NCBI RefSeq assembly: GCF_029626265.1
Contig: NZ_JARUBN010000001.1
Location: 1,860,001-1,924,000, forward strand
Length of the DNA stretch: 64,000 bases
Direction: 5' to 3'
Origin: Micromonospora sp. WMMD1102
Lineage (GTDB): Bacteria; Actinomycetota; Actinomycetes; Mycobacteriales; Micromonosporaceae
Positions 1-64,000 of this stretch are shown in pieces. The notes under the pieces are model-generated. The model was not told where the DNA came from and did no database searches. It was given only the letters and a program-made list of their open reading frames with translations. Numbering within the stretch: the stretch's first letter is position 1; each line of letters opens with the position of its first letter. The translations under genes and the position numbers were made by a program.

Positions 1-54
1 TCGCGGGGCGGCGAAAGATCGGCAACCGTCGGTACCGCGTAGTAGTGTCCGCTC

Positions 55-2397
55 ATGCCAGACGGTGTGGCCGAAGTCCCTCCGCCGACATCCGCCGGAG
101 CTGGACCGGCGCCGGAAAGTGTCCCGACCGGGCGGACCGAGCCGCCCGCCGTGGCTGCCCCGGACGTCGCCGCCGTCGCGGTGACCTACGACGACGAGGA
201 GCGGCCGGCCCGCCAGCTGAGTGGACCGGTCGAGGCGGCGGTGGCGGCGGTCGCCTTCGCCGTCGCGCTGCTGGTGCTCTGGCAGGTGTTCCGGCCACTG
301 GCCCAGGGCAGCCAGTTCTATCTGATCGTCTTCCTCACCGGCGTGCTGCCGTTGGCCTTCCTCGCCTACCGGTCCGGCCTGCGCCTGCCGCACGGGCTGG
401 CACGCCGCCTGCCGGATGCGCTGGCACGCCGCCTGCCGGACGGAGTGGCACGCCGCCTGCCGGATGCGCTGGCACGCCGACCGCCGGACGGGGCGGCGCG
501 CGGACTGCCGGCGGGCGCCGCTGGCCGGGTACCCGATCCGGGTGCTCCGGGTGCGGCGCGGCGGGACCTGCCGACGGTGCCGGACTGGCTGCTGGCCGGT
601 CTGGCCCTGGTGGTCTGCCTCTATCCGGTGCTGCCGCTGGCGATCGGCGACGCCGGCGGGGGCTACGACGCCTTCCTCGACCGGCAGGGCCTGCTCGCCC
701 CGGTCGACGTGGTGATGGGCGCGCTGCTGCTGGTCCTGCTGGTCGAGGCGTGCCGACGCACCACCGGTTGGATCCTGCCGGTGGTCTGCCTGCTCTTCCT
801 CGGCTACGGCTACTACGGCGGGCTGCTGCCGCAGAGCTGGGCGATCGCGCACGCCGGCCTCGACTTCGGACAGATCGTCGACGCGCTCTACAACTCCGGC
901 AGCGGCTTCTACGGCACCCCGCTGGACGTCGCCGCCACCTACATCGTGCTGTTCACGATCTACGGCGCGGTGCTCGACCTCTCCGGCGCGGGCCGGTTCT
1001 TCGTCGACCTGTCGGTGGCCGCGTTCCGGCGCTCCCGCAGCGCCGCCGGCCGCACCGCCGTCGCCTCCGGCTTCCTGCTCGGCACCGTCTCCGGCTCCGG
1101 CACCGCGACGGCGGTCAGCGTCGGCGCGGTCACCTGGCCGATCCTGCGCCGCGCCGGCTATCCCGCCGAACACGCCGGCGGGATGCTGGCGGCAGCCGGG
1201 GTCGGCGCGATCCTCTCGCCGCCCACCCTGGGCGCGGCGGCCTTCATCGTCGCCGAGTACCTCGAGGTCTCCTACCTGACCGTGCTCGGCTGGGCGGTGA
1301 TCCCGACCCTGCTCTACTACCTCGGCATCCTGCTCGCCGTCGAGATCGACGCCCGCCGGTTCAAGGTACGCCCGGTCGAGGTGGCCACCGGGTCCGCCTG
1401 GCGGCTGCTGGCCCGGTTCGGCTACCACTTCTCCTCGCTGCTGGTCATCGTCGTGCTGCTGGCGGTCGGGCTGAGCGCCACCCGGGCGGTCGTCTACGCC
1501 ACCGTGCTCGCGGTGCTGCTCAGCTTCCTCGACCGGCGGCACCGGCTGACCCCGGGGCGGCTCTACACCGCGCTCTCCGCCGGGGTCCGCGGGGTGCTCC
1601 CGGTCGCGGCGGTCTGCGGCGCCGCCGGCATCATCACCGCCACCACCACCAAGACCGGGCTCGGCGCCCAGTTCGCCTCGCTGCTGGTCCGGGCCGCCGA
1701 GGCGGTCACCGACAACCCCACGGTGGTACTCGCGCTCACCGTGCTCCTCGCGGCGGTGGCGCTCTCGCTGCTCGGGCTCGCCGTACCGGTCACCGCCTCG
1801 TTCATCATCGGCTGGGTGATCATCGGGCCGGCCCTGCTGGCGCTCGGCGTACCGGCCCCGGCCGCGGCGATGTTCGTCTTCTACTACTCGGTGCTCTCCG
1901 AGGTGACCCCGCCGACCGCACTGGCGGCGGTGGGTGCGGCGGCGATCACCGGCGGCCGGACCGTGCCGACCATGTGGCAGGCGCTCAAGTACGCCCTGCC
2001 GGCCTTCCTCGCCCCGATCGCCTTCGTGCTCACCGGGCCGGGGGAGTACCTGCTCGGCCGCGGCTCACCGGTCGAGGTGCTCTGGGCCGGGCTGGTCGGC
2101 TGTCTCGGCGTGGCGGCGCTGGCGGTGGCGACCGGCGGCTGGGTGCTCGGCGTCGGGCCGGCCGGAACGATCGAGCGGGCGCTCGGCGGCCTCGCCGGGC
2201 TGCTGCTGCTCTACCTGCACCCGGTGTCGATCGCGATCGGCGCCGGGCTGGCCGTCGCCGCCGTGCTGACGGCACTCGCCCGCCGACGCCGAGACCGAGA
2301 TCGAGACCCCGGCGCGGGGGACGCCGGTCGGTCGGGCGGTGGCGTCGGCCTGGACAGCCCCGATATCTGTTCGAGCGTGGGAGAGGATGTCAGATGA
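55..2397 (+). CDS. TRAP transporter fused permease (TAXI type)
   Basis: Fused small and large permease subunits of a TRAP importer, which moves an organic acid or similar solute across the cytoplasmic membrane using an ion gradient. The 780-residue protein has many hydrophobic helices and DctM-like segments (for example the glycine-rich stretch around residues 340-380 with SGSGTATAVSVGAV). About residues 115-154 form an unusual cytosolic linker of five near-identical 8-residue units (LARRLPDA type). The stop overlaps the start of the next gene (ATGA), so the two are probably translationally coupled. The substrate cannot be inferred from sequence. Confidence 0.9.
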   Translation: MPDGVAEVPPPTSAGAGPAPESVPTGRTEPPAVAAPDVAAVAVTYDDEERPARQLSGPVEAAVAAVAFAVALLVLWQVFRPLAQGSQFYLIVFLTGVLPLAFLAYRSGLRLPHGLARRLPDALARRLPDGVARRLPDALARRPPDGAARGLPAGAAGRVPDPGAPGAARRDLPTVPDWLLAGLALVVCLYPVLPLAIGDAGGGYDAFLDRQGLLAPVDVVMGALLLVLLVEACRRTTGWILPVVCLLFLGYGYYGGLLPQSWAIAHAGLDFGQIVDALYNSGSGFYGTPLDVAATYIVLFTIYGAVLDLSGAGRFFVDLSVAAFRRSRSAAGRTAVASGFLLGTVSGSGTATAVSVGAVTWPILRRAGYPAEHAGGMLAAAGVGAILSPPTLGAAAFIVAEYLEVSYLTVLGWAVIPTLLYYLGILLAVEIDARRFKVRPVEVATGSAWRLLARFGYHFSSLLVIVVLLAVGLSATRAVVYATVLAVLLSFLDRRHRLTPGRLYTALSAGVRGVLPVAAVCGAAGIITATTTKTGLGAQFASLLVRAAEAVTDNPTVVLALTVLLAAVALSLLGLAVPVTASFIIGWVIIGPALLALGVPAPAAAMFVFYYSVLSEVTPPTALAAVGAAAITGGRTVPTMWQALKYALPAFLAPIAFVLTGPGEYLLGRGSPVEVLWAGLVGCLGVAALAVATGGWVLGVGPAGTIERALGGLAGLLLLYLHPVSIAIGAGLAVAAVLTALARRRRDRDRDPGAGDAGRSGGGVGLDSPDICSSVGEDVR
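397..516 (+). repeat. 24-bp tandem repeat inside the TRAP permease gene
   Basis: Five consecutive 24-bp units start at 397, 421, 445, 469 and 493. Each encodes a variant of LARRLPDA. The first three are nearly identical and the last is degenerate. The length keeps the frame, so the repeat lengthens a basic, proline-rich linker without breaking the gene. Confidence 0.9.
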
Positions 2398-3413
2398 GGC
2401 GTACGACGAGGATCCTGGCGGCGGTCGTCGCCACCGGGCTGGGCCTGACCGGGCTGGCCGGCTGCGGCGGACGGCAGGACACGGCAAGTACCGACGCGGG
2501 TGGCGAGATCAGCTGCGAGGTGGGTACGGAGACCCGGATCGGGATCGCCACCGGCAACGCGACAGGGGTCTACTTCGCGCTCGGCAACGCGTACGCCGAG
2601 CAGGTCTCCAACGCGCCGGGCAGCAGGGTGAAGGCGACCGCCGCCGAGACCGGGGCCTCGGTGCAGAACATCCAGCAGCTCGTCGCCGGCACGTACGCGG
2701 TGGCGTTCTCGCTCGCCGACACCGCCGCCGACGCGGTGCAGGGCACCGGCAGCTTCGACGGGCAGCGGCAGCCGGTGCAGGCGCTGGCCCGGATCCACAC
2801 CAACTACACCCAGGTGATCGTGCGCAACGGCGCCGGGATCAGCTCGGTGGCCGACATGCGGGGCAAGCGGATCTCGACCGGGTCGCCGAAGTCGGGTACG
2901 GAGGTGATCGCGAACCGCCTGCTCCAGGCGGCCGGCCTGGACCCGGCCAAGGACGTCCAGGCGCAGCGGCTGGACCTGGCCAAGACCGTGGACGGGATGA
3001 AAGACGGCTCGATCGACGCGCTGTTCTGGTCGGGCGGACTGCCCACCCCCGGCATCACCGACCTGCTCACCACCGCCAAGGGTCAGGTCGCCTTCCTGGA
3101 CATCACGCCGTTGTTGCCGGAGCTGAAGAAGATCAACCCGGTGTACGAGGAGGGCACCATCCCGGCCGCCACCTACGGCACTCCGGCCGAGGTCAGGACC
3201 ATCGTGGTGCCGAACGTCCTGCTGGTGAAGGACGACCTCGACGCCAACCTGGTCTGCGTGCTGACCAAGGCGCTCTTCGACCGGAAACCCCAGTTGGAGC
3301 AGGCCAACGCGGCGGCCAGGGAGATCAGCCTGGACACCGCCCGGAAGACCGACCCGGTACCCCTGCACCGCGGTGCCGGCAAGGCCCTCGACGACCTGAA
3401 CGCCGCGAAGTAA
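2394..3413 (+). CDS. TAXI family TRAP transporter solute-binding lipoprotein
   Basis: Extracytoplasmic substrate-binding subunit for the upstream permease. Residues 1-24 are a lipoprotein signal peptide with a lipobox ending at Cys24 (LAGC). The mature protein carries TAXI features such as the RIGIATGNATGVYFALGNAYA segment and a later SGGLPTPGITDL motif. The ATG at 2394 overlaps the permease stop, and the lipobox lies directly behind it, which fixes the start. The length of 339 residues fits the family. Confidence 0.92.
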   Translation: MRRTTRILAAVVATGLGLTGLAGCGGRQDTASTDAGGEISCEVGTETRIGIATGNATGVYFALGNAYAEQVSNAPGSRVKATAAETGASVQNIQQLVAGTYAVAFSLADTAADAVQGTGSFDGQRQPVQALARIHTNYTQVIVRNGAGISSVADMRGKRISTGSPKSGTEVIANRLLQAAGLDPAKDVQAQRLDLAKTVDGMKDGSIDALFWSGGLPTPGITDLLTTAKGQVAFLDITPLLPELKKINPVYEEGTIPAATYGTPAEVRTIVVPNVLLVKDDLDANLVCVLTKALFDRKPQLEQANAAAREISLDTARKTDPVPLHRGAGKALDDLNAAK

Positions 3414-3544
3414 TCAGCCACCGCCGGAGCCACCGTCCCGTTCGCCCCGCGCCGTCCCTCCCCTTCATTCCAGGTTCCTAGGATGCTATAGGGGGGGCGC
3501 GGGGGACGCCTCTGGCCTACTGACCCGCCGCGCGGGCCCCCGAG

Positions 3545-3574
3545 TTGGCATCTGTTCGCGGGCTCGGCTAAAGT
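3545..3574 (+). promoter_or_regulatory. Predicted promoter of the tRNA operon
   Basis: TTGGCA at 3545-3550 and TAAAGT at 3569-3574 are separated by 18 bp and lie about 33 bp before the first tRNA. This matches a housekeeping-sigma promoter. It is predicted from sequence only. Confidence 0.5.
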
Positions 3575-3606
3575 TCTCATCCGTCACCAGGAAACACCGG
3601 AGACAA

Positions 3607-3679
3607 GCGGACGTAGCGCAGTTGGTAGCGCATCACCTTGCCAAGGTGAGGGTCGCGGGTTCGAGTCCCGTCGTCCGCT
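3607..3679 (+). tRNA. tRNA-Gly (GCC)
   Basis: Complete cloverleaf. The acceptor GCGGACG pairs with CGTCCGC at 3672-3678, followed by discriminator T. The anticodon loop TTGCCAA gives anticodon GCC, and the T-loop TTCGAGT is present. First of three tightly spaced tRNAs. Confidence 0.97.
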
Positions 3680-3711
3680 CGGAGATGCCGCCACAAGTCG
3701 GGGGCTACCTC

Positions 3712-3782
3712 GGTGGAGTGGCCGAGAGGCGAGGCAACGGCCTGCAAAGCCGTGTACACGGGTTCAAATCCCGTCTCCACCT
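3712..3782 (+). tRNA. tRNA-Cys (GCA)
   Basis: The acceptor GGTGGAG pairs with CTCCACC at 3775-3781. The anticodon stem ACGGC/GCCGT encloses the loop CTGCAAA, giving anticodon GCA. The T-loop TTCAAAT is present. Confidence 0.97.
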
Positions 3783-3793
3783 CGGTCAAACGA

Positions 3794-3868
3794 GGGCGAT
3801 TGGCGCAGTGGGAGCGCGCTTCCTTGACACGGAAGAGGTCACTGGTTCAAACCCAGTATCGCCCACCA
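3794..3868 (+). tRNA. tRNA-Val (GAC)
   Basis: The acceptor GGGCGAT pairs with ATCGCCC at 3858-3864. The anticodon stem CTTCC/GGAAG encloses the loop TTGACAC, giving anticodon GAC. Unlike its two neighbours it has an encoded CCA at 3866-3868. A 23-bp near-copy of its 3' end recurs at 6276-6298. Confidence 0.97.
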
Positions 3869-3874
3869 GCTATA

Positions 3875-3928
3875 CAAGCAGGTCATACGGCTCGTTACCG
3901 GATCTTCGGTAACGAGCCGTTCTGCTTG
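3875..3928 (+). terminator. Long hairpin after the tRNA operon
   Basis: A perfect 14-bp stem (3887-3900 with 3907-3920, loop GATCTT) is extended by an outer 7-bp stem (3875-3881 with 3922-3928). There is no clear T-run. It is probably the tRNA operon terminator. It is followed by two copies of TGGGAGCA, at 3941 and 3952. Confidence 0.7.
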
Positions 3929-4256
3929 TGCTCCTTACGATGGGAGCAAACTGGGAGCAGTGATTCGCGCCGGGGGTTGGGCGGCAGGGGTTGTTGCGTC
4001 CGGCCGATTTCCAGCTTGCGCCCATCCGGGACGGGGTGGGCGCGGCGAGCCGACCGTGGTTTACGGCCCGGGGTTCCCCGCGTGTCGTCGCGGCTGTGAG
4101 TGGATGTCTGGCGGCGGGTGGCGTCGCTGGGGGAGCGCTTGATCGGCCTCCCGTCCGCACCCTTCAGCTCTCATCGATCAACTCGCGGTCGGACTGCACC
4201 GTGAGAATCGTGAGGCTATCGGACTGAGTTCCCGCCGAGAGTTCCCGCCGCGCCAG

Positions 4257-5348
4257 CTAGTGTGCTGCGCCGGAAATTCGCCTACAAAATCGGGCGAGTG
4301 ATTCGAGGATTTCCTCGGCGGTCTTGGTCCAGATGAACGGGCGTGGGTTGCTGTTCCAGGCGGCGATCCACGCCCGGATATCGGCCTCGAGGGACCGGAC
4401 GCTCTTGTGGGCGCCGCGGCGGATCTTCTGCTCGGTGAGGTAGCCGAACCAGCGTTCGACCTGGTTGATCCAGGACGAGCCGGTCGGGGTGAAGTGCATG
4501 TGGAAGCGGGGATGGCGGGCCAGCCAGGCCCGGACGGCCGGGGTCTTGTGGGTGCCGTAGTTGTCGCAGATCAGGTGGATGTCGAGGTCGGCGGGCACGG
4601 TCTTGTCGATCGTGGTCAGGAACGTGCGGAACTCGGTGGCACGGTGCTGCCGGTGCAGTTCACTGATGACGGTGCCGTCGGCGATGTTGAACGCGGCGAA
4701 CAGGCTGGTGATGCCGTGCCGGTGGTAGTCGTGCGTACGCCGCTCCGGCATGCCCGGCATCATCGACAGTATCGGCTGGGACCGGTCCAACGCCTGGATC
4801 TGGGACTTCTCGTCCACGCACAGCACCACCGCCCGCTCCGGCGGGTTGTGGTACAGGCCGACCACGTCGACGACCTTGGCGACGAACTGCGGATCGGTCG
4901 ACAGCTTGAACGTGTCCGCGCGGTGGGGTTTAAGGCCGAAGTCCCGCCAGATCCGGCCGATCGTCGACTTCGACAGCCCCGACCGCTGCGCCATCAAGGT
5001 GCGGGACCAGTGCGTGGCGTTACGCGGCGTCTGCTCCAAGGTCGTCACCACGACGTCCTCGACCCGGTCCAGGCCGATCGACGGTGGACGGCCCGGCCGC
5101 TGCTCATCGATCAGCCCGTCCAGCCGCAGTTTCAGAAACCGCCGCCGCCACTTCCCCACAGTGGACAGGTGGACGTTCAACTCGGCCGCCACCTCGACGT
5201 TCGAGGCGCCCTCGGCACACGCCAGGATGATCCGTGACCGCATCGCCAGTACCTGCGAAGACTTCGCCCGCCGTGACCACCGCGTCAACGTCACACGCTC
5301 CTCATCCGTCAACGTCAACGGCGGGGTCGGACGCCCGGTTCTCGGCAT
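4257..5348 (-). CDS. IS630 family transposase
   Basis: DDE transposase of 363 residues. Helix-turn-helix segments fill the N-terminal 130 residues. The catalytic domain shows the acidic motifs VVLCVDEKSQ, HLICDNYGTH and SSWINQVERWFG. It appears intact. The stop codon TAG is read from 4259-4257, meaning the duplicated TA of the target plus one flanking base supply the terminator and the element itself lacks it. Confidence 0.93.
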   Translation of the reverse strand: MPRTGRPTPPLTLTDEERVTLTRWSRRAKSSQVLAMRSRIILACAEGASNVEVAAELNVHLSTVGKWRRRFLKLRLDGLIDEQRPGRPPSIGLDRVEDVVVTTLEQTPRNATHWSRTLMAQRSGLSKSTIGRIWRDFGLKPHRADTFKLSTDPQFVAKVVDVVGLYHNPPERAVVLCVDEKSQIQALDRSQPILSMMPGMPERRTHDYHRHGITSLFAAFNIADGTVISELHRQHRATEFRTFLTTIDKTVPADLDIHLICDNYGTHKTPAVRAWLARHPRFHMHFTPTGSSWINQVERWFGYLTEQKIRRGAHKSVRSLEADIRAWIAAWNSNPRPFIWTKTAEEILESLARFCRRISGAAH

Positions 5349-5398
5349 CTCCGCAGCCTACACCCACTTATAAGGCGAACTTCCGGCGCGACACACTA
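4258..5398. mobile_element. IS630-family insertion sequence with TA target duplication
   Basis: The element spans about 4260-5396 and is flanked by TA at 4258-4259 and 5397-5398, each inside CTAG. Its terminal inverted repeats match well: GTGTGCTGCGCCGGAA at the left end against the reverse complement of TTCCGGCGCGACACAC at the right end. It carries one intact transposase gene. It abuts an IS4-type transposase fragment on the right, but the matching upstream half is absent on the left, so an adjacent deletion probably followed insertion. Confidence 0.85.
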
Positions 5399-5880
5399 GA
5401 CCCGGACGTCTACCCCCTGGGCGACTTCCCCGAGCTCTACCACGAACGGTGGACCCTGGAAACCGCGATCGGTGATGTGGAAACCCGGCTACGCGGCGGT
5501 GCCGAGGTCGTGCTGCGCTCCGGCCGCCCGGACCTGGTCTACCAGGAGGTCTACGCACTGCTCTGCGTCTACCAGGCCATCCGCGCGCTGATCGTGGCCG
5601 GTGCCGAGCACGCCGACCTCGACCCCGACCGCATATCGTTCACCCGCACCCTTCAAGCAGCCGCGCGTCACGTCAGTGACGACGCGGCCTTTTCCCCCTG
5701 ACGACCTCACCGACCTGGTCAACGACGTCATCTACGAAATCACCGACGAACGCAACCTGCTACCCGCCACACCCCGCAACCGCAGCTTCGCCCGCCAGCA
5801 ACGACAACCCGGCCGCCGCTACCCCCGCCAGACCGACGACTACAAGAAACCCCTACCACCCCGCACGACGATCAGACTGT
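5399..5880 (+). pseudogene. IS4-type transposase, C-terminal fragment with frameshift
   Basis: Translation from the IS630 edge gives LDPDVYPLGDFPELYHERW, then ETAIGDVETRLRGG and VYQEVYALLCVYQAIR, the C-terminal pattern of IS4-family DDE transposases. The frame is lost near 5690 and continues in another frame (DDLTDLVNDVIYEITDE). The N-terminal half is missing because the fragment begins at the IS630 right end. Confidence 0.8.
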
Positions 5881-6131
5881 GGATCCTGACCAGGCCAGAC
5901 ACGCTAAGTTGACGGCATTGGGCCATGGCCTGCTCATGGCAGTGCAGGCCGCAACGGAACTGGACCGTTACTGGAGCAAGTTCCTCACCGACGTCCCGTT
6001 CATACTGATTCTCGCCATCGGGATCTACCTGTGGCGACCGATCATGAAACACGACCAGGTCGCCACGGTGTAATACACCGGCCCGGCCCGCGGTCAGATG
6101 GTTTCCCTGCGGGCCGGGCACCTCAACCCGG

Positions 6132-6188
6132 GCGTGGAGCGAGTCGTTCTTCGGCCGTCTCAAGGACGAGTACCGCGGTTTGATCAGA
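6132..6188 (+). pseudogene. IS3-like transposase scrap
   Basis: One frame reads AWSESFFGRLKDEYRGLIRR, which resembles the ESFF.xLK segment near the end of IS3-type transposase OrfB. Nothing else of the gene is visible. The 64-residue open frame at 5879-6073 just upstream has no recognisable features and is not called. Confidence 0.4.
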
Positions 6189-6275
6189 CGTCCGGGACGC
6201 GGTGGCGTGGTTGCCATCTTGATTGCGGATGGATGACCGGCAGCCGCGCCCTCGGCCTGCCTTCTGGAATCCCCC

Positions 6276-6298
6276 GGTTCGAACCCAGTGTCGCCCAC
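6276..6298 (+). repeat. Stray copy of the tRNA-Val 3' end (candidate att remnant)
   Basis: 21 of 23 bases match the tRNA-Val T-arm and acceptor end at 3844-3866. Upstream sequence does not fold as a tRNA. A duplicated tRNA 3' end is the usual scar of a tRNA-targeting integrative element, and the 2.4 kb between the copies is full of transposase debris. Confidence 0.55.
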
Positions 6299-6460
6299 TC
6301 GGGTTACGTTCGCGATCATTTCGCGAGCTGGCATCTGTGCCCTGGTCGAGATATCGGCCGGGCCTCTTTGCTGTTTATTTCGATCTTGTCGAGCGCGAGG
6401 TCGCAGGGGACTGCGCGGGCACGACACCGGCCCGCCGACCAACCCGCGCCCTCGGCCGGC

Positions 6461-6514
6461 CGGCCTGAACGCCGTTTTAACAGTCGTCTCAGGATCGCTC
6501 AGTATGAAGAAGGC
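6461..6514 (+). repeat. 54-bp repeat, copy A
   Basis: 44 of 54 positions match 8838-8891, which lies directly upstream of the MMPL exporter gene. Copy A lies upstream of the kinase remnant and response regulator. Shared core: TTTAAC-GTCGTCTCAG-TCGCTC-GTA-GAAG. Confidence 0.7.
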
Positions 6515-6515
6515 A

Positions 6516-6626
6516 TCGCCGGGCGACGCGGGTCCCGGCCTCGTCGGCATGGCCGAACGCGCCGCGCTTCACGGCGGCATGGTTCAGCACCGGACGGCCG
6601 CGACCCTGAAAGGCAGCCATTCATGA
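6516..6626 (+). pseudogene. Histidine kinase C-terminal remnant
   Basis: The frame ending at 6626 reads GPGLVGMAERAALHGGMV, the G2-box end of NarL-type sensor kinase ATPase domains. Its TGA overlaps the ATG of the response regulator (ATGA), as in an intact kinase-regulator operon. Everything upstream of the ATPase domain is gone and is replaced by repeat and transposon debris. Confidence 0.65.
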
Positions 6627-7288
6627 TCTCGGTGCTCGTGGCGGACGCCCAGCCGATGCAGCGCCTCGGCTTACGCATGCTGCTGGAGAACACCCCCGAA
6701 ACCGAAATCGTCGGCGAGGCCGAGGACGGCGCCGAGGCCGTTCGGCGGATCACCGAGCTGCGTCCCGACGTGGTGCTGATGGACATCCGCATGCCGGGCG
6801 TCGACGGGATCGAGGCCACCCGGCGCATCGTCGCTGCCGGTGGGCGTTCGCGGGTCCTGGTGCTGACGACGTTCGACTCGGACCGGTACGCGTTCGCCGC
6901 ACTGCGGGCCGGGGCGAGCGGTTTCCTGCTCAAGGACATCCGCCCGGAGGAACTGCTCGCCGGCATCCGGGCCGTCGCCGCCGGGGATTCGGTGATCGCG
7001 CCGGCGCTGACTCGGCGGCTGCTCGACGCGTTCGCCGACCGGCTAGACGATGACCTCTGCGGGCCCGTGCGGGAGGATCCCCGGCTGGACCTACTGACCG
7101 ACCGCGAGCGCGAGGTCCTCGTCGCCATCGGCCACGGCCTGACCAACGGCGAGATCGCGCAGCGGTTCACGCTGTCGGAGTCGACGGTGAAGACCCACGT
7201 CGGGCGGGTCCTCGCCAAGATCGGCGCACGGGACCGGATCCAGGCCGTCATCCTCGCCTATAACCTGAGACTCACCCGGCCGGTTTAG
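6623..7288 (+). CDS. LuxR/NarL family response regulator
   Basis: DNA-binding regulator of 221 residues. The receiver domain has phosphoacceptor Asp54 (VVLMDIRMPG) and Lys104. The C-terminal LuxR helix-turn-helix spans about residues 155-221 (LTDREREVLVAIGHGLTNGEIA). Start at the ATG overlapping the kinase remnant stop. Its natural partner kinase has been destroyed, so it is now an orphan or is driven by another kinase. Likely targets include the nearby MMPL locus, which shares an upstream repeat; this is inference. Confidence 0.9.
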   Translation: MISVLVADAQPMQRLGLRMLLENTPETEIVGEAEDGAEAVRRITELRPDVVLMDIRMPGVDGIEATRRIVAAGGRSRVLVLTTFDSDRYAFAALRAGASGFLLKDIRPEELLAGIRAVAAGDSVIAPALTRRLLDAFADRLDDDLCGPVREDPRLDLLTDREREVLVAIGHGLTNGEIAQRFTLSESTVKTHVGRVLAKIGARDRIQAVILAYNLRLTRPV

Positions 7289-7390
7289 CACATCATCTCG
7301 CGCGTGCGTCGAAGGCGCGACCGTAGTTCCCAGCCGCTCCGCCGCCCGGTCCGCCGGCAGCCGCCCACCGCACCGCCCGTTCAGTGCGGA

Positions 7391-7446
7391 CGTGTGTGAG
7401 CTCAGAGCCGCCTTTCGGCTCGTCGACCTCGGTGAGCTCACACACG
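7391..7446. terminator. Nested hairpin between convergent genes
   Basis: A perfect 14-bp inverted repeat (CGTGTGTGAGCTCA at 7391-7404 with its complement at 7433-7446) encloses a smaller GAGCCG/CGGCTC hairpin at 7405-7421. It lies between the response regulator and the convergent monooxygenase gene and suits a bidirectional terminator. Confidence 0.75.
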
Positions 7447-7458
7447 TTCGACGCTTCG

Positions 7459-8667
7459 TCAGGACTCGCGGGGGGAGACCGTCATGATGCCCGTGCACAT
7501 CTCGTCGCTGGTGCCGTCGCCCCACACCACGTAGCGGGGCGGCAGCTTCTTCAGCTGAGGCAGCTGTTTGCGCAGCCCCGCGTCGTGCGTACAGGTCACC
7601 CGCAGCGTGTCCCCCGGACCGATCTCCACCGGCGACGGCAGCTTCATCAGCCGCTGGTTGTCGAAGTCGAACTGCGGCACGTCCAGCACGACCTTGGCGT
7701 TCGGCGTGCCCGGGTTGAGTTCGACCTTCAGCGCCCGCCCGAGCATGTGCATGTGACCGAAACCGGCGAACAGCGTCGTCGGCGCCTCCACCTCGTGGTC
7801 GCAGGTCTGGGTGTCACCGGGCTTCGGCACACCGCCCTGGTTGCATTCCTCCACCTGACGGTCCGCCATCTCGCCGACATCCGGCCCGAACCGCTTCGTC
7901 ACGTCCGCGATCGAGGCCGCCCGGTCACAGAGCGGACCGGACTCGTCGGCGGCGCAGGGCAGGTCGGTCGGCGCGTCGAGCGACCACGTGTCGAGTTCCC
8001 GGGTCTGGGGCGTGCCGTCCGTCAGCCGCAGCCGCACCGCCGAGCGGTCCGACCCGGTCGGCTTGCCGTCGGTCGCGAGCAGGTTGTAGTGGATCTGGAG
8101 GACGAGCAGGCTGCCCGGCTCCAGCTTGTAGCCGGCGTCCTGGTCGAGCAGCGTCTCCGTGGCACCCGGCGCCCAGGTGTCCACCCACGCCGCGTCCCCC
8201 TCTTCGACCTCGGCGCCGGCCACGCCGGTGCCGCCGAAACACTGCCAGCCGAGACCAGGGGTCCTCGCGTCCTGCTTGCGCACCGCGGCAGCGCCGCCCG
8301 GCGGCACCGCGTACACGATGGCGTGGTGCGCGATGGCGACGTTCTCCGGTGCGAACTGGGTCCCGGTCAGGAACGCCGTCCTGGTCAGGCCCGGATCGAC
8401 CATCTGGCACCGGTACTCGTCCGAGCCGCCGCCCTCCGGCGGCGTGGGCGTGTAGGCCTCGGCCATCTTCAGGTCCAGGAACCGCTCGCCGGCGCGCAGC
8501 GGCTGCGGTGGAGCCGACGACCCGCCCGCGTGCACGCTGTGCGGGCCGGCCGCTGGGGGCGCCGCACTGTCGGCGTCCGACCCGCAGGCGGGGACAGCAG
8601 CGAACGCTGTCACCAGCGTCACGGCGCCCGCTGCAAATTTCCACCGTGGACTGTCAGTCTTCCTCAT
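7459..8667 (-). CDS. Copper type II (PHM/DBH-like) monooxygenase lipoprotein
   Basis: 402-residue exported protein with a lipobox at Cys28 (VPAC). It resembles the two-domain copper monooxygenases related to peptidylglycine hydroxylase. A His-His pair (AHHAIVYAV, H114/H115) and H193 (QIHYN) match the first copper site. HMHM at 305-308 (H305-x-H307) matches the second copper site, and EMCTG near the C-terminus could supply the Met ligand. Probably a membrane-anchored, ascorbate- or reductant-dependent oxygenase of unknown substrate. Divergent from the MMPL gene. Confidence 0.8.
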   Translation of the reverse strand: MRKTDSPRWKFAAGAVTLVTAFAAVPACGSDADSAAPPAAGPHSVHAGGSSAPPQPLRAGERFLDLKMAEAYTPTPPEGGGSDEYRCQMVDPGLTRTAFLTGTQFAPENVAIAHHAIVYAVPPGGAAAVRKQDARTPGLGWQCFGGTGVAGAEVEEGDAAWVDTWAPGATETLLDQDAGYKLEPGSLLVLQIHYNLLATDGKPTGSDRSAVRLRLTDGTPQTRELDTWSLDAPTDLPCAADESGPLCDRAASIADVTKRFGPDVGEMADRQVEECNQGGVPKPGDTQTCDHEVEAPTTLFAGFGHMHMLGRALKVELNPGTPNAKVVLDVPQFDFDNQRLMKLPSPVEIGPGDTLRVTCTHDAGLRKQLPQLKKLPPRYVVWGDGTSDEMCTGIMTVSPRES

Positions 8668-8704
8668 AATCCAGACGCTAGGACCGATTCCGCCTCGTTT
8701 CGTC

Positions 8705-8748
8705 GTACCGCGGTCGTGATCGTCGGGAGGGAGGCGGTACCGCGGTAC
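8705..8748. promoter_or_regulatory. Two palindromic boxes (GTACCGCGGT)
   Basis: GTACCGCGGT occurs at 8705-8714 and again at 8737-8746, where it extends to the perfect palindrome GTACCGCGGTAC. The 32-bp spacing is about three helical turns. The boxes lie in the divergent region between the monooxygenase and MMPL genes and could bind a dimeric regulator. Confidence 0.4.
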
Positions 8749-8837
8749 TACGCACGGAGCGCGTTCGACCCCCGCACGAGAGCCGTGCCGCGTTGCTCAT
8801 CCGGTCTAACGGCTGTGTCGCCTGGGCCCTGTCCAAC

Positions 8838-8891
8838 CGGCCTGATCACCGGTTTAACGGTCGTCTCAGCTTCGCTCGGTACGAAGTCGGC
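8838..8891 (+). repeat. 54-bp repeat, copy B
   Basis: Partner of copy A at 6461-6514 (44 of 54 identical). It ends 36 bp before the MMPL start and so probably overlaps that gene's promoter or leader. Confidence 0.7.
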
Positions 8892-8927
8892 CTCAGACAA
8901 GCGATGCAACCCGTCAGGAGGCTATTG

Positions 8928-11078
8928 ATGTCAGTCAACGCAGCGCCGCCCAGGGAAGCGCCGCCCGGTCGGTTGGCAGGCCGGTGGGTGCCGTGGCTGG
9001 TGATCGGCTTGTGGCTGGCGCTGGCGGCGGTCATGGTGCCGCTGAGCGGAAAGTTGAGCTCGGTCACCACCGACAGAGCCGTGGACACCCTGCCGGCCAG
9101 CGCCGAGTCCACCAAGGTGGCGGTGCTGGAGGACAGTCTCCCCGGCGGTGAGGACAACACGTTCGTCTTCGTGTACCACCGCGCCGGCGGCTTGACCGAC
9201 GCCGACCGCGCGACGGTCGAGCGCCACTACAACGTCTTTGCCAACCGGTACCCGCCGAAGGTGGCGGCCCTGGCCGGCGAGGACGACGAAGGCCCACCGA
9301 CGAGACTCTCCACCAACGGCAGGGCGATGATGTTCACCCTCGACGTGAGCACGAGCTACGGCGCACCGGAGGCCATCGTCGGCCCGTTGCGTGACGCCGC
9401 GAAGGACCGCCCCGCCGGCCTGGAACTCGACGTGACCGGCCCGGCCGCGGTCGACGGCGACATGGACGCCGTCTTCGACGGCATCGACCTACAGGTGTTC
9501 CTCACCACCGTCGCCGTCGTCACGCTCCTGCTCATCCTCACCTACCGCAGCCCGGTGTTGTGGTTCATCCCGCTGGTGGTCGTGAGCGCGGCCGCACTGA
9601 CCGCGATGGCGACCGTCTACCTGCTCGTCAAAGGCTTCGGCATCGTGGTCAACGACCAGAACTCGGCGCTGCTGACGATCCTGGTGTTCGGCGTCGGCAC
9701 GGACTACGCGCTGTTGCTCATCGCTCGATATCGGGAGACTCTGCACCACCACGAGAACGTCCGGGTCGCGATGGTCCACGCGCTACGCGGCGCGGCGCCG
9801 GCTATCGTCGCGTCCGCGGCCACCGTGGTCGCCGGCCTGCTCTGCCTGCTCGTCGCGGACCTGAACAGCACCAGCGGGTTGGGCCCGATCGGTGCGGCCG
9901 GCATCCTGTGCGCGCTGGTGGCCATGCTGACGCTGTTCCCGGCGGTGCTCGTGGTACTCGGCAGGCGGATCTTCTGGCCGGCCATCCCACGGTTCAGCGC
10001 GACCCTGGACGAGAAGCCGGGGCTGTGGGGACGGCTTGGCGCCGCCATCAGGCGCCGCCGGTGGGTGGCGACGCTCGGCTCGCTCGGAGTCCTCGGCGTG
10101 CTCGCCATCGGGCTGTCGGGCAACACCGGCGCCCTGCGGGAGCAGGACCAGTTCCTGTCCGCGCCGGAGTCGGTGACCGGCTTCACCGTTCTGCGCCAGC
10201 ACTTCCCGGAACTCGGCGGCCAGCCGATGACGATCTACACACGGCCGGCGTACCAGGAGCGGGTGCTCGACGTCGTCAAGGGCACTCGCGGTGTGGCCGT
10301 GGCCATCCCAGGTCAGACCAGCGGCGGCTGGGCCGACATCTCCGTGTTCCCGACGGACGCGCCGGACACCGCCGCAGAGTACGACACGATCAAGCGGGTG
10401 CGTACCGCCGTGCACGCGGTGAACGGGGCGGAGGCGATCGTCGGCGGGCCGAGTGCGGAGAACCTCGACACCGAGGCGACCACCGGTCGTGACGAGAAGC
10501 TGGTGATTCCGCTGGTGCTCGCCGTCGTGCTGATCGTCCTCGGGCTGCTGCTGCGCGCGATCGTGGCCCCGCTGGTCCTGATGGCCACCGTGATCGTCTC
10601 GTTCGCCGCAGCCTTCGGCGGCAGCGTATTCGTCTTCGACACGATCCTCGGGTTCAAGGGTGTCGACTATTCGGTGCCGCTGCTGGCATTCCTGTTCCTG
10701 GTGGCGCTCGGCGTCGACTACAACATCTTCCTGGTCAGCCGGGCCCGTGAGGAGACCGCGCGTCTCGGCACCAGAGAGGGCATGCTCAAGGCCCTGAAGG
10801 CCACCGGTGGAGTCATCACCTCGGCCGGCCTGGTCCTGGCGGCCACGTTCGCGGTCCTCGTCTCGCTTCCGCTGGTGATGCTGATCGAGGTCGGGTTCCT
10901 GGTCGCCTTCGGCGTGCTGCTCGACGCCCTGCTGGTGCGGTCGGTCCTGGTGCCCGCCCTCACCCTGCTGATCGGCCGGCGGATCTGGTGGCCGAGCCGG
11001 CTGTCCCGTCCGATGGCGGCGCCGCCGAAGGGGCGACACTCGCCCGCCGACGACGAGGAGCCCGCGCTGCAACGGTGA
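8928..11078 (+). CDS. MMPL/RND family transporter
   Basis: 716-residue inner-membrane exporter of the MmpL/ActII-3 group, expected to use proton flow to move lipids or hydrophobic compounds. It has two homologous halves, each with an N-terminal helix, an extracytoplasmic domain and five further helices. The hallmark segments VGTDYALLLIARYRE in the first half and LGVDYNIFLVSRAREE in the second carry the Asp-Tyr pair. The ATG at 8928 follows a strong AGGAGG site. A perfect terminator follows, then the convergent two-component system. Confidence 0.93.
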   Translation: MSVNAAPPREAPPGRLAGRWVPWLVIGLWLALAAVMVPLSGKLSSVTTDRAVDTLPASAESTKVAVLEDSLPGGEDNTFVFVYHRAGGLTDADRATVERHYNVFANRYPPKVAALAGEDDEGPPTRLSTNGRAMMFTLDVSTSYGAPEAIVGPLRDAAKDRPAGLELDVTGPAAVDGDMDAVFDGIDLQVFLTTVAVVTLLLILTYRSPVLWFIPLVVVSAAALTAMATVYLLVKGFGIVVNDQNSALLTILVFGVGTDYALLLIARYRETLHHHENVRVAMVHALRGAAPAIVASAATVVAGLLCLLVADLNSTSGLGPIGAAGILCALVAMLTLFPAVLVVLGRRIFWPAIPRFSATLDEKPGLWGRLGAAIRRRRWVATLGSLGVLGVLAIGLSGNTGALREQDQFLSAPESVTGFTVLRQHFPELGGQPMTIYTRPAYQERVLDVVKGTRGVAVAIPGQTSGGWADISVFPTDAPDTAAEYDTIKRVRTAVHAVNGAEAIVGGPSAENLDTEATTGRDEKLVIPLVLAVVLIVLGLLLRAIVAPLVLMATVIVSFAAAFGGSVFVFDTILGFKGVDYSVPLLAFLFLVALGVDYNIFLVSRAREETARLGTREGMLKALKATGGVITSAGLVLAATFAVLVSLPLVMLIEVGFLVAFGVLLDALLVRSVLVPALTLLIGRRIWWPSRLSRPMAAPPKGRHSPADDEEPALQR

Positions 11079-11096
11079 GCACGGCGGCACGGACGA

Positions 11097-11136
11097 GATC
11101 CGGGACGGGGACCCAGGCCCCGTCCCGGATCTTTTT
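11097..11136 (+). terminator. Rho-independent terminator of the MMPL gene
   Basis: A perfect 14-bp stem (GATCCGGGACGGGG at 11097-11110 with 11118-11131), 7-nt loop, then TTTTT. Confidence 0.95.
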
Positions 11137-11253
11137 CATGGCCCGACAGTCGCCGCCGGTTGGTCCTGCCGGGACCGGGCCGGCGCACTGCGCGGTGTGC
11201 TGCCCCGACAGTGAGTGCCGCGGCGCCCTGCCCGAGGGCCGCCGTCGCCTGTC

Positions 11254-12723
11254 CTACGCCGCGCCGCCGGGGCGGGGGGCCGTGCTGTCCTCCCCGGCGG
11301 CGCGGCGCGCGATCGGGGCGGGCGGGGTCGCGGCCGGCAGGTCGATCCGGAGCAGTGCGCCACCGCGTGCGGAGCGGCCGACGGTGGCCCGGCCGCCGTG
11401 GGCGTAGACGACCCGCCGCACGATCGACAGCCCAAGACCGGATCCCGGCAACGCCCGGGCGCTGTCGGCACGGTAGAATCTGTCGAACACCCGCGGTGCG
11501 TCGGCGGGGTCGATGCCCGGACCGGCGTCGTCGACCTCGAGCATCGCCGACGCGCCCTCGGCACGGAGCCGGACCTGGACCGGCTGGTCCGGCGGGGACC
11601 ACTTGCCGGCGTTCTCGACGAGGTTGAGCACCGCCCGCTGGAGCGCAGCGGGACGCCCGTTCACCCACACGGACGTCACGTCGAGCGCGACCTCGATGTC
11701 GGGCACGCGGGAACGCGCCTGGGCCGCGGCGGCCACCACCACGTCGGCGAGGTCGAGCAGCTCGGTGCTCTCGTCGCTGACGTCACCGCGTGCCAGGTCG
11801 GTCAGCTCGGCGGCAAGGGTGCTCAACTCGGCCACCTGGGCTCCAAGATCATTGAGCAGCCGGGTCCGGCTCTCCGCCGAGAGGGCAGTGTCGAGGGTGC
11901 CGCGCCGGTCGAGCCGGACCAGCAGCTCGATGTTGAGGCGCAGGCTGGTGAGCGGGGTCTTGAGCTCGTGGGCGGCGTCCTCGGCGAGCAGCCGTTGGGC
12001 CCGCCGGGAATCCCGGAGCGCGGCGAGCATGTCGTTGATCGCCTGGATCAGCCGCCGGATCTCCCCACCGCCCTCGTCCGGGATGTCGGCGTCGAGATCC
12101 CGGGTGTGCGCGACACGTACCGCGGCGGCGGTCAGCCGGTCGATCGGTGCCAACCCGGTCCGCGCCACGGTCCGCCCGACAAGGGCGCCGCCGACCACGC
12201 AGAGCAGCCCGATCACCAACATGCCAAACCCGAACTGGTTGATCGGGCTGTCGTCGACGACGCGGGCCACCTGGACCGCGCCGTCGCCCGCCCGCAGCGT
12301 GTAGATGAGGAAGCCGTCCTCGTCGCTGTCGCCCGACTCCACCAGGTCGGCCAGCCCGCCCTGCGCCACGCGCCCCGCGCGCTCGCTGACCGGAGGCAGC
12401 GCGGATTGGCCGGCCGGCGTCCGGGTCGAGCCGTCAGGCAGGATGACCCGCACCAGCCGACCGGATCCGGAGTACGGCGGTAGCTCGACCTGCGCCAGAC
12501 CGGCGCGCTCCGCGTCCGTCGCCAGGACGCGGGAGTCGGCGCGTAGCTGATTCTCGGCGGTGTCCCGCAGCTGCCAGTCCAGCAGCTCGCTGGCTACCTG
12601 AAAGGACATGAACACGCTGACCGCGATGGCCGTCGCCGCGATCACCGTCAGCCTGGTCCGCAGGGACTGCCGGCGCCACCAGCGGGTCAGCCGGCGCGGT
12701 TCCCGGCTGGCGGGCCTGCTCAC
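11254..12723 (-). CDS. Sensor histidine kinase
   Basis: 489-residue membrane kinase. Two transmembrane helices (about residues 25-47 and 164-184) flank an extracytoplasmic sensor region. HAMP, HisKA (phosphoacceptor His252 in [13 protein letters not shown]) and an ATPase domain ([25 protein letters not shown]) follow. The GTG start overlaps the stop of the response regulator (GTGA). Its architecture and its position beside an MMPL exporter recall MprB-type stress sensors, but the cue is unknown. Confidence 0.93.
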
Positions 12724-13412
12724 GGAGGAGTCTCCCGCAACGTGTATCCCAGGCCGCGCAGCGTGTAGATCAATCGCGGCTCACCCTCGGCCTCCATCTT
12801 TCGGCGCAGGTAGCTCACGTACACCTGAAGGTTGTTGGCGGTGGCGCTCATGTCGAAGCCCCAGATCGCCTCGAACAGCGCGTCGCGGGTCAAGACCCGG
12901 GTCGCGTTGCGCACGAGAACCTCCAGGAGGGAGAACTCGGTCCGGGTCAGGTGCAGCGGCCGCCCGCCCCGCCACGCCTCGAACCTGTCGGGATCGACCC
13001 GGACATCGGCGAACGACAGGATCTGCGACTCCCCGTCGGCCGGCGTGCGCCGGCGCAGCAGGGCCCGCACCCGGGCCAGCAGCTCCTCGGTGGCGAACGG
13101 CTTGGGCAGGTAGTCGTCGGCGCCCGCGTCCAGCCCCGCGACCCGGTCGGAGACCTGGTCACGGGCGGTCAGCATCAGCACCGGCAGACCCTGGCCCGCG
13201 GCCCGCAACCGCCGGCAGGTCTCCAACCCGCCGAGGCGGGGCATCATCACGTCGAGGATCAGCAGATCCAGCGCGTCACCGCCGGCCGCACCGACCCCGT
13301 CGAGCACAGCGAGACCGTTGGCGACGCTGCTGGTGTCATAACCCTCGACCTGGAGCACCCGCTCCAGCGACTCACGGATGGCCGCGTCATCATCCGCGAT
13401 CATGATCCGCAT
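12720..13412 (-). CDS. OmpR/PhoB family response regulator
   Basis: 230 residues. Receiver with acidic cluster DDD at 7-9, phosphoacceptor Asp54 (LLILDVMMP) and Lys104. C-terminal winged helix at about 125-225 ([23 protein letters not shown]). First gene of the two-gene operon with the kinase. A GGAGGGGG site precedes the ATG. Confidence 0.94.
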
Positions 13413-13746
13413 GCCGGACCGCCCCCTCCGGTCGATACCTTTGCCGCTTACTCTTCCCGGTCAACCTGAGGACAGGATTAGAGCCGTCGCCGCTGTGGTG
13501 CCCGCTGGCCGTGCTCTTACGGACGCTTGCACCTCCCCGAGGTCTCAACGCTTCCGCAACGACATCCGACCCGCCGGCGTGGGACAGTGAGCACCTCGCG
13601 TCCGGGGACGGAGTATCGAAGGCCCGGGAGGACGAGAGGACGGCTCGTTGAAGCTGGTGGTGCAGGCCTTGCCGCAGCAGATGCTGTCGGTTGGGAGCAC
13701 GGGGTCGATGTTCTGGAGGTCGGGTGCTGGGGCCGGTGGTCACCGT
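13413..13746. other. Intergenic stretch without a supported gene
   Basis: About 330 bp between the response regulator start and the hairpin after the NlpC/P60 gene. No open frame here has a recognisable domain or good ribosome site. It should hold the two-component operon promoter, but no clear -35/-10 pair with normal spacing stands out. Confidence 0.5.
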
Positions 13747-13784
13747 CTCCTGGGTGTCCCGGGCGGGCCCGGGACACCCAGGAG
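13747..13784. terminator. Perfect hairpin after the NlpC/P60 gene
   Basis: A 17-bp perfect stem (13747-13763 with 13768-13784) with a 4-nt loop, 6 bp beyond the NlpC/P60 stop codon on the minus strand. Confidence 0.85.
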
Positions 13785-13790
13785 CGGATG

Positions 13791-14597
13791 TCACCCGTTG
13801 GCGACGGTCGAGACTCCGAGGATGCGGAAGGCTGCGACGCGGACGTTGCGGAGGCCGCCTTCGGCGCGGACCGAGACCTCGGTGCCAGGTTCGGGCGCGT
13901 CGAGGATCCGGCCGTCCCCCTCCCAGAAGGCAACGTGACCGACGGCTTCGCTGGTCGTCTTGTAGAAGATCAGGTCACCGACCTTCAGGTCCGAGTAGTC
14001 GGCCGACTTGGCATAGAACTTGCCCGGGGACTGGTGGTCCTTGGCCCAGTTCCACATGTCGACCGCACGGCGGACCGGCCAGCCGGGAAAGTTGCCGATC
14101 GGGTTGTAGGAGGCGTAGACCAGACCCGAGCAGTCATAGCCTGGGCCCTCACCCCCCAGAACGTAGGGGGCGCCGAGCTTCGCCATGGCGTTCTTGTGAC
14201 CGATCATCGTCCAGTTGAAGATCTCCCGCTCCTCGAAGCACGAGGTCCCCTGCTCGGTCGTCCCGTTCTGGACCCTCACCTTGAGGTGGTTGATGTTGGG
14301 GATGTTGTCGGGGTTCCAGTCGGACCTGAGGCCGACCTCGTGATGACCGTTGCCGCCTCGGAGGACGAAGAAGGGGTCACCACTGGGAAAGATGAACGGT
14401 GCCGCGTCGTGGTCGGCATTGTGGGCCTGGATCCGTAGCACCGGAGAGATGTTGCTCGCCGTGCCGGTGTCCTCGATCCGCCAGCGGACGGTCACCTTGT
14501 CGCCGGCCTTCCAGTCGACCTGGATGAAGGCCTCGGCACCCGGGCAGGAGACGGTGAGCGTGCCACTCGGGTTGCTCCACGGCCGTTTCAAGATCAT
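13791..14597 (-). CDS. NlpC/P60 family peptidase domain protein
   Basis: 268 residues from the ATG at 14597. The N-terminal half is a beta-rich segment of unknown family. The C-terminal half is an NlpC/P60 cysteine peptidase with catalytic Cys156 (GPGYDCSGLVY) and His221 (VGHVAFWEGDG), the type that cleaves peptidoglycan peptides or related amides. No signal peptide is present. The upstream sequence is an ISAs1 transposase end whose stop overlaps this ATG, so the original N-terminus was probably lost to the insertion. It may be inactive or cytosolic. Confidence 0.7.
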   Translation of the reverse strand: MILKRPWSNPSGTLTVSCPGAEAFIQVDWKAGDKVTVRWRIEDTGTASNISPVLRIQAHNADHDAAPFIFPSGDPFFVLRGGNGHHEVGLRSDWNPDNIPNINHLKVRVQNGTTEQGTSCFEEREIFNWTMIGHKNAMAKLGAPYVLGGEGPGYDCSGLVYASYNPIGNFPGWPVRRAVDMWNWAKDHQSPGKFYAKSADYSDLKVGDLIFYKTTSEAVGHVAFWEGDGRILDAPEPGTEVSVRAEGGLRNVRVAAFRILGVSTVANG

Positions 14598-14978
14598 GAT
14601 GTGATTCCGAGGATGGTGAAGGGCCTGGTCATGTTCCGGCTCGCCCATCGGGTGGCTTCGGTGATGTCGCTGCGTCCGGCCAGACGCAGCGCATTGACGG
14701 CCAGGTTGCGTAGCGAGGCAAGGGCGCGCGGTCCGGACCGGGTGCGGACGCGGGAGTGGTCTTCCCGGTAGCAGGTGTCACGGATCCAGTGCAGCGATTC
14801 AACGGCCCAGTGGCCCTGGTTGAAAGCCGCGAGGTGAGTGGGAGTCGCCTGCTGGGGAGTATGGTTGGCGACGCCGAGTTGGGCGGCCGCGGACAGGTGC
14901 GCGCCGTGAGTGTCGGTGACGTAGCGTTCGATCAGCCAGACCTGGTTGACGTGCGGGAACGGCAGGTCGGGCGGTGCT
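14594..14978 (-). pseudogene. ISAs1-family transposase, C-terminal fragment
   Basis: About 128 residues match the end of ISAs1 transposases: NQGHWAVESLHWIRDTCYR, EDHSRVRTRSGPRALASLRN, then NMTRPFTILGI. The N-terminal two thirds are missing and no inverted repeats were recognised. The stop TGA at 14596-14594 overlaps the NlpC/P60 ATG. The other end runs into the IclR gene, so the fragment bridges two broken or trimmed genes. Confidence 0.8.
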
Positions 14979-14993
14979 GGTAGGACCCGGATC

Positions 14994-15716
14994 GTGCGCC
15001 GGGTGGTCCGGCTGTTGCTGCTGCTGCGTGACCGCGACGAGTTGCGGGTGATGGACTGCGCGGCGGAACTCGGCGTGGCCCGGTCGACCGCGCACCGGCT
15101 GCTCGCCATGCTCGACCACCACGGATTCCTCCGCCGCGACCCGGCGACCCGCACCTACCGCACGGGCGAGGCGCTGCTGACCATCGGCCTGAACGCGATC
15201 CGCAGCCTCGACATCCGCGCCCGGGCCCGGCCGCACATGCAGGCCCTGTGTGACGAGATCGGCGAGACGGTCAACCTCGTCGTGCTCGAAGGCGACAGCG
15301 TCCGGTTCGTCGACGCGATCGAGACGCCGCGGGCACTACGGGTCGGCGGCCGGATCGGGCTGCGCCGGCCGGCGCACTGCACCTCCGCCGGCAAGGCCAT
15401 CCTCGCGGCACTGCCACCCCGGGAACTGCGCGCGATCTATCCCGAGGAGCAACTGACGGTGATGACCGACGACTCGCTCGCCACCCGGACAGAACTCGAG
15501 CAGGCGCTGGTCGCGATCCGCGAGACCGGCTTCGCCCTGGCCCGTACCGAGAGCGACCCGGACATCGTGGCGGTCGGCGCGCGCATCCCACAGGACCCGG
15601 GTCACGTGCAGGCGGGCATCGCCATCTCCGCGCCGGCCAGCCGGATGACCGGCGAGGAGATCGAGCGCTGCGGCCGGGCCGCCGTCCGGACGGCCGCGCT
15701 GATCGCCGGCGGATGA
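14994..15716 (+). CDS. IclR family transcriptional regulator (N-terminus trimmed)
   Basis: A winged helix-turn-helix (RVMDCAAELGVARSTAHRLL) is followed by an IclR effector domain (ARPHMQALCDEIGETVNLVV; HCTSAGKAILAALPP). The GTG at 14994 is the first in-frame start after the ISAs1 junction. An alternative TTG at 14946 lies inside the IS fragment. Family members usually have 10-20 more residues before this point, so the original start was probably lost. It could still fold as a regulator. Confidence 0.75.
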   Translation: MRRVVRLLLLLRDRDELRVMDCAAELGVARSTAHRLLAMLDHHGFLRRDPATRTYRTGEALLTIGLNAIRSLDIRARARPHMQALCDEIGETVNLVVLEGDSVRFVDAIETPRALRVGGRIGLRRPAHCTSAGKAILAALPPRELRAIYPEEQLTVMTDDSLATRTELEQALVAIRETGFALARTESDPDIVAVGARIPQDPGHVQAGIAISAPASRMTGEEIERCGRAAVRTAALIAGG

Positions 15717-16100
15717 CCCCTCGGCGGGTCTGGTGCTGGCCGGTACCTTCGCGGCGCTGGGATCACTGCCGTTGGTCTTCGCGGCGTTCCGGTGGCGTCC
15801 GCAGAATGGACGAGGATACCTGACACTAGACGTCAGGATTTGGATCGAGGATGGGGTTCGTCGGGCCGGCGTCGACGCCGGGGTGGACCGACTCCATGAC
15901 TTCTCCGACTGGGACTACGACGTGGTCTACCACCGGCCGCATCCGCACCGGAGGACCGTCTTCGCCTCCGACACCGCGAAGCTCACTGCGGAATCCGAGA
16001 CCTGGGTTCGCAGTACGCCGCACCGGGGCCGGGCGACGGGCCGAGAGGTCTGGTGCGTTGACCGCTCCGCGCCGCTGATGACGGCCGGTCGGGTAGTGGC
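15717..16100. other. Region with no confident gene; inverted repeat at 15819-15837
   Basis: An open frame at 15733-16104 exists, but its product (123 residues) resembles nothing recognisable. The only clear signal is CCTGAC-N7-GTCAGG at 15819-15837, a possible operator or hairpin upstream of the UvrA-like gene. Confidence 0.35.
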
Positions 16101-18734
16101 GTGATCGATGTGTTCGGCACGGGTGGTGGGCCGCTGCGCCCGGGCCATGCCGCGTTGCGGGAGGGTGAACGAAGGTTGACTGCATTCGTACGGAACGTCG
16201 CGGGTACGGGCGCCGAGACGATCGACGTGGTGGGGGCTCGTACCAACAACCTGCGGGACGTGTCCGTGAGCATCCCCAAGGGACAACTCGTCGCCTTCAC
16301 CGGAGTGAGTGGCAGCGGCAAGACCTCGCTGGCCATCGACACCCTGCACAACGAAGCGCAGTTGCGCTATCTCGAAGGGCTCTCGCCGTTCGTACGGCAG
16401 TACATCACCCAGCGCAACCGGCCGAAGGTCGACCGCATCCTCGGACTCGGTGCGACGCTCACGGTCGACCAGCGCCGCCTGAACCGCAACCCCCGTTCCA
16501 CGGTCGCGACGATCACCGGCATCGACGGGCACCTGGGGCTGCTGTACTCGCGTCTTCCGGGGGTCGGCACGGTTTCGGCGGCGGCGCTCGGGGACGGGCT
16601 GACAACCGCTCACTTCGACCGCAACACAGCGGAAGGGGGCTGTGTGAAGTGCCACGGGGTGGGCGGACACTGGCAGGCGCGGGAGGACCTGGTCATCACC
16701 CACCCGGAGCTTCCGCTCTTCGAGGGGGCCTCGCCGTGGTACGCGAAGTGGCGGTCGGGGGAGCACGCGTTCGTACCGGCGCTTGCCGAGAAGCGGGGCG
16801 TGGACCTCGGCCGGCCGTGGCGGTCGCTGCCCGAGGAGTTCCGTCGCTGCGTGTTGTACGGCACGGGCGACGAGAAGATCGAGGCGACCGTCGACATGTC
16901 GAACAGGAACGAGACCGTCCAGTTGACCTACACGTCGAGCCAGCCGCTGCGGGGCGCGCTCGCCGAGGTGGAGCGGGTGTTCGTGAACGCCCAGACGTCC
17001 AGCGCCCGGCAACGCTACCTGCCGTACATGCGCAAGCAGCCCTGCGGCACCTGCGGGGGCAGCGGGTACGACCAGGTGGCCCGCTCCGTGCGGCTCGGCG
17101 GGCTGACGTACCCCGACCTGCTCGAGGTGGAAGTACGGGAGGTGCGCAGTTGGGCGGACCGCGTGGCGGACGACCTGAGCGCCCGGCAGCGCGAGGTGGG
17201 TGAGCCGCTGCTGCATGACCTGGGCCGCAGGTTGGGAATCCTTGACCGGCTCGGCCTGGCCCACCTCCAGTTGTCCCGGAGCGCGGCCACGCTGTCCGCG
17301 GGCGAGTTGCAGCGGACCCGGCTCGCCGCGCAGCTCAGCACCGAACTGAGCGGCATCATCTTCGTCCTGGACGAGCCCGGGACCGGGCTGCATCCGGCGG
17401 ACAAGGCGCACCTGCTCGACATCGCACTGGAGCTGCGCGAGGCCGGCAACACGGTACTCCTCGTCGAGCACGACCCTGAGCTGATCGCCCGAGCCGACTG
17501 GGTGATCGACCTGGGGCCCGGTGCGGGCCGTTTCGGCGGGGAGGTCCTCGTGTCGGGGCCTCCCGCCGACGTGGCCGTCCACCCGAGGTCGTTGACGGGC
17601 CGTTATCTGGCCGGTAAGGGGCCGCGGCTACACCGGACCCGCCGCCCGGCCGGGGATGACACCGGCTGGGTGAAGCTGCACGGCCTGCGTACGCACAACG
17701 TGACCGCGAATCTGGTGAGTTTCCCGGCCAATCGGCTCACCTGCCTGACCGGGGTGAGCGGCAGCGGCAAGAGCAGCTTGCTCGGTGCGCTCGGATCGGG
17801 TGTGCAGGCCGCTCTGAACGGGACGGTGGCGGACACGGTGCGGGAGGTCACCGGCGTCGAGGGGTTCAGTTGGGTCGCCGTCGTCGACCAGGAACCGCTC
17901 GGGCGAACGCCCCGGTCCAACCCGGCCACGTACAGCAAGGCGTTCGACATCGTCCGCAAGCTGTTCGCCGCTACCGACATCGCGCGCGGGCGCGGGGCCG
18001 ACGCCTCCTGGTTCAGCTTCAACACCGCGGGCGGCGGTCGCTGCGAGAGCTGTACCGGTTATGGTCGCAAACTGGTCGACATGCACTTTCTGCCGGATGT
18101 GTGGGTGGTCTGCGACGCGTGCGAGGGTCGCCGCTACAAACCGGAGGCTCTGGACATCAGGTACGACGGGTTGGCCATCGACGAGGTGCTGGACCTCACC
18201 GTCGCCGAAGCCGTGCAGCGGTTCTCCGAGCCCCGGCAGCTCGCCGATACCCTGGGGGCACTGGAGCGGGTCGGGCTCGGTTATCTCCAACTCGGACAGA
18301 GCGCCACCGAGTTGTCCGGCGGTGAGGCGCAGCGTCTGAAGCTGGCATCCGCGATCCAGCGCGGTGCCGCGAGTCGCAGGGCCGGCCTCGTCGTTCTCGA
18401 CGAGCCGGTCTCGGGCCTGCACCCGTCGGACATCCAGCGGGTGGTGGACGCACTCGATGTGTTGCTCGACTCGGGTAACACCGTCGTCGTGGCCGAACAT
18501 GACATCCCCGTCGCCGCGTCGGCGGACTGGGTGATCGACCTCGGGCCCGGAGCCGGACCGCACGGGGGCGTGGTGGTCGCGGAAGGCACCCCGGACGCCG
18601 TCGCGACGGCGGACACTCCGACCGCCAACTTCTTCCGGCGGTACGCGGCTGGCCTGCCGCTCCTGGCGGTGGAACGACGCGCGCTGCTGAGGAGGTCGGA
18701 CGCGTACGACGGCACGGCTGTGCTGTCGCCCTGA
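16101..18734 (+). CDS. UvrA-like ABC-class ATPase
   Basis: 877-residue protein with two ABC modules as in excinuclease UvrA: Walker A GVSGSGKTS (about 68-76) and GVSGSGKSS (about 554), signature motifs LSAGE and LSGGE, Walker B VLDEP twice, and zinc-finger CxxC pairs (CGTCGGSG; CESCTGYG, CDACEGRR). The first zinc knuckle (CVKCHGVGGHW) is abbreviated. UvrA is normally about 950 residues, so this is a divergent UvrA2-like paralogue of the kind often linked to drug or DNA-damage tolerance. The GTG at 16101 is uncertain; a TTG at 16176 with a better ribosome site is possible. Confidence 0.85.
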   Translation: MIDVFGTGGGPLRPGHAALREGERRLTAFVRNVAGTGAETIDVVGARTNNLRDVSVSIPKGQLVAFTGVSGSGKTSLAIDTLHNEAQLRYLEGLSPFVRQYITQRNRPKVDRILGLGATLTVDQRRLNRNPRSTVATITGIDGHLGLLYSRLPGVGTVSAAALGDGLTTAHFDRNTAEGGCVKCHGVGGHWQAREDLVITHPELPLFEGASPWYAKWRSGEHAFVPALAEKRGVDLGRPWRSLPEEFRRCVLYGTGDEKIEATVDMSNRNETVQLTYTSSQPLRGALAEVERVFVNAQTSSARQRYLPYMRKQPCGTCGGSGYDQVARSVRLGGLTYPDLLEVEVREVRSWADRVADDLSARQREVGEPLLHDLGRRLGILDRLGLAHLQLSRSAATLSAGELQRTRLAAQLSTELSGIIFVLDEPGTGLHPADKAHLLDIALELREAGNTVLLVEHDPELIARADWVIDLGPGAGRFGGEVLVSGPPADVAVHPRSLTGRYLAGKGPRLHRTRRPAGDDTGWVKLHGLRTHNVTANLVSFPANRLTCLTGVSGSGKSSLLGALGSGVQAALNGTVADTVREVTGVEGFSWVAVVDQEPLGRTPRSNPATYSKAFDIVRKLFAATDIARGRGADASWFSFNTAGGGRCESCTGYGRKLVDMHFLPDVWVVCDACEGRRYKPEALDIRYDGLAIDEVLDLTVAEAVQRFSEPRQLADTLGALERVGLGYLQLGQSATELSGGEAQRLKLASAIQRGAASRRAGLVVLDEPVSGLHPSDIQRVVDALDVLLDSGNTVVVAEHDIPVAASADWVIDLGPGAGPHGGVVVAEGTPDAVATADTPTANFFRRYAAGLPLLAVERRALLRRSDAYDGTAVLSP

Positions 18735-18737
18735 GAA

Positions 18738-19592
18738 TCACGCATCCACGGCAGCGGGGAGGGACACGGTGCCCCGCTCGTAGGGCACGATGTCGATGCT
18801 CGTCACGAGACCGTCGTGGACGCGGATCCGGATCAGTGCGAACGGGTGCCCACCAGGGGCGATCACCGCTCCCGGGCGACCCTCGACGAGGACCGGGACG
18901 GCGGCGGCGATGCGGTCCACGAACACCCTGGTCTCGTTCGCGACCGCCCAGGCGCCCTGGACGACAGGCGCGGCGCCGTCCGCGAGGAATCCGAGGTCGG
19001 CCGTGCGGACGACGTCAGGCGCCAGGAGCGTGACGAGCCGCGCGATGTCGCCGCCACGCGCCGCGGCGAGGAACGCGTCGATGATCTCCAGCTGGTGGGC
19101 GGACCCCGGCAGGTCGACCGCACGAGCGTCCCTGAGCCGGATCCGCGCCCGACTCGCGAGCTTCTTCGCCGCGGCCACCGTCACGTCGAGCACGAACGCG
19201 ACCTCGTCGAACGGCACGGCGAAGAGGTCATGCAGCACGTAGGCCACCCGCTGCTGGGGAGACAGTTCGTCGAGCACGACCAGCAGTGCCCGGGAGACGT
19301 CCTCGCGGCGGACGAACGCCTCGTCGGCCGCGAGTTGCTCGTCGGGGATGTCGTCGGCCCTGAGCGGGACCTCGCGCCGGCGATGGCGGGCGCGAAGCTG
19401 GTCGAGGCACAGGCGTGCCGTCACCGTGGTGAGCCAGCCCTCGGGGTTGACCAGTTGCGCCGGGTCGGCCGACCGGGCGCGCAGCCAGACGGCCTGCACC
19501 GCGTCTTCGGCATCGTGGTGCGAGCCGACGATGCGATAGGCCAGCGACATCAGTCGGGCCCGCGAAGCCTCGAAGTGTTCGACGAGTTGCAC
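18738..19592 (-). CDS. ECF sigma factor with C-terminal SnoaL-like domain (SigJ type)
   Basis: 284 residues. Sigma region 2 (LMSLAYRIVGSHHDAEDAVQ; GWLTTVTARLCLDQLRARH) and region 4 (LSPQQRVAYVLHDLFAVPFDEVA) are followed by a NTF2/SnoaL-like domain from about residue 170 that in SigJ/ECF41-type factors tunes activity without an anti-sigma protein. GTG start behind an AAAGGTGA site. Divergent from the DoxX gene, which is a likely target or partner. It converges tightly on the UvrA-like gene, with a 3-bp gap. Confidence 0.9.
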   Translation of the reverse strand: MQLVEHFEASRARLMSLAYRIVGSHHDAEDAVQAVWLRARSADPAQLVNPEGWLTTVTARLCLDQLRARHRRREVPLRADDIPDEQLAADEAFVRREDVSRALLVVLDELSPQQRVAYVLHDLFAVPFDEVAFVLDVTVAAAKKLASRARIRLRDARAVDLPGSAHQLEIIDAFLAAARGGDIARLVTLLAPDVVRTADLGFLADGAAPVVQGAWAVANETRVFVDRIAAAVPVLVEGRPGAVIAPGGHPFALIRIRVHDGLVTSIDIVPYERGTVSLPAAVDA

Positions 19593-19703
19593 GTCTGGTC
19601 ACCTTTCATGCGTGCCGGGCGTCAGGTGGGGCGAGAGACCACAACCTGATGAACCCGCGCACGTGGAGGCAGCTATGAGCTTACCGGTTACTCGATCGCC
19701 CCG

Positions 19704-20081
19704 GTGCGAGCCATGATCGCCGTACTGGAGGGCGCCCTGGTCGTCGCGACCGTCCTCTGCGCCCTCGCCAACGCCATCGAGGTGACCGCCAAGGTGATCA
19801 GGGCGGACTTCGTGACGCGCAACTGCGCCGAGGTCGGGTTGTCCGCGCGGTGGATCCCCTACCTCGCGGCGGTCGAGGGGGCCGGCGTCATCGGCCTGGT
19901 GCTCGGCCTTCTCGGCGTACCTCCCTTCGGATTGGCCGCAGCCGTCGGCCTCGTCCTGTTCTTCGTCGGCGCGATCCTGGCCCACGTCCGCGCGCGGGTG
20001 TTCCACAACATCGCGTTTCCCGCGGTCTTCCTCGTCCTCGCCGTCGCCGCCGTGGGACATTTCGCGCGGACGGCCGCCTGA
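19704..20081 (+). CDS. DoxX-like membrane protein
   Basis: 125 residues with four predicted membrane helices. It resembles the small DoxX/DoxD-like family (AIEVTAKVI, YLAAVEGAGVIGLVLGL, AILAHVRARV), whose members are tied to redox or thiol stress. It lies directly opposite the ECF sigma gene, an arrangement common for sigma factors and their targets. GTG at 19704, with an alternative ATG at 19713. Confidence 0.8.
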   Translation: MRAMIAVLEGALVVATVLCALANAIEVTAKVIRADFVTRNCAEVGLSARWIPYLAAVEGAGVIGLVLGLLGVPPFGLAAAVGLVLFFVGAILAHVRARVFHNIAFPAVFLVLAVAAVGHFARTAA

Positions 20082-20354
20082 TCGATCGCCGATCGGCCCA
20101 AGCGGTACGGGAGCAGCGGCGCCGAGCCGCGGTCGGCGGTCGACGTCGGGACGCTGCCGCCCGGGGTGGGTGCGGAGCAAGCCGTGGCGCGTCGCTCACC
20201 GGCGGCGTCGACGCGACCTTGGCGCAGGTCCTCAGTGCCGTGCAGGGAGACCTGTGGAGCGTCTGGAAGGGCTCGCCGGACGAGGGTGACTTCCACACCT
20301 GGGTCGGTCTGGTCGGCCCGGACATCGGCGCCCGGCCCGGCGACGGCTGCCACG
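20082..20354. other. No supported gene
   Basis: About 270 bp between the DoxX stop and the esterase terminator. Open frames exist on both strands but none shows a domain, ribosome site or plausible codon pattern. Confidence 0.5.
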
Positions 20355-20386
20355 CATTCCGGGGCGCCTGCCGGCGCCCCGGAATG
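20355..20386. terminator. Hairpin after the tandem esterase gene
   Basis: A perfect 14-bp stem (CATTCCGGGGCGCC at 20355-20368 with 20373-20386) and a TGCC loop, 8 bp beyond the esterase stop on the minus strand. Confidence 0.85.
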
Positions 20387-20394
20387 GTGCCCCG

Positions 20395-22665
20395 TCAGTC
20401 CCGGTCGGGCTGGAACAGCCGCGGTGCGAAGTCGATGAGATTCTTCTGCCAGGCGTCCCAGCCGTGCGGGCCTGCCGTCAGCCCGGCGAACTCGTACCTG
20501 ATTCCGAGGGTGTCGAAGGTCGCCATCGTGGACAACACGAGCGGATAGACGAAGTCCGTCACGTTGCCGGTGTATATCCGCAGCAGCTTCGTGCCGTCGT
20601 TGACGGCCGCCACGTCGAAGCCGGTGGAGTTGAACACCCCCGCGGAGAACGTACCGATGTACGCGAACTCCCCGGGATGCGCCTTGAGGATGTCGAGAGA
20701 CTGGAACCCGCCCATCGACAGGCCGGCGAGCGCCTGCCGCGCCGGGTCGTCCGAGATGTGGTACGCCGACCGGGCCGCCGGGACGATGTTGTCCAGCAAC
20801 TCCTTTCCGAAGTCCGGCACGTTGCCGTTGCCCATCACCACCACCATCGGCACGAGCTTCCCGTCGCGGAAGCCGTTGTCGAGGATCTGCTTGGCGCGAC
20901 CCATCTCCACCCAGTCGGTGTAGTTCTGGCCACCGCCGTGTTGGAGGTACAGCACCGGGTACGGCTGCGCGCGGGCCGGGTCGTACCCGGGCGGTGTCCA
21001 GACGTACGCGGTGCGTTCGGCCGCGACCACGGTGCTGGTGTAGGTCAGGGTCGCGAGCGTGCCACCCCGACCGGCGGGCACGTCGGTCAGCGGCCGGGCG
21101 GCCCGTCCCGGGGCGAGGAACGTGCTCCAGGTCGGTTCCGTGGTGACGCGGGTCGGGTTCGCGGTGTCCTTCTTCGACACCAGGTCCACGATGAACTTGT
21201 AGTAGTAGAACCAGGGCTTGAGCGGACCCACGGTTCCCCGCCACCGGTCGCCGGTGCGGGTGAGCGGAACGTCGACCCAGCTTCCGCCCGGCGCCCAGTT
21301 GCCCCAGAGGGTCACCCGGCCCGCGCCCGCGAACTCGCTGCCCGTCTCGACGGTGACGAAGGTGTCTCCGTTGGCGTCCTGGGTGAGCCACGGCGTCGGC
21401 GTGGTGCCCGGGGCCGGCGTCGCGAACTCGCGGACCAGCGGCAGGTGGCCGGCGGTCGGACGGTGGTCGCGGACCGGGCGGAACAGCCGCGGCAGGAAGT
21501 CCGCCAGGTTCTCCCGCCAGGCGTTCCAGGTGTGGCCGTCGTCCGGGTTCACTCCGTCGAAGTCGTGTCGGACCCCGGACCGGTCCAGCTTGCGCAGCGT
21601 CCGGTAGCTCGGGTTGTACCCGGGGTCGGTCATGTTCCCGGTGTACAGCCGCAGCAGCCGGGTTCCGGCGTTGACGGCCCGGCCGTCGATCCGGAGGTGG
21701 TCGTCGGTCAGCGGGCCGGCGAACGAGCCCACGTAGCCGAACTCACCGGGATGGGTGAGGGCGGAGTGCAGCACCTGGGTTCCGCCGGCCGACGCGCCCG
21801 CGAGTGCCCGGCGCGCGGGGTCGTCGGCGATGTTGTATTCGCGCCGGACCGCCCGCGCGAGGGCGCGTAGCTCCTGCCGGAAGTCGGGGGCGTCGCCGTC
21901 ACCCAGCACGACCACCATGGGTTCGATCCGCCGCTGCACGGCGAGGTTGTCGAGAATCTGCTTGGCGCGTCCGAGGTCGAGCCAGTCGGTACGGCTGCCG
22001 TCCCCGCCCTGCTGGAGGTAGAGCACCGGGTAGGGACGGCTCCGGCGCGCCTCGTAGCCGGGTGGGGTCCAGACGGTGGCGGACCGCGCCTGCCGCGACC
22101 CGGACAGGTAGCTGACGGTGCCGAGGGTGCCGCCCTGACCGGCGGGCACGTCCGCGAGCAGGCTCGCGGAGTCACCCGGAACGAGGAACGTGCTCCAGGT
22201 CGGGTCCGAGGTGACCGTGCTGGGGTTGGTCGGGTCCTTGAGCAGCTTGCTGCCGTCGGCCCGGATCCGGTATTGGTACAGGCCGGGCCGCAGCGGGCCG
22301 ATCACCGAGGTCCAGGCGTCCCCGGAACGTCCGAGGCCCAGGTCCGCGATGGCGAAGGACGGACCGAAGTCCGCTTCGACGACGACGCTCGACACCGCGC
22401 CGAGCGCGCTTTCCAGGTCGGCGGCCGGAACCCGGATCGAGACGAAGCCGTCGGACACGGTGAGCCAGGGGGTGGCCGCCGCCGTGGCCGGCTGGGCTCC
22501 GGTCACCGCCGCCGTGGCCGGCTGGGCTCCGGTCACCGCCGCCGTGGCCGGCTGGGCTCCGGTCAGCACCGTCGTCGCTGCCAGGACGAGGGTGCCGAAC
22601 ACCGCCAGGCGGCGGCGTAAACCGGTGCGGCGTGTCCGCCACCACTGCTGGAACGTACCTGCCAT
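20395..22665 (-). CDS. Secreted tandem-domain esterase (two E_set/esterase units)
   Basis: 756-residue secreted protein with two complete copies of a beta-sandwich plus alpha/beta-hydrolase unit like the enterochelin/feruloyl or acetyl-xylan esterase group. Each unit has a WTPPGY entry, PYPVLYLQ and a nucleophile elbow (GASAGG in unit 1, GLSMGG in unit 2), ending in a His motif (DDGHTWNAW; GPHGWDAW). The signal region contains the cleavage-like segment TGAQPATAA three times. Start ATG 22665. It neighbours GH5 and GH54 enzymes, so it probably removes acyl groups from plant polysaccharide. Confidence 0.88.
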   Translation of the reverse strand: MAGTFQQWWRTRRTGLRRRLAVFGTLVLAATTVLTGAQPATAAVTGAQPATAAVTGAQPATAAATPWLTVSDGFVSIRVPAADLESALGAVSSVVVEADFGPSFAIADLGLGRSGDAWTSVIGPLRPGLYQYRIRADGSKLLKDPTNPSTVTSDPTWSTFLVPGDSASLLADVPAGQGGTLGTVSYLSGSRQARSATVWTPPGYEARRSRPYPVLYLQQGGDGSRTDWLDLGRAKQILDNLAVQRRIEPMVVVLGDGDAPDFRQELRALARAVRREYNIADDPARRALAGASAGGTQVLHSALTHPGEFGYVGSFAGPLTDDHLRIDGRAVNAGTRLLRLYTGNMTDPGYNPSYRTLRKLDRSGVRHDFDGVNPDDGHTWNAWRENLADFLPRLFRPVRDHRPTAGHLPLVREFATPAPGTTPTPWLTQDANGDTFVTVETGSEFAGAGRVTLWGNWAPGGSWVDVPLTRTGDRWRGTVGPLKPWFYYYKFIVDLVSKKDTANPTRVTTEPTWSTFLAPGRAARPLTDVPAGRGGTLATLTYTSTVVAAERTAYVWTPPGYDPARAQPYPVLYLQHGGGQNYTDWVEMGRAKQILDNGFRDGKLVPMVVVMGNGNVPDFGKELLDNIVPAARSAYHISDDPARQALAGLSMGGFQSLDILKAHPGEFAYIGTFSAGVFNSTGFDVAAVNDGTKLLRIYTGNVTDFVYPLVLSTMATFDTLGIRYEFAGLTAGPHGWDAWQKNLIDFAPRLFQPDRD
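22473..22562 (-). repeat. 30-bp tandem triplication in a signal-peptide coding region
   Basis: Three head-to-tail copies of a 30-bp unit each encode TGAQPATAAV or a close variant, so the AxA-type signal peptidase site is present three times in frame at the start of the esterase. Confidence 0.9.
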
Positions 22666-22854
22666 TGCCTCGACTCCTCGCGCTGAGATGGGCGGCAACG
22701 GTCGGCTTCGTGTACGTGGTCCAGCGGAGCGGATGCCGGCTTTCCGGCCGGGTAGGTCGGTTGCGACAGGACGCCTTGCTCTGCGTGGTTGCCCAGGCAC
22801 TGCGGCATGACGTGGTCCGTTCCGAGCACCGCCACCCGGTTGGTTGTGATCGGT

Positions 22855-22883
22855 AACATACCCCTTGCATTCAAGCACGTCAA
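22855..22883 (-). promoter_or_regulatory. Predicted promoter of the esterase gene
   Basis: On the minus strand, TTGACG (22883-22878) and TATGTT (22860-22855) are separated by exactly 17 bp. This leaves a leader of about 180 nt before the ATG at 22665. Confidence 0.6.
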
Positions 22884-22927
22884 TCAATGCAACTCGGCCG
22901 GGCTTGGTGCGAGGTCGGCACCGAGGA

Positions 22928-24388
22928 TCATGGGTTCTGCGTCTGCCACTTCTGGTTGTCGCCGCCCCAGCAGGTCCACAGCTGGACCTTGGACGTGCTG
23001 GTGTTGACGTCCAGGCAGAGCCCGGACTGGGCGCCGCGGATGGTTCCGTCGGTGTTGACCGTCCATCGCTGGTTGGCGCCGCCGTTGCAGGGGTAGGTGC
23101 CGACCACGGTGCCGTTTGTGGTTCCGGCGTTGTAGGCGTCCAGGCATTTCTGCCCGCCGAGGGCGCTGAGCTGCCCGCCTGCTGTCCGGGTCCACCGTTG
23201 GGCGGCCGAGTCGGCGCAGGTGTTGACCTGCACCTGGGTGTTGGCCGTCGTGGCGCCCGGGATGTCCAGGCAGCGTCCGGTGCCGACGTTTCGCAGCAGG
23301 CTCGTCGGGGCCGAGGTCGCGGTCGGCGTCGGGGTGGGGCCGCCGCCCATTCCCCAGCCGTACTGGAGGCGCTCGACACCGCTGGCGTTCGGCGTACTGA
23401 GGGTGAGGGCGGTGCCGGTGCCGTGTAGCTTTTGCATCGCGTACCAGTCGTCACTCTGGCCGGCGGTGACCTTGCCACCCAGCCCCGGCCAGTAGACGGA
23501 TCCCATCCGCAGTTCCCGGACGACCGTGGTCGTCGCCCGGAAGTAGCGCACGAAGTTGTCGGTGCTGGCGGCGTCGTGGTAGTTCAGGCCGGTATCCATC
23601 GGCGCGCCGAACTCGTCGATGACCGTGCGCTCGGCGCAGGAGCCGATCGCGTCCCGCAGGAACGACACCCACTGGTCGTAGGTTTTCGCGCCGCTGAAGA
23701 ACGTGTAGTGGTGCAGTGACAGGATCGTCCCGTCGAGGCGGCGGTCGGCGCACATCGACCTGATGTCGGTGTTCAACCCTGCACCGCTGACGAAGACGCG
23801 GCCTCGCGGGATCGAGGGGCGGGCGCTGATCCAGTTGTAGACCACGTTCGCCCAGTCGGCGGCGCTGTGCCCGCCCGGCTCGTTCATCGGCTCGAAGTAG
23901 ACCAGGTCGTTGCTGCCGTACCTGGCGATCACCGTGTTCCACATGTTGTCGAAGGCCGTCGTGTTCACGATGCGGCCACCGCTGGCGGCGACGCCGTCCT
24001 CCCAGTAGGACAACACCACCTTGAAGCCCTTGGCCGTGGCGGCGTCGATCGCGCCGGTGTAGGCGTTCCACCAGCTCGTACCCACGCTGAACGTGTTGAC
24101 CGGCAGCCGCACGGTGTTGGCGCCGAGATTGTCCTGGAAGCCGGCGTACACGGCGTTCGCCTTGGCCACGACCGTGCTGTAGCTGTCGGAGCCACTCAAT
24201 CCCGCCAGGACCAGTGGTCCGCCGTGGAAGTTGTCACCGAGCCGGGCCCAGTTGACGCCGCGGAACTGGCTGGTCTCGGCGGCGGCCGGCGGGGCGCCGC
24301 CGAGTGCGGCGATCGGTGCCACGCTGACGGCGGCCACCGCACAGGCCAGTGCCCGGACCAGCTGGCGTTTGGGTCGGGATTCGTGCAT
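22928..24388 (-). CDS. Secreted GH5-like glycoside hydrolase with ricin-type CBM13 domain
   Basis: 486 residues. Signal peptide at about 1-37 (ending PAAAETS). The catalytic TIM-barrel domain spans about residues 40-350, with predicted acid/base Glu170 (FEPMNEPGG) and nucleophile Glu259 (VIDEFGAP) and an aromatic HHY at 226-228. A Pro/Thr linker leads to a ricin B-lectin domain (about 360-486; repeated QRW/CLD motifs) that binds polysaccharide. Probably an endo-glycanase. Minus-strand neighbour of the GH54 and esterase genes. Subfamily and substrate are not decidable here. Confidence 0.88.
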   Translation of the reverse strand: MHESRPKRQLVRALACAVAAVSVAPIAALGGAPPAAAETSQFRGVNWARLGDNFHGGPLVLAGLSGSDSYSTVVAKANAVYAGFQDNLGANTVRLPVNTFSVGTSWWNAYTGAIDAATAKGFKVVLSYWEDGVAASGGRIVNTTAFDNMWNTVIARYGSNDLVYFEPMNEPGGHSAADWANVVYNWISARPSIPRGRVFVSGAGLNTDIRSMCADRRLDGTILSLHHYTFFSGAKTYDQWVSFLRDAIGSCAERTVIDEFGAPMDTGLNYHDAASTDNFVRYFRATTTVVRELRMGSVYWPGLGGKVTAGQSDDWYAMQKLHGTGTALTLSTPNASGVERLQYGWGMGGGPTPTPTATSAPTSLLRNVGTGRCLDIPGATTANTQVQVNTCADSAAQRWTRTAGGQLSALGGQKCLDAYNAGTTNGTVVGTYPCNGGANQRWTVNTDGTIRGAQSGLCLDVNTSTSKVQLWTCWGGDNQKWQTQNP

Positions 24389-24523
24389 GGCGCGTTCCCC
24401 TTGAGGATGAGGTTCGACTGTTGGGTCGAGGCCGACTGTCAGGTCGAGGCGACGAGTACGTCGAGGCGCGGAGATCTCCGGCTCGGCATGGGTATTCAGG
24501 GGCGAGGGTTGTCGCTGCTCCGT

Positions 24524-25993
24524 TCAGCTACGCGGGGTCCATCGCTGGTTGGCGCCGCCGTTGCAGGACCAGAGGATGAGTTTGGTGCCGTTCGCGGTCG
24601 CGGCGCCGCTCGCGTCGAGGCAGAGCCCGGACTGTACGCCGGTGATGGTGCCGTTGGCGTTGAGGTTCCATTGTTGGTTGGTGCCCCCGTGGCAGTCCCA
24701 GATGATCGCCTGGGTGCCGTTGCCGGTGCCGGCGCCGTTGGCGTCGAGGCACTTGTTGCCGTAGACCTGGAGTTGCCGGCTGGCGGTGTGGCTCCAGCGC
24801 TGGGCGGTGCTGTTGGCGATGCAGTCCCAGAGTTGTACCTGGGTGCCGTTGCTGGTGCTGGCGTTGGGTACGTCGACGCAGCGGCCGGACTGGCCGCCCA
24901 GGAGTTGCACGTTCTGTTGCGGGTTGCCGCCGGCGGCCGGGGCGTATCCGGCGGCGGTGATGTTGGCCTGTACGGCGTTGTCGGTGGCCTCCGACGGGTA
25001 GCCGGCGGTCAGCACGCCCTCGAAGAAGGTGCCGCGGCCGGTGATGCTGTTGTCGCCGCCGATCCCGAGGAGGATGGCCCCCTCCTTTTTCATCGGGTGG
25101 TAGCCGGCGGGGCGTGGCCCGTCGAAGTAGGTGGTCAGGCCGCCCGACTGGGCGTTGCCGCCGCGGATCGCCCAGTGGTTCGGCTCGCCCTTGACCATGG
25201 CGGTGACGAAGCGGTGGTTGACGGACGCGATGTTGTTGTAGCCCGCGTTGACCCCCGAGAAGAGTCCCCACTCCAGGTCGGCCATGATCCAGGGGCCGCT
25301 GCCCGCGCCGTAGCCCCACTGCTTGTTGGCGCCGAAGTAGACGGTTTCCATGATGGCGCGCTCGTCCGCCAGGTTGTTCGTCTGCGCGTTGCCGTAGTCG
25401 AAGCAGCACCACTGGTTGTAATGGGTGCCGTCGACGACCGCGTAGATTCCCTCTGGCTGGTCGCCGGTCGCGACGCCGGTGGTGTTGTTGTTGCGGTAGC
25501 CGGTGCCGGGCGCGATGTAGACGCCGTACGCCTTCTGGCCGCCGACGGTGACCGGCGCGGCCTTCGCGTCGGCGAGGTTGTCCCACCCGCCGGGGGCAGG
25601 GCCGACGAAATGACCGGGCGGTGCCTGGGTGAGGCGGTTGTTCCGGCCGGACTGGTCGTAGATGATCGTGATGAGGCAGGTCGTGTTCGCGCAGAACGAG
25701 TCCTGGGCGGCGGCTTCGGCATAACCACCGATGCTGCGCACACCGATGTCCTGCGTGGCGCTGTCCGAGGAGCGTCGAACCTGGTAGAGGGGGCCGGTGT
25801 AGGCGCCGTACAGTGCCCGGGTGGTGCTGTGCGCGGCCACGCAGGGCGTACCGCCCGAGGCGTAGATGTCACAGGGTCCCGACAGGCCGGCTGTCGCCGG
25901 AGGTGCGGTGGAGACGATTCCGATCCCGGTGCTGAGGAGAGTCAACGAGATCCCTGCGCCCATGAGGCGACGGCGGCTACTTCTCGCGTTCAT
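24524..25993 (-). CDS. Secreted GH54-type alpha-L-arabinofuranosidase with ricin domain
   Basis: 489 residues from the ATG at 25993, which follows GGAGGG. Twin-arginine-like leader (SRRRLMGAG) and cleavage near residue 34. The catalytic domain resembles ArabFuran-catal (GPCDIYASGGTPCVAAHSTT; IIYDQSGRNNRL; CCFDYGNAQ). Instead of the fungal arabinose-binding domain it ends in a ricin B-lectin (three QRW/QQW repeats with CLD motifs, about 350-489). It should release arabinose from arabinoxylan or arabinan. Transcribed from the left arm of an inverted promoter box shared with GH95. Confidence 0.88.
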   Translation of the reverse strand: MNARSSRRRLMGAGISLTLLSTGIGIVSTAPPATAGLSGPCDIYASGGTPCVAAHSTTRALYGAYTGPLYQVRRSSDSATQDIGVRSIGGYAEAAAQDSFCANTTCLITIIYDQSGRNNRLTQAPPGHFVGPAPGGWDNLADAKAAPVTVGGQKAYGVYIAPGTGYRNNNTTGVATGDQPEGIYAVVDGTHYNQWCCFDYGNAQTNNLADERAIMETVYFGANKQWGYGAGSGPWIMADLEWGLFSGVNAGYNNIASVNHRFVTAMVKGEPNHWAIRGGNAQSGGLTTYFDGPRPAGYHPMKKEGAILLGIGGDNSITGRGTFFEGVLTAGYPSEATDNAVQANITAAGYAPAAGGNPQQNVQLLGGQSGRCVDVPNASTSNGTQVQLWDCIANSTAQRWSHTASRQLQVYGNKCLDANGAGTGNGTQAIIWDCHGGTNQQWNLNANGTITGVQSGLCLDASGAATANGTKLILWSCNGGANQRWTPRS

Positions 25994-26166
25994 GGATTCC
26001 CTCCGGTGATGAGGTCCGGCCGGCGCCACGGTGCTGAGTTCCGGCCGACAATGGAGCCGCCGGGAGAGACTTCCGTCGCGCACGGCGCCCGTTGCTCGGT
26101 GGCAGCTCGTGGGCGGTCGGGCCACAGGAAGTTCCTCCCAGTAGGGTGCCCCCGGTGACGCGCCGA

Positions 26167-26208
26167 CGTCAGACGTCATACGTTAGGACCTCGATAGGAA
26201 ACCGTCAA
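26167..26208 (-). promoter_or_regulatory. Promoter/operator box driving GH54 (left arm)
   Basis: On the minus strand, TTGACG (26208-26203) and TAACGT (26185-26180) are 17 bp apart. The -10 sits inside a 21-bp box (26187-26167) that is repeated exactly, in inverted orientation, at 26481-26501. Confidence 0.7.
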
Positions 26209-26458
26209 TGGGTCGGTGTCGCCGGGACGGTGTCGCTGCCTTCCCCGCCGTGATCCCGGAGGACTCGCGGAGGGTCGGCGCAGCCCGTTGGGCCGGACGC
26301 GCTGCGCGGAGTCCAAACATCGGATCTATACCGTCTCGGCTCTGTGGTGCTTGCCGGGTCTGTCGATCCGGGCGAGGGCGGCGGCGCGGCTTCTCGGGGT
26401 GTACGTGCCCTGGACAGCGAGGGGCCGCTCGCCTCGGCTGCGACGACCAGCGAATGTA
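26209..26458. other. Spacer between divergent promoters
   Basis: 250 bp with no supported gene. Small open frames here lack ribosome sites and domains. The region separates two mirror-image promoter boxes and could hold regulator sites. Confidence 0.5.
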
Positions 26459-26501
26459 TTGACTAAGCCCTATCAAGAGACCTAACGTATGACGTCTGAC
26501 G
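26459..26501 (+). promoter_or_regulatory. Promoter/operator box driving GH95 (right arm)
   Basis: TTGACT (26459-26464) and TAACGT (26483-26488) are 18 bp apart. The -10 sits in CCTAACGTATGACGTCTGAC (26481-26500, plus one G), identical to the left-arm box. The leader to the GH95 start is about 310 nt and contains no convincing gene. Confidence 0.7.
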
Positions 26502-26816
26502 CAGTTGGATCGCGCGCACCGGACGGCGCCGGGCCGCGAGGCGTACCCGGTGTTGCGGTGGCCGCCGCAGCATCCGGGGAGCCCCTTGCCCCCGTTCGAG
26601 CCGAGAGCTGACGACCAGATGTGTGACCGTCCCACAGCAACAAGCGCGCTGGCGGCGACAGCCGCGGCAGTCCTCCCGGCGGCCGGCACCGGGCCGCGAA
26701 TCGGCCCGGTCACCGCCGCCGCCGGAACCCGATCGGTGACCCGGAGCCGTTTTGGCGGTACCGGCCAGCGCTGAAACCCTTCGCACCGACACCGCTCGCC
26801 ACCTGGAGACACCACC

Positions 26817-29672
26817 ATGACAGAAACGACACGAAGAAAACTGCTCACCGCCGCTGCGGCCGGCGCGGGAGCCGCGCTGATGCCGGCCGGTTGGACCGCG
26901 ACGGCCAAGGCCGATCCGGTGGCGCCGCCGCAGGTGCTGGCGGCGGGGGACATGGCGCTGTGGTACGACGAGGGTGCGGGTACGGACTGGCTGCGGGCGC
27001 TGCCGATCGGCAACGGTCGGCTGGGCGCGATGGTGTTCGGAAACGTCGACACCGAGCGGCTACAGCTCAACGAGGACACGGTCTGGGCCGGTGGGCCGCA
27101 CGACTCCAGCAATCCGTCCGGGGCGGCCAACCTCGCGGAGATCCGGCGGCGGGTCTTCGCCGACCAGTGGACCTCGGCGCAGGACCTGATCAACCAGACG
27201 ATGCTGAGCAGGCCCGTCGGGCAGCTGGCGTACCAGACGGTCGGCAACCTCCGGCTGTCGTTCGGGTCGGCGAGTGGGGCGTCGCAGCACAACCGGACGC
27301 TGGACCTGACGTCGGCGATCGCTTCGACGACGTACGTCCTGAACGGGGTGCGGCATTCGCGGGAGGTGTTCGCCAGCGCGCCGGATCAGGTGATCGTGGT
27401 CCGGCTGACCGCCGACCGGGCCAACTCCGTCACCTTCACCGCCACCTTCGACAGTCCACAACGGACGACGGTGTCGAGCCCGGACGGCGCGACGATCGGG
27501 CTGGACGGCATCTCCGGCAACATGGAGGGCCTCAGCGGGCAGGTCCGGTTCCTGGCGTTGACGCACGCCGCGGTGACCGGCGGCACCGTGAGCAGCTCCG
27601 GTGGCACCCTGCGGGTGACCGGCGCCACCAGCGTGACACTGCTGGTCTCGATCGGCACCAGCTACGTCAACTACCGCACCGTCAACGGCGACTACCAGGG
27701 CATCGCGCGCAACCACCTCAACGCCGCCCGCAACGTCGGCTTCGACCAGCTGCGGGCCCGGCACGTCGCCGACTACCAGACGCTGTTCAACCGGGTGACG
27801 ATCGACCTGGGTCGCACGTCCGCGGCAGACCAGACCACGGACGTGCGGATCGCGCAGCACGCGAGCGTGAACGACCCGCAGTTCTCGGCGCTGCTGTTCC
27901 AGTTCGGCCGGTACCTGCTGATCTCCTCGTCGCGGCCGGGCACCCAACCGGCGAACCTACAGGGCGTCTGGAACGACTCGTTGTCCCCGTCCTGGGACTC
28001 GAAGTACACCATCAACGCGAACCTGCCGATGAACTACTGGCCCGCCGACACCACAAACCTGGCGGAGTGCTTCCTGCCGGTCTTCGACATGATCAGAGAC
28101 CTGACCGTGACCGGTGCCCGGGTGGCTTCGGTGCAGTACGGCGCCGGCGGCTGGGTGGCGCACCACAACACCGACGGGTGGCGGGGCGCCTCGGTGGTCG
28201 ACGGGGCCCTGTGGGGCATGTGGCAGACCGGCGGCGCCTGGCTGGCCACGCTGATCTGGGATCACTACCGGTTCACCGGCAACGTCGACTTCCTCCGCGC
28301 CAACTATCCGGCGATGAAGGGAGCCGCCCAGTTCTTCCTCGACACCCTCGTCAGCCATCCGACGCTCGGATACCTGGTCACCAACCCCTCGAACTCCCCG
28401 GAGCTGCCGCACCACGCCAACGCCAGCGTCTGCGCGGGCCCGACCATGGACAACCAGATCCTGCGGGACCTGTTCAACGGTTGCGCCCGGGCCAGCGAGG
28501 TCCTCGGGGTGGACGCCAGCTTCCGTACCCAGGTGCTCACCGCCCGGGACCGGCTGGCGCCGACCCGGGTCGGCTCGCGCGGCAACGTGCAGGAGTGGCT
28601 CGCCGACTGGGTGGAGATCGAGCGCACCCACCGGCACGTCTCCCACCTCTACGGCCTGCATCCGAGCAACCAGATCACCAGGCGGGGCACGCCGCAGTTG
28701 CACCAGGCCGCCCGACAGACGCTGGAACTGCGCGGCGACGACGGGACCGGCTGGTCACTGGCCTGGAAAATCAACTTCTGGGCCCGGCTGGAGGACGGCG
28801 CCCGCGCGCACAAACTCGTCCGTGATCTGGTGCGCACGGACCGGCTCGCACCGAACATGTTCGACCTGCACCCGCCGTTCCAGATCGACGGGAACTTCGG
28901 AGCCACCTCGGGGATCGCCGAGATGTTGCTGCACAGCCACAACGACGAGTTGCACGTGCTGCCCGCGCTGCCGTCGGCCTGGTCCACCGGCAGCGTCACC
29001 GGCCTGCGTGGCCGCGGCGGATACACCGTCGGCGCCACCTGGACCGGCAGCCGGACCGAGCTCACGGTCACTCCCGACCGCGACGGCACCGTCCGGGTGC
29101 GGAGCCGGGTCTTCGCCGGCACCTTCGAACTGCACGACGAGACGAGTGGCGCCCAGGTCCAGCCGACGCGGCTGGAGACCGATCTCGTCCAGTTCGCCGG
29201 CCAGGCCGGCCACACCTACCGCGCGTCCGCGGAGCGGTCCGGGCCGGTGGAGACCGGCGGGTACTACCGGCTGCTGGCCCAGCACAGCGGCAAGGCCGCC
29301 GACATCAACGGTGCGTCCACCGCCGCGGGTGCGCAGCTGATCCAGTGGCAGAGCGGCAGCGGTCTCAACCAGCAGTTCGAGTTCCTCGCCTCGGACGGCG
29401 GCTACCACCGGATCCGGTCCCGGCACAGCGGTCTGGTCCTCCAAGTCGCCGGCAACAGCACCGGCGCCGACATCACCCAGCAGCCCGACAGCGGCGCCAC
29501 CAGCCAGCAGTGGCGGGTGGAGGACCAGGGCAGCGGGGTGGTCAGGATGGTCAACCGGCAGAGCGGCCTGGCCATGGACGTGTGGCAGGCGTCGACAGCC
29601 GACGGTGCACGCATCTCCCAGTGGACCCCGTCGACCGGCGCCAACCAGCGATTCCAACTCCAGCGGGTCTAG
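26817..29672 (+). CDS. Secreted GH95 glycoside hydrolase (alpha-L-fucosidase/galactosidase type) with ricin domain
   Basis: 951 residues. The Tat-like leader [17 protein letters not shown] is cleaved around residue 32. The catalytic region (about 40-800) shows GH95 hallmarks: [63 protein letters not shown] and [21 protein letters not shown] ricin B-lectin domain (about 815-951) follows. It should remove terminal alpha-L-fucose or alpha-L-galactose from plant or host glycans. It shares a promoter box with the divergent GH54 gene, suggesting common induction. Confidence 0.92.
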
Positions 29673-29722
29673 GGCCTCCATCGGCCGGCGGGGGACTGCC
29701 ACCCGTCGGGACCACCGGCCCC

Positions 29723-29763
29723 GTCTCGCCTCGATGCCTCGACTGCCGGCGTCGAGGCGAGAC
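29723..29763. terminator. Hairpin after GH95
   Basis: A perfect 12-bp stem (GTCTCGCCTCGA at 29723-29734 with 29752-29763) and a 17-nt loop, about 50 bp after the GH95 stop. Confidence 0.7.
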
Positions 29764-29799
29764 TGGGCGTGGCCGACCAGGCTATCCCGTGTCGCGGCC

Positions 29800-30358
29800 C
29801 GCCGGGGCGGCAGGACGAGCCACATGGTGGACAGCAGTTCCGGCCCGCGCTCCCGCAGCCGGACCGCGGCCAGTCGCCCGAGGCCCCACCAGCAGAGCAC
29901 GCCCGTCACGACCCCCACGACCACCCCGGCCCAGCCGAACCGGATCGCCAGGTAACCGGCCGGCAGCCCGGTCGCGGCGACCAGGGCGAGTGCCAGGTAC
30001 GCCGGGCCGGTCAGGCATCCCTCGTCCTCGGTGGTCCGCAGTGGATTGTTCGCCCGCCTGTACGGGTCGGTGCCCGGCACCAGACCGTAGACGGAGATCA
30101 GCGGGACCAGGCCCGTCCGCACCGCCGAGCAGCGCGGGCAGCAGGGCGAGGGCCAGTGGCCACGGGCCACCGGTGATCGCCGTGCATACCACCGTCAGCA
30201 GCACCGCAGCCGGCTGCGCAGCGCCAGCCCGACCAGCCCGACCAGCCACCTTGGACAGCAGCACTTAAGACGGCCCGTTGGAGCAGCATCGCGGGGACCG
30301 CGACGAGTGCCGCGGCCGGGCCGAGCCGCGCGCTGGCGACGACCAGCCCGAGCATCGA
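29800..30358 (-). pseudogene. Frameshifted membrane (ABC-2-like permease) C-terminal remnant
   Basis: Hydrophobic helices line up only by moving through three frames: LGLVVASARLGPAAALVAVP, then VLLTVVCTAITGGPWPLALA, then VYGLVPGTDPYRRANNPL and TGPAYLALALVAATGLPAGY. The shifts fall near 30255 and 30130. The sequence ends like ABC-2 permease tails (RGPELLSTM). The N-terminus is absent. It is a decayed gene, and the transporter assignment is tentative. Confidence 0.55.
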
Positions 30359-30518
30359 CCACGGGCTGTTTCCCTACCTGGCCAGGTCTCCACGGACCCT
30401 CGAAGATTGAATATCAAGGAAAGGGTCGGCGGGCCATCGACGAACCAGTCGAAGCTCGGATGAAGCCGATAATCCGTACTGTCGCCCGCAGCAGACCGCC
30501 ACCCTGGGAGAGGTGCTC

Positions 30519-30587
30519 ATGAAGATCGAGGTTCGCAAGGTCGAGGAGATCCGGACGACCTGCGGGGGCGAAGGTCCCTGCACCTGA
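30519..30587 (+). CDS. RiPP precursor peptide (22 residues, two Cys)
   Basis: A tiny gene behind GGGAGAGG. The product starts MKIEVRKVEEIR (a charged, leader-like segment) and ends TTCGGEGPCT (a core-like segment with two Cys, two Gly pairs or near-pairs, and Thr). It is followed at once by a strong hairpin and then by an E1-like enzyme with a leader-binding domain and a membrane metalloprotease. This order (precursor, attenuator, modifying enzyme, protease) is typical of RiPP operons. There is no homology evidence, so the call rests on context. Confidence 0.7.
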   Translation: MKIEVRKVEEIRTTCGGEGPCT

Positions 30588-30595
30588 TACCAATG

Positions 30596-30629
30596 CCGTA
30601 CCGGGCCGGTTGTCTCCGGCCCGGTACGG
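30596..30629 (+). terminator. Attenuator-like hairpin between precursor and E1 gene
   Basis: A perfect 14-bp stem (CCGTACCGGGCCGG at 30596-30609 with 30616-30629) and a 6-nt loop. It starts 8 nt after the precursor stop. Such hairpins let precursor mRNA exceed enzyme mRNA. It also makes the upstream ATG at 30593 unlikely as the start of the next gene. Confidence 0.75.
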
Positions 30630-30652
30630 TCGTGCCTGGCCTTCTCGAGGGG

Positions 30653-31741
30653 GTGGACGGGATCGTTCCGAAGCTGAAGCACTGCGTTTGGACACGCACC
30701 AACGACACCCTCGTCGTTCTGGTGCACCCGCACCAGGCAACAACTCTGGCCGACCCGAATGGGCAGGTCGAAGCGTTGCTTACAATGCTGCGTGCGGGCG
30801 ACCGATCGGTAGGCCAGCTTCATGCGGCGATCGCTCAGCAGTTCCCCGAGGTCACCCGAGACGAGCTGGACGCAGCGGTTAGCAGCCTCGATGAACTCGG
30901 CTTCCTGGAAGACGTCGCGGGGTCGCAGCCTACTGAGGCGGTCGGCCGCTTCGCCAGCAGCCTTGCGTTCTTCGACTACTTTTCGCGCCTGCACCTCGGC
31001 CGAAACGAGTTGCAACGCCGGTTGGTCGACAGTCACGTACTGGTCCTGGGCACTGGCGGCCTCGGCAGCACCGTCGTGATGAATCTTGCCGGTCTCGGAG
31101 TCGGTCGACTCACGCTGCTTGACGTCGATACGGTCGAGCCGCGGAACTTCGCCCGGCAGTTTCTCTACCGAGCCGCCGACATTGGGCGGTCGAAGGTCGA
31201 ACGGGCAGCGGAGTGGGTGCAAGAGTTCGATCCGGCGATCGAGGTCCGGGCGATCGAACGCCGGATCGCCGGACCACGCGACATTGCCGACCTGCTGCCG
31301 GGCGTCCACCTCGTGATCAGGGGTGTCGACCAACCGCCGAGGGAGATCGCGGGTTGGGTCAACGAGGCGTGCACACAGGCGGGGGTGCCGCACATCGGCG
31401 GCGGACTGTTCGGCACCCGCCTGATGTACTACTCCGTCGATCCTGATGTGTCCGCCTGCCAACATTGCGCGGAGCTGGCCGCAAATGAGGAGGACGCCGC
31501 CCGTGACTATTCGATGGCCGAGCTACGGCAGCGGCTGGCCCCACCCAACAACGGCATCGGGCCGTTCGCCAGCCTGCTCGGCTCGCTGGTGGCGATGGAG
31601 GCGCTGCGCTACCTGACCCGGTTCGCGCCCCCGGTGACTGCAGGGGCGGTGTACGAACTGGACGTGACGGGTGGTGGGTCGCCTTCCCTGACGGCTTGGG
31701 CGCGGCGGGCCAACTGTCCCGTCTGCACGAGCGCGTGTTGA
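30653..31741 (+). CDS. ThiF/E1-like adenylating enzyme with N-terminal RRE-like domain
   Basis: 362 residues from the GTG at 30653, chosen because an earlier ATG (30593) lies in a hairpin stem. Residues 1-90 look like a peptide-recognition (RRE/PqqD-like) winged fold (VTRDELDAAVSSLDELGFLED). Residues 125-320 form an E1 Rossmann domain with the ATP loop GTGGLGS (133-139), Asp157/Asp159, and two zinc Cys pairs (CQHC 269-272, CPVC 355-358). Predicted to bind the precursor leader and activate a carboxylate or amide with ATP, as in pantocin, microcin C and azoline systems. Confidence 0.85.
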   Translation: MDGIVPKLKHCVWTRTNDTLVVLVHPHQATTLADPNGQVEALLTMLRAGDRSVGQLHAAIAQQFPEVTRDELDAAVSSLDELGFLEDVAGSQPTEAVGRFASSLAFFDYFSRLHLGRNELQRRLVDSHVLVLGTGGLGSTVVMNLAGLGVGRLTLLDVDTVEPRNFARQFLYRAADIGRSKVERAAEWVQEFDPAIEVRAIERRIAGPRDIADLLPGVHLVIRGVDQPPREIAGWVNEACTQAGVPHIGGGLFGTRLMYYSVDPDVSACQHCAELAANEEDAARDYSMAELRQRLAPPNNGIGPFASLLGSLVAMEALRYLTRFAPPVTAGAVYELDVTGGGSPSLTAWARRANCPVCTSAC

Positions 31742-33075
31742 CCGCGCCTGCAACTGGCGGGTCGCAGCCTGAGCCGACACGCCCGGCCGCCGATCCACCG
31801 CTGCGTCCCCGCCCGGGTTCCCGGGTCACGGTGGTCCCGCTGAGCATTGTTGCGAAGGGTGAGGGGTTCGTCGTCGGCAGCGCGGACCACGGCATGTTCG
31901 TCGAAGTACCACCGGTCGCCGTCGCGGCCATCGAGCTTCTGCGTGCCGGGCACACCATCGCACAGGCCTCCGCCGACCTGCGGGCCGACATCGGCGAAGA
32001 CATCGATGTACTCGACTTCGTCGGCACGCTGATCGATCTCGGCTTCGTCAGTCACATCGACGGCGTTGCCCAGGTGCCGGACGACGCAGCCGGCGCGCGG
32101 GCGGGCCGGCGGCCACGATGGGTCCAAGGCCCGCCGCCCGGGGCCGTCCGCTGGCTCTTTGGTCCGGTGGCTTGGGCGGTCTACGCCCTCGCCGCGGTGG
32201 TCTGCGTGACCACGCTGGCGGTCCACCCGGCGTACCGGATCAGTTCGGACGCGTTTTTCTTCCTGGACGACCCGGTGACAAGCCTGGCGCTCCTGTCGGT
32301 CACCGCGTTCGTGCTCGCCGCCGCGCACGAGGCGTTCCACTGGCTCGCTGCCTGCCGGGAAGGCGTGGCTGCCCGGTTCGCAATCAGTCGCCGCCTGTAC
32401 TTTCTGGTCTTCGAGACCGATCTCACCCAGCTCTGGTCGCTACCGCCGGGGCGCCGCTACGGGCCGATGCTGGCCGGGATGGCGCTGGACTCCGTGCTGC
32501 TCGCGGTCACCTTAGGGGGTCGGGCCACAATCGATGCTGGGCTCGTGGCGGCGCCCGGAGTCGCCCGCTTTCTCGAAGCCATCGCCGCGGTGCTGTTCCT
32601 CGGGCTGTGTTGGCAGCTCTGCTTTTTCATGCGCACCGACATCTACGCGGTGGTGGCCACCGCGCTCAACTGCACCAACCTGTGGCGGGTGACGATGCTG
32701 ACACTCGCCCGCAGGTTCCACGTCCTCGGCACGGCCGGCCGGCGGGAACTTGCCTCTGCGGCAGCGGTGGACCTTAGGGTGGCGCGCTGGTACGGGTGGC
32801 TCTGTCTGGCCGGGTTCGCGGTGGCAACCTGGTTCGCCGCGGTAGTCATCGTGCCGGCGTTGTGGAAGGTCATCGACTGGACGACGCAGCAGGCGGTTGT
32901 TCACGGGCTTGCCAGCCCTCGGTTCTGGTGCACCGTCCTACTCGCCCTGCTCACGCTGCTGCCCCGGTTGCTCACCGTGGGGCTCTTCGCCCGCCAGGTG
33001 ACCACATGGGTGTCCAACCGGAAACGCACGGGAGCGGCGGTAGCCGACGCTCCACGCGACAGCGCTGTCGGGTAG
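31735..33075 (+). CDS. Membrane zinc metalloprotease (M50-like) with N-terminal PqqD/RRE-like domain
   Basis: 446 residues overlapping the E1 gene end. Residues 30-110 resemble a PqqD-like leader-binding domain. A membrane region follows with HEAFH (198-202), the HExxH zinc motif within a helix, a later RTDIYAVV segment with Asp302 as third ligand candidate, and about six helices. It resembles actinobacterial peptide metalloproteases found in RiPP loci. It could cut the leader, export the product or give immunity. GTG 31735 and TTG 31738 are both possible starts. Confidence 0.8.
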   Translation: MLTAPATGGSQPEPTRPAADPPLRPRPGSRVTVVPLSIVAKGEGFVVGSADHGMFVEVPPVAVAAIELLRAGHTIAQASADLRADIGEDIDVLDFVGTLIDLGFVSHIDGVAQVPDDAAGARAGRRPRWVQGPPPGAVRWLFGPVAWAVYALAAVVCVTTLAVHPAYRISSDAFFFLDDPVTSLALLSVTAFVLAAAHEAFHWLAACREGVAARFAISRRLYFLVFETDLTQLWSLPPGRRYGPMLAGMALDSVLLAVTLGGRATIDAGLVAAPGVARFLEAIAAVLFLGLCWQLCFFMRTDIYAVVATALNCTNLWRVTMLTLARRFHVLGTAGRRELASAAAVDLRVARWYGWLCLAGFAVATWFAAVVIVPALWKVIDWTTQQAVVHGLASPRFWCTVLLALLTLLPRLLTVGLFARQVTTWVSNRKRTGAAVADAPRDSAVG

Positions 33076-33359
33076 GGGTCTTGGCGCGTAGCGGAGTGAA
33101 GCGTGGTACGCGTGGCACGACGCAGGAACGCCAAGTCCAGCAGCCGCGCCCGACGCCCCACCCCCGGACCTACGCGACACGCCGCGGTACTCGATCGCTG
33201 TCTGCAGCTCAGCGCCGGCGAGCGACGACAACGCCCGTCGGGTCATCGCCGAGGCAACCGCCACCGCTTGGACGCGGCGGCACACTTTCGGCCACCAGCG
33301 AGAGCGGAGCAGCGGGGGCGTGGTGCCCCTCCTGCTGCTCCACCCGTACCGCCGTCGGC
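33076..33359. other. No supported gene after the RiPP operon
   Basis: About 280 bp without a convincing open frame. CTTGGCG (33083) and CGCCAAG (33128) could form a weak long-loop hairpin ending the operon. Confidence 0.4.
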
Positions 33360-33735
33360 TCAAGCCGCGCGCAGGACGAAGATTCCCCAACCGAGATACC
33401 GGCGCTGGTAGCGTAGGTAGCGGCGTTGCGATTCGACCAGGTAGTCGCGCATGGCCGGCGCGCGTGGATCGTCGGAGTGGCCGGCCAGCCAGCGGTCGAT
33501 GCTCCACCATTTCGCCGTGACCAACTGGCCGAAGGCGTCATGGTCCGCCAGCACCATCTCCACGAGGCGCAGACCGGCTGCCTCGATTTCGTCCAGGATC
33601 TTCGGCAGGGACTGGAACACCCACCCGCCCGCGTTGGGACCGAAAACGACTCTGGCGGATCCGCCGACTGGAAGATCGACTACGCCCTCCAGGATCCGTA
33701 CTTCCCGGCCGCCGACCAGTTCCGAAGGGGCTGTG
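33360..33735 (-). pseudogene. SAM-dependent methyltransferase C-terminal remnant
   Basis: An open frame of about 125 residues, with no start of its own near the left edge, reads ELVGGREVRILEGVVDL, then AAGLRLVEMVLADHDAFGQL and SQRRYLRYQRRYLGWGIFVL. The YLGWGxFVLR tail is typical of small-molecule methyltransferases. The nucleotide-binding N-terminal half is missing. Confidence 0.5.
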
Positions 33736-33839
33736 GCTACTCAACCACCCGAAGCGGTGTGGCGTGCGCCACGAGGACCTGGTTGGCCCGGCCGGCGGTG
33801 GCTGCACCTCGCGGCAGATCCACGCGGTCGGCGACGGTG

Positions 33840-34310
33840 GACGCTCAACGCACCGTGGGCGAGTTCGTCGAGGCGACGATCCTCGTCGGCGAGCCGGCCG
33901 AGGTCCCCATGCGGACGTGCGGCGAGCCGGGTCGCCGCGATCCGCAGCGCGAGCGGCAGGTGGTCGCACAGGGTCACTACCGAGTCTGCGGCAGCCGGTT
34001 CGCTGGCCGCTGCATCCGGCCCGAGCATGCCGGCCAGCATCGACAACTTGTCCCGCAGGTCGGGCCGTTCAACGAAGCACCGTTCGGCCCCGGGCAGACC
34101 CGCCAGCCGCGACCTGCTGGTCACCAACACGACGGCGGACGAATTTCCGGGAAGCAGCGGAAGGACCGCCCGTTCGTCGGCGGCGTGGTCGAGCACCACT
34201 AACACTTTGCGCCCGGCGATCCGGCTGCGGTACAGACTAGCGCGATCCGAGATCCCGGACGGGATCGACCGCTCGTCGACGCCCAGCGCGCCCAGGAACA
34301 GCGCGGCCAT
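33840..34310 (-). pseudogene. AfsR-type NB-ARC regulator fragment
   Basis: About 155 residues match the middle of an NB-ARC ATPase: LYRSRIAGRKVLVVLDHAAD, LPGNSSAVVLVTSRSRLAGL and LCDHLPLALRIAATRLAARP. The Walker A part, the SARP domain and the C-terminal repeats are absent, and the frame dissolves after LSV near 33845. It is probably the ruin of a cluster regulator. Confidence 0.65.
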
Positions 34311-34687
34311 CCTGCAGCGAGCACCACACCGCTACGCGCCGATGGCTCCCACCAGCCGCGGGACCTTCACCGCGGAGAACCCGCTCCGGGCAGGTGGCCA
34401 GATCCGATTCGAGATCGGCCGACGTATCTACTACGTCTTCGTCCGAGCTGACCGGTAGGGGCCGACGCTCGGCCTGACCGGGTGCGCCCTGGTGTTGACC
34501 AGCCCGCGGGAGGTGTCTGGGCCAGCGACCACTTCGGTGTGGTCGCGGACCTGGAACCGCCCGGGTGACCGTTGCCGGAGAGGCGACTGTCGTACCCGGG
34601 ACCGGCGGTCAGGTGTCCGGAGGTGCTGGCCTCCGCCCTCTAGAGTGGAACCCGTGCCGATAGCGTGGCGGGCGTGGTTCGACCGCC
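34311..34687. other. Mostly non-coding; short open tail ending at 34458
   Basis: The plus strand contains an open tail (RGTFTAENPLRAGGQIRFEI and GRRIYYVFVRADR, stop at 34456-34458) with protein-like composition but no start or family. No other gene is evident. Confidence 0.3.
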
Positions 34688-35587
34688 GTGGGCCTGAACG
34701 AGGTCCCGGTGGGTGAGGCGTGCGAGTCGGTCGACTGGAATCCGCTCGGCTCGGCCGGGGCGCACTCGCAGTTGGCCGGCGTGGTCGCCGGTCTCGTCTT
34801 CGCCGGCATAGTTATGCTGATAGACCGGGGGACGCCCAGACGGCCGTCGGCCGAAGCGCTGACCATGTTCATCGCCGGCCTGGTCACGTTCGCTCTGGAC
34901 AGTTTCTTCTTCGGCGTCATTGCGGGTGAACGGACCTGTCCCCGGGTCTGGACGCAGACGACGGTGGCGGCCGGGATGCTCGGGGTCGGCTCGCTCACCC
35001 TGTTCACCGGCCTGGCGTGGCTGATCGCCGGGCGCAGCGAGTTCGAGTCCCCGCTCCGGCTCATTCGGGTGGTCGCGTACGGCCTGTCCCTGGTGACGGT
35101 CGGGCAGTTGACGGTGACCGCGCACGACTATCTGCGGGATGTCCGTCCCGAGGGCGCCTACCCCTGGCTCGACTGGCTGGTCCGGGCATGGTCGGTACTT
35201 GTCGCGCTCGTCGTCGTCGGGCACGCGGTTGCTCGCCGATCTCGCTACGGGGCGCATCGCGCGGTGCGCCACGCGGCCTACCTCGGGATCTCCTACGTCC
35301 TCAGCTGTGCCCTCATCTTCGGTCTGTTGACCGCCGCCGACCGGAGCTACTGGCTGGATGGTGTCCCGCCAGGCGTGTTCGTCGCCGCCGCCCTGCTGTC
35401 AGTCATGCTTCCCGGCCTGGTGGTCGTTGTCCAGATGACGGCCTTTCCACCGTTGACGGTGCCGGTTGGGTCGCCGGTCGACCCGGCGCTGCCCGCTCCC
35501 CGCGAGCCGGCGCCTCCGCGTACCGCTCCGACGGCCGTGCAGACCTCGATCGGCTCCGAGCCGCCGTCCGGGCCCGACCGGCCGTAG
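34688..35587 (+). CDS. Multi-pass membrane protein of unknown function
   Basis: 299 residues with about seven hydrophobic helices (for example LAGVVAGLVFAGIVMLI, ALTMFIAGLVTFALDSFFFG, GVFVAAALLSVMLPGLVVVV) and a proline-rich C-terminal tail of about 40 residues. The GTG at 34688 has no strong ribosome site; a second GTG at 34709 is better placed. No family recognised and no operon partner. Confidence 0.65.
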   Translation: MGLNEVPVGEACESVDWNPLGSAGAHSQLAGVVAGLVFAGIVMLIDRGTPRRPSAEALTMFIAGLVTFALDSFFFGVIAGERTCPRVWTQTTVAAGMLGVGSLTLFTGLAWLIAGRSEFESPLRLIRVVAYGLSLVTVGQLTVTAHDYLRDVRPEGAYPWLDWLVRAWSVLVALVVVGHAVARRSRYGAHRAVRHAAYLGISYVLSCALIFGLLTAADRSYWLDGVPPGVFVAAALLSVMLPGLVVVVQMTAFPPLTVPVGSPVDPALPAPREPAPPRTAPTAVQTSIGSEPPSGPDRP

Positions 35588-35712
35588 GACGACACCAAGT
35601 GATCTGGCCTGGGCAGGTGGCGCCCGTGCGAGGTCCCAGGAGAGCTTGCCCGGCAGGGGAGCGGGCGCGCATGCCGGGCCGCTTTGGATGCGGGCTCCGG
35701 CGGACGCCTGAC

Positions 35713-36561
35713 TCAGTCCAGCTCTCCGAGGATCTTCGCTATCTCACCGGGCATGGACAGGAACGGCGCGTGTGAGGAGTCCAGCGTCGCGACGGAGGTG
35801 GGGTTCTCCGGAAAGGCGGCGTCGGCTTCGGCGACGAACAGCCGCTGGAGGGCCGGGCGGATCGCCATGTCCCGCGTACAGACGACGTACGTGCGGGGGA
35901 CGGAGCCCCAGCCGTCGCGGGTCAGCCGGGTGATGCCGCGCATCATGCTGACCGGGGCGTCCGGGCTCAGCAGTCCCAGGGCGGCGTCCGCGACGATCGG
36001 GCCGACGTCGCCGTAGAACGCGGCGCGAAGCTGCTGGCGGTAGGCGGGGTCGTTGGAGGCGAGGTCGAGCCGCAGCGCCCCGGTCACGGTGGGATCGCCC
36101 CGCAGGGCGGGCAGGACCAGCGCGTCGGCGTTCTCCGGCAGCGCGAAGTACCGGTCGGCCGCCTCGCCGGAGCCGGGCATCACCGCGGCCAGGTACACCG
36201 CGTGTGCCACCAGTTCGGGAGCCTGCTGCGCCGCCCGGGTCAGGACGACACCGCCCATGCTGTGTGCCAGTACCGTGACCCGGCTGCCTCGGCCGAGCCG
36301 TTCGATCTGGCGGACCAGTAGCTCGGCCGCCCGGTCGAGGTCCACGTCCGCCACCGGAGATACCTCGGTGGCCAGTCGCGCCGGGTCGAACGGACGCATG
36401 GTCAGACACTCGGGCCGTCGGGCGCGCAACCCGTGCCCGACCATGTCGACCGCCAGGGTCTGACGGTCGTACGGCACGAGGTGGGCGATGACCTCGTTCC
36501 AGCACCAGGCAGCGTGCCAGGAGCCGTGCAGGAGCAGAATCGGCGTCGAGCCGGGGGACAT
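35713..36561 (-). CDS. Alpha/beta-fold hydrolase
   Basis: 282 residues from the ATG at 36561 (AGAGGAG upstream). The N-terminal LLLHGSWHAAWCWNEVI oxyanion segment, the nucleophile elbow AHSMGG and the late His motif DSSHAPF give a Ser-Asp-His triad. It resembles the salicylate/methyl-ester esterase group. The substrate is unknown. A TetR regulator lies upstream on the same strand and may control it. Confidence 0.85.
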   Translation of the reverse strand: MSPGSTPILLLHGSWHAAWCWNEVIAHLVPYDRQTLAVDMVGHGLRARRPECLTMRPFDPARLATEVSPVADVDLDRAAELLVRQIERLGRGSRVTVLAHSMGGVVLTRAAQQAPELVAHAVYLAAVMPGSGEAADRYFALPENADALVLPALRGDPTVTGALRLDLASNDPAYRQQLRAAFYGDVGPIVADAALGLLSPDAPVSMMRGITRLTRDGWGSVPRTYVVCTRDMAIRPALQRLFVAEADAAFPENPTSVATLDSSHAPFLSMPGEIAKILGELD

Positions 36562-36743
36562 GGCGACTCCTCTGCGGTGGGGCTGCGGTTGTCGAACGAC
36601 TCGCGGTGGACGGGACGCCGTACACCGGGTCGTGGACGCGTGGCGGCAAGCCGGTCGCGGACGACGACCGAGCGGGCGCGGACCATGCCCGGTGGTCCGG
36701 GGAGGTTCGCGGAGGTTACGTCGGATGCTGGCCGGGCGGTGAG

Positions 36744-37448
36744 TCAGTGCCTGCCGATGCGGTGTAACCATTCGCCGAGCAGCAGGCGTTCACCTTCGCT
36801 GAGGACGGTGGCCTCGTCGAGGTGCGCCCGTAGCGAGACCGCGGCGTTGAGCAGGCCGGTGGAGGCGACCTCGACGACGGTGTCGGTGGTGACGGCGGCC
36901 AGGATCGACTCGCGGGCGATCGCGGAAAGAGCCAGGTCGCGTTCTTCCGGTGGGGTGGCGATGAGCGTGAGCGTCACGCCCTTGCCGGTGGAGTGCACGA
37001 GCTGGGCTGCGCGTTCCTCGGTGACGCGCAGCCGGCCGGCCTGGGCGATGCGGTTGACCCGGTGGGCGAGGACGGCGGCAGCCTGCCCCGCGGCCGAGGG
37101 TTCTCGGCCCGGACGCACGTCGCCGAAGATGAGGGCGTACAACGCCGGGTGCGCGAGGCCGAACTCGACGTGGAGGTCCCATCCGGCACGGAGATCCTCG
37201 ACGGGATCGTCGCTCTCCTCGAGCGCGGTCTTCTGGGCCAGGTAGGTGACGAGACCGTGGCTGCCGACGGCGTCGAGCAAACCCTGCATGTCGCCGAACA
37301 GCCGGTAGATGGCCGGTGCCTGCACCCGGGCCGCCGCGCAGACGGTCCGCGTGGAGACGGCGTCACGTCCGCCTTCGGACAGCAGCCTCGCCGTGGCCTC
37401 GATGATGCGTTCACGGGGAGCCTTGGCCGGCATGGCCGTAATGTACAT
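36744..37448 (-). CDS. TetR family transcriptional regulator
   Basis: 234 residues. N-terminal helix-turn-helix (IIEATARLLSEGGRDAVSTR; VQAPAIYRLFGDMQGLLDAV) and a TetR-type effector domain. The ATG at 37448 has an excellent AAGGAGG site 9 nt upstream. It lies on the same strand as the hydrolase, PQQ dehydrogenase and SDR genes, so it may sense a small organic molecule handled by them. Confidence 0.92.
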   Translation of the reverse strand: MYITAMPAKAPRERIIEATARLLSEGGRDAVSTRTVCAAARVQAPAIYRLFGDMQGLLDAVGSHGLVTYLAQKTALEESDDPVEDLRAGWDLHVEFGLAHPALYALIFGDVRPGREPSAAGQAAAVLAHRVNRIAQAGRLRVTEERAAQLVHSTGKGVTLTLIATPPEERDLALSAIARESILAAVTTDTVVEVASTGLLNAAVSLRAHLDEATVLSEGERLLLGEWLHRIGRH

Positions 37449-37569
37449 CGGCCGTCACCTCCTTCTGTCGACGAGCCGCAGAGTTCGCCGGGACCGTGGT
37501 GTGCCCCACCGGCGGAGGTGGGTTCGTCACCGACCGACACCGATGGTCCGACGGGCCGGGTACCCGCGC

Positions 37570-38709
37570 TCAGCCAGGTCGCACCTCGACGCGCAGGATG
37601 CGGTCGTCACCCGGGCGTGCGTCGGTTCCGCCCCAGGTGGCGCGGTCGGTGTTGGAGGTGACCAGCCAGAGCGCCCCGTCGGGGGCCACCTCGACGGTCC
37701 GGATGCGTCCGTGGTCGCCTTCGAAGTGCGCGACCGCGTCTCCGGCCAGGGCGTCGCCGGCGACCGGTAGTTGCCAGAGACGTTGACCGCCGAGCGCGCC
37801 CATCCAGAGTGATCCGGCGGCGTAGGCGACACCCGAAGGTGAGGCGTCGTCGGGGTGCACGGTGAAGATCGGCGGCACTCCGGTGCTGCCCCGCACACCC
37901 TCGGTTTCCGGCCAGCCGTAGTCCTGCCCCGCCCGGAGCACGTTCACCTCGTCCCAGCTGCGGTGGCCCAGTTCGGATGCATAGGCCGTGCCGTCGGGCC
38001 CGAAGGCGATCCCCTGGACGTTGCGGTGCCCGGACGAGTAGATCGGGGAGTCGGGCGAGGGGTTGTCCCGCGGGATGGAGCCGTCCGGGCGGATGCGCAG
38101 GATCTTGCCGTTGAGCGTGGCGTCGTCGGCGGCGTTCTCCGGCTCGAACGCGTCACCGGTGCCGATCCACAGGTTGCCGTCCGGGCCGGTGACGATGCGT
38201 CCGCCGTGGTGGCGGTCGGCGGTTTGGATGCCGTCGAGCAGCACTCGATCCTGCCGCAGCGACCGGAAGTCGTCGGCGACCCTCAGGGCGACGATGGCGT
38301 TCTCCCGTGCGCCGGAGACCGAGGCGTAGATCGTGCGGTCGGTGGCGAAGTCGTGGGAGGCGGTGATGCCGAGCAGGCCGCCCTCGGAGCTGGCCACCAC
38401 ACCGGGTACCACGCCGACTGTCTGTGGCGTGCCGCCACCAGCCGGGACTCGGACGATGTCACCGCTGATCCGCTGCGATACCAGCGCGGATCCGTCGGGA
38501 AGGAAGGTCAACCCCCACGGGGTGTCGAGGCCGTCCGCGATCTCGGCGGGTTCGCCGAGCGTCGCGACCGGGCCGTCACCGCGCGCGGCGCTCGGCTGCC
38601 CGTCGCCGGTGTTGGTCGTCGGCTGGTGATCCGGCGAGCAGGCCGTCAGGGCGAGCGCTGCGATCAGGCTGGGGCCCCTCGCGGCGCGTCGAAGCGGTCT
38701 GTGGGACAC
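37570..38709 (-). CDS. PQQ-dependent sugar/aldose dehydrogenase-like lipoprotein
   Basis: 379 residues from the GTG at 38709 (AAGGAGG upstream). Lipobox LTAC near residue 24. Beta-propeller dehydrogenase signatures: [60 protein letters not shown] and GWPETEG. It should oxidise a sugar or polyol outside the membrane using PQQ. No PQQ biosynthesis genes are in the window. Confidence 0.88.
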
Positions 38710-38843
38710 GGCTTTGCCTCCTTCGAAAGGTCTTGGCGTCCGACCCAGAGCGGCGGATCGCCACTGCGGGAGCTGGCAGGTGCAGGCCGGGCCCGAGCCG
38801 GCGGCGCTGACCGCGACCAGCGTGGGCAGCCCGCTCACGTTCG

Positions 38844-39584
38844 TCAGGCGGCGCCGCCGTTGACGAAGATGGTCTGCCCGTTGATCCATCGGCCGTGGCC
38901 GGCGAGCAGGGACACCACTTCGGCGATGTCGTCCGGGCGGCCGAGCCGTTCCATCGGGTTCTGCTTCGCGATGCTCTGGACGAGGTCGTCGCTCTTGCCC
39001 TCGAGAAACAGGGCGGTCGCCGTGGGCCCAGGAGCGACGGCGTTGACGGTGATGTTCCGGCCGCGCAGCTCCTTGGCCAGGATGGGGCTGAGGGCACCCA
39101 CGGCTGCCTTACTTGCCGCGTACGCGGCGTAGCTGGGCAGGTTGAGGCGGGTGATCGAGGTAGCGAAGTTGATGATCGCGCCGCCCGGACACAGCCGCCG
39201 GATGGCTTCGCGGGCGACGACGAAGGTGCCACGGAGGTTGGTGCGCTGCATCCGGTCGAACTCGTCGAGGTCAAGGTGGGCGACCGGCCGGAGGATCATG
39301 ACGCCCGCCGCGTTCACGACGACGTCCACCCGGCCGAACGACCGCTCCGCGGTGTCGAACAGTGCTCTCACTCCGTTCTCGTCGGCCACGTCCACCTGGG
39401 CTGTCACGGCGCGACCGCCGGTGGTCCTGGTCGCCGTCGCCGTGGCTTCCGCCTCCGTCTGGTTGCCGGCGTAGCAGACGACCACGTCCTGGCCGTCCGC
39501 GGCGAGCCTCAACGCGACGGCGCGGCCGATCCCGCGGGATCCTCCGGTGACGACGGCTACCCGGCTCCGGTTGTTGCTGAGCAT
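38844..39584 (-). CDS. SDR family NAD(P)-dependent oxidoreductase
   Basis: 246 residues from the ATG at 39584 (GGAGGAGG upstream). Cofactor loop [12 protein letters not shown] motif, catalytic Ser (FATSITRL) and YAAYAASK (Tyr-x3-Lys), ending [12 protein letters not shown] classical 3-oxoacyl reductase-like alcohol dehydrogenase of unknown substrate. Confidence 0.92.
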
Positions 39585-39610
39585 GTTGGGCCTCCTCCGG
39601 TTGTGGCACC

Positions 39611-39720
39611 TCAGCTGCCGGTGCCCTCGGTGATGGCGCCCGGCATGACGATGACCGTCTCGATGCCGAACGCGTTGGCCTCGTGGGCGGTCGTGACGGC
39701 GAGGGCGTCCATGGTGGCCG
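39611..39720 (-). pseudogene. SDR C-terminal scrap
   Basis: The minus-strand frame reads MDALAVTTAHEANAFGIETV and VIVMPGAITEGT, matching the region after the catalytic Tyr in SDR proteins (xxxEL..FGIxTxxVxPG). It has no Rossmann N-terminus and no catalytic Tyr. It is the leftover of a second dehydrogenase. Confidence 0.5.
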
Positions 39721-39782
39721 CCGATTCCGGTGACGGGGACGACAGACATCGAACCGATGCTCCTTCACGTCCTGGTAGCGAT

Positions 39783-39803
39783 GATACCACTGTATTTGGT
39801 ATC
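39783..39803. promoter_or_regulatory. Palindrome GATACCA-N7-TGGTATC
   Basis: A perfect 7-bp inverted repeat upstream of the SDR gene, in an AT-richer patch. Size and symmetry fit a TetR- or GntR-type operator. Confidence 0.45.
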
Positions 39804-40007
39804 CCCGATGTAAGCAAGGCGCTATCAAGACCGTGTTACCGGCGCTATCGAGCGGCTGGCGGTCAGGACGGCGTGCACCGCTGCCAGTACACAAGAGACG
39901 GTTCGCCGGTGGGGATGCTGGTCGTCACCTGCCGACTGGGGCGGCCCAGCGCCCCGGCTCGCCGGAGTGCCCGCCGAGGGGCTCCGCGGGAGTTGAGCTG
40001 ACGGTGG

Positions 40008-41057
40008 TCATTCGGGCTGGGGCGGTGTGCGCGCACCGCCGACCGGGTAGGTCACGGTTTCCCGCTGCCTGAGATGCCTGGCCAGGCGGCTCAGCAGGTA
40101 CACCTCTGCCGCGAGCGTCAGCGATCCGGTGAGTGCGGCGGTCAGGGAAGCGGGCATCATGAATGCGGTGTGTGACACGAGGATCCCGCCGAAGAGCCAG
40201 ATTCGGCGCTGGTCGTCCCAGTTGGCTGCTGCCTGCCAGCGCACCACCAGCCAGGCGAAGGCGACGGCGGTCAGTGCCGCGATGATCAGCCGCTGTACCG
40301 GGGACATCAGGTCGTCGAGCAGCAGCGTGGAGCCGAGGCCGAGCGGGAGCAGCGTGCTGAGGAGCGCCATGGTCAGGTACATGGACACGAAACCGACCAC
40401 TCCCGGGCGTGGCGCGGTTGCGGTCCGGGGCGCTCGGTAGCTTGTGGTGCGGCGACGGCGCGGAACAACCGCCAGCGCGACCACGGCGAGCGCCATGATG
40501 AGCGCGAGGAACACCATCGTCGGGCCCATCGGGGTCTGATACCCCGGGTCCTCCGTGGCGGAGATGAGGTAGCGGATCCCGATCACGCCCACGATCGCCA
40601 GGGCGCCGGCCCCGGCCAAGCCCTTGTTGCTCAGGTAGGGCCGGGCCTGCTGTGCCGGGAAGAGGAGATTGGTGATGGCGATGGGCAACAGGACGCTGAG
40701 CACGACGTGGACGCCGATCTGTGACTCCCAGTACGTCCAGTTCGCCCCGAACGCCCTGAATCCCCAGTCGGCGGCGCCGTACATCCGGGGGCTGGTCAGG
40801 GCTTGCAGGCCCAGGCCGTCCTCCGCGATCTGGTAGGCCACGCCCATGAGCACCAGGCTCGGCCAGCCACCGCCGACCCGCACGACCGCCTCGCGGAGTA
40901 CGAGGACCCCGGCGCCGTACATCACCATGAGCAAGGGCAGGAGCAGCCAGGTGAACGGCACCGCGACCGCGGTGAAGGTCAGCTCGGCGCAGAGCGTGGT
41001 CAGCAGTGCGAGCACCCAGGGCGCTCGATTCCTGCGCCGGTTCCTGGTTATGTTCAT
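40008..41057 (-). CDS. Multi-pass membrane protein of unknown function
   Basis: 349 residues with about ten hydrophobic helices (WVLALLTTLCAELTFTAVAV; LLPLLMVMYGAGVLVLREAV). No family recognised. Third gene of a minus-strand run behind the GPP34 and flavoprotein genes (48-bp gap), so it is probably co-transcribed with them under the GntR-TetR regulator. Confidence 0.75.
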   Translation of the reverse strand: MNITRNRRRNRAPWVLALLTTLCAELTFTAVAVPFTWLLLPLLMVMYGAGVLVLREAVVRVGGGWPSLVLMGVAYQIAEDGLGLQALTSPRMYGAADWGFRAFGANWTYWESQIGVHVVLSVLLPIAITNLLFPAQQARPYLSNKGLAGAGALAIVGVIGIRYLISATEDPGYQTPMGPTMVFLALIMALAVVALAVVPRRRRTTSYRAPRTATAPRPGVVGFVSMYLTMALLSTLLPLGLGSTLLLDDLMSPVQRLIIAALTAVAFAWLVVRWQAAANWDDQRRIWLFGGILVSHTAFMMPASLTAALTGSLTLAAEVYLLSRLARHLRQRETVTYPVGGARTPPQPE

Positions 41058-41105
41058 CGGTACGCTCGTTCCTTCCGGTCCGAGATCCGCGAAGCGCGGT
41101 GGGGA

Positions 41106-42506
41106 TCAGCGGGCTTCGTGTGCGTGCAGGAGTTCTTCGAGCTTTGCGTTCTGTGCCTGGGCAACGGCCTTGGCCTGCTGCTCGAAGGTCGCCCGTTCGG
41201 CTGGGTCGGCCGGCCACGGCGGGGCGATGTCGGGGTGCAGCCGTGAGGTGTGCAGCCAGGCGCCGATGCCCGGGTTGTCCGCCCAGCGCAGCTGCTCGGA
41301 GTTCGCGGAGAGGGTGAACCGGAGCCAGTCCACGTCGGTCCTCGGGTTGGGTGTGACGGGGCAGAGCTCGTTCTTCGCCCTGTCATCGGGACAGGTCGCC
41401 TCCACGTGCGCGATGAGGGCGGCGCTGAACACCGGCTGGCACGCGCGGACCGACTGCAGGGTGATCAGTCCGTCCTGGAAGATCGGCACGACGGGCAGTT
41501 GCTTCACGGCGTCGGCGGTGCAGTCCACGTGCAGGACGTGCGGGCCGGTCGCGAGCGTGCCGCCGTCGAGTTCGATGTCGGCTTCGTTGATCCGTTTGAC
41601 CCGGCCGAGGCGAACGACGTGCTCGATCCTGCGCAGCTGCTGCAGCTCCGCCTGCGAGACGGTGGCGCAGCGGAACGCCGTCGGCCGCTCGTCCGGGGAG
41701 ATCCTCAGTAGCGCGCCCACGGCCTCGAGCCGGTCGAAGAGGTCGGGTACGGATTGCGCGCCCATGATGGCTTCGTGCTTGGCGGCGTGCTCCTTCGCGA
41801 TGTCGTCGGCTTGGCGGAGGGGCATCGGTTGCACCGCGGCCCGATCGATGAGCCACGGCGCCCGGGGCATGATCCAGGTCAGGTCGGCCGGTTCGACGCC
41901 CTGTTCCAGCAGCCAGAGGCAGGCGTCGATCCCGGTCTTGCCCGCGCCGACGATGACGTAACGGTCATAGGACTTCCGAACGGCGGGCAGTTCGTTCGGA
42001 GGGACGACGGTAACGCCGGTGGCGACCGGGAACTCGGGCGGTCGCATGGCGGGTACCGTCACGCCCTGGTAGGTGGTGTCCACGACCCTGCGGCGTACGG
42101 TCACCTGGTACTCCTTGGCGGAGGCGGTCAGCTGGAAGCGGCCGCCGCCCCGGTATTCGGCCATCGGGAAGTAGGAGACCCGCCCGGACGGCAGGAACGT
42201 CTGGCGCATCACCTGGTCGAAGTAGCCGCAGATCTCGGACACGCCGGCCAACTCGTACAGCCCGGCGTTCCAGCCCAGTCGGTCGACCTTGTCCTCGCCC
42301 AGCGGGCGGGAGTTCACGCCGTACATGGTGGAGGGCTGGTGCAGCCGCACGTAGGGGTAGGCGACGGTCCAGTGCCCGCCCGGCTGGTGGTAGCGGTCGA
42401 CCAGCGTCACGGTCGACTGCGACTCGGTCAGCAGCGTGTCCACGAAGGCCATCGCCGTCGCGCCCGCGCCGATCACGAGGTAGTCGGTGTCGATGTGGGT
42501 AACCAT
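41106..42506 (-). CDS. FAD/NAD(P)-binding flavoprotein (monooxygenase-like)
   Basis: 466 residues from the ATG at 42506 (AGGAGA upstream; GTG 42509 is possible). The N-terminal dinucleotide fold YLVIGAGATAMAFVDTLL, the GGHW motif seen in flavin monooxygenases, and a second nucleotide fold YVIVGAGKTGIDACLWLL around residue 190 support the call. Substrate unknown. It lies between GPP34 and membrane-protein genes in an apparent operon. Confidence 0.85.
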   Translation of the reverse strand: MVTHIDTDYLVIGAGATAMAFVDTLLTESQSTVTLVDRYHQPGGHWTVAYPYVRLHQPSTMYGVNSRPLGEDKVDRLGWNAGLYELAGVSEICGYFDQVMRQTFLPSGRVSYFPMAEYRGGGRFQLTASAKEYQVTVRRRVVDTTYQGVTVPAMRPPEFPVATGVTVVPPNELPAVRKSYDRYVIVGAGKTGIDACLWLLEQGVEPADLTWIMPRAPWLIDRAAVQPMPLRQADDIAKEHAAKHEAIMGAQSVPDLFDRLEAVGALLRISPDERPTAFRCATVSQAELQQLRRIEHVVRLGRVKRINEADIELDGGTLATGPHVLHVDCTADAVKQLPVVPIFQDGLITLQSVRACQPVFSAALIAHVEATCPDDRAKNELCPVTPNPRTDVDWLRFTLSANSEQLRWADNPGIGAWLHTSRLHPDIAPPWPADPAERATFEQQAKAVAQAQNAKLEELLHAHEAR

Positions 42507-42536
42507 CACGGTCTCCTGTCTGGCTGGGTGGCCGGT

Positions 42537-43169
42537 TCAGCTCGATGCGGTCATCGCGGCGATGGCGCCGTGGGTCCGGACGATGGCCTTGCGGACCGCG
42601 GGGCTGATGGACTGGTCCTTGGCGACCTCGCCCATTCGCTTCCGGACCTGCTTGCGTGCGCCGGTGGGCACCGCCCGGCGCCAGAGCTTCGCGGCGTGCA
42701 GCACGCCGATCAGCGCGGCCGTCCGCTCGCTCGGATCGTGTCCGTCGAGGATGGTTTCGGCGAGCCTGGCGCGACCTTCGGCGCGGGCCGTGGTGTCGGC
42801 TGCCGGGTAGCGGCGGGCCGGGACGACGCCGAGCAGCCAGGCTTGTTTCCGCTGGAGCACGCCTCGTTCGACGAGCGCGGTGATGGTGCGGCCGGGTGCT
42901 CCAGCGCGGGTGCGGCGCAGCAGTTTCGAGACCTTCACCCCGCCTCCCGCCTCGGTGAGCACGGCGTCCAGGTGTGCCGCCCCGGTCGGAGTCGGGTCGA
43001 GCACGGTGACGATGTCGTTGTCGCTCACGGTGATCCGCTGGGCGAGGGCCAGTTCGACGATGACCGCCCCGGCCACCGCCCAGTCGAGGCCCAGGCGCGT
43101 GCTGCCCCGGCCGGTTCTGTCGTCGAGGGCGATCAGGACGACTTCTTCGGCAACGGTGAGTTCGGGCAC
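42537..43169 (-). CDS. GPP34 (GOLPH3/VPS74-like) family protein
   Basis: 210 residues matching the bacterial GPP34 fold: ELTVAEEVVLIALDDRTGR, GLDWAVAGAVIVELALAQRI, ARRYP and a helical C-terminus (RTAALIGVLHAAKLWRRAV). In eukaryotes the family binds phosphoinositides; bacterial members are common in actinomycetes but of unclear role. GTG start. Divergent from the GntR-TetR regulator, which probably controls this operon. Confidence 0.88.
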   Translation of the reverse strand: MPELTVAEEVVLIALDDRTGRGSTRLGLDWAVAGAVIVELALAQRITVSDNDIVTVLDPTPTGAAHLDAVLTEAGGGVKVSKLLRRTRAGAPGRTITALVERGVLQRKQAWLLGVVPARRYPAADTTARAEGRARLAETILDGHDPSERTAALIGVLHAAKLWRRAVPTGARKQVRKRMGEVAKDQSISPAVRKAIVRTHGAIAAMTASS

Positions 43170-43395
43170 CGTGCTCTCCTATCCGGTCCGGTCGGCGGCG
43201 CCAGCGAGGCGCGGCAAGGTGGAGGTGCCGATGGGGATACAGCAGGCTCGTCGCGTGGTACGGGACGCCGACCTCGATCTCCCAACAGCTTGCGTACGCC
43301 GTATCGATCTGACGCGTACAGTGTATTGCGATCGGCCTTTCGATCCACGTGCCCAGCAATTCCACCTGAAGAAAGTGTCCTGATTCGGCTGCAAT

Positions 43396-43414
43396 GAACT
43401 AGTACACTTAGTTC
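43396..43414. promoter_or_regulatory. Operator-like palindrome GAACTA-N7-TAGTTC
   Basis: A perfect 6-bp inverted repeat around GTACACT, 37 bp before the regulator start and in the divergent region with the GPP34 operon. GntR/TetR regulators of this fused type often bind such AT-rich AGTACACT-like palindromes near their own promoters. Confidence 0.55.
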
Positions 43415-43451
43415 CGGTGTCGCGGTGTCGCGAGCACATCAGGAGGTGCGC

Positions 43452-44417
43452 ATGACTGGAGACGCCCAGCCCGAGCCGCTCTACCGGCGGATCGCCGGGG
43501 AGTTCGAAGCCAGGATCCGGTCCGGTGATCTACAGCCGGGGGACCGGCTGCCGTCCATCCGGCAGATCGCGGACCGCTGGGGGATCGCGATCGCGACCGC
43601 GACCAGGGTGCTCGCCACATTGCGCGAGGACGGGTTGGTCGAAGCGAAGGTCGGTTCGGGCACGGTGGTCCGCGCTTCCCCTGGAAGTCCGCGCCTGTCC
43701 AACCGGGCGAAGGCGTCCGCCTCCCGACTGCCCCTGCGTCCGGTGGGCGGTGCGAAGCAGGCGCTCAACCGCGATCACCTGCTGCGGACGGCCATCGCCA
43801 TCGCCGACGTCGAAGGCGTCGAGGCCGTGTCCATGCGACGGGTCGCCGCCGAACTCGGTGTGGGGACCATGTCGCTCTATCGCCACATCACGAACAAGGA
43901 TGACCTGGTGACGCAGATGGCCGACCTGGTCTTCGGAGACGAGGAACTGCCTGATCCGGGGCCCGAGGGCTGGCGGGCCAAGCTCGAACTGGTCGCGCGG
44001 CGGCAGTGGGCGCTGTGCTGGCGGCACCTCTGGTTGCCCAAGGCGATCTCGTTCACGCGGCCCGCGCTCGCGCCGAACATGATGGTGCACACCGAGTGGA
44101 CCCTGCGGGCGCTCGACGGTCTCGGCCTCCCGCTGCGGACGCGGATGCAGGAGGCACTGGCGCTGCACTCGCTCGTGATCAACGCCGCGGTGTCCACGGC
44201 GGACGAGGTCGAGGCCGAGCAGGAGACGGGAGTGACCCTGGCCAGGTGGCTACAGACGCGGCGGGCCCGGACCGACGAGCTGCTCGCCAGCGGTCTGTTC
44301 CCACTGCTGGCGAAGGTGCACGAGGAAGCCGCACCAGATCTCGAAGAGCTGTTCGAATACAGCCTCGCCCGGCATTTGGACGGATTCGCGGTCCTGGTGG
44401 GCGAGCCAGGTCACTAG
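43452..44417 (+). CDS. GntR-TetR hybrid transcriptional regulator
   Basis: 321 residues from the ATG at 43452 (AGGAGG upstream). Residues about 5-75 are a GntR winged helix (IRSGDLQPGDRLPSIRQIAD). Residues about 105-320 are a TetR-like helix-turn-helix (VSMRRVAAELGVGTMSLYRH) with a TetR_C effector domain. This two-DNA-binding-domain layout is a known actinobacterial regulator type that usually represses an adjacent divergent operon and itself. Confidence 0.92.
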   Translation: MTGDAQPEPLYRRIAGEFEARIRSGDLQPGDRLPSIRQIADRWGIAIATATRVLATLREDGLVEAKVGSGTVVRASPGSPRLSNRAKASASRLPLRPVGGAKQALNRDHLLRTAIAIADVEGVEAVSMRRVAAELGVGTMSLYRHITNKDDLVTQMADLVFGDEELPDPGPEGWRAKLELVARRQWALCWRHLWLPKAISFTRPALAPNMMVHTEWTLRALDGLGLPLRTRMQEALALHSLVINAAVSTADEVEAEQETGVTLARWLQTRRARTDELLASGLFPLLAKVHEEAAPDLEELFEYSLARHLDGFAVLVGEPGH

Positions 44418-44569
44418 TTGGGATCACGACCGGCCGGGCGGGCAACCTACCACCCGTCCGTCCGGGCCGGTCGGTGCCCAGCGAGCTGCCAGAGCCAGCC
44501 GCACTGTTGCCGATCCTGCCGGTGCTGAGCTGGACCACCTGGGTACCTCGACGACCGGGCAGTCTCGTC

Positions 44570-45382
44570 CTACCGGGCCAGCTCAGTTCCGGAGCCGTTG
44601 GCGTCCAGCCCGCCCAGGAAACCCTTGGCGACCATGCCGCGTAGGCCGCGCTCGGCGGTCTCCGTGTCCAGCCCGGCCCGGTGCGCGACCGCACGGGTCG
44701 TCCGAACACCGTCGCAGGCGGCGAGCAGGTCCGCCAGCCTCGACGGCAGCCGGTACGTCCGCACCGGACCGGAACGGCTCGTGGCGTGCAGCAGGTAGTG
44801 GGTGGTACCGCTCGGCAGGCTGCCGGCCGCCCGTCCGGCGACGACGATCCGTTGGATCTCCGCGATCGGGCGGTCGAACGTCGCGAGCAGGACGCCCGGC
44901 CGCAGCGCGGGCGGGCCGGCCGGCGGTTCCACCCCAACGGTGCCGACCCGTGCCTCGTACCAGAGGGTTTCGAACGCCACCATCTCGCGGAGCAGCCGGA
45001 TCCGGGCGGTACTGGGCAGCGTGGCAACGGCCGCGGCGAGCTCGCTCCCGACCGCCAGGCTGTCCTCGGGCCGGCTCAACGTCCGACGTCCCAGTACGGG
45101 GCGCAGCACGGTCTCCTCCTCGGCGGTGCCGCGGAGCAGGGCTGCGCTGCCGGGGAAGGCGGCGGTGAACCTGGCCTTGCGTTTGAGGCTGGTGATCGAG
45201 GCGGTGAGCCGAAGGCCGGGCAGTGGCACGGCGGCCAGTCGCCGGGCCAGCTCGGGGTCGGTGCCGTGCCGCCGGGCGAACCTGTCGGGGTCGGCGTGCA
45301 GCTCCTCGGCGAGTGACCCGTCGATCAGGAGCCTGGCCAGCAGCGCCTGCCCGCCAGCCGGAAAGGTGTGCTCCGTGCTCAT
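44570..45382 (-). CDS. Candidate MNIO partner protein with C-terminal winged-helix domain
   Basis: 270 residues. Its start overlaps the MNIO gene stop (ATGA), the usual arrangement for MNIO (DUF692) enzymes and their partner. The N-terminal part (LLARLLIDGSLAEELHADPD; FARRHGTDPELARRL) resembles DUF2063-like partners. The C-terminal 60 residues look like a winged helix (RLADLLAACDGVRTTRAVAH, RGLRGMVAKGFLGGL) that could bind the precursor leader. Partner assignment rests mainly on position and is moderately sure. Confidence 0.65.
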   Translation of the reverse strand: MSTEHTFPAGGQALLARLLIDGSLAEELHADPDRFARRHGTDPELARRLAAVPLPGLRLTASITSLKRKARFTAAFPGSAALLRGTAEEETVLRPVLGRRTLSRPEDSLAVGSELAAAVATLPSTARIRLLREMVAFETLWYEARVGTVGVEPPAGPPALRPGVLLATFDRPIAEIQRIVVAGRAAGSLPSGTTHYLLHATSRSGPVRTYRLPSRLADLLAACDGVRTTRAVAHRAGLDTETAERGLRGMVAKGFLGGLDANGSGTELAR

Positions 45383-46233
45383 CGGGCACCCCGGGAGACG
45401 CCGCCCGCCGTGAGGGTGGCGCGGACCCGGTCCAGCTCGTCGACGAGTTCGGTGAAGTCGTCGGGGAAATGGCCGTCCCGCTCGATCATGGCGGCCCGGA
45501 CGTGCTGGCGGCTCTCCAGGTGTTCGAGCAGTGCGAACACGTCGTCTCCCACCGGGGCGTCGTGGCCGTCGACGAGTGGTACGCCACCCTGGCCCAGGTT
45601 GCCCGCCAGGTGCACCTGGACGACACGGTCGAGCGGCAGCGCGTCGAGGAAGTCGTAGGGGTCGAACCCGTGGTTGGCCGCGTTGACCACGACGTTGTTC
45701 AGGTCCAGCAGCAGGCCGCAGTCGCAGCGGTCGAGGACGGCGGTGATGAACTCGGCCTCGGTCATGCCGCCCGGCAGGTCGAGATAGTAGCTGATGTTCT
45801 CCAGCAGGAACGGCCGCCCCAGCCCGTCCTGCACCCGCTGCGCGTTCGCGGCTATCGTCCTGACCTTCTCTTCCGTGCGGAGCACCGGCGTCAGGTTGTG
45901 CAGCTCGACGCCGTCCTCCCGGGTGAAGCAGAGGTGGTCGCTGACCCAGGGTGCGTCGACGACGTCCGCCACCGCCGCGACGGCGTCCAGGTAGTCCGGA
46001 TCCACCGGGGCGTCCGAGCCGATCGACATCTCCAGGCCGTGGGCGACCACGACGAAGCGGTCCCGGAGAGCGCGCAGCAGCTTGTTCTGCGCCGGATCCA
46101 CCAGGTAGCGGTCCGTGACGATCTCCAGCCAGTCGATCGCGGCCGGGTGGGCGAGGATCCCGTCGTGCAGCTCCTCGCGGTAGCCGAGCCCGACGCCCAG
46201 GTCGGGCGGGGCGGAGATGGTGGTAGTGGGCAT
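45379..46233 (-). CDS. MNIO (DUF692) multinuclear iron oxidative enzyme
   Basis: 284-residue TIM-barrel enzyme of the MbnB/TglH family, which uses two or three iron atoms and O2 to remodel Cys or other residues in RiPP precursors. Predicted metal ligands are visible in order: H65 (VVAHGLEMSIG), H100 (WVSDHLCF), E145 (LLENISYY), D177 and H188 (LLLDLNNVVVNAANHG), H208 (VVQVHLAG), D222 and H224 (VDGHDAPV). All core positions seem intact. It overlaps the partner gene and follows the nitroreductase gene by 29 bp. Confidence 0.93.
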   Translation of the reverse strand: MPTTTISAPPDLGVGLGYREELHDGILAHPAAIDWLEIVTDRYLVDPAQNKLLRALRDRFVVVAHGLEMSIGSDAPVDPDYLDAVAAVADVVDAPWVSDHLCFTREDGVELHNLTPVLRTEEKVRTIAANAQRVQDGLGRPFLLENISYYLDLPGGMTEAEFITAVLDRCDCGLLLDLNNVVVNAANHGFDPYDFLDALPLDRVVQVHLAGNLGQGGVPLVDGHDAPVGDDVFALLEHLESRQHVRAAMIERDGHFPDDFTELVDELDRVRATLTAGGVSRGAR

Positions 46234-46262
46234 GACCTCTCCTCGCGGTTCGTAGGGCTCGC

Positions 46263-46949
46263 TCAGGCCGTCCGGAACACTGGCGACGGGGCCGGGTGTC
46301 CGGGCGCGACGGGGTGTCCGAGCGCGACTGTGAACAGGTGCCGCGCCCCCGGCAGGAGCCCGGCCGCCGCCCGCCGCACCAGGTAGTGGCCGGCGCCGAA
46401 GACCACGCCCTCCAGACCGTGGGTGCGCGCGGCCAGCCAGATGGCGTAGCCGAGCGCGCCGATCCGGACCAGCAGGCCTCCGGCGGCCTCCCGTCCCGTC
46501 CCCGCCGGCGAGCCGCAGACGAGCGCGAACACCGGCGCGTCGGCGTAGACGTCCGCCAGATCGTCGAGCCAGTCCGGAACGCCGAGCGGAAGAAGATTGC
46601 CGGCGGGAGCTGGCGTGAACAGGCCCCTACCCCGACCGTCGGCGCGGCGGACCGCCAGCAGCAGCCGCACGCCCGGGTCCGGATGCCGGTCGACCGGCCA
46701 CTGGTCACGCTGAGCCCGGGTCGCCCGGTGCAGCACCGCGCGCAGCGTCGCCTCGGTCACCGGCGTCTCGGTGAACTCCCGCACCGACCTACGGCCTTCG
46801 AGGACCGCCGCAAGTGGTACGCCGTCGGTCACGGGCTCGGCCGCCCCGTCGTCCGGCGCGTACCTTTCGACGCTGCGGGGGAACGGGGCGCGACGGCGTA
46901 CCAGGTCTGCCAGCGCCTCGGCCGGTACGTCCACGGGGATCAGTGGCAT
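46263..46949 (-). CDS. Nitroreductase-family FMN oxidoreductase
   Basis: 228-residue nitroreductase fold: LEGRRSVREFTETPVTEATL at the N-terminus and GALGYAIWLAARTHGLEGVV later. In a RiPP cluster with YcaO and E1 proteins such an enzyme is expected to oxidise azolines to azoles, or to reduce another intermediate. It overlaps the end of the upstream fusion gene by 10 nt. A second SagB-like domain is fused in that neighbour, so the cluster encodes two dehydrogenase-like units. Confidence 0.85.
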   Translation of the reverse strand: MPLIPVDVPAEALADLVRRRAPFPRSVERYAPDDGAAEPVTDGVPLAAVLEGRRSVREFTETPVTEATLRAVLHRATRAQRDQWPVDRHPDPGVRLLLAVRRADGRGRGLFTPAPAGNLLPLGVPDWLDDLADVYADAPVFALVCGSPAGTGREAAGGLLVRIGALGYAIWLAARTHGLEGVVFGAGHYLVRRAAAGLLPGARHLFTVALGHPVAPGHPAPSPVFRTA

Positions 46950-48634
46950 CTCTCACCTCGGTGTAGGCCGGCTACCACGGTCACGTACCGGCCGGTCGGT
47001 TGCAGGTCGAGCAGCTCGGCCAGGCTCTCGTCCCAGCGGGTCGCGAATTCCGTGCGGAGCCCGTGCGCGGCGGCGACGGCGGCGAGCTGGGTGACGGCGC
47101 AGCCCGCGTCCAGGTGGGTGAGCCGGTACGCGAAGTCCTGGTACTTTGCCGCCACCCGGTCGTGTGCGGCGGTGAACACCAGCGCGGCGTCGAGACGGTC
47201 GGCGGGCAGGTCGGTGCCGGCCAGCGCGTTGGCCAGCGGCACGGCGTCGGCGCGCAGGGCGATCAGCGCGTGGTCCAGGTCGTCGTAGCGGAAGATCGTT
47301 CCGGGTAGGTCGGCGACGCCGGTCTCGGTGACGAGGTGGAGTTCCACCGACCCGAGCTGCCCGCCGGACGGCACCCAGCGCTGCGCCGGGCCGTCGGCCT
47401 CGCCCCGCCGTCGGCCCGCCACCCGGGCGAGCAGGTCGGCGACCAGCGCCTGGTGCAGGCTTCCGGGTGCGGCCCGGCGTACGCCGTCGCCGAACGTCCC
47501 CGGCAGCGGCAACCGTTCCGCCGGCAGCCCGCGCCGGGGGTGGGCGTGGTGGGTCGGACGCTCGTCCGCCAACTCCCGCCACCTGCGCCGAACGGCCCGC
47601 GACGGGGGGCCGGCCCGCAGAGCGGCGGGAACCACCCGCTCGGTCATCCAGAGGCCGATGTCCACCAGGTCCGGCTCCGGCCCGTCGCCGCCGGCGTCGT
47701 CGCACGGGCAGTCCGGGTACGGCACGACGACGTGCTGGCCGGTGCCCCAGGCGTCGAGGTCGATCCTGGTCAACGTCGTCGGAGCCCGCAGGGATGCCCC
47801 GGAGACGATGCCCAGCACCTCGGCCGCGGCCAGCCCGGCGAGCGTCTCCCCGACCGTGGCATCAGCGAACCCGGCCGTGGCATCGGAGGTCTTCGCCGTC
47901 TTCCCGGCCGTGGCATCGGAGGTCTCCGCACCCAGCCAGCCCGCCTCGGCCCGGCCACGGCGCAGGCATCCGGGGCAGGCGGTGAGACCGGGAACGAAGC
48001 AGGGCCCGATCTCGAGGTGGGTGCGATCGGCGGCAACCCGTAGCACGGGCACGGCGTGCGGCGCACACAGTCCGGCCACCCGCTCGACCGCCGACGGGTC
48101 CCGGCTCTCCTCGACCACCACCACCAGGGACCGCCCGGCTCCGGCGAGGGCCTCGACTCCGGCTTCGGCAAGTGGCCCGCAGGTGATCTCGCCCACGCCG
48201 CACTCGCGCAGGTCCGCGGCGACCGCCCTGGTCACCTCGGTCGGCCCGACGACGTGCAAGGCGACCACCGCGAGCGCGTCGAGCAGGGCGCCGGTGCCGG
48301 CATGGCCGCCGTTGCCGCCCAGGCTGCGTGAGTGGTAGTCGACGACGTGCTCGGGGGCCCCACCCCGGCGGGGCGGCGCGGCGGATTCCAGCAGTCCACG
48401 TTGGTCGAGCAGGGCCAGTGGCCGGTCCAGGCGCTCCGGCGGCAGGCCCAGCTCGGCGGCGATCTCCTGGCGGTCCCGGGAGCCGTCGAGGAGGGGAAGA
48501 AGTCGCGGCAGCAGCGTGCTGGCGGCCCGACCCCGGAACACGTGGCGCGGCCCCGAGCCCTGCACGACGAGGGACTCCTCGGTCGGCACCACCGCGAGAC
48601 CACGGCACAGCCGTACCCGGACGTCATCGGACAC
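46940..48634 (-). CDS. TOMM leader-binding E1-like protein fused to SagB-type dehydrogenase
   Basis: 564 residues. Residues 1-90 resemble the RRE of TOMM leader-binding proteins (RLCRGLAVVPTEESLVVQGS; HVFRGRAA; RQEIAAELGLPPERLDRPL). Residues about 100-310 are an E1-like region with Cys pairs (CPGC, CPC) but no clear ATP loop. Residues about 340-560 are SagB/nitroreductase-like (VPSGGQLGSVELHLVTETGV; FAYRLTHLDAGCAVTQLAAV). It should hold the precursor for YcaO and oxidise the azolines. A repeat-derived TSDATAG insertion lies between CPGC and the middle region. GTG start. Confidence 0.82.
   Translation of the reverse strand: MSDDVRVRLCRGLAVVPTEESLVVQGSGPRHVFRGRAASTLLPRLLPLLDGSRDRQEIAAELGLPPERLDRPLALLDQRGLLESAAPPRRGGAPEHVVDYHSRSLGGNGGHAGTGALLDALAVVALHVVGPTEVTRAVAADLRECGVGEITCGPLAEAGVEALAGAGRSLVVVVEESRDPSAVERVAGLCAPHAVPVLRVAADRTHLEIGPCFVPGLTACPGCLRRGRAEAGWLGAETSDATAGKTAKTSDATAGFADATVGETLAGLAAAEVLGIVSGASLRAPTTLTRIDLDAWGTGQHVVVPYPDCPCDDAGGDGPEPDLVDIGLWMTERVVPAALRAGPPSRAVRRRWRELADERPTHHAHPRRGLPAERLPLPGTFGDGVRRAAPGSLHQALVADLLARVAGRRRGEADGPAQRWVPSGGQLGSVELHLVTETGVADLPGTIFRYDDLDHALIALRADAVPLANALAGTDLPADRLDAALVFTAAHDRVAAKYQDFAYRLTHLDAGCAVTQLAAVAAAHGLRTEFATRWDESLAELLDLQPTGRYVTVVAGLHRGERCH
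47871..47925 (-). repeat. 22-bp direct repeat within the fusion gene
   Basis: A 22-bp unit occurs at 47871-47892 and 47904-47925, with a degenerate third copy near 47851. It encodes TSDATAG-type segments, a low-complexity in-frame expansion. Confidence 0.8.
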
Positions 48635-49283
48635 CGGCGTCCTCCCTCTTCCTCAGGCGCAGCAGGGTACGCAGATCGCGTTCGGGCAGCGGCCGGCCGC
48701 AGCGGGGGCAGCCGTGGCAGGCGAGCACCGGGTCCTGCCGGACGGCGACCCCGCGCAGCGGTACGGAGATCACCCGACCGGCCGTCACGTCGGGGCGGGC
48801 CAGGACGCGGAGAGCCAACCCGGCCGCGGTCCGCGCGTGCTGCGGCAGGAAACCGGCCGGACCGCAGGCCGGGTCCCGGTCGTAGGCGACGTACAGGGCC
48901 GCGGACCCCGGCCAGTGCGGATCGTGTTGGGCCCGGCGTTCCTCGAAGCAGCCGTGACACGGCCCGGCTCCCGGCACGACCAGCGGTCCGATCCGCAGGT
49001 GCGAGGGCTCCAGCACGACCGGCAGCCAGGGGACACCGGTCGCGTGGGCGCGTTCGTCGATCTGGTCGCAGAACGCGGGCGACGGACGCCACAGGGCCAC
49101 CACCAGCGCGCTCGGCATACCGGCGAACGCGGTCTCCGGGGCGTCGTCGGGCGGGACCTGCGTGCCGTCCGTCATCCGGGCCAGTAGCCCGGTGACCCGG
49201 CGACCGAACGGACCGATTCCGAGCAGGGCCGTCCGCTCCGGGACGATCGCGGCGGGGGTGGTCAGGCGAACGGCTGTGGCCAT
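48624..49283 (-). CDS. Short E1-like cyclodehydratase component
   Basis: 219 residues. A nucleotide-fold start (ALLGIGPFGRRV) is followed by zinc Cys motifs: CHGC at 109-112 and CHGCPRC at 189-195. This is the pattern of the E1-like part of azoline-forming cyclodehydratases, here without an RRE. It overlaps the YcaO gene upstream (22 nt) and the fusion gene downstream (11 nt), so it is almost certainly part of the same complex. Confidence 0.78.
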   Translation of the reverse strand: MATAVRLTTPAAIVPERTALLGIGPFGRRVTGLLARMTDGTQVPPDDAPETAFAGMPSALVVALWRPSPAFCDQIDERAHATGVPWLPVVLEPSHLRIGPLVVPGAGPCHGCFEERRAQHDPHWPGSAALYVAYDRDPACGPAGFLPQHARTAAGLALRVLARPDVTAGRVISVPLRGVAVRQDPVLACHGCPRCGRPLPERDLRTLLRLRKREDAGVR

Positions 49284-50548
49284 GGATTCAGCTCCTCTTC
49301 GGGCAGCACGCGGTGGCCCATCCGGGCGGGTGCCTCGGACAGCCGTGGATGTGCGGTGAACTGGGCCAGCGGATGGAGGCTCAGCGGCTGGAGGTCGGGG
49401 ATGACGACGTGCACCGCGGTCAGCCCCACGTCAGCCAGCTCCCGCGTCGTCCGGTCGACCACGACGGGCCGGGCTCCGGCGCCGGCCAGCCGCTCGACCA
49501 GCGCCGCGAGGGCCAGGTCCGGATCGGCCGGCAGTTCCGGGCGTCGGGGCGACGGCCGCGCGACGGCATCGGTCAGCAGGAAGTCGAATGCGCCCGCCCG
49601 CTCCGGTGCCCCCATGAACCGGGCACCGTCGTGCACCGCCGCGGACCCCACGGGACCGCCCGGCGGGCCGGCGCCCTCGCTCAGCAGTCCGGTCAGGGCG
49701 ACCGCCTCCTCCAGAGCCTTGGCCGCCGCACCCGACAGGGTCCGCCCGGTGCTCGCCGCCGTCCAGTTCCGCAGTCGCGGGTCGTGCACGGCGCTCAACA
49801 GGCAGTAGACGGTCGGCACACCGAGGTCGGTCGTCGCGTCGAGCAGGCGTACGTCGACGAAGCGGCGCCGGCAGCAGTCGACGAGGTGGCGCGTCGACCC
49901 GGCCAGCTCGTCGGGCGCAACGGTGGGCAGGGGCAGCCGTTGCAGCCAGAGGATGGCGACGGCGTCCCGCTCGATCACCTCCAGGGCGCCGCGGACGACC
50001 GCCTCCACCGGATCGGTGTGCACCGCGTGGCCGGTGGAGAGCCGGTGTACGAAGCGTTCCGCGTCGTCGACCGGTGCCAGGTCCCGGCAGGCCATCACCG
50101 CCGGCACCCGGACCGGCGCGGCACTGCACAGGTCGAGTCCGATGACCCACCTGATCGGCGCGGCCGGGTCGAACGGGCGGACCGGGCAGCCGGGGGTGGC
50201 CAGTTCCCGTGCCGAGCAGCGCGGATAGCGGGAGGGTTCGAGGCACTCGCCGGCCAGCTCGTCGGCGGTCGCCCGCAGGATCTCCCGACGGTGCGGGGCC
50301 AGTGCCATCGCGTACCGCTCGGCACCCTCGGCGATGGCGACGAACCGGGCCAGTCGCGGGTCGGCCCAGCTCCGCCCACCACCGCCCAGCCGGCCGGTAC
50401 GGCGACGGGTGTTCGCCGGACCCGGCGTGCCCACCTCGGCCCCGCACGAGTAGAGCCGGTCGCAGATCCGTGACGGCCGTGCGTCGGAGACGGCCGACAC
50501 CACGCCGTAGGGGGACACCAACTCGTCGAGAGACTCCGGATTCACCAT
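49262..50548 (-). CDS. YcaO cyclodehydratase 1
   Basis: 428-residue YcaO enzyme. ATP/Mg motifs are present: E74 and E77 (AIAEGAERYA), E182, E190 and E193 (VEAVVRGALEVIERDA). The protein ends NPWPQPFA, the proline-rich tail typical of azoline-forming YcaO proteins. It should phosphorylate backbone amides so that Cys/Ser/Thr cyclise, or in other family members form thioamides or amidines. It follows the precursor gene by 79 bp on the same strand and is paralogous to the divergent YcaO at 50929. Confidence 0.93.
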   Translation of the reverse strand: MVNPESLDELVSPYGVVSAVSDARPSRICDRLYSCGAEVGTPGPANTRRRTGRLGGGGRSWADPRLARFVAIAEGAERYAMALAPHRREILRATADELAGECLEPSRYPRCSARELATPGCPVRPFDPAAPIRWVIGLDLCSAAPVRVPAVMACRDLAPVDDAERFVHRLSTGHAVHTDPVEAVVRGALEVIERDAVAILWLQRLPLPTVAPDELAGSTRHLVDCCRRRFVDVRLLDATTDLGVPTVYCLLSAVHDPRLRNWTAASTGRTLSGAAAKALEEAVALTGLLSEGAGPPGGPVGSAAVHDGARFMGAPERAGAFDFLLTDAVARPSPRRPELPADPDLALAALVERLAGAGARPVVVDRTTRELADVGLTAVHVVIPDLQPLSLHPLAQFTAHPRLSEAPARMGHRVLPEEELNPWPQPFA

Positions 50549-50627
50549 GCCTCCCCGGGCCCGCCCGCCGTGCTCGCGGCACGACGGGCGGGCGGTCGCA
50601 CTCCGTCGAACTACCCGCGCCGGTGGC

Positions 50628-50765
50628 TCAGGCGCACATCGGGTAGTTGCACTGGACGTTCGAGCTCTGCGCCACGCCGCACATCGGCGCCTCGTCGAAC
50701 GTGCCGTACTCCTCGTAGTCCTCGACGTCGAGGTCCAGTTCGGTGGTGCTGATTTCAGCCGCCAT
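50628..50765 (-). CDS. RiPP precursor peptide (45 residues, three Cys)
   Basis: A small gene with ribosome site GGAAGGAG 6 nt before the ATG. The leader MAAEISTTELDLDVEDYEEY is very acidic. The C-terminal part MCGVAQSSNVQCNYPMCA has Cys29, Cys39 and Cys44, two PMC motifs and Ser34-Ser35 as modifiable residues. It sits between two YcaO genes and heads the minus-strand biosynthetic operon. The position and composition fit a thiazole/oxazole precursor that is also a substrate for MNIO chemistry. Confidence 0.85.
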   Translation of the reverse strand: MAAEISTTELDLDVEDYEEYGTFDEAPMCGVAQSSNVQCNYPMCA

Positions 50766-50928
50766 CTCGTACTCCTTCCGGTGGAAAAGGGCGTGGACCA
50801 CCCTGTCGACACCGTCCGTCGCCGGGCGGTCGGCGGCCGGTCGTCCGGCGACCGGGCGCGGACCGGAGGCACTGCCAGGCTGTGGGCCCGACGAACGCGA
50901 GCGGGCGGGGCCGGAGAGGGGACTGGAC

Positions 50929-52236
50929 GTGCGCCACCGGGAGAGACCGAGGGACCTGACATCGCTCGACGGCCTGGTCTCGCCCTACGGGCTGGTCTCC
51001 CGGGTCGGGGCGCTGGCCACCCCGGGCCTGCCCGCCTACTTCTGCTACTGGAAGTCGGAGGCGGGTGCGCCCGGTCCGGCCCGCCGGCTCGGTCACCAGG
51101 AGATTCTCGTCGGCTCCGGCCAGGCGTGGGACGATCCGGGTCTCGCGCGGTTCGTCGCCATCGCCGAGGTCGCCGAACGGTACGCGGGTCGCGACGTCCT
51201 CGCCGAGGAACGGATCTGGGCGACCGCCGAGGAACTGGGCGACGATTGTCTGGAACCCGAGCGGTACCCGCGTTGCACGGAGGCCGAGTACGCGCATCCG
51301 GACTGCCCGATCGTCCCCTTCGACCCCCGCGCGGCGATCCGCTGGACATCCGGGCTCGACCTGTTCAGCGGCGAACCGGTCTGGGTACCGGCTGTGCTGG
51401 CCTGTTACGGACTCACCGGGACCGTGCCGGCGGAGCACTTCAGCTGTCGGATGTCGACGGGCTTCGCGGTCCACACCGACCCGGTGGAAGCCGTCGTCCG
51501 GGGGCTGTTCGAGGTCGTCGAGCGGGACGCCAACGCGGTCGTCTGGCTCCAGCGGCTCGCCCTGCCGCTGGTGGATCCCGGCTGCCTCGACGAACGGCTG
51601 CGCCGACTGGTCGGGTGGTGCCGTGACCGGTTCAAGGAGGTCCACCTCTTCGACGCCACCTCCGACCTGGGCGTGCCGACGGTCTACTGCGTGGTCGCCG
51701 CCGAATACGACCCGCGGGCGCACCGGGTGGTCGGTGCCAGCTCCGCCCGGGATCTGACCGGGGCCGCGCACAAGGCACTCCTGGAGGCGCTGGGCGTCCC
51801 GCAGTTCATCCACTTCGTGGATCCGACGGCGGAGCCGGCGACACGGGCGCGGCTGCGGGCCGTGGGAGACACCACACGTTACATGGGTCGGACGGAACAC
51901 GCGTACGCGTTCGACTTCCTGCTGGACGGTGCGGATCGCCGTACGTCCACGGCTCGGCCGTCGCTGCCCGCCGACCCGTCCGAGGCGCTGGCCGAGGTCG
52001 TCGGCCGGCTCGCCGGGGCCGGGATGCGGCCGGTCGTCGTCGACCGCACCACCCGGGAACTGGCCGACGTCGGGCTCACCGCGGTGAACGTCGTCGTCCC
52101 CGACCTCCAGCCGATGAGCGTCGAGCACCTGATCCGGTTCACCGCACATCCGAGGCTGTACGAGGCACCGGCCCGGATGGGCTATCGTGTCCTGCCCCCG
52201 GCGAAACTGAACCCGTGGCCGCAGCCGATGGCCTAG
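50929..52236 (+). CDS. YcaO cyclodehydratase 2 (divergent paralogue)
   Basis: 435 residues from the GTG at 50929 (GGAGAGGGG upstream). Intact ATP-site residues E80 and E83 (AIAEVAERYA), E187, E195 and E198 (VEAVVRGLFEVVERDA). Ends NPWPQPMA. It is clearly related to YcaO 1 along its whole length, for example DRTTRELADVGLTAV in both. Transcribed divergently from the precursor. The pair may act on different residues or form a heteromer. Confidence 0.92.
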   Translation: MRHRERPRDLTSLDGLVSPYGLVSRVGALATPGLPAYFCYWKSEAGAPGPARRLGHQEILVGSGQAWDDPGLARFVAIAEVAERYAGRDVLAEERIWATAEELGDDCLEPERYPRCTEAEYAHPDCPIVPFDPRAAIRWTSGLDLFSGEPVWVPAVLACYGLTGTVPAEHFSCRMSTGFAVHTDPVEAVVRGLFEVVERDANAVVWLQRLALPLVDPGCLDERLRRLVGWCRDRFKEVHLFDATSDLGVPTVYCVVAAEYDPRAHRVVGASSARDLTGAAHKALLEALGVPQFIHFVDPTAEPATRARLRAVGDTTRYMGRTEHAYAFDFLLDGADRRTSTARPSLPADPSEALAEVVGRLAGAGMRPVVVDRTTRELADVGLTAVNVVVPDLQPMSVEHLIRFTAHPRLYEAPARMGYRVLPPAKLNPWPQPMA

Positions 52237-52238
52237 CC

Positions 52239-52265
52239 GGCCGGGCCGCAGCCGGTGGCCCGGCC
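52239..52265. terminator. Hairpin between YcaO 2 and the convergent SARP gene
   Basis: A perfect 9-bp stem (GGCCGGGCC at 52239-52247 with 52257-52265), directly after the YcaO stop. No T-run. Confidence 0.5.
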
Positions 52266-52325
52266 TGGCGGTTTCCGGACGACGGCTCCCTCGGATACCG
52301 CGACGAAGTGGTACCGAGCGGCGGG

Positions 52326-53081
52326 TCAGAACACGGCTCGGGAGAGCCCCGGGTTGCGCTGGAGCAGTCGCTGGTGCGTCTGCCGCAGGGCCGGTCCCGG
52401 CTCGTCGCCGAGCTGCTCCACCAGTCGGGCACGGATGCCGGCATAGCGTTCCAGCGCCTCGGCCTGGTGACCGCACCGGTGCAGCGCCTCCATCAGCAAT
52501 CCCGTGATCGCCTCGTCCAGCGGATGCTCCTCGGCCAGGTGCACCAGGTCCGGCACCAGCTCCGCGTGCCGCCCCGCCGCGAGCCAGGCGGCGGCCGCGG
52601 CCGTCCGGGCCGACAGCTGCTCCCGACACAGTGTCGCGCGGGCCCCGTCCGCCCACGGGGAGTCCACGTCGGCCAGGGGTACCCCGGCGGGCAACCGCAG
52701 GGCGCGGTCGTAGAGGCAGGCGGCGGCGTTGTCGTCGATCGCCAGCCGCGCCTGCCGGACCAGTTGTCTGAACCGGTGCAGGTCGATCCGCTCGGGATCC
52801 ACGTCCAGCAGATAGCCGCCCCGCAACCGCACCAGCTCGCGTTCGGCCCCACCGGCCTCCGCGAGGGTACGCCGCAACCGCTTGGCGCAGGTGTAGAGCG
52901 CGTCTCTCGGGTCGACGGGCATCTCCTCGCCCCAGATCCGCGAGATCAGCCGCTCGTCGGGAACGAACTCGCGCGGCGACCAGGCCACGGAGGCGAGCAG
53001 ACTCCGGACCCGGCCGGAGGACGGACGGACCTGCCTGCCCCCGCTGACGATTGCCACCGCGCCCAACAGCTGGAATTCCAC
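52326..53081 (-). CDS. SARP family transcriptional activator
   Basis: 251 residues from the GTG at 53081 (GAGGAG upstream). OmpR-type winged helix (EFQLLGAVAIVSGGRQVRPS; LISRIWGEE) and a bacterial transcriptional activation domain (VDLHRF-type and EEHPLDEAITGLLMEALHRC). This is the short SARP layout used by pathway-specific activators, so it probably switches on the adjacent RiPP genes. Confidence 0.92.
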   Translation of the reverse strand: MEFQLLGAVAIVSGGRQVRPSSGRVRSLLASVAWSPREFVPDERLISRIWGEEMPVDPRDALYTCAKRLRRTLAEAGGAERELVRLRGGYLLDVDPERIDLHRFRQLVRQARLAIDDNAAACLYDRALRLPAGVPLADVDSPWADGARATLCREQLSARTAAAAAWLAAGRHAELVPDLVHLAEEHPLDEAITGLLMEALHRCGHQAEALERYAGIRARLVEQLGDEPGPALRQTHQRLLQRNPGLSRAVF

Positions 53082-53203
53082 CTCTGCTCCTCGCGACGAG
53101 ATGCGAACATGCCAGGCCACAACGTCGCACCCTGCCGCATGATCTCCGCTCCGATCGCGCATGGCACTGTCAGGAGTTCTCGACAGGACGCCCGGTTCTC
53201 GTG

Positions 53204-56200
53204 TCAGCCGAGCAGCGCGGCGGTCTCCGCCTGACGTGGAATGTCGAGTTCGACGAAGTGTCGGTGCGCCCGGCGCCACGCCGAGCGGGCGGCCCGCTCG
53301 GCACCGGTGAGCCGGTACGCCCGCCCGAGCGGGACCAGCGCGTTGGCGTACCCGAGCGACTGCCCGGTCCGCCGGAAGACCCGCAGGGCGTGTCGGCACG
53401 CGGCGACGGCCGCGGGTCCGTCGCCCAGCGCCACGAGAGCGGGCCCCAGGGTCGCGTACGCCTTGCCCAACACCAGAGGGCTGCCCGCAGCGGCGAGGCG
53501 GAGCGCCTCGGTCGCGTGTTCGCGCGCCTGGTCCGGCCGACCGCCGGCCAGGGTCACCCGGGCCAGCCCGACCAGCGACTCGACCCGGCCGGCGTGGTGG
53601 CCGGTGCGGTCGGTGATGGTGACGGCGGCCGCCAGCCGCCCCAGCGCGGCCTCGATCCGGCCCTCTCCGGTCGCCGACTCCGCGAGTCCGATCAGCGCAT
53701 CGACCTGGCAGTTCAGGTTCTCCGCCTGGCAGGCGAGGCGTAGCGCCGCGCGGTGTGCGTCGGCCGCCAGCGACCAGCGGCCCGCGTCGTTGTGCACCCG
53801 GCCGATCGTCTCGAAGCTGATCGCCTCGCCGTAGGGCAGACCGGCGCCCCGGGCGACGGCCAGGGCGCGCTCCAGCCAGTGCAGCGCCGCCGCCAGGTGT
53901 CCCCGCTCCTGCCGGACGAGCCCGAGGTTCACCAGGACGATCGACTGCATGTTCAGGTCTCCGATCCGTTCGGCCAACGGAAGGGAGGCGGTGAGGCACC
54001 GTTGGGCCGGGCCGAGCCGGCCGAGGGCGAGATGGGCCGAGGCGAGGTTGTTCAGCCCCGACGACTCACCACGTGCGTTGTCCAACGCATTGTCGATCCG
54101 GATCGACCTGCGGTACCGGGCCAGAGCCTGCCGTGGCCTGCCCAACTGCTTCAGGGTGACGCCGATGCCGCGCAGCGCGTCCGCCTCGCCGCGCCGCCAG
54201 TTGGCCCGGCGGGCGAGCGCCAAGGCCCGTTCGTACTCGGCCCGGCCCGCGACCAGCCTGGTCATCCGCCAGTTGGCGTGGCCGAGCGACAGTCTCATCG
54301 CGGCCTGGCCGCCCAGGTCGCCGGCGCGTTGGGCCGCAGCCAACCCGATGTTCGCCATCCGCACCGACTCGGCCAGGGGCCGGAAGTGGTGGAGATAGTC
54401 CTGCAGGGCGATCACCAGCAGGCAGGCCATCGGCCTGGCGTCGAGGTCGGCGGAGAGGTGTACCGCGGCGGTGATCTCCTCCCACGTCTCGTCGAGCCAG
54501 GCCAGCGCGTGGGACCTGTCCCGGAAGGACTCCGGGGTGACGTGGGGCGGGATCGTGTCCGGCGGGGACGAGATCAGATAGAAGCCGCCCGCTCGTGCCG
54601 TTCCCACAGCCGAGTAGAGGTAGTACGCCATCAGCCGCCGTACGGCCTGTCGCCGCTCGGTCGGGGAGTCCTCCTCGGCAACCCGCTCCGCGGCGTACTC
54701 GAGCAGCAGGTCGTGGGCGGCGAACCGGTTGACGCCGACCTCGGTCACCAGGTGCACCCGGGCGACGCTGTCCAACAACTCCTCCGCCTCGCCGCGGTCC
54801 ACCCCGGCCAGCGCCGCCGCCGAGGCGCTGGCCAGACCACCGCTCGGAGCCAGCGACATCAGCCGGAACATCCGGCGGGCCGGCGCGGGCAGCGCCTGGT
54901 AGGAGAGGTCCAGTGTGGAGCGCACCGCCGTGTGTTCGTCGCCGTCGACCCGGAGCCGGGCCAGCCTGCCCCGGTCGGCCAGCTCCGCGACGTAGTCGCC
55001 GACCGTGTGGTAACGCTGCTCGGCCAGTCGCGCCCCGGCGATCGAGAGGGCCAACGGCATGTGACCGCACTGCGCCGCCAGCCGCGCCGCGGCCTCCGGC
55101 TCCGCCCGCAGTCGGGCGGTACCGGCCCCGTGCGCGAGCAGTGCCTGCGCCTCCTGCGGCTCGAGCGCCGCCACGCCGAGCCGGCTCGCTCCCTCCCGCG
55201 CCACCAGGCCGCCGAGGCGGTCCCGGCTGGTCACCACGACCAGGCAGCCGGCACCGCCGGGCAGGACCGGCCGGACCTGTTCTGCGGTCGCGACGTTGTC
55301 GAGCACCAACAGGACGCGTCGGTCCGCGAGCAGTGACCGGTAGAGCGCCACCTGGGCCTGAAGGTCCGCCGGGATGTCCCGGGGGGCCTGCCCGAGGGCC
55401 TGGAGCAGCAGCGGCAGTGCCTCGGTGGGGGACATCAGCTGCCCCGGGTCGAAGCCGCGCATGCCGAGGAACAGTTGGCCGTCGGGGAAGTCGTCGGCGG
55501 CCCGGTGGGCCCAGCGCACGGCCAGGGCGGTCTTCCCCACGCCGGCGGGACCGACCACCAGCACGATCCGCGCCGCCCCCGAGGCCAACCAGTCGAGCTG
55601 CTTCAGCTCCGCCTCCCGGCCGACGAACCGTCCGATGTCGGCGGGCAACTGCCGAGGAATCCTCGCCGATTCCGGCGGAAACGGACCGGCCGGTTCCAGC
55701 GTGCCCGCCAGTACGCGTTGGTGCAGACTCCGCAACTCCTCGCTGGGCTCCAACCCGAGCTCCGCGATCAGGCGGGTACGGAAGTCGCGGTACACCTCCA
55801 ACGCCTCGGCCGCCCGGCCACCCGAATACAGCGCGAGCATCAGCAGCCGCTGGGATCTCTCCCGGAGCGGGTCCTCCGCGACCAGCCGGGTCAGCTCGGC
55901 CACTGCCTCGTGCAGCCGACCCAGTGCCAGCATGGCCTCGGCGCGTCCCTCCAGGGCCGCCGTCCGGTGTTCGGTGAGCCGTACCGCCTCGGCCTCGACA
56001 TGCGGCCCCCGCAGGCCGGCCAGCGGCGCACCCCGCCACAGGGTCAACGCCGCGTCGTAGTCGGCGACGGCCTCCGCCGGACGACCCTCGAACGCCGCCC
56101 GGCGGGCCGACTCCACCCGTTCGACGAACAACGCCGCGTCCAACTCCCCGTCACCCACCCGCAACAGGTAACCCGGGCTTCTGGTCTCGACCAACGTCGC

Positions 56201-56443
56201 ACCCTGCGGCCCACAGGCCCGACGAAGCTCCGCCACCAGGGCTCGCACCCTGGCGGCGGCGGAGACGGGCGGATCATCTCCCCAGATCCGGTCGGTGATC
56301 CGTTGTACGGAGACGACGTGATTGGCCTCCAACACCAGTACGCCGAGCAACGCCTGCTGCCGGCCGGTCAACTCGACCGGCCGTCCCGCCACGGTCAGCC
56401 CGACCGGTCCCAGCAGAGTGACCTGCGTACCGCTCACCACCAT
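53204..56443 (-). CDS. AfsR-type SARP/NB-ARC/TPR regulator
   Basis: 1079 residues from the ATG at 56443. N-terminal SARP DNA-binding and activation domains (about 1-250), an NB-ARC ATPase (GPAGVGKTALAVRWAHRA; RRVLLVLDNVATAEQVRPV; CGHMPLALSIAGARLAEQ) and a long C-terminal tetratricopeptide region (about 640-1079). A large signal-integrating activator. With the short SARP gene beside it, the cluster has two SARP-family regulators. Divergent from the GNAT gene. Confidence 0.93.
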   Translation of the reverse strand: MVVSGTQVTLLGPVGLTVAGRPVELTGRQQALLGVLVLEANHVVSVQRITDRIWGDDPPVSAAARVRALVAELRRACGPQGATLVETRSPGYLLRVGDGELDAALFVERVESARRAAFEGRPAEAVADYDAALTLWRGAPLAGLRGPHVEAEAVRLTEHRTAALEGRAEAMLALGRLHEAVAELTRLVAEDPLRERSQRLLMLALYSGGRAAEALEVYRDFRTRLIAELGLEPSEELRSLHQRVLAGTLEPAGPFPPESARIPRQLPADIGRFVGREAELKQLDWLASGAARIVLVVGPAGVGKTALAVRWAHRAADDFPDGQLFLGMRGFDPGQLMSPTEALPLLLQALGQAPRDIPADLQAQVALYRSLLADRRVLLVLDNVATAEQVRPVLPGGAGCLVVVTSRDRLGGLVAREGASRLGVAALEPQEAQALLAHGAGTARLRAEPEAAARLAAQCGHMPLALSIAGARLAEQRYHTVGDYVAELADRGRLARLRVDGDEHTAVRSTLDLSYQALPAPARRMFRLMSLAPSGGLASASAAALAGVDRGEAEELLDSVARVHLVTEVGVNRFAAHDLLLEYAAERVAEEDSPTERRQAVRRLMAYYLYSAVGTARAGGFYLISSPPDTIPPHVTPESFRDRSHALAWLDETWEEITAAVHLSADLDARPMACLLVIALQDYLHHFRPLAESVRMANIGLAAAQRAGDLGGQAAMRLSLGHANWRMTRLVAGRAEYERALALARRANWRRGEADALRGIGVTLKQLGRPRQALARYRRSIRIDNALDNARGESSGLNNLASAHLALGRLGPAQRCLTASLPLAERIGDLNMQSIVLVNLGLVRQERGHLAAALHWLERALAVARGAGLPYGEAISFETIGRVHNDAGRWSLAADAHRAALRLACQAENLNCQVDALIGLAESATGEGRIEAALGRLAAAVTITDRTGHHAGRVESLVGLARVTLAGGRPDQAREHATEALRLAAAGSPLVLGKAYATLGPALVALGDGPAAVAACRHALRVFRRTGQSLGYANALVPLGRAYRLTGAERAARSAWRRAHRHFVELDIPRQAETAALLG

Positions 56444-56698
56444 GGAAGTGGACCGTAGATCAAAAACCGCCCATCGCGCGAACGGACCGGATGTCCGGCC
56501 GAAGGTCTGGGCCAGCGGACCGGTAGCGGGAGTCAGATGGGCAATCCGGGCATGTGCCTGAGTTTCAGGCCATGCCGCCGGGGGCAGCATGCGAACGTCC
56601 CGCCACCGGCACGGTCGCCTCTCCGGAATTCCCTGGTCAGGGGCGTGGCAGACTGGTCGGGTCGGCTGGGGGGGAGGGTGTCGGGAGAGTGGCGCAGG

Positions 56699-57343
56699 AT
56701 GATCACGGAAATCCGTAGCTTCGCGGAGACCGACCGTGCCGCCCTGCGTGAGCTGTTCCGCCGGGCGGGAGAGGGCTCGCCGTCCTCCCTGCTCTGGGGG
56801 CACCAGGAGTCGGAGGCGGCCATGTACCTGGAGCCGTACATGAGCCAGGAACCGGACTCGTTGTTCCTGGCCGTCGCAGGTGGCCAGGTCGTCGGCTACC
56901 TGGCGGGGTGCCCGGACAGCTCGACCTTTCCCACCGAACGAGAGCGCATGGAGCGGGCGATCGCGAGGTATCGGCTGGTTTTCCGGCCCAGGCCCGCGGC
57001 CTTCCTTGCCCGTGGCATGGTCGACATGGCGACGGCCGCGGTCCGGCGAAAGCCGACCGCGGGCGGCTTCGACGATGCCCGTTGGCCGGCCCACCTGCAC
57101 ATCAACGTGACGCCCCGGGCACGGGGGACCGGCGCCGCCGACGGCCTGATGCGGCGATGGTTCGACCGGCTCGTCGAGACCGGTTCACCCGGGTGCTATC
57201 TGCAGACCCTGGCCGAGAACACCCGCGCGGTGCGGTTCTTCGAACGCGTCGGCTTCACCAGACACGGTCCGACGCCGCTGGTCCCCGGTGCCAGGCGGGG
57301 CGGCAGGCCGCTGCACCAGCAGACGATGGTCTGGCAGCCCTGA
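56699..57343 (+). CDS. GNAT family N-acetyltransferase
   Basis: 214 residues from the ATG at 56699. GNAT motifs: SLFLAVAGGQVVGYLAG, acetyl-CoA loop NVTPRARGTGAADGLMRRWF, and TLAENTRAVRFFERVGF. It could acetylate the finished peptide, for example its N-terminus, or confer self-protection, as acetyltransferases do in other azole-peptide clusters such as goadsporin. It might also be unrelated to the cluster. Confidence 0.88.
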   Translation: MITEIRSFAETDRAALRELFRRAGEGSPSSLLWGHQESEAAMYLEPYMSQEPDSLFLAVAGGQVVGYLAGCPDSSTFPTERERMERAIARYRLVFRPRPAAFLARGMVDMATAAVRRKPTAGGFDDARWPAHLHINVTPRARGTGAADGLMRRWFDRLVETGSPGCYLQTLAENTRAVRFFERVGFTRHGPTPLVPGARRGGRPLHQQTMVWQP

Positions 57344-57517
57344 AGTAACTCGATCCGTTCCCTGCGGCCCCGCACCGGGGCCGAGAGGTCGAGCGGGTCG
57401 CGAGCCTCCGGCGAGACCCGGAACCGTACCGGCCGGGCGCGTCCAACGAGCGTCCAGTTGCCGTTCAGTCCGGATTGAAAACGTGGCCGCACAGCTGCCT
57501 CGCCGATGGAGGGGAAC

Positions 57518-58858
57518 ATGACAGGAACAGGCAGGGCCCGCGACGAGTTGCCGATGCCGGAGGGCATGCTTTCGGTCGCTCCGTCGCCGGCCTCGACGTC
57601 CGGGCTGGCCGCGCCCGCCGGTCCGGGGGACGGGACCGACAGTGCCGGGCGGAGGCCGGTGGGATCACGCCGACGGGGGTCGGTCGGAGCACGTCGCCGG
57701 CGGTTGACGGCCGGGGTACTGGCGTCGGCGCTGGCGCTGGTCGGGGTGCTGGGGCAGGCGGTGCCGGCGCAGGCGGAGGTGTCGAAGGAGCCCACGCCGA
57801 GCCTGCCCGGCCGGGCGGCCGAGGCCGTGACCGGCGTGTCCGGGCTGGCACCGGATGCCGGTCTGCGCCCCGCCGAAGGCCGCCGGACGGCGTCCGTGCC
57901 GCCGGGCACCGGGATCACGTTGGGCAAGCCGAAGGCCGGCCCGGCGCCCCGGATGGTCGAGGATCCGAACGATCCGCCGACCTGCGTGCCGTACATCAGC
58001 GGTCAGGTGACCCGGAACGGTACCGCGCTGGCCCGGGTCGACTACCTGGCCGAGATCGTGTGCAACTTCTATCTCGCGGGCGCCGGCCAGGCGTACCTGA
58101 TCGAGCGGACGGGCGGTTCCCGGTACAACGGTGCCGTCATCGCCGCGGCCGCCCCCTTCTACTTCTCCTCCCACTACTACGGGTACAGCATCGGTGCGGT
58201 GCTCATCGACGGTCGCGTCTACGACGGCGGTCGCCAGTTGGAGATCGGGTTCGACCTGGCGTTGCAGACCCTGAACGGGACGCCGTGGGGCGGCTGCTTC
58301 GCGCTGCCCGCCCCGCAGCGTTACCTGACCCCGTGTTACGGCCTGGGCACCTCGTACCTGTCCGTCTCGATCGGGTCGGGAGTGTTCAGCACCGGGCTGC
58401 CGGCGTACAACCCGGCGGCGGCGATCCGGGACATTCCGGCCATCGACCTGCTCACCTTCCACGTGGGTGGCCAGTCCGACCCGGCGTCGACGGCCCGGCA
58501 GAACATCGTGGACACCGCGGCCGGGCTGCCCGCCCAGACCAGCGACTTCAGCCACGTGGGCCGGACCAGCGTGAACCTCGACCTCGACATGTTGCGCGGC
58601 ATCCTCAGTTTGCACCTGCAGAACGGCTTCAACTTCCGGGTGACCGCGATCGCCGGCAGCAGGCACGGTGCGACCTCCCGGCACTACGTCGGGAAGGCGT
58701 TCGACGTCGACACCGTCAACGGCGCCCGGGTCAACTCGAGCAACCCGTTCAACCAGGCGTTCAAGGACGCCTGCCGGGCGTACGGGGCGACCGAGGTGCT
58801 CGGCCCGGGAGACGATGCCGACCACGCCACGCACATCCACTGCGCGTGGCCACGGTAG
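57518..58858 (+). CDS. Secreted M15-like zinc peptidase domain protein
   Basis: 446 residues from the ATG at 57518 (GGAGGGG upstream). A long basic N-terminal region precedes the export signal (LTAGVLASALALVGVLGQAV, PAQA). The middle part is of unknown family. The C-terminal 120 residues resemble M15 D-Ala-D-Ala peptidases: SRHGATSRHYVGKAFDVD with His and Asp ligands, and HIHC near the end. Probably acts on peptidoglycan or a peptide outside the cell. Confidence 0.75.
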   Translation: MTGTGRARDELPMPEGMLSVAPSPASTSGLAAPAGPGDGTDSAGRRPVGSRRRGSVGARRRRLTAGVLASALALVGVLGQAVPAQAEVSKEPTPSLPGRAAEAVTGVSGLAPDAGLRPAEGRRTASVPPGTGITLGKPKAGPAPRMVEDPNDPPTCVPYISGQVTRNGTALARVDYLAEIVCNFYLAGAGQAYLIERTGGSRYNGAVIAAAAPFYFSSHYYGYSIGAVLIDGRVYDGGRQLEIGFDLALQTLNGTPWGGCFALPAPQRYLTPCYGLGTSYLSVSIGSGVFSTGLPAYNPAAAIRDIPAIDLLTFHVGGQSDPASTARQNIVDTAAGLPAQTSDFSHVGRTSVNLDLDMLRGILSLHLQNGFNFRVTAIAGSRHGATSRHYVGKAFDVDTVNGARVNSSNPFNQAFKDACRAYGATEVLGPGDDADHATHIHCAWPR

Positions 58859-58960
58859 TGGCCCCCCGGAACCCCGGACGGAACCGGGCCGACAGCGACG
58901 GGTGAGGCGTCGCGCCGGCCGGCGCGGTACGGCCGCGCCGGCCGGACCCGGGCGTTCTCG

Positions 58961-60370
58961 TCAGTCCACGTCCCAGGAGTCGAGCTGATAGCCGGCTCCG
59001 ACGCGCTCGGCGACCCTGTCGGTCGCGAGCACCGCGCCCGTCGGGTCCAGTGCCTGCAGGCGCAGGTCCTCGGTGGCCGGCACCGTCAGCACGAGAGCGG
59101 AGTCCCGGACCTGTCCCTGGGCCACCGGACGGTCGCCGAGCAGCGCGCGCACCTGGACGGCACCGGCGGGGGCGACCACCAGCAGCGGGTGGCTCGGTGG
59201 GCTGGCGGCGCCGTCGACCGGGCCGAGCGGGATCGCCAGCAGCCGCTCCGGTGCCGCCGGGTCGGTACGGGTCAGGAACTGACTCGCCGTCCCCACGGTC
59301 CCGTCGGCCCGTTGCCCGGGGTAGGTGACCGCCACCTCGCCCAGCCATCCGCCGTCGACGGCCGGTGCGGTGAGCACGGTGGCCAGTCCGTCGAATCCGA
59401 CACCCGTGCCGGTCGTCTCGCCGCTCCAGAGCACCGTCGGCAGTTCGGTCACGGTGTATCCCCAGCCGCCGGCCGCGGTGTTGACCGCGCGGCGGGACTC
59501 GGTCGGCTGCGACCGACCCCTTGCCTGCGCCATCGCGGCGTCGAACTGGGCGTCCGTGACACCCTCGGGCGCCCACGAACCGGGGCCGGGCAGCCGCTTC
59601 CGCACCTCACCCGCGCAGCTCACCTGGAACCACTGTGGCCGCAGGGCGCCCGGCGGGCGGAGCAGGTAGGAGCCGGTCGGTTCCGGCGTCCAGACCTGCG
59701 GCACGGGCATCGCGGCGGTGCTGAACTCGCAGCCATCCGGAGCGATGCCGACGTAGCCGAGCTGGTGCGGCTCGTCGAGGGACCCTACGGTCAGGCTGTC
59801 GTACGGCTCCAACCCGTCGCCGAACCCGTCGACGGCGGTACGGGCCAGCTCCTGCGGACCGGCCCCCTTGTCCGCCACCATCCAGGCCCGGGCGTTCGGC
59901 CAGCCCCGGGAGTCGCGTCCGGTGAGTACGAACGCGGCGAACGCGATCCGGTGCGGGCCCAGGTCGTCGACGAACAACACCCGTACCTCCCGGACCGGTG
60001 TGGTCAGCCTCGGCAGCCGGCCGGCCTGTGCATCGGCCAGCAGGGCATCGGCCAGGGAGGTCACGTACCCGTGGTCGGCGCCGATCCGGCCGCGTGGTTC
60101 GGACCGGGCCAGTCGGTCCGCCCAGGCCAGCATCGCCGCTCCGGCCTCCCGGCTGGCCGCCGGTTCCGGAACGGCCCCGCCACCCGGCCGGAGAGCGCTG
60201 ACGCCGACCCCGACGGCGGCCAGCAGGGCGATCGCACACAGGGTCGCGGTGAGTGCCCGCCGCCGGCCCCGCCGCCGCCGGGCGAGCACCCGGCCGTACG
60301 GGTCGGGCCGCGGTCGCAGGTCCTCGGTCAGTTCGGCCAGGATCTGGCCGATCCGCTCGTCAGAACGCAT
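58961..60370 (-). CDS. Membrane-anchored protein co-transcribed with an ECF sigma factor
   Basis: 469 residues. A short cytosolic N-terminus (RIGQILAELTEDLRPRPDPY), one transmembrane helix (TATLCAIALLAAVGVGVSAL) and a large extracytoplasmic domain of unknown fold. It overlaps the ECF sigma gene by 11 nt. The topology suits an anti-sigma-like or sensor partner, but no classical zinc anti-sigma motif is visible. Confidence 0.75.
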   Translation of the reverse strand: MRSDERIGQILAELTEDLRPRPDPYGRVLARRRRGRRRALTATLCAIALLAAVGVGVSALRPGGGAVPEPAASREAGAAMLAWADRLARSEPRGRIGADHGYVTSLADALLADAQAGRLPRLTTPVREVRVLFVDDLGPHRIAFAAFVLTGRDSRGWPNARAWMVADKGAGPQELARTAVDGFGDGLEPYDSLTVGSLDEPHQLGYVGIAPDGCEFSTAAMPVPQVWTPEPTGSYLLRPPGALRPQWFQVSCAGEVRKRLPGPGSWAPEGVTDAQFDAAMAQARGRSQPTESRRAVNTAAGGWGYTVTELPTVLWSGETTGTGVGFDGLATVLTAPAVDGGWLGEVAVTYPGQRADGTVGTASQFLTRTDPAAPERLLAIPLGPVDGAASPPSHPLLVVAPAGAVQVRALLGDRPVAQGQVRDSALVLTVPATEDLRLQALDPTGAVLATDRVAERVGAGYQLDSWDVD

Positions 60371-60890
60371 GGTGCCCCCTTGCCGGTGTCACCGCGCCGG
60401 GCGCGGCCGATCGTGGTCGGGATTCCAGGGCCGTCCGCAGCCGGGCCAGTCCCCGGGAGGCGCGGCTCTTCACCGAGCCGACCGAGCAGCCCAGGGTCTC
60501 GGCGACCTCCGCCTCGGGCAGGTCCGCGACATACCGGAGTACGATCACCGCCCTGGTCCGCGGCGCCAGCGTCCGCATCGCTTGCCAGAGCGCCTCCCGT
60601 TCGGTGACCCGGTCCGCCACGTCCCGGACCTGCCGTTCCGGCAGCAGGGCGGTCACCACCTCCCGGGCCCGGTGGCGACGCCACCCGGTGATGTGCTGGT
60701 TGACCATGACCCGCCGCAGGTACGCCATCGGCTCGTCGACCCGCCGCCACCGGCGCAGCACCTTCACCAGGGCGCCCTGGACAAGGTCCTCCGCATCGTC
60801 CGCCGACCCGGTCAGGTGATAGGCCACCCGCAGCAGGTCCGGGTAGCGCGCTTCGACGAACTCCCGGAAGCCGCCGTCGTCCGATGCCAT
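60360..60890 (-). CDS. ECF sigma factor (SigE/SigM-like)
   Basis: 176 residues. Region 2 (FREFVEARYPDLLRVAYHLT; DDAEDLVQGALVKVLRRW) and region 4 (LAPRTRAVIVLRYVADLPEA; LGCSVGSVKSRASRGLARLR). It belongs to the actinobacterial SigE-type ECF group usually paired with a following membrane protein, as here. Confidence 0.93.
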   Translation of the reverse strand: MASDDGGFREFVEARYPDLLRVAYHLTGSADDAEDLVQGALVKVLRRWRRVDEPMAYLRRVMVNQHITGWRRHRAREVVTALLPERQVRDVADRVTEREALWQAMRTLAPRTRAVIVLRYVADLPEAEVAETLGCSVGSVKSRASRGLARLRTALESRPRSAAPGAVTPARGHHAF

Positions 60891-61085
60891 CTGCTCTCCA
60901 CCTCTGTCGGCTAACCAACACGACCCTGGCGGGGGCGGAAACGTTGACGGCCAGCGGCGGATTTTTCCGGCCCCCGGGTCAGCCGGTCAGCCGGGGCGGC
61001 TGCTCGGCCGGGGCAGCTGCTCGGCCGGGGCAGCCGGTCAGCCGGGGCGGGGCCGCGACGACCGTGCGGAGGATTCGTCGCTACG

Positions 61086-61640
61086 GTGTCGCTCATGCAC
61101 GACGGGTACGAGGCCAGGCTCGACGACCGGCTCGGGCGGCGGGAGCCGATGCTCGCGGAGCGTCGGTCCGAGGATTCCTCGTGGCAACCGCGCCGCACCG
61201 GCCGGTCGGCGTTCCGCACCGCTGCCGCGCCAGCGGATCCGTGGCTCACGAACTGGCTGGCGAGCCGTGCGCACGGGTTCCCCGAGTGGTCCGCGGCCAC
61301 CGGCCGGGCCGACGACCTGGACTTCAGCCCTGAGTCGTTGCTGACCCTGGAGCAGATCGTGCGACGTCGGATCCCGGCCAGGGAGGCGCTGCACGAGCCG
61401 GTGCACGACGACTTCGTCCAGGGAGCGATCTGGTACCTCGGCGAGATCGCCAGGCGCCACCGCGGCGCGCGCTGGCGGTACACCCCCGACCCCACCGGCA
61501 CCAGCAGGAACCCGTACGTGGGCCGGCCGTTCGTCGAACAGGACGACGGGAACGACGCGATCCCGCTGCTCGAACTGGAGGCCGCCGTCCTCTCCGACGA
61601 GACCGGCGTACTCCTGGACCGGTTCGAGGTGTTCGACTAG
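61086..61640 (+). CDS. Hypothetical protein
   Basis: 184 residues, soluble and charged, no recognised domain and no signal peptide. The GTG at 61086 follows GAGGA; ATG 61095 is an alternative start. Divergent from the ECF sigma gene and convergent with a secreted protein gene, separated by a strong hairpin. A GC-rich run of CAGCCGG/GGCCGGGGC repeats lies just upstream (60975-61052). Confidence 0.6.
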   Translation: MSLMHDGYEARLDDRLGRREPMLAERRSEDSSWQPRRTGRSAFRTAAAPADPWLTNWLASRAHGFPEWSAATGRADDLDFSPESLLTLEQIVRRRIPAREALHEPVHDDFVQGAIWYLGEIARRHRGARWRYTPDPTGTSRNPYVGRPFVEQDDGNDAIPLLELEAAVLSDETGVLLDRFEVFD

Positions 61641-61666
61641 CGGCAGGGACGGCATCGGATCAGAGA

Positions 61667-61720
61667 AGCACCCGACGAGTCCGTGGGCCTGACAGTGTCG
61701 GGCCGGACTCGTCGGGTGCT
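61667..61720. terminator. Bidirectional terminator between convergent genes
   Basis: A perfect 17-bp inverted repeat (61667-61683 with 61704-61720) with a 20-nt loop between the 184-residue gene and the secreted protein gene. Confidence 0.85.
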
Positions 61721-61777
61721 CTCGCTACTTACCGACCGTAGGCTCAACTGCGCCTAGGCATTACTGACCGTGGGCCC

Positions 61778-62677
61778 TTACTGACCGTAGGCCTTTGCGG
61801 TCCAGCCGAGCGAGCCGAGAGAGCCGCCCGCGATGTCCGTGCCGACCCCGTCCTTCGCATTCGCGTCGAAGTGCACGGAGGCCGCGCCGGACGTCGCCTT
61901 GATCCCGAGCAGCACCCGACCGTCGGGATGCGCGGAGCAGTAGCCCGTGCTGAGGCTGGTGAAGCCTGCCCAGCCGCTCGACCGCAGCACCTTCGAGCTG
62001 ATCGTCGTCGGGGTGGCCCGGTTGATCCGCCACTCCTTGAGCTGCCCGTTGGTCTTGGTGCCGATCAGCACGTCCACGGCGGCACTGCCGGTGCCCTCGC
62101 TGCGCTCGTAGGTCAGTGTGTTGACCGTGTCCCAGCCGGTGCCGGCCAGCTTCACCGGCGACGACAGGGTGAACACGTCGTCCACGTAGGTTTCGGTGTA
62201 ACGGTAGAGCGATGTGCCCGCCACCCGGTAGAGGTACGGCGACGCCGTGGCGAGGACGCGGGTGTTGGCGAACCCGCTCTTGAGCCGGCTTGCGGTCTGC
62301 GCCGTGATCTCCCAGGTGCCGTCGACCAGCTCGCCCTGACGGCTCACCTTGTAGACCCAGCCGTCGGTCGGGTGCGCCGCGTATTCGGTGCTGCGGAAGA
62401 ATCTGTCGTCGCCGGAACCGCCGATCTGCTGGTGCGCCGACGGCACCCAGCCGAGATTGTCGTTGACGTAGGCACTGGTGCTGGTCGTCCTGTCCCGGTA
62501 GGCGTAGCTGAGCCGCTGACCGTCGGATCGGTACGCCGCCGTGGAGACACCGCAGTCCGCCGGAACGTCGCTGAGGGCCGCGGTCGCCGGCCCGACAGGC
62601 CCGACGACTCCGGCCACGGCGAGACCGGTCGCGACAACGCTCAGCGCTGTCGCGGTGGCCACGATGGATTTACGCAT
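61778..62677 (-). CDS. Secreted beta-rich protein of unknown function
   Basis: 299 residues from the ATG at 62677 (GGAGG upstream). Signal peptide at about 1-34 (PVGPATAALSD). The remainder has repeated Tyr-Arg/Trp-rich strands (SPYLYRVAGTSLYRYTETYV; DDVFTLSSPVKLAGTGWDTV) that suggest a beta-propeller or lectin-like fold. No catalytic motif seen. Its last four codons plus stop are echoed twice downstream as degenerate repeats. Confidence 0.7.
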   Translation of the reverse strand: MRKSIVATATALSVVATGLAVAGVVGPVGPATAALSDVPADCGVSTAAYRSDGQRLSYAYRDRTTSTSAYVNDNLGWVPSAHQQIGGSGDDRFFRSTEYAAHPTDGWVYKVSRQGELVDGTWEITAQTASRLKSGFANTRVLATASPYLYRVAGTSLYRYTETYVDDVFTLSSPVKLAGTGWDTVNTLTYERSEGTGSAAVDVLIGTKTNGQLKEWRINRATPTTISSKVLRSSGWAGFTSLSTGYCSAHPDGRVLLGIKATSGAASVHFDANAKDGVGTDIAGGSLGSLGWTAKAYGQ

Positions 62678-62897
62678 GGGTGAAGTTCCTCCAGGTAGGG
62701 CTGGTCCTGCATGGTGAGGGTCGGGCCGCCGGGCGCCCCGCCGGCCGAGCTCTGCGCGTCGTCGTGTCACCAGTGCACAGAGTGCCCTCCGGTGGGGCGG
62801 TGCGGCCTGGGCAACCGTACGGTGCGGTGCGTACATCCCGGGCACAACTGGCGTACAGGGCGGCCGGTCACCCGCCCGTGCACGGCTGGCCGGAGGA

Positions 62898-64000
62898 TCA
62901 GCCGGTGCGTTCGAGACGGCGGCGGGTCTCCTCGGCGGCCGGGTCGCCCAGATCGTCGTAAATTTGCGCCGCTCGCCGCCAGGCGGCCGCCGCCCCGGGC
63001 AGGTCGGCCAACGCCTCCCGGGTCTCGCCGAGCCGGATGAGGGTCTCGGCCTCGTGGTACCGGTCCGCGGAGTCGCGGAAGAGCTGCACCGCCTGTTCGT
63101 AGCAGCTCACCGCCCGGTCGTGTTCGCCGAGCCGGTCGTACGCGAAGCCGAGACTGTCCAGCGTCGCCGCCTGGCCGTTACGGTCGCCACTGCGCCGCTG
63201 CTGGGCGAGCGCCTCCGTGCAGCTCGCGATGGCCTGGGCATAGTCGCCCGCGCTGGCGTGCAACCAGCCGATCGCGTTGAGGGTGCGCGCCTCCCCGGCC
63301 GTGTTGCCGGCCAGCCGGTAGAGCCGCAGCGCCTCGCGACCGTGCGCGAGTGCCTCGTCCGGTCGACCGCACAGATAGCAGAGTTCGCAGTAGTTGTGCA
63401 GGGTCTGCGCCTGGCCGGTCGGATCGCCGAGGCGTTCGTGCAGTTCGAGGGCGCGCTGGAGCCGGTACTCGGCGGTGTCGTGCTGACCGAGCCGGGTGAA
63501 CGCGCGGGCCAGCAGCCGGTTGGTCGCGGCCTGCCCGGCGACGTCGTCGATCTTCTCCGCGCCACCAGCGCGACCTGCTGGGTGGCGAGTTGCTCCTGCC
63601 AGAGGCCGCGCGGGGCGAGGAACGTGTTGAGCGTCCAGGCGAGCTGCCAGGCGTACGCCTCGAATCCCGTCTCGGCGGCCTGGCCGACCAGGCGGAACAG
63701 CACGTGTTGCTCCGCCGCGAACCAGGCGAGCGCGGTGTCGTGCTCGGTCGCGGGCCGGCCCGCGTACGTCGGCAGCGGTGGCACCGGCTCGATGGCCGCC
63801 CACTGCGGCTGGAACAGCAGGGCGGCGGGATAGGCGTTGTGCAGGTAGTGGTCGTACAACCGGTGTCTGGTGGCCACCCGCTCGTCGGTGTGCTCCGACG
63901 ACTCCGCGAGTTCGGCCGCGTAGCCGCGCAGGAGATCGTGGAAGGCGTACCGGCCCGGCACGTGTTCGGTAAGCAGGTGGAGCCGGGTCAGCTCACGCAG
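62898..64000 (-). pseudogene. AfsR-type regulator, C-terminal part, frameshifted and partial
   Basis: The 5' part lies outside the window. The upstream frame (FHDLLRGYAAELAESSEHTD; AFEAYAWQLAWTLN-like) is the end of an NB-ARC/winged module. Near 63555 the reading frame shifts, and TPR repeats continue in another frame (AATNRLLARAFTRLGQHDTA; EALRLYRLAGNTAGEARTLN) to the stop at 62898. It could be a true pseudogene or a single-base sequencing error. Confidence 0.7.

What the first reader, a model, noticed from the sequence alone, without database searches (positions are those of the whole stretch)
44570..57343. Hybrid RiPP cluster combining two YcaO enzymes, E1 proteins, SagB/nitroreductase and an MNIO enzyme on one precursor
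Seen: overlapping minus-strand genes for precursor, YcaO, E1-like, RRE/E1-like/SagB fusion, nitroreductase, MNIO and partner, with a divergent second YcaO and two SARP regulators. Known: YcaO/E1/SagB build azol(in)es, and MNIO enzymes remodel Cys with iron and O2. Both sets in one translationally coupled operon imply a peptide with both modification types, an uncommon and possibly undescribed product class. No dedicated transporter or leader protease is present.
Basis: partly seen in the sequence, partly recalled or inferred. Interest (0 to 1): 0.92.

Follow-up and report, generated by a model that had tools for sequence, protein, structure and literature searches.

The report
Hybrid azole and iron-oxidase peptide cluster
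A soil actinomycete carries a gene set that appears to put two different kinds of chemical change, azole rings and an iron-enzyme oxidation, on one small peptide; relatives of the same set sit in several other actinomycetes, so it looks like an undescribed family of hybrid natural products.

The parts
50628..50765 (-). precursor peptide, 45 aa: MAAEISTTELDLDVEDYEEYGTFDEAPMCGVAQSSNVQCNYPMCA; acidic leader, Cys/Ser core
   Evidence: 88.9% identical copy in L117; leader residues and first core Cys shared by nine clusters
49262..50548 (-). YcaO1, SagD-type cyclodehydratase component, C-terminal PWPQP
   Evidence: separate lineage inside the MNIO-linked YcaO group
50929..52236 (+). YcaO2, divergent SagD-type cyclodehydratase component, C-terminal PWPQP; groups with the YcaO of the first S. 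sedi cluster
48624..49283 (-). E1-like (TIGR03882) cyclodehydratase partner with two CxxC motifs
46940..48634 (-). fusion: N-terminal winged-helix (RRE-like), E1-like domain, C-terminal SagB-type dehydrogenase with a Lys-Tyr pair
   Evidence: structure model of low confidence (mean pLDDT 58.7), so one search is weak support
46263..46949 (-). stand-alone nitroreductase-family protein, RRSVR motif; its last codons (46263-46278) align with the end of the exporter gene of L117
45379..46233 (-). MNIO (MbnB/TglH/ChrH family)
   Evidence: PF05114 E 1.1e-83; aligns to TglH, MbnB and 3bww; H65, H100, E145, D177, H208, H224, E251 invariant in nine
44570..45382 (-). MNIO partner protein: helical domain plus C-terminal RRE-like winged helix
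46279..46311 (.). place of the exporter deletion, within the end of the nitroreductase gene: these 33 bases stand where L117 has 1894 (12631-14524) with an intact ABC transporter gene (L117 12660-14540)
52326..53084 (-). small SARP regulator (BTAD)
   Evidence: homologues beside clusters L004, L006, L007, L117
53204..56443 (-). large SARP (BTAD, NB-ARC, TPR), AfsR-like; start uncertain

Best explanation
A hybrid RiPP cluster. The acidic leader of the 45-aa precursor is read by two RRE-like domains, one at the start of the fusion protein and one at the end of the MNIO partner. YcaO (one or both copies) with the E1-like proteins cyclodehydrates Cys/Ser of the core to azolines, and the SagB domain, perhaps paired with the separate nitroreductase, oxidises them to azoles. 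The MNIO with its TglI-like partner carries out an iron- and O2-dependent oxidation on the same core, most likely on the one Cys present in all nine precursors (C29), perhaps to a 5-thiooxazole as bufferin-type MNIOs do. Relatives would export the product through an ABC transporter; this strain has lost that gene and would need another exporter or no longer secretes the product. Shown by computation: genes, homologies, partner fold, clade, co-inheritance, deletion. Inferred: that both sets act on one peptide, the residues and the products.
For: Families; TglI-like fold of the partner; YcaO2 aligns with LynD and TruD, the fusion profile with TruD, LynD, MusD and SagB-type dehydrogenases; PWPQP C-termini in all eleven YcaOs and a Lys-Tyr pair in all nine fusions; the same core in eight more clusters; 9 of 9 against 0 of 102 association; one clade; correlated distances; a precursor at each cluster with invariant L12, E18, E19, C29; dN/dS 0.14-0.42 for seven proteins compared between window and L117; no second leader-like small ORF in the shared block.
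Against: No product or mass data. The MNIO scores 248.3 bits against BufB, below that family's cut-off of 310, so thiooxazole is not assured. Related azole clusters do without an MNIO (L127, L181-L184). The precursor of L007 is short and looks frame-broken, and L165's precursor has one Cys only. The precursor itself shows little constraint between window and L117 (2 synonymous, 6 other changes, dN 0.058, dS 0.079), though only one change falls in the core from PMCGV on. The fusion model is of low confidence, and the SagB score is under cut-off. With its exporter gone the window's cluster may be silent. The correlation test does not fully separate co-function from transfer of the cluster as a unit.
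Confidence: 0.8

Rival explanations
1. The MNIO pair serves a different precursor elsewhere in the genome and merely sits in the azole operon.
For: A second MNIO exists in this genome (C1:4869237), so the genome uses MNIOs elsewhere; MNIOs next to this clade in the tree sit without azole genes.
Against: The position in the azole cluster is kept in 9 of 9 close MNIOs in three families, distances correlate, MNIO and partner lie in the same run of genes, and no other leader-like small ORF lies in the shared block.
Confidence: 0.1
2. An ordinary linear azole peptide cluster in which the MNIO and partner are decaying passengers.
For: The exporter gene is lost in this strain; related azole clusters lack an MNIO.
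Against: MNIO dN/dS 0.265 and partner 0.327 against L117; metal-binding-type residues invariant in nine MNIOs; both genes kept in all nine clusters.
Confidence: 0.05
3. A variant of the best explanation: the MNIO hydroxylates or otherwise oxidises a non-Cys residue, or works beside the nitroreductase that makes a dehydro amino acid, so that the product is an azole peptide without a Cys-derived thiooxazole.
For: MNIO-nitroreductase fusion PflD makes dehydroPhe and hydroxy-Asp (PMC12636437, passages); StdE bis-hydroxylates homocitrulline in a Streptomyces YcaO-TfuA cluster (PMC13174530, passages); here NR lies next to MNIO; L165 has only one core Cys.
Against: C29 is the only core residue invariant in nine precursors; the nearest MNIO group in the tree is bufferin-like (88/76, not strongly supported).
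Confidence: 0.35

Closest known systems
Linear azole-containing peptides / TOMMs (cyclodehydratase YcaO + E1/RRE + SagB)
   Same: SagD-type YcaO, E1-like component, SagB-type dehydrogenase, acidic leader with Cys/Ser/Thr core
   Different: RRE-like, E1 and SagB fused in one chain, a second E1 and a stand-alone nitroreductase, and an MNIO pair; product unknown
std cluster of Streptomyces thermodiastaticus (PMC13174530; abstract and passages)
   Same: MNIO plus RRE-bearing partner together with a YcaO on one precursor in an actinomycete
   Different: There YcaO works with TfuA and makes a thioamide, with a NodU/S8 fusion; here SagD-type YcaO with E1 and SagB and no TfuA or NodU hit in the block
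Bufferins/captophorins (BufB-BufC, 5-thiooxazole; PMC12452194, PMC12668002, passages)
   Same: Closest MNIO models (BufB 248.3 bits, HvfB 224.8) and, weakly, nearest group in the tree
   Different: Below both cut-offs; partner without DUF2063 Pfam hit; precursor with a short acidic leader in place of a Sec signal (by eye)
PflD, MNIO-nitroreductase fusion (PMC12636437; passages)
   Same: MNIO and nitroreductase in one RiPP cluster
   Different: Separate genes here; this cluster has azole machinery, PflD's has an HEXXH enzyme
Thiopeptides (recalled) and dehydrazoles (PMC10676384, start of abstract)
   Same: Azole formation by YcaO enzymes on Cys, Ser, Thr of one precursor, in combination with another modification
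   Different: The other modification there is dehydration; no lantibiotic-type dehydratase hit among the block's proteins here

Membership tests
Linear azole-containing peptide (LAP/TOMM) | SagD-type YcaO cyclodehydratase with C-terminal PxPxP | tested here: met
   TIGR03604 above cut-off for both; PWPQP in both
Linear azole-containing peptide (LAP/TOMM) | E1-like/RRE scaffold component | tested here: met
   TIGR03882 above cut-off in E1 and fusion; fusion profile matches TruD and LynD N-terminal parts
Linear azole-containing peptide (LAP/TOMM) | FMN azoline dehydrogenase (SagB type) | tested here: inconclusive
   TIGR03605 69.4 bits against cut-off 78.4; Lys-Tyr pair kept in nine fusions (its catalytic role is recalled)
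Linear azole-containing peptide (LAP/TOMM) | azol(in)es in the product | not testable with these tools
   needs expression and mass spectrometry
MNIO-modified RiPP | MNIO family match with conserved metal-binding residues | tested here: met
   PF05114 E 1.1e-83; alignment to TglH/MbnB; invariant His/Asp/Asn/Glu (which of them bind iron is recalled)
MNIO-modified RiPP | partner protein of MNIO (PME type 1 or 2) | tested here: met
MNIO-modified RiPP | oxidised residue in the precursor | not testable with these tools
   needs expression and mass spectrometry
Bufferin/captophorin | BufB or HvfB equivalog score | tested here: not met
   248.3 of 310 and 224.8 of 360 bits
Bufferin/captophorin | precursor with Sec signal peptide | tested here: not met
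   precursor is 45 aa, acidic, without a hydrophobic stretch (read by eye; no signal-peptide program was run)
Bufferin/captophorin | DUF2063 (PME type 1) partner | tested here: inconclusive
YcaO-TfuA thioamide cluster (std type) | TfuA protein beside YcaO | tested here: not met
   no TfuA hit among the ten proteins of the block scanned
Thiopeptide | lantibiotic-type dehydratase and pyridine synthase | tested here: not met
   no such hit among the ten proteins of the block; genes further away were not all scanned

The most novel reading that the evidence does not exclude
A new actinomycete RiPP class in which one core carries YcaO-made azoles and an MNIO-made Cys heterocycle (such as 5-thiooxazole) at the invariant Cys, two enzyme systems with separate RRE-like proteins sharing one leader and dividing the Cys residues between them; possibly a mixed azole/thiooxazole metal binder.
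Probability: 0.4. Interest if true: 0.8.

Novelty: new variant of a known kind. Interest (0 to 1): 0.68.

Why it matters
Thiazole formation and MNIO thiooxazole formation would compete for the same Cys and the neighbouring carbonyl, so a conserved cluster with both gives a natural system for asking how two leader-reading enzyme sets divide one short core. It also points to an undescribed actinomycete product family with named test members (S. sedi, S. malachitofuscus, P. mayteni, Microtetraspora sp. NBRC 13810).

Tried and rejected
Rejected: two YcaOs as a defining trait (2 of 9 clusters within the stretches fetched); GNAT as a member (outside the shared block); lack of a transporter as a feature of the class (7 of 9 clusters have a homologue: L117, L124, L005, L006, L007, L164 whole, and S. 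sedi's first cluster seen in part, L112, cut by the locus end; not found in L165 or the window; the best match by E-value elsewhere in the window's genome is 34% identical, capped list); plasmid location (no fusion match at E 1e-20 in 72,556 plasmid records; MNIO matches at E 1e-40 in 6 records, all below 46% identity and none in actinomycetes); bufferin membership. tRNA and Rfam scans of the window gave three tRNAs far from the cluster. My earlier thought that the gaps leave no room for a second precursor was too strong (one gap is 163 bases); a scan found two other small ORFs in the gaps, 25 and 41 aa, both basic and without the leader motif. The first rpoC comparison set two strands against each other and was redone.

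Limits of counts: the 111 rows (tblastn E 1e-8 for the azole genes) include three places twice (L105/L122, L106/L123, L107/L125), and several loci have flanks under 5 kb on one or both sides, so an absent azole gene there is weak evidence. L095-L098 were checked apart with 1.5-kb flanks only. MNIO hits that I did not fetch with flanks were not context-checked. The tree used 47 of 107 sequences, chosen by me, with two identical pairs. The correlation used 7 of 9 clusters (near-copies L117 and L164 dropped) and, for YcaO, the best match to YcaO2. Genome samples: MNIO in class, 394 genomes (5 with a match at E 1e-50, only the window's own above 43% identity); own family, 250 (13 with a match; own, G572, G003 with the cluster); genus of S. 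sedi, 392 (10; G661 with two clusters, G700); family of Microtetraspora, 297 (20; G663, G1065). G661 and G663 are centres chosen because they carry it. The fusion in 61 relatives: 12 matches at E 0.001, only the window's own and G003 over nearly the full length. Literature searches list only a part of their hits (for example 20 of 330 and 15 of 644), so they are no proof of absence; all 8 papers of one search (both DUF692 and YcaO) were checked by passages and none describes this combination.
Full report
What is there. The window lies in an 8.9-Mb genome. Its genus is Plantactinospora by inference: G003, of the same genus, has a contig of the same length and with the same match positions as NZ_BONX01000087.1 of P. 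mayteni. Around 44.6-56.4 kb there is a minus-strand run precursor-YcaO1-E1-fusion-NR-MNIO-partner, a divergent YcaO2 and two SARP regulators. Pfam or NCBIfam hits confirm the named families except the partner, which has none. Overlaps of 4-22 bases link partner/MNIO, NR/fusion, fusion/E1 and E1/YcaO1; MNIO-NR and YcaO1-precursor are 29 and 79 bases apart.

A family of clusters. A scan of named genome contigs with the MNIO gave 80 loci; four carry the same set: Streptomyces sedi, S. malachitofuscus, Plantactinospora mayteni and Microtetraspora sp. NBRC 13810. With the window that makes nine, in three families. All nine have YcaO, E1, fusion, NR, MNIO, partner and a precursor. Azole clusters of related make-up without an MNIO match in the 20 kb fetched exist too (L127, L181-L184), so the MNIO pair is an addition to one branch of that machinery.

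Association and descent. Over 111 MNIO rows with some context, the nine MNIOs of at least 58.7% identity all sit with YcaO, E1 and fusion, and none of the 102 others does (three of these rows are repeats and some flanks are short). In a 47-row tree the nine form one clade (99/98), with bufferin-like MNIOs as nearest group at weaker support (88/76). MNIO distances correlate with those of partner, fusion, E1, NR, YcaO (r 0.72-0.89, p at most 0.0014) and precursor (r 0.61, p 0.013) over seven clusters. The clade does not follow species: the window groups with S. sedi (95/86) and not with its own congener P. mayteni. The cluster thus travels as a unit.

One precursor. Each cluster has a short ORF with an acidic leader (LDLDVED-EE and the like) and a core with Cys, Ser, Thr. 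In their alignment only L12, E18, E19 and C29 are invariant among nine. L165 has that Cys alone, with Ser/Thr after it, which fits a split in which MNIO takes the first Cys and YcaO the rest; this is one case and an inference. The L007 precursor ends early and looks frame-broken as deposited. Of 75 ORFs of 30-120 aa inside the shared block only the known precursor has a leader-like motif; the gaps between genes hold two other small ORFs, 25 and 41 aa, both basic. Between window and L117 the precursor has 2 synonymous and 6 other changes; one lies in the core from PMCGV on, and the rest before it.

Recent transfer and loss of the exporter. G572, of another genus in the family, carries the block at 95.0-95.3% DNA identity over window 44565-56520. 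Synonymous divergence in seven genes is 0.067-0.119, against 0.285 for a part of rpoC in the same two genomes (one housekeeping gene only), which points to transfer between genera. L117 has an intact ABC transporter gene (PF00664, PF00005) between NR and MNIO; six other clusters have a homologue, one of them seen in part. The window has 33 bases where L117 has 1894, and the last codons of its NR align with the end of L117's exporter gene. dN/dS of 0.14-0.42 in the seven genes shows constraint for most of the time since the split; it does not show that the cluster works now.

Two YcaOs. In the YcaO tree YcaO2 groups with the YcaO of the first S. sedi cluster (99/99), while YcaO1 is a separate lineage of unresolved place within the MNIO-linked group (84/75 for that group). 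Only the window and L117 show both in the stretches fetched. They may act on different residues, or one may be spare.

What is known. MNIO with a YcaO on one precursor is known from the std cluster, where YcaO-TfuA makes a thioamide (PMC13174530: abstract and passages). MNIO with nitroreductase is known as a fusion (PMC12636437: passages). The landscape survey of MNIO clusters mentions YcaO once, in its reference list (PMC12452194), and the 2025 biphenomycin-type paper not at all (PMC12257519). Searches listed no paper on MNIO with an azole cyclodehydratase; the eight papers of one search were checked by passages. Longer lists were seen in part and the library lacks most subscription papers, so prior description cannot be excluded. 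Thiooxazole formation by bufferin-type MNIOs is from PMC12668002 (passages).

Verdict. A real, conserved hybrid cluster family; a new variant combining two known RiPP enzyme sets. Confidence 0.8 that both act on the one precursor; about 0.4 that the MNIO product is a Cys heterocycle at C29.

Noticed in passing
L118, L119, L121 (G487, G502, G468): MNIOs of a neighbouring clade (49-52% identical) sit beside Cys-rich precursors; L118 and L121 have full-length lantibiotic dehydratases and a glycosyltransferase with a C-terminal PqqD-like domain by Pfam, L118 also an S9 peptidase (L119's neighbours look alike but were not scanned). They look like lanthipeptide-type plus MNIO hybrids.
   Followed up: partly
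L127 (S. malachitofuscus, 4700-10800): A second, related azole cluster in the same organism without an MNIO match, with a Gly/Cys/Ser-rich precursor ending CKPCGTGCGGGCSSCSGC.
   Followed up: partly
L007, 3477-3590: The Microtetraspora precursor ORF stops early; the usual C-terminal part seems to lie in another frame, so it is broken or misread in the deposited sequence.
   Followed up: partly
window 56521-57418: About 0.9 kb with a GNAT gene stands between the cluster block and a 41-base stretch that is directly next to the block in L117, so it was inserted here or lost there.
   Followed up: no
G000:C1:4869237-4870013 (L191, L192): A second, distant MNIO in the same genome, about 2 kb from an ABC transporter gene.
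   Followed up: no
window 43425-44417: A regulator with an N-terminal GntR domain and a TetR domain with TetR_C_1 in one chain, just outside the cluster.
   Followed up: no
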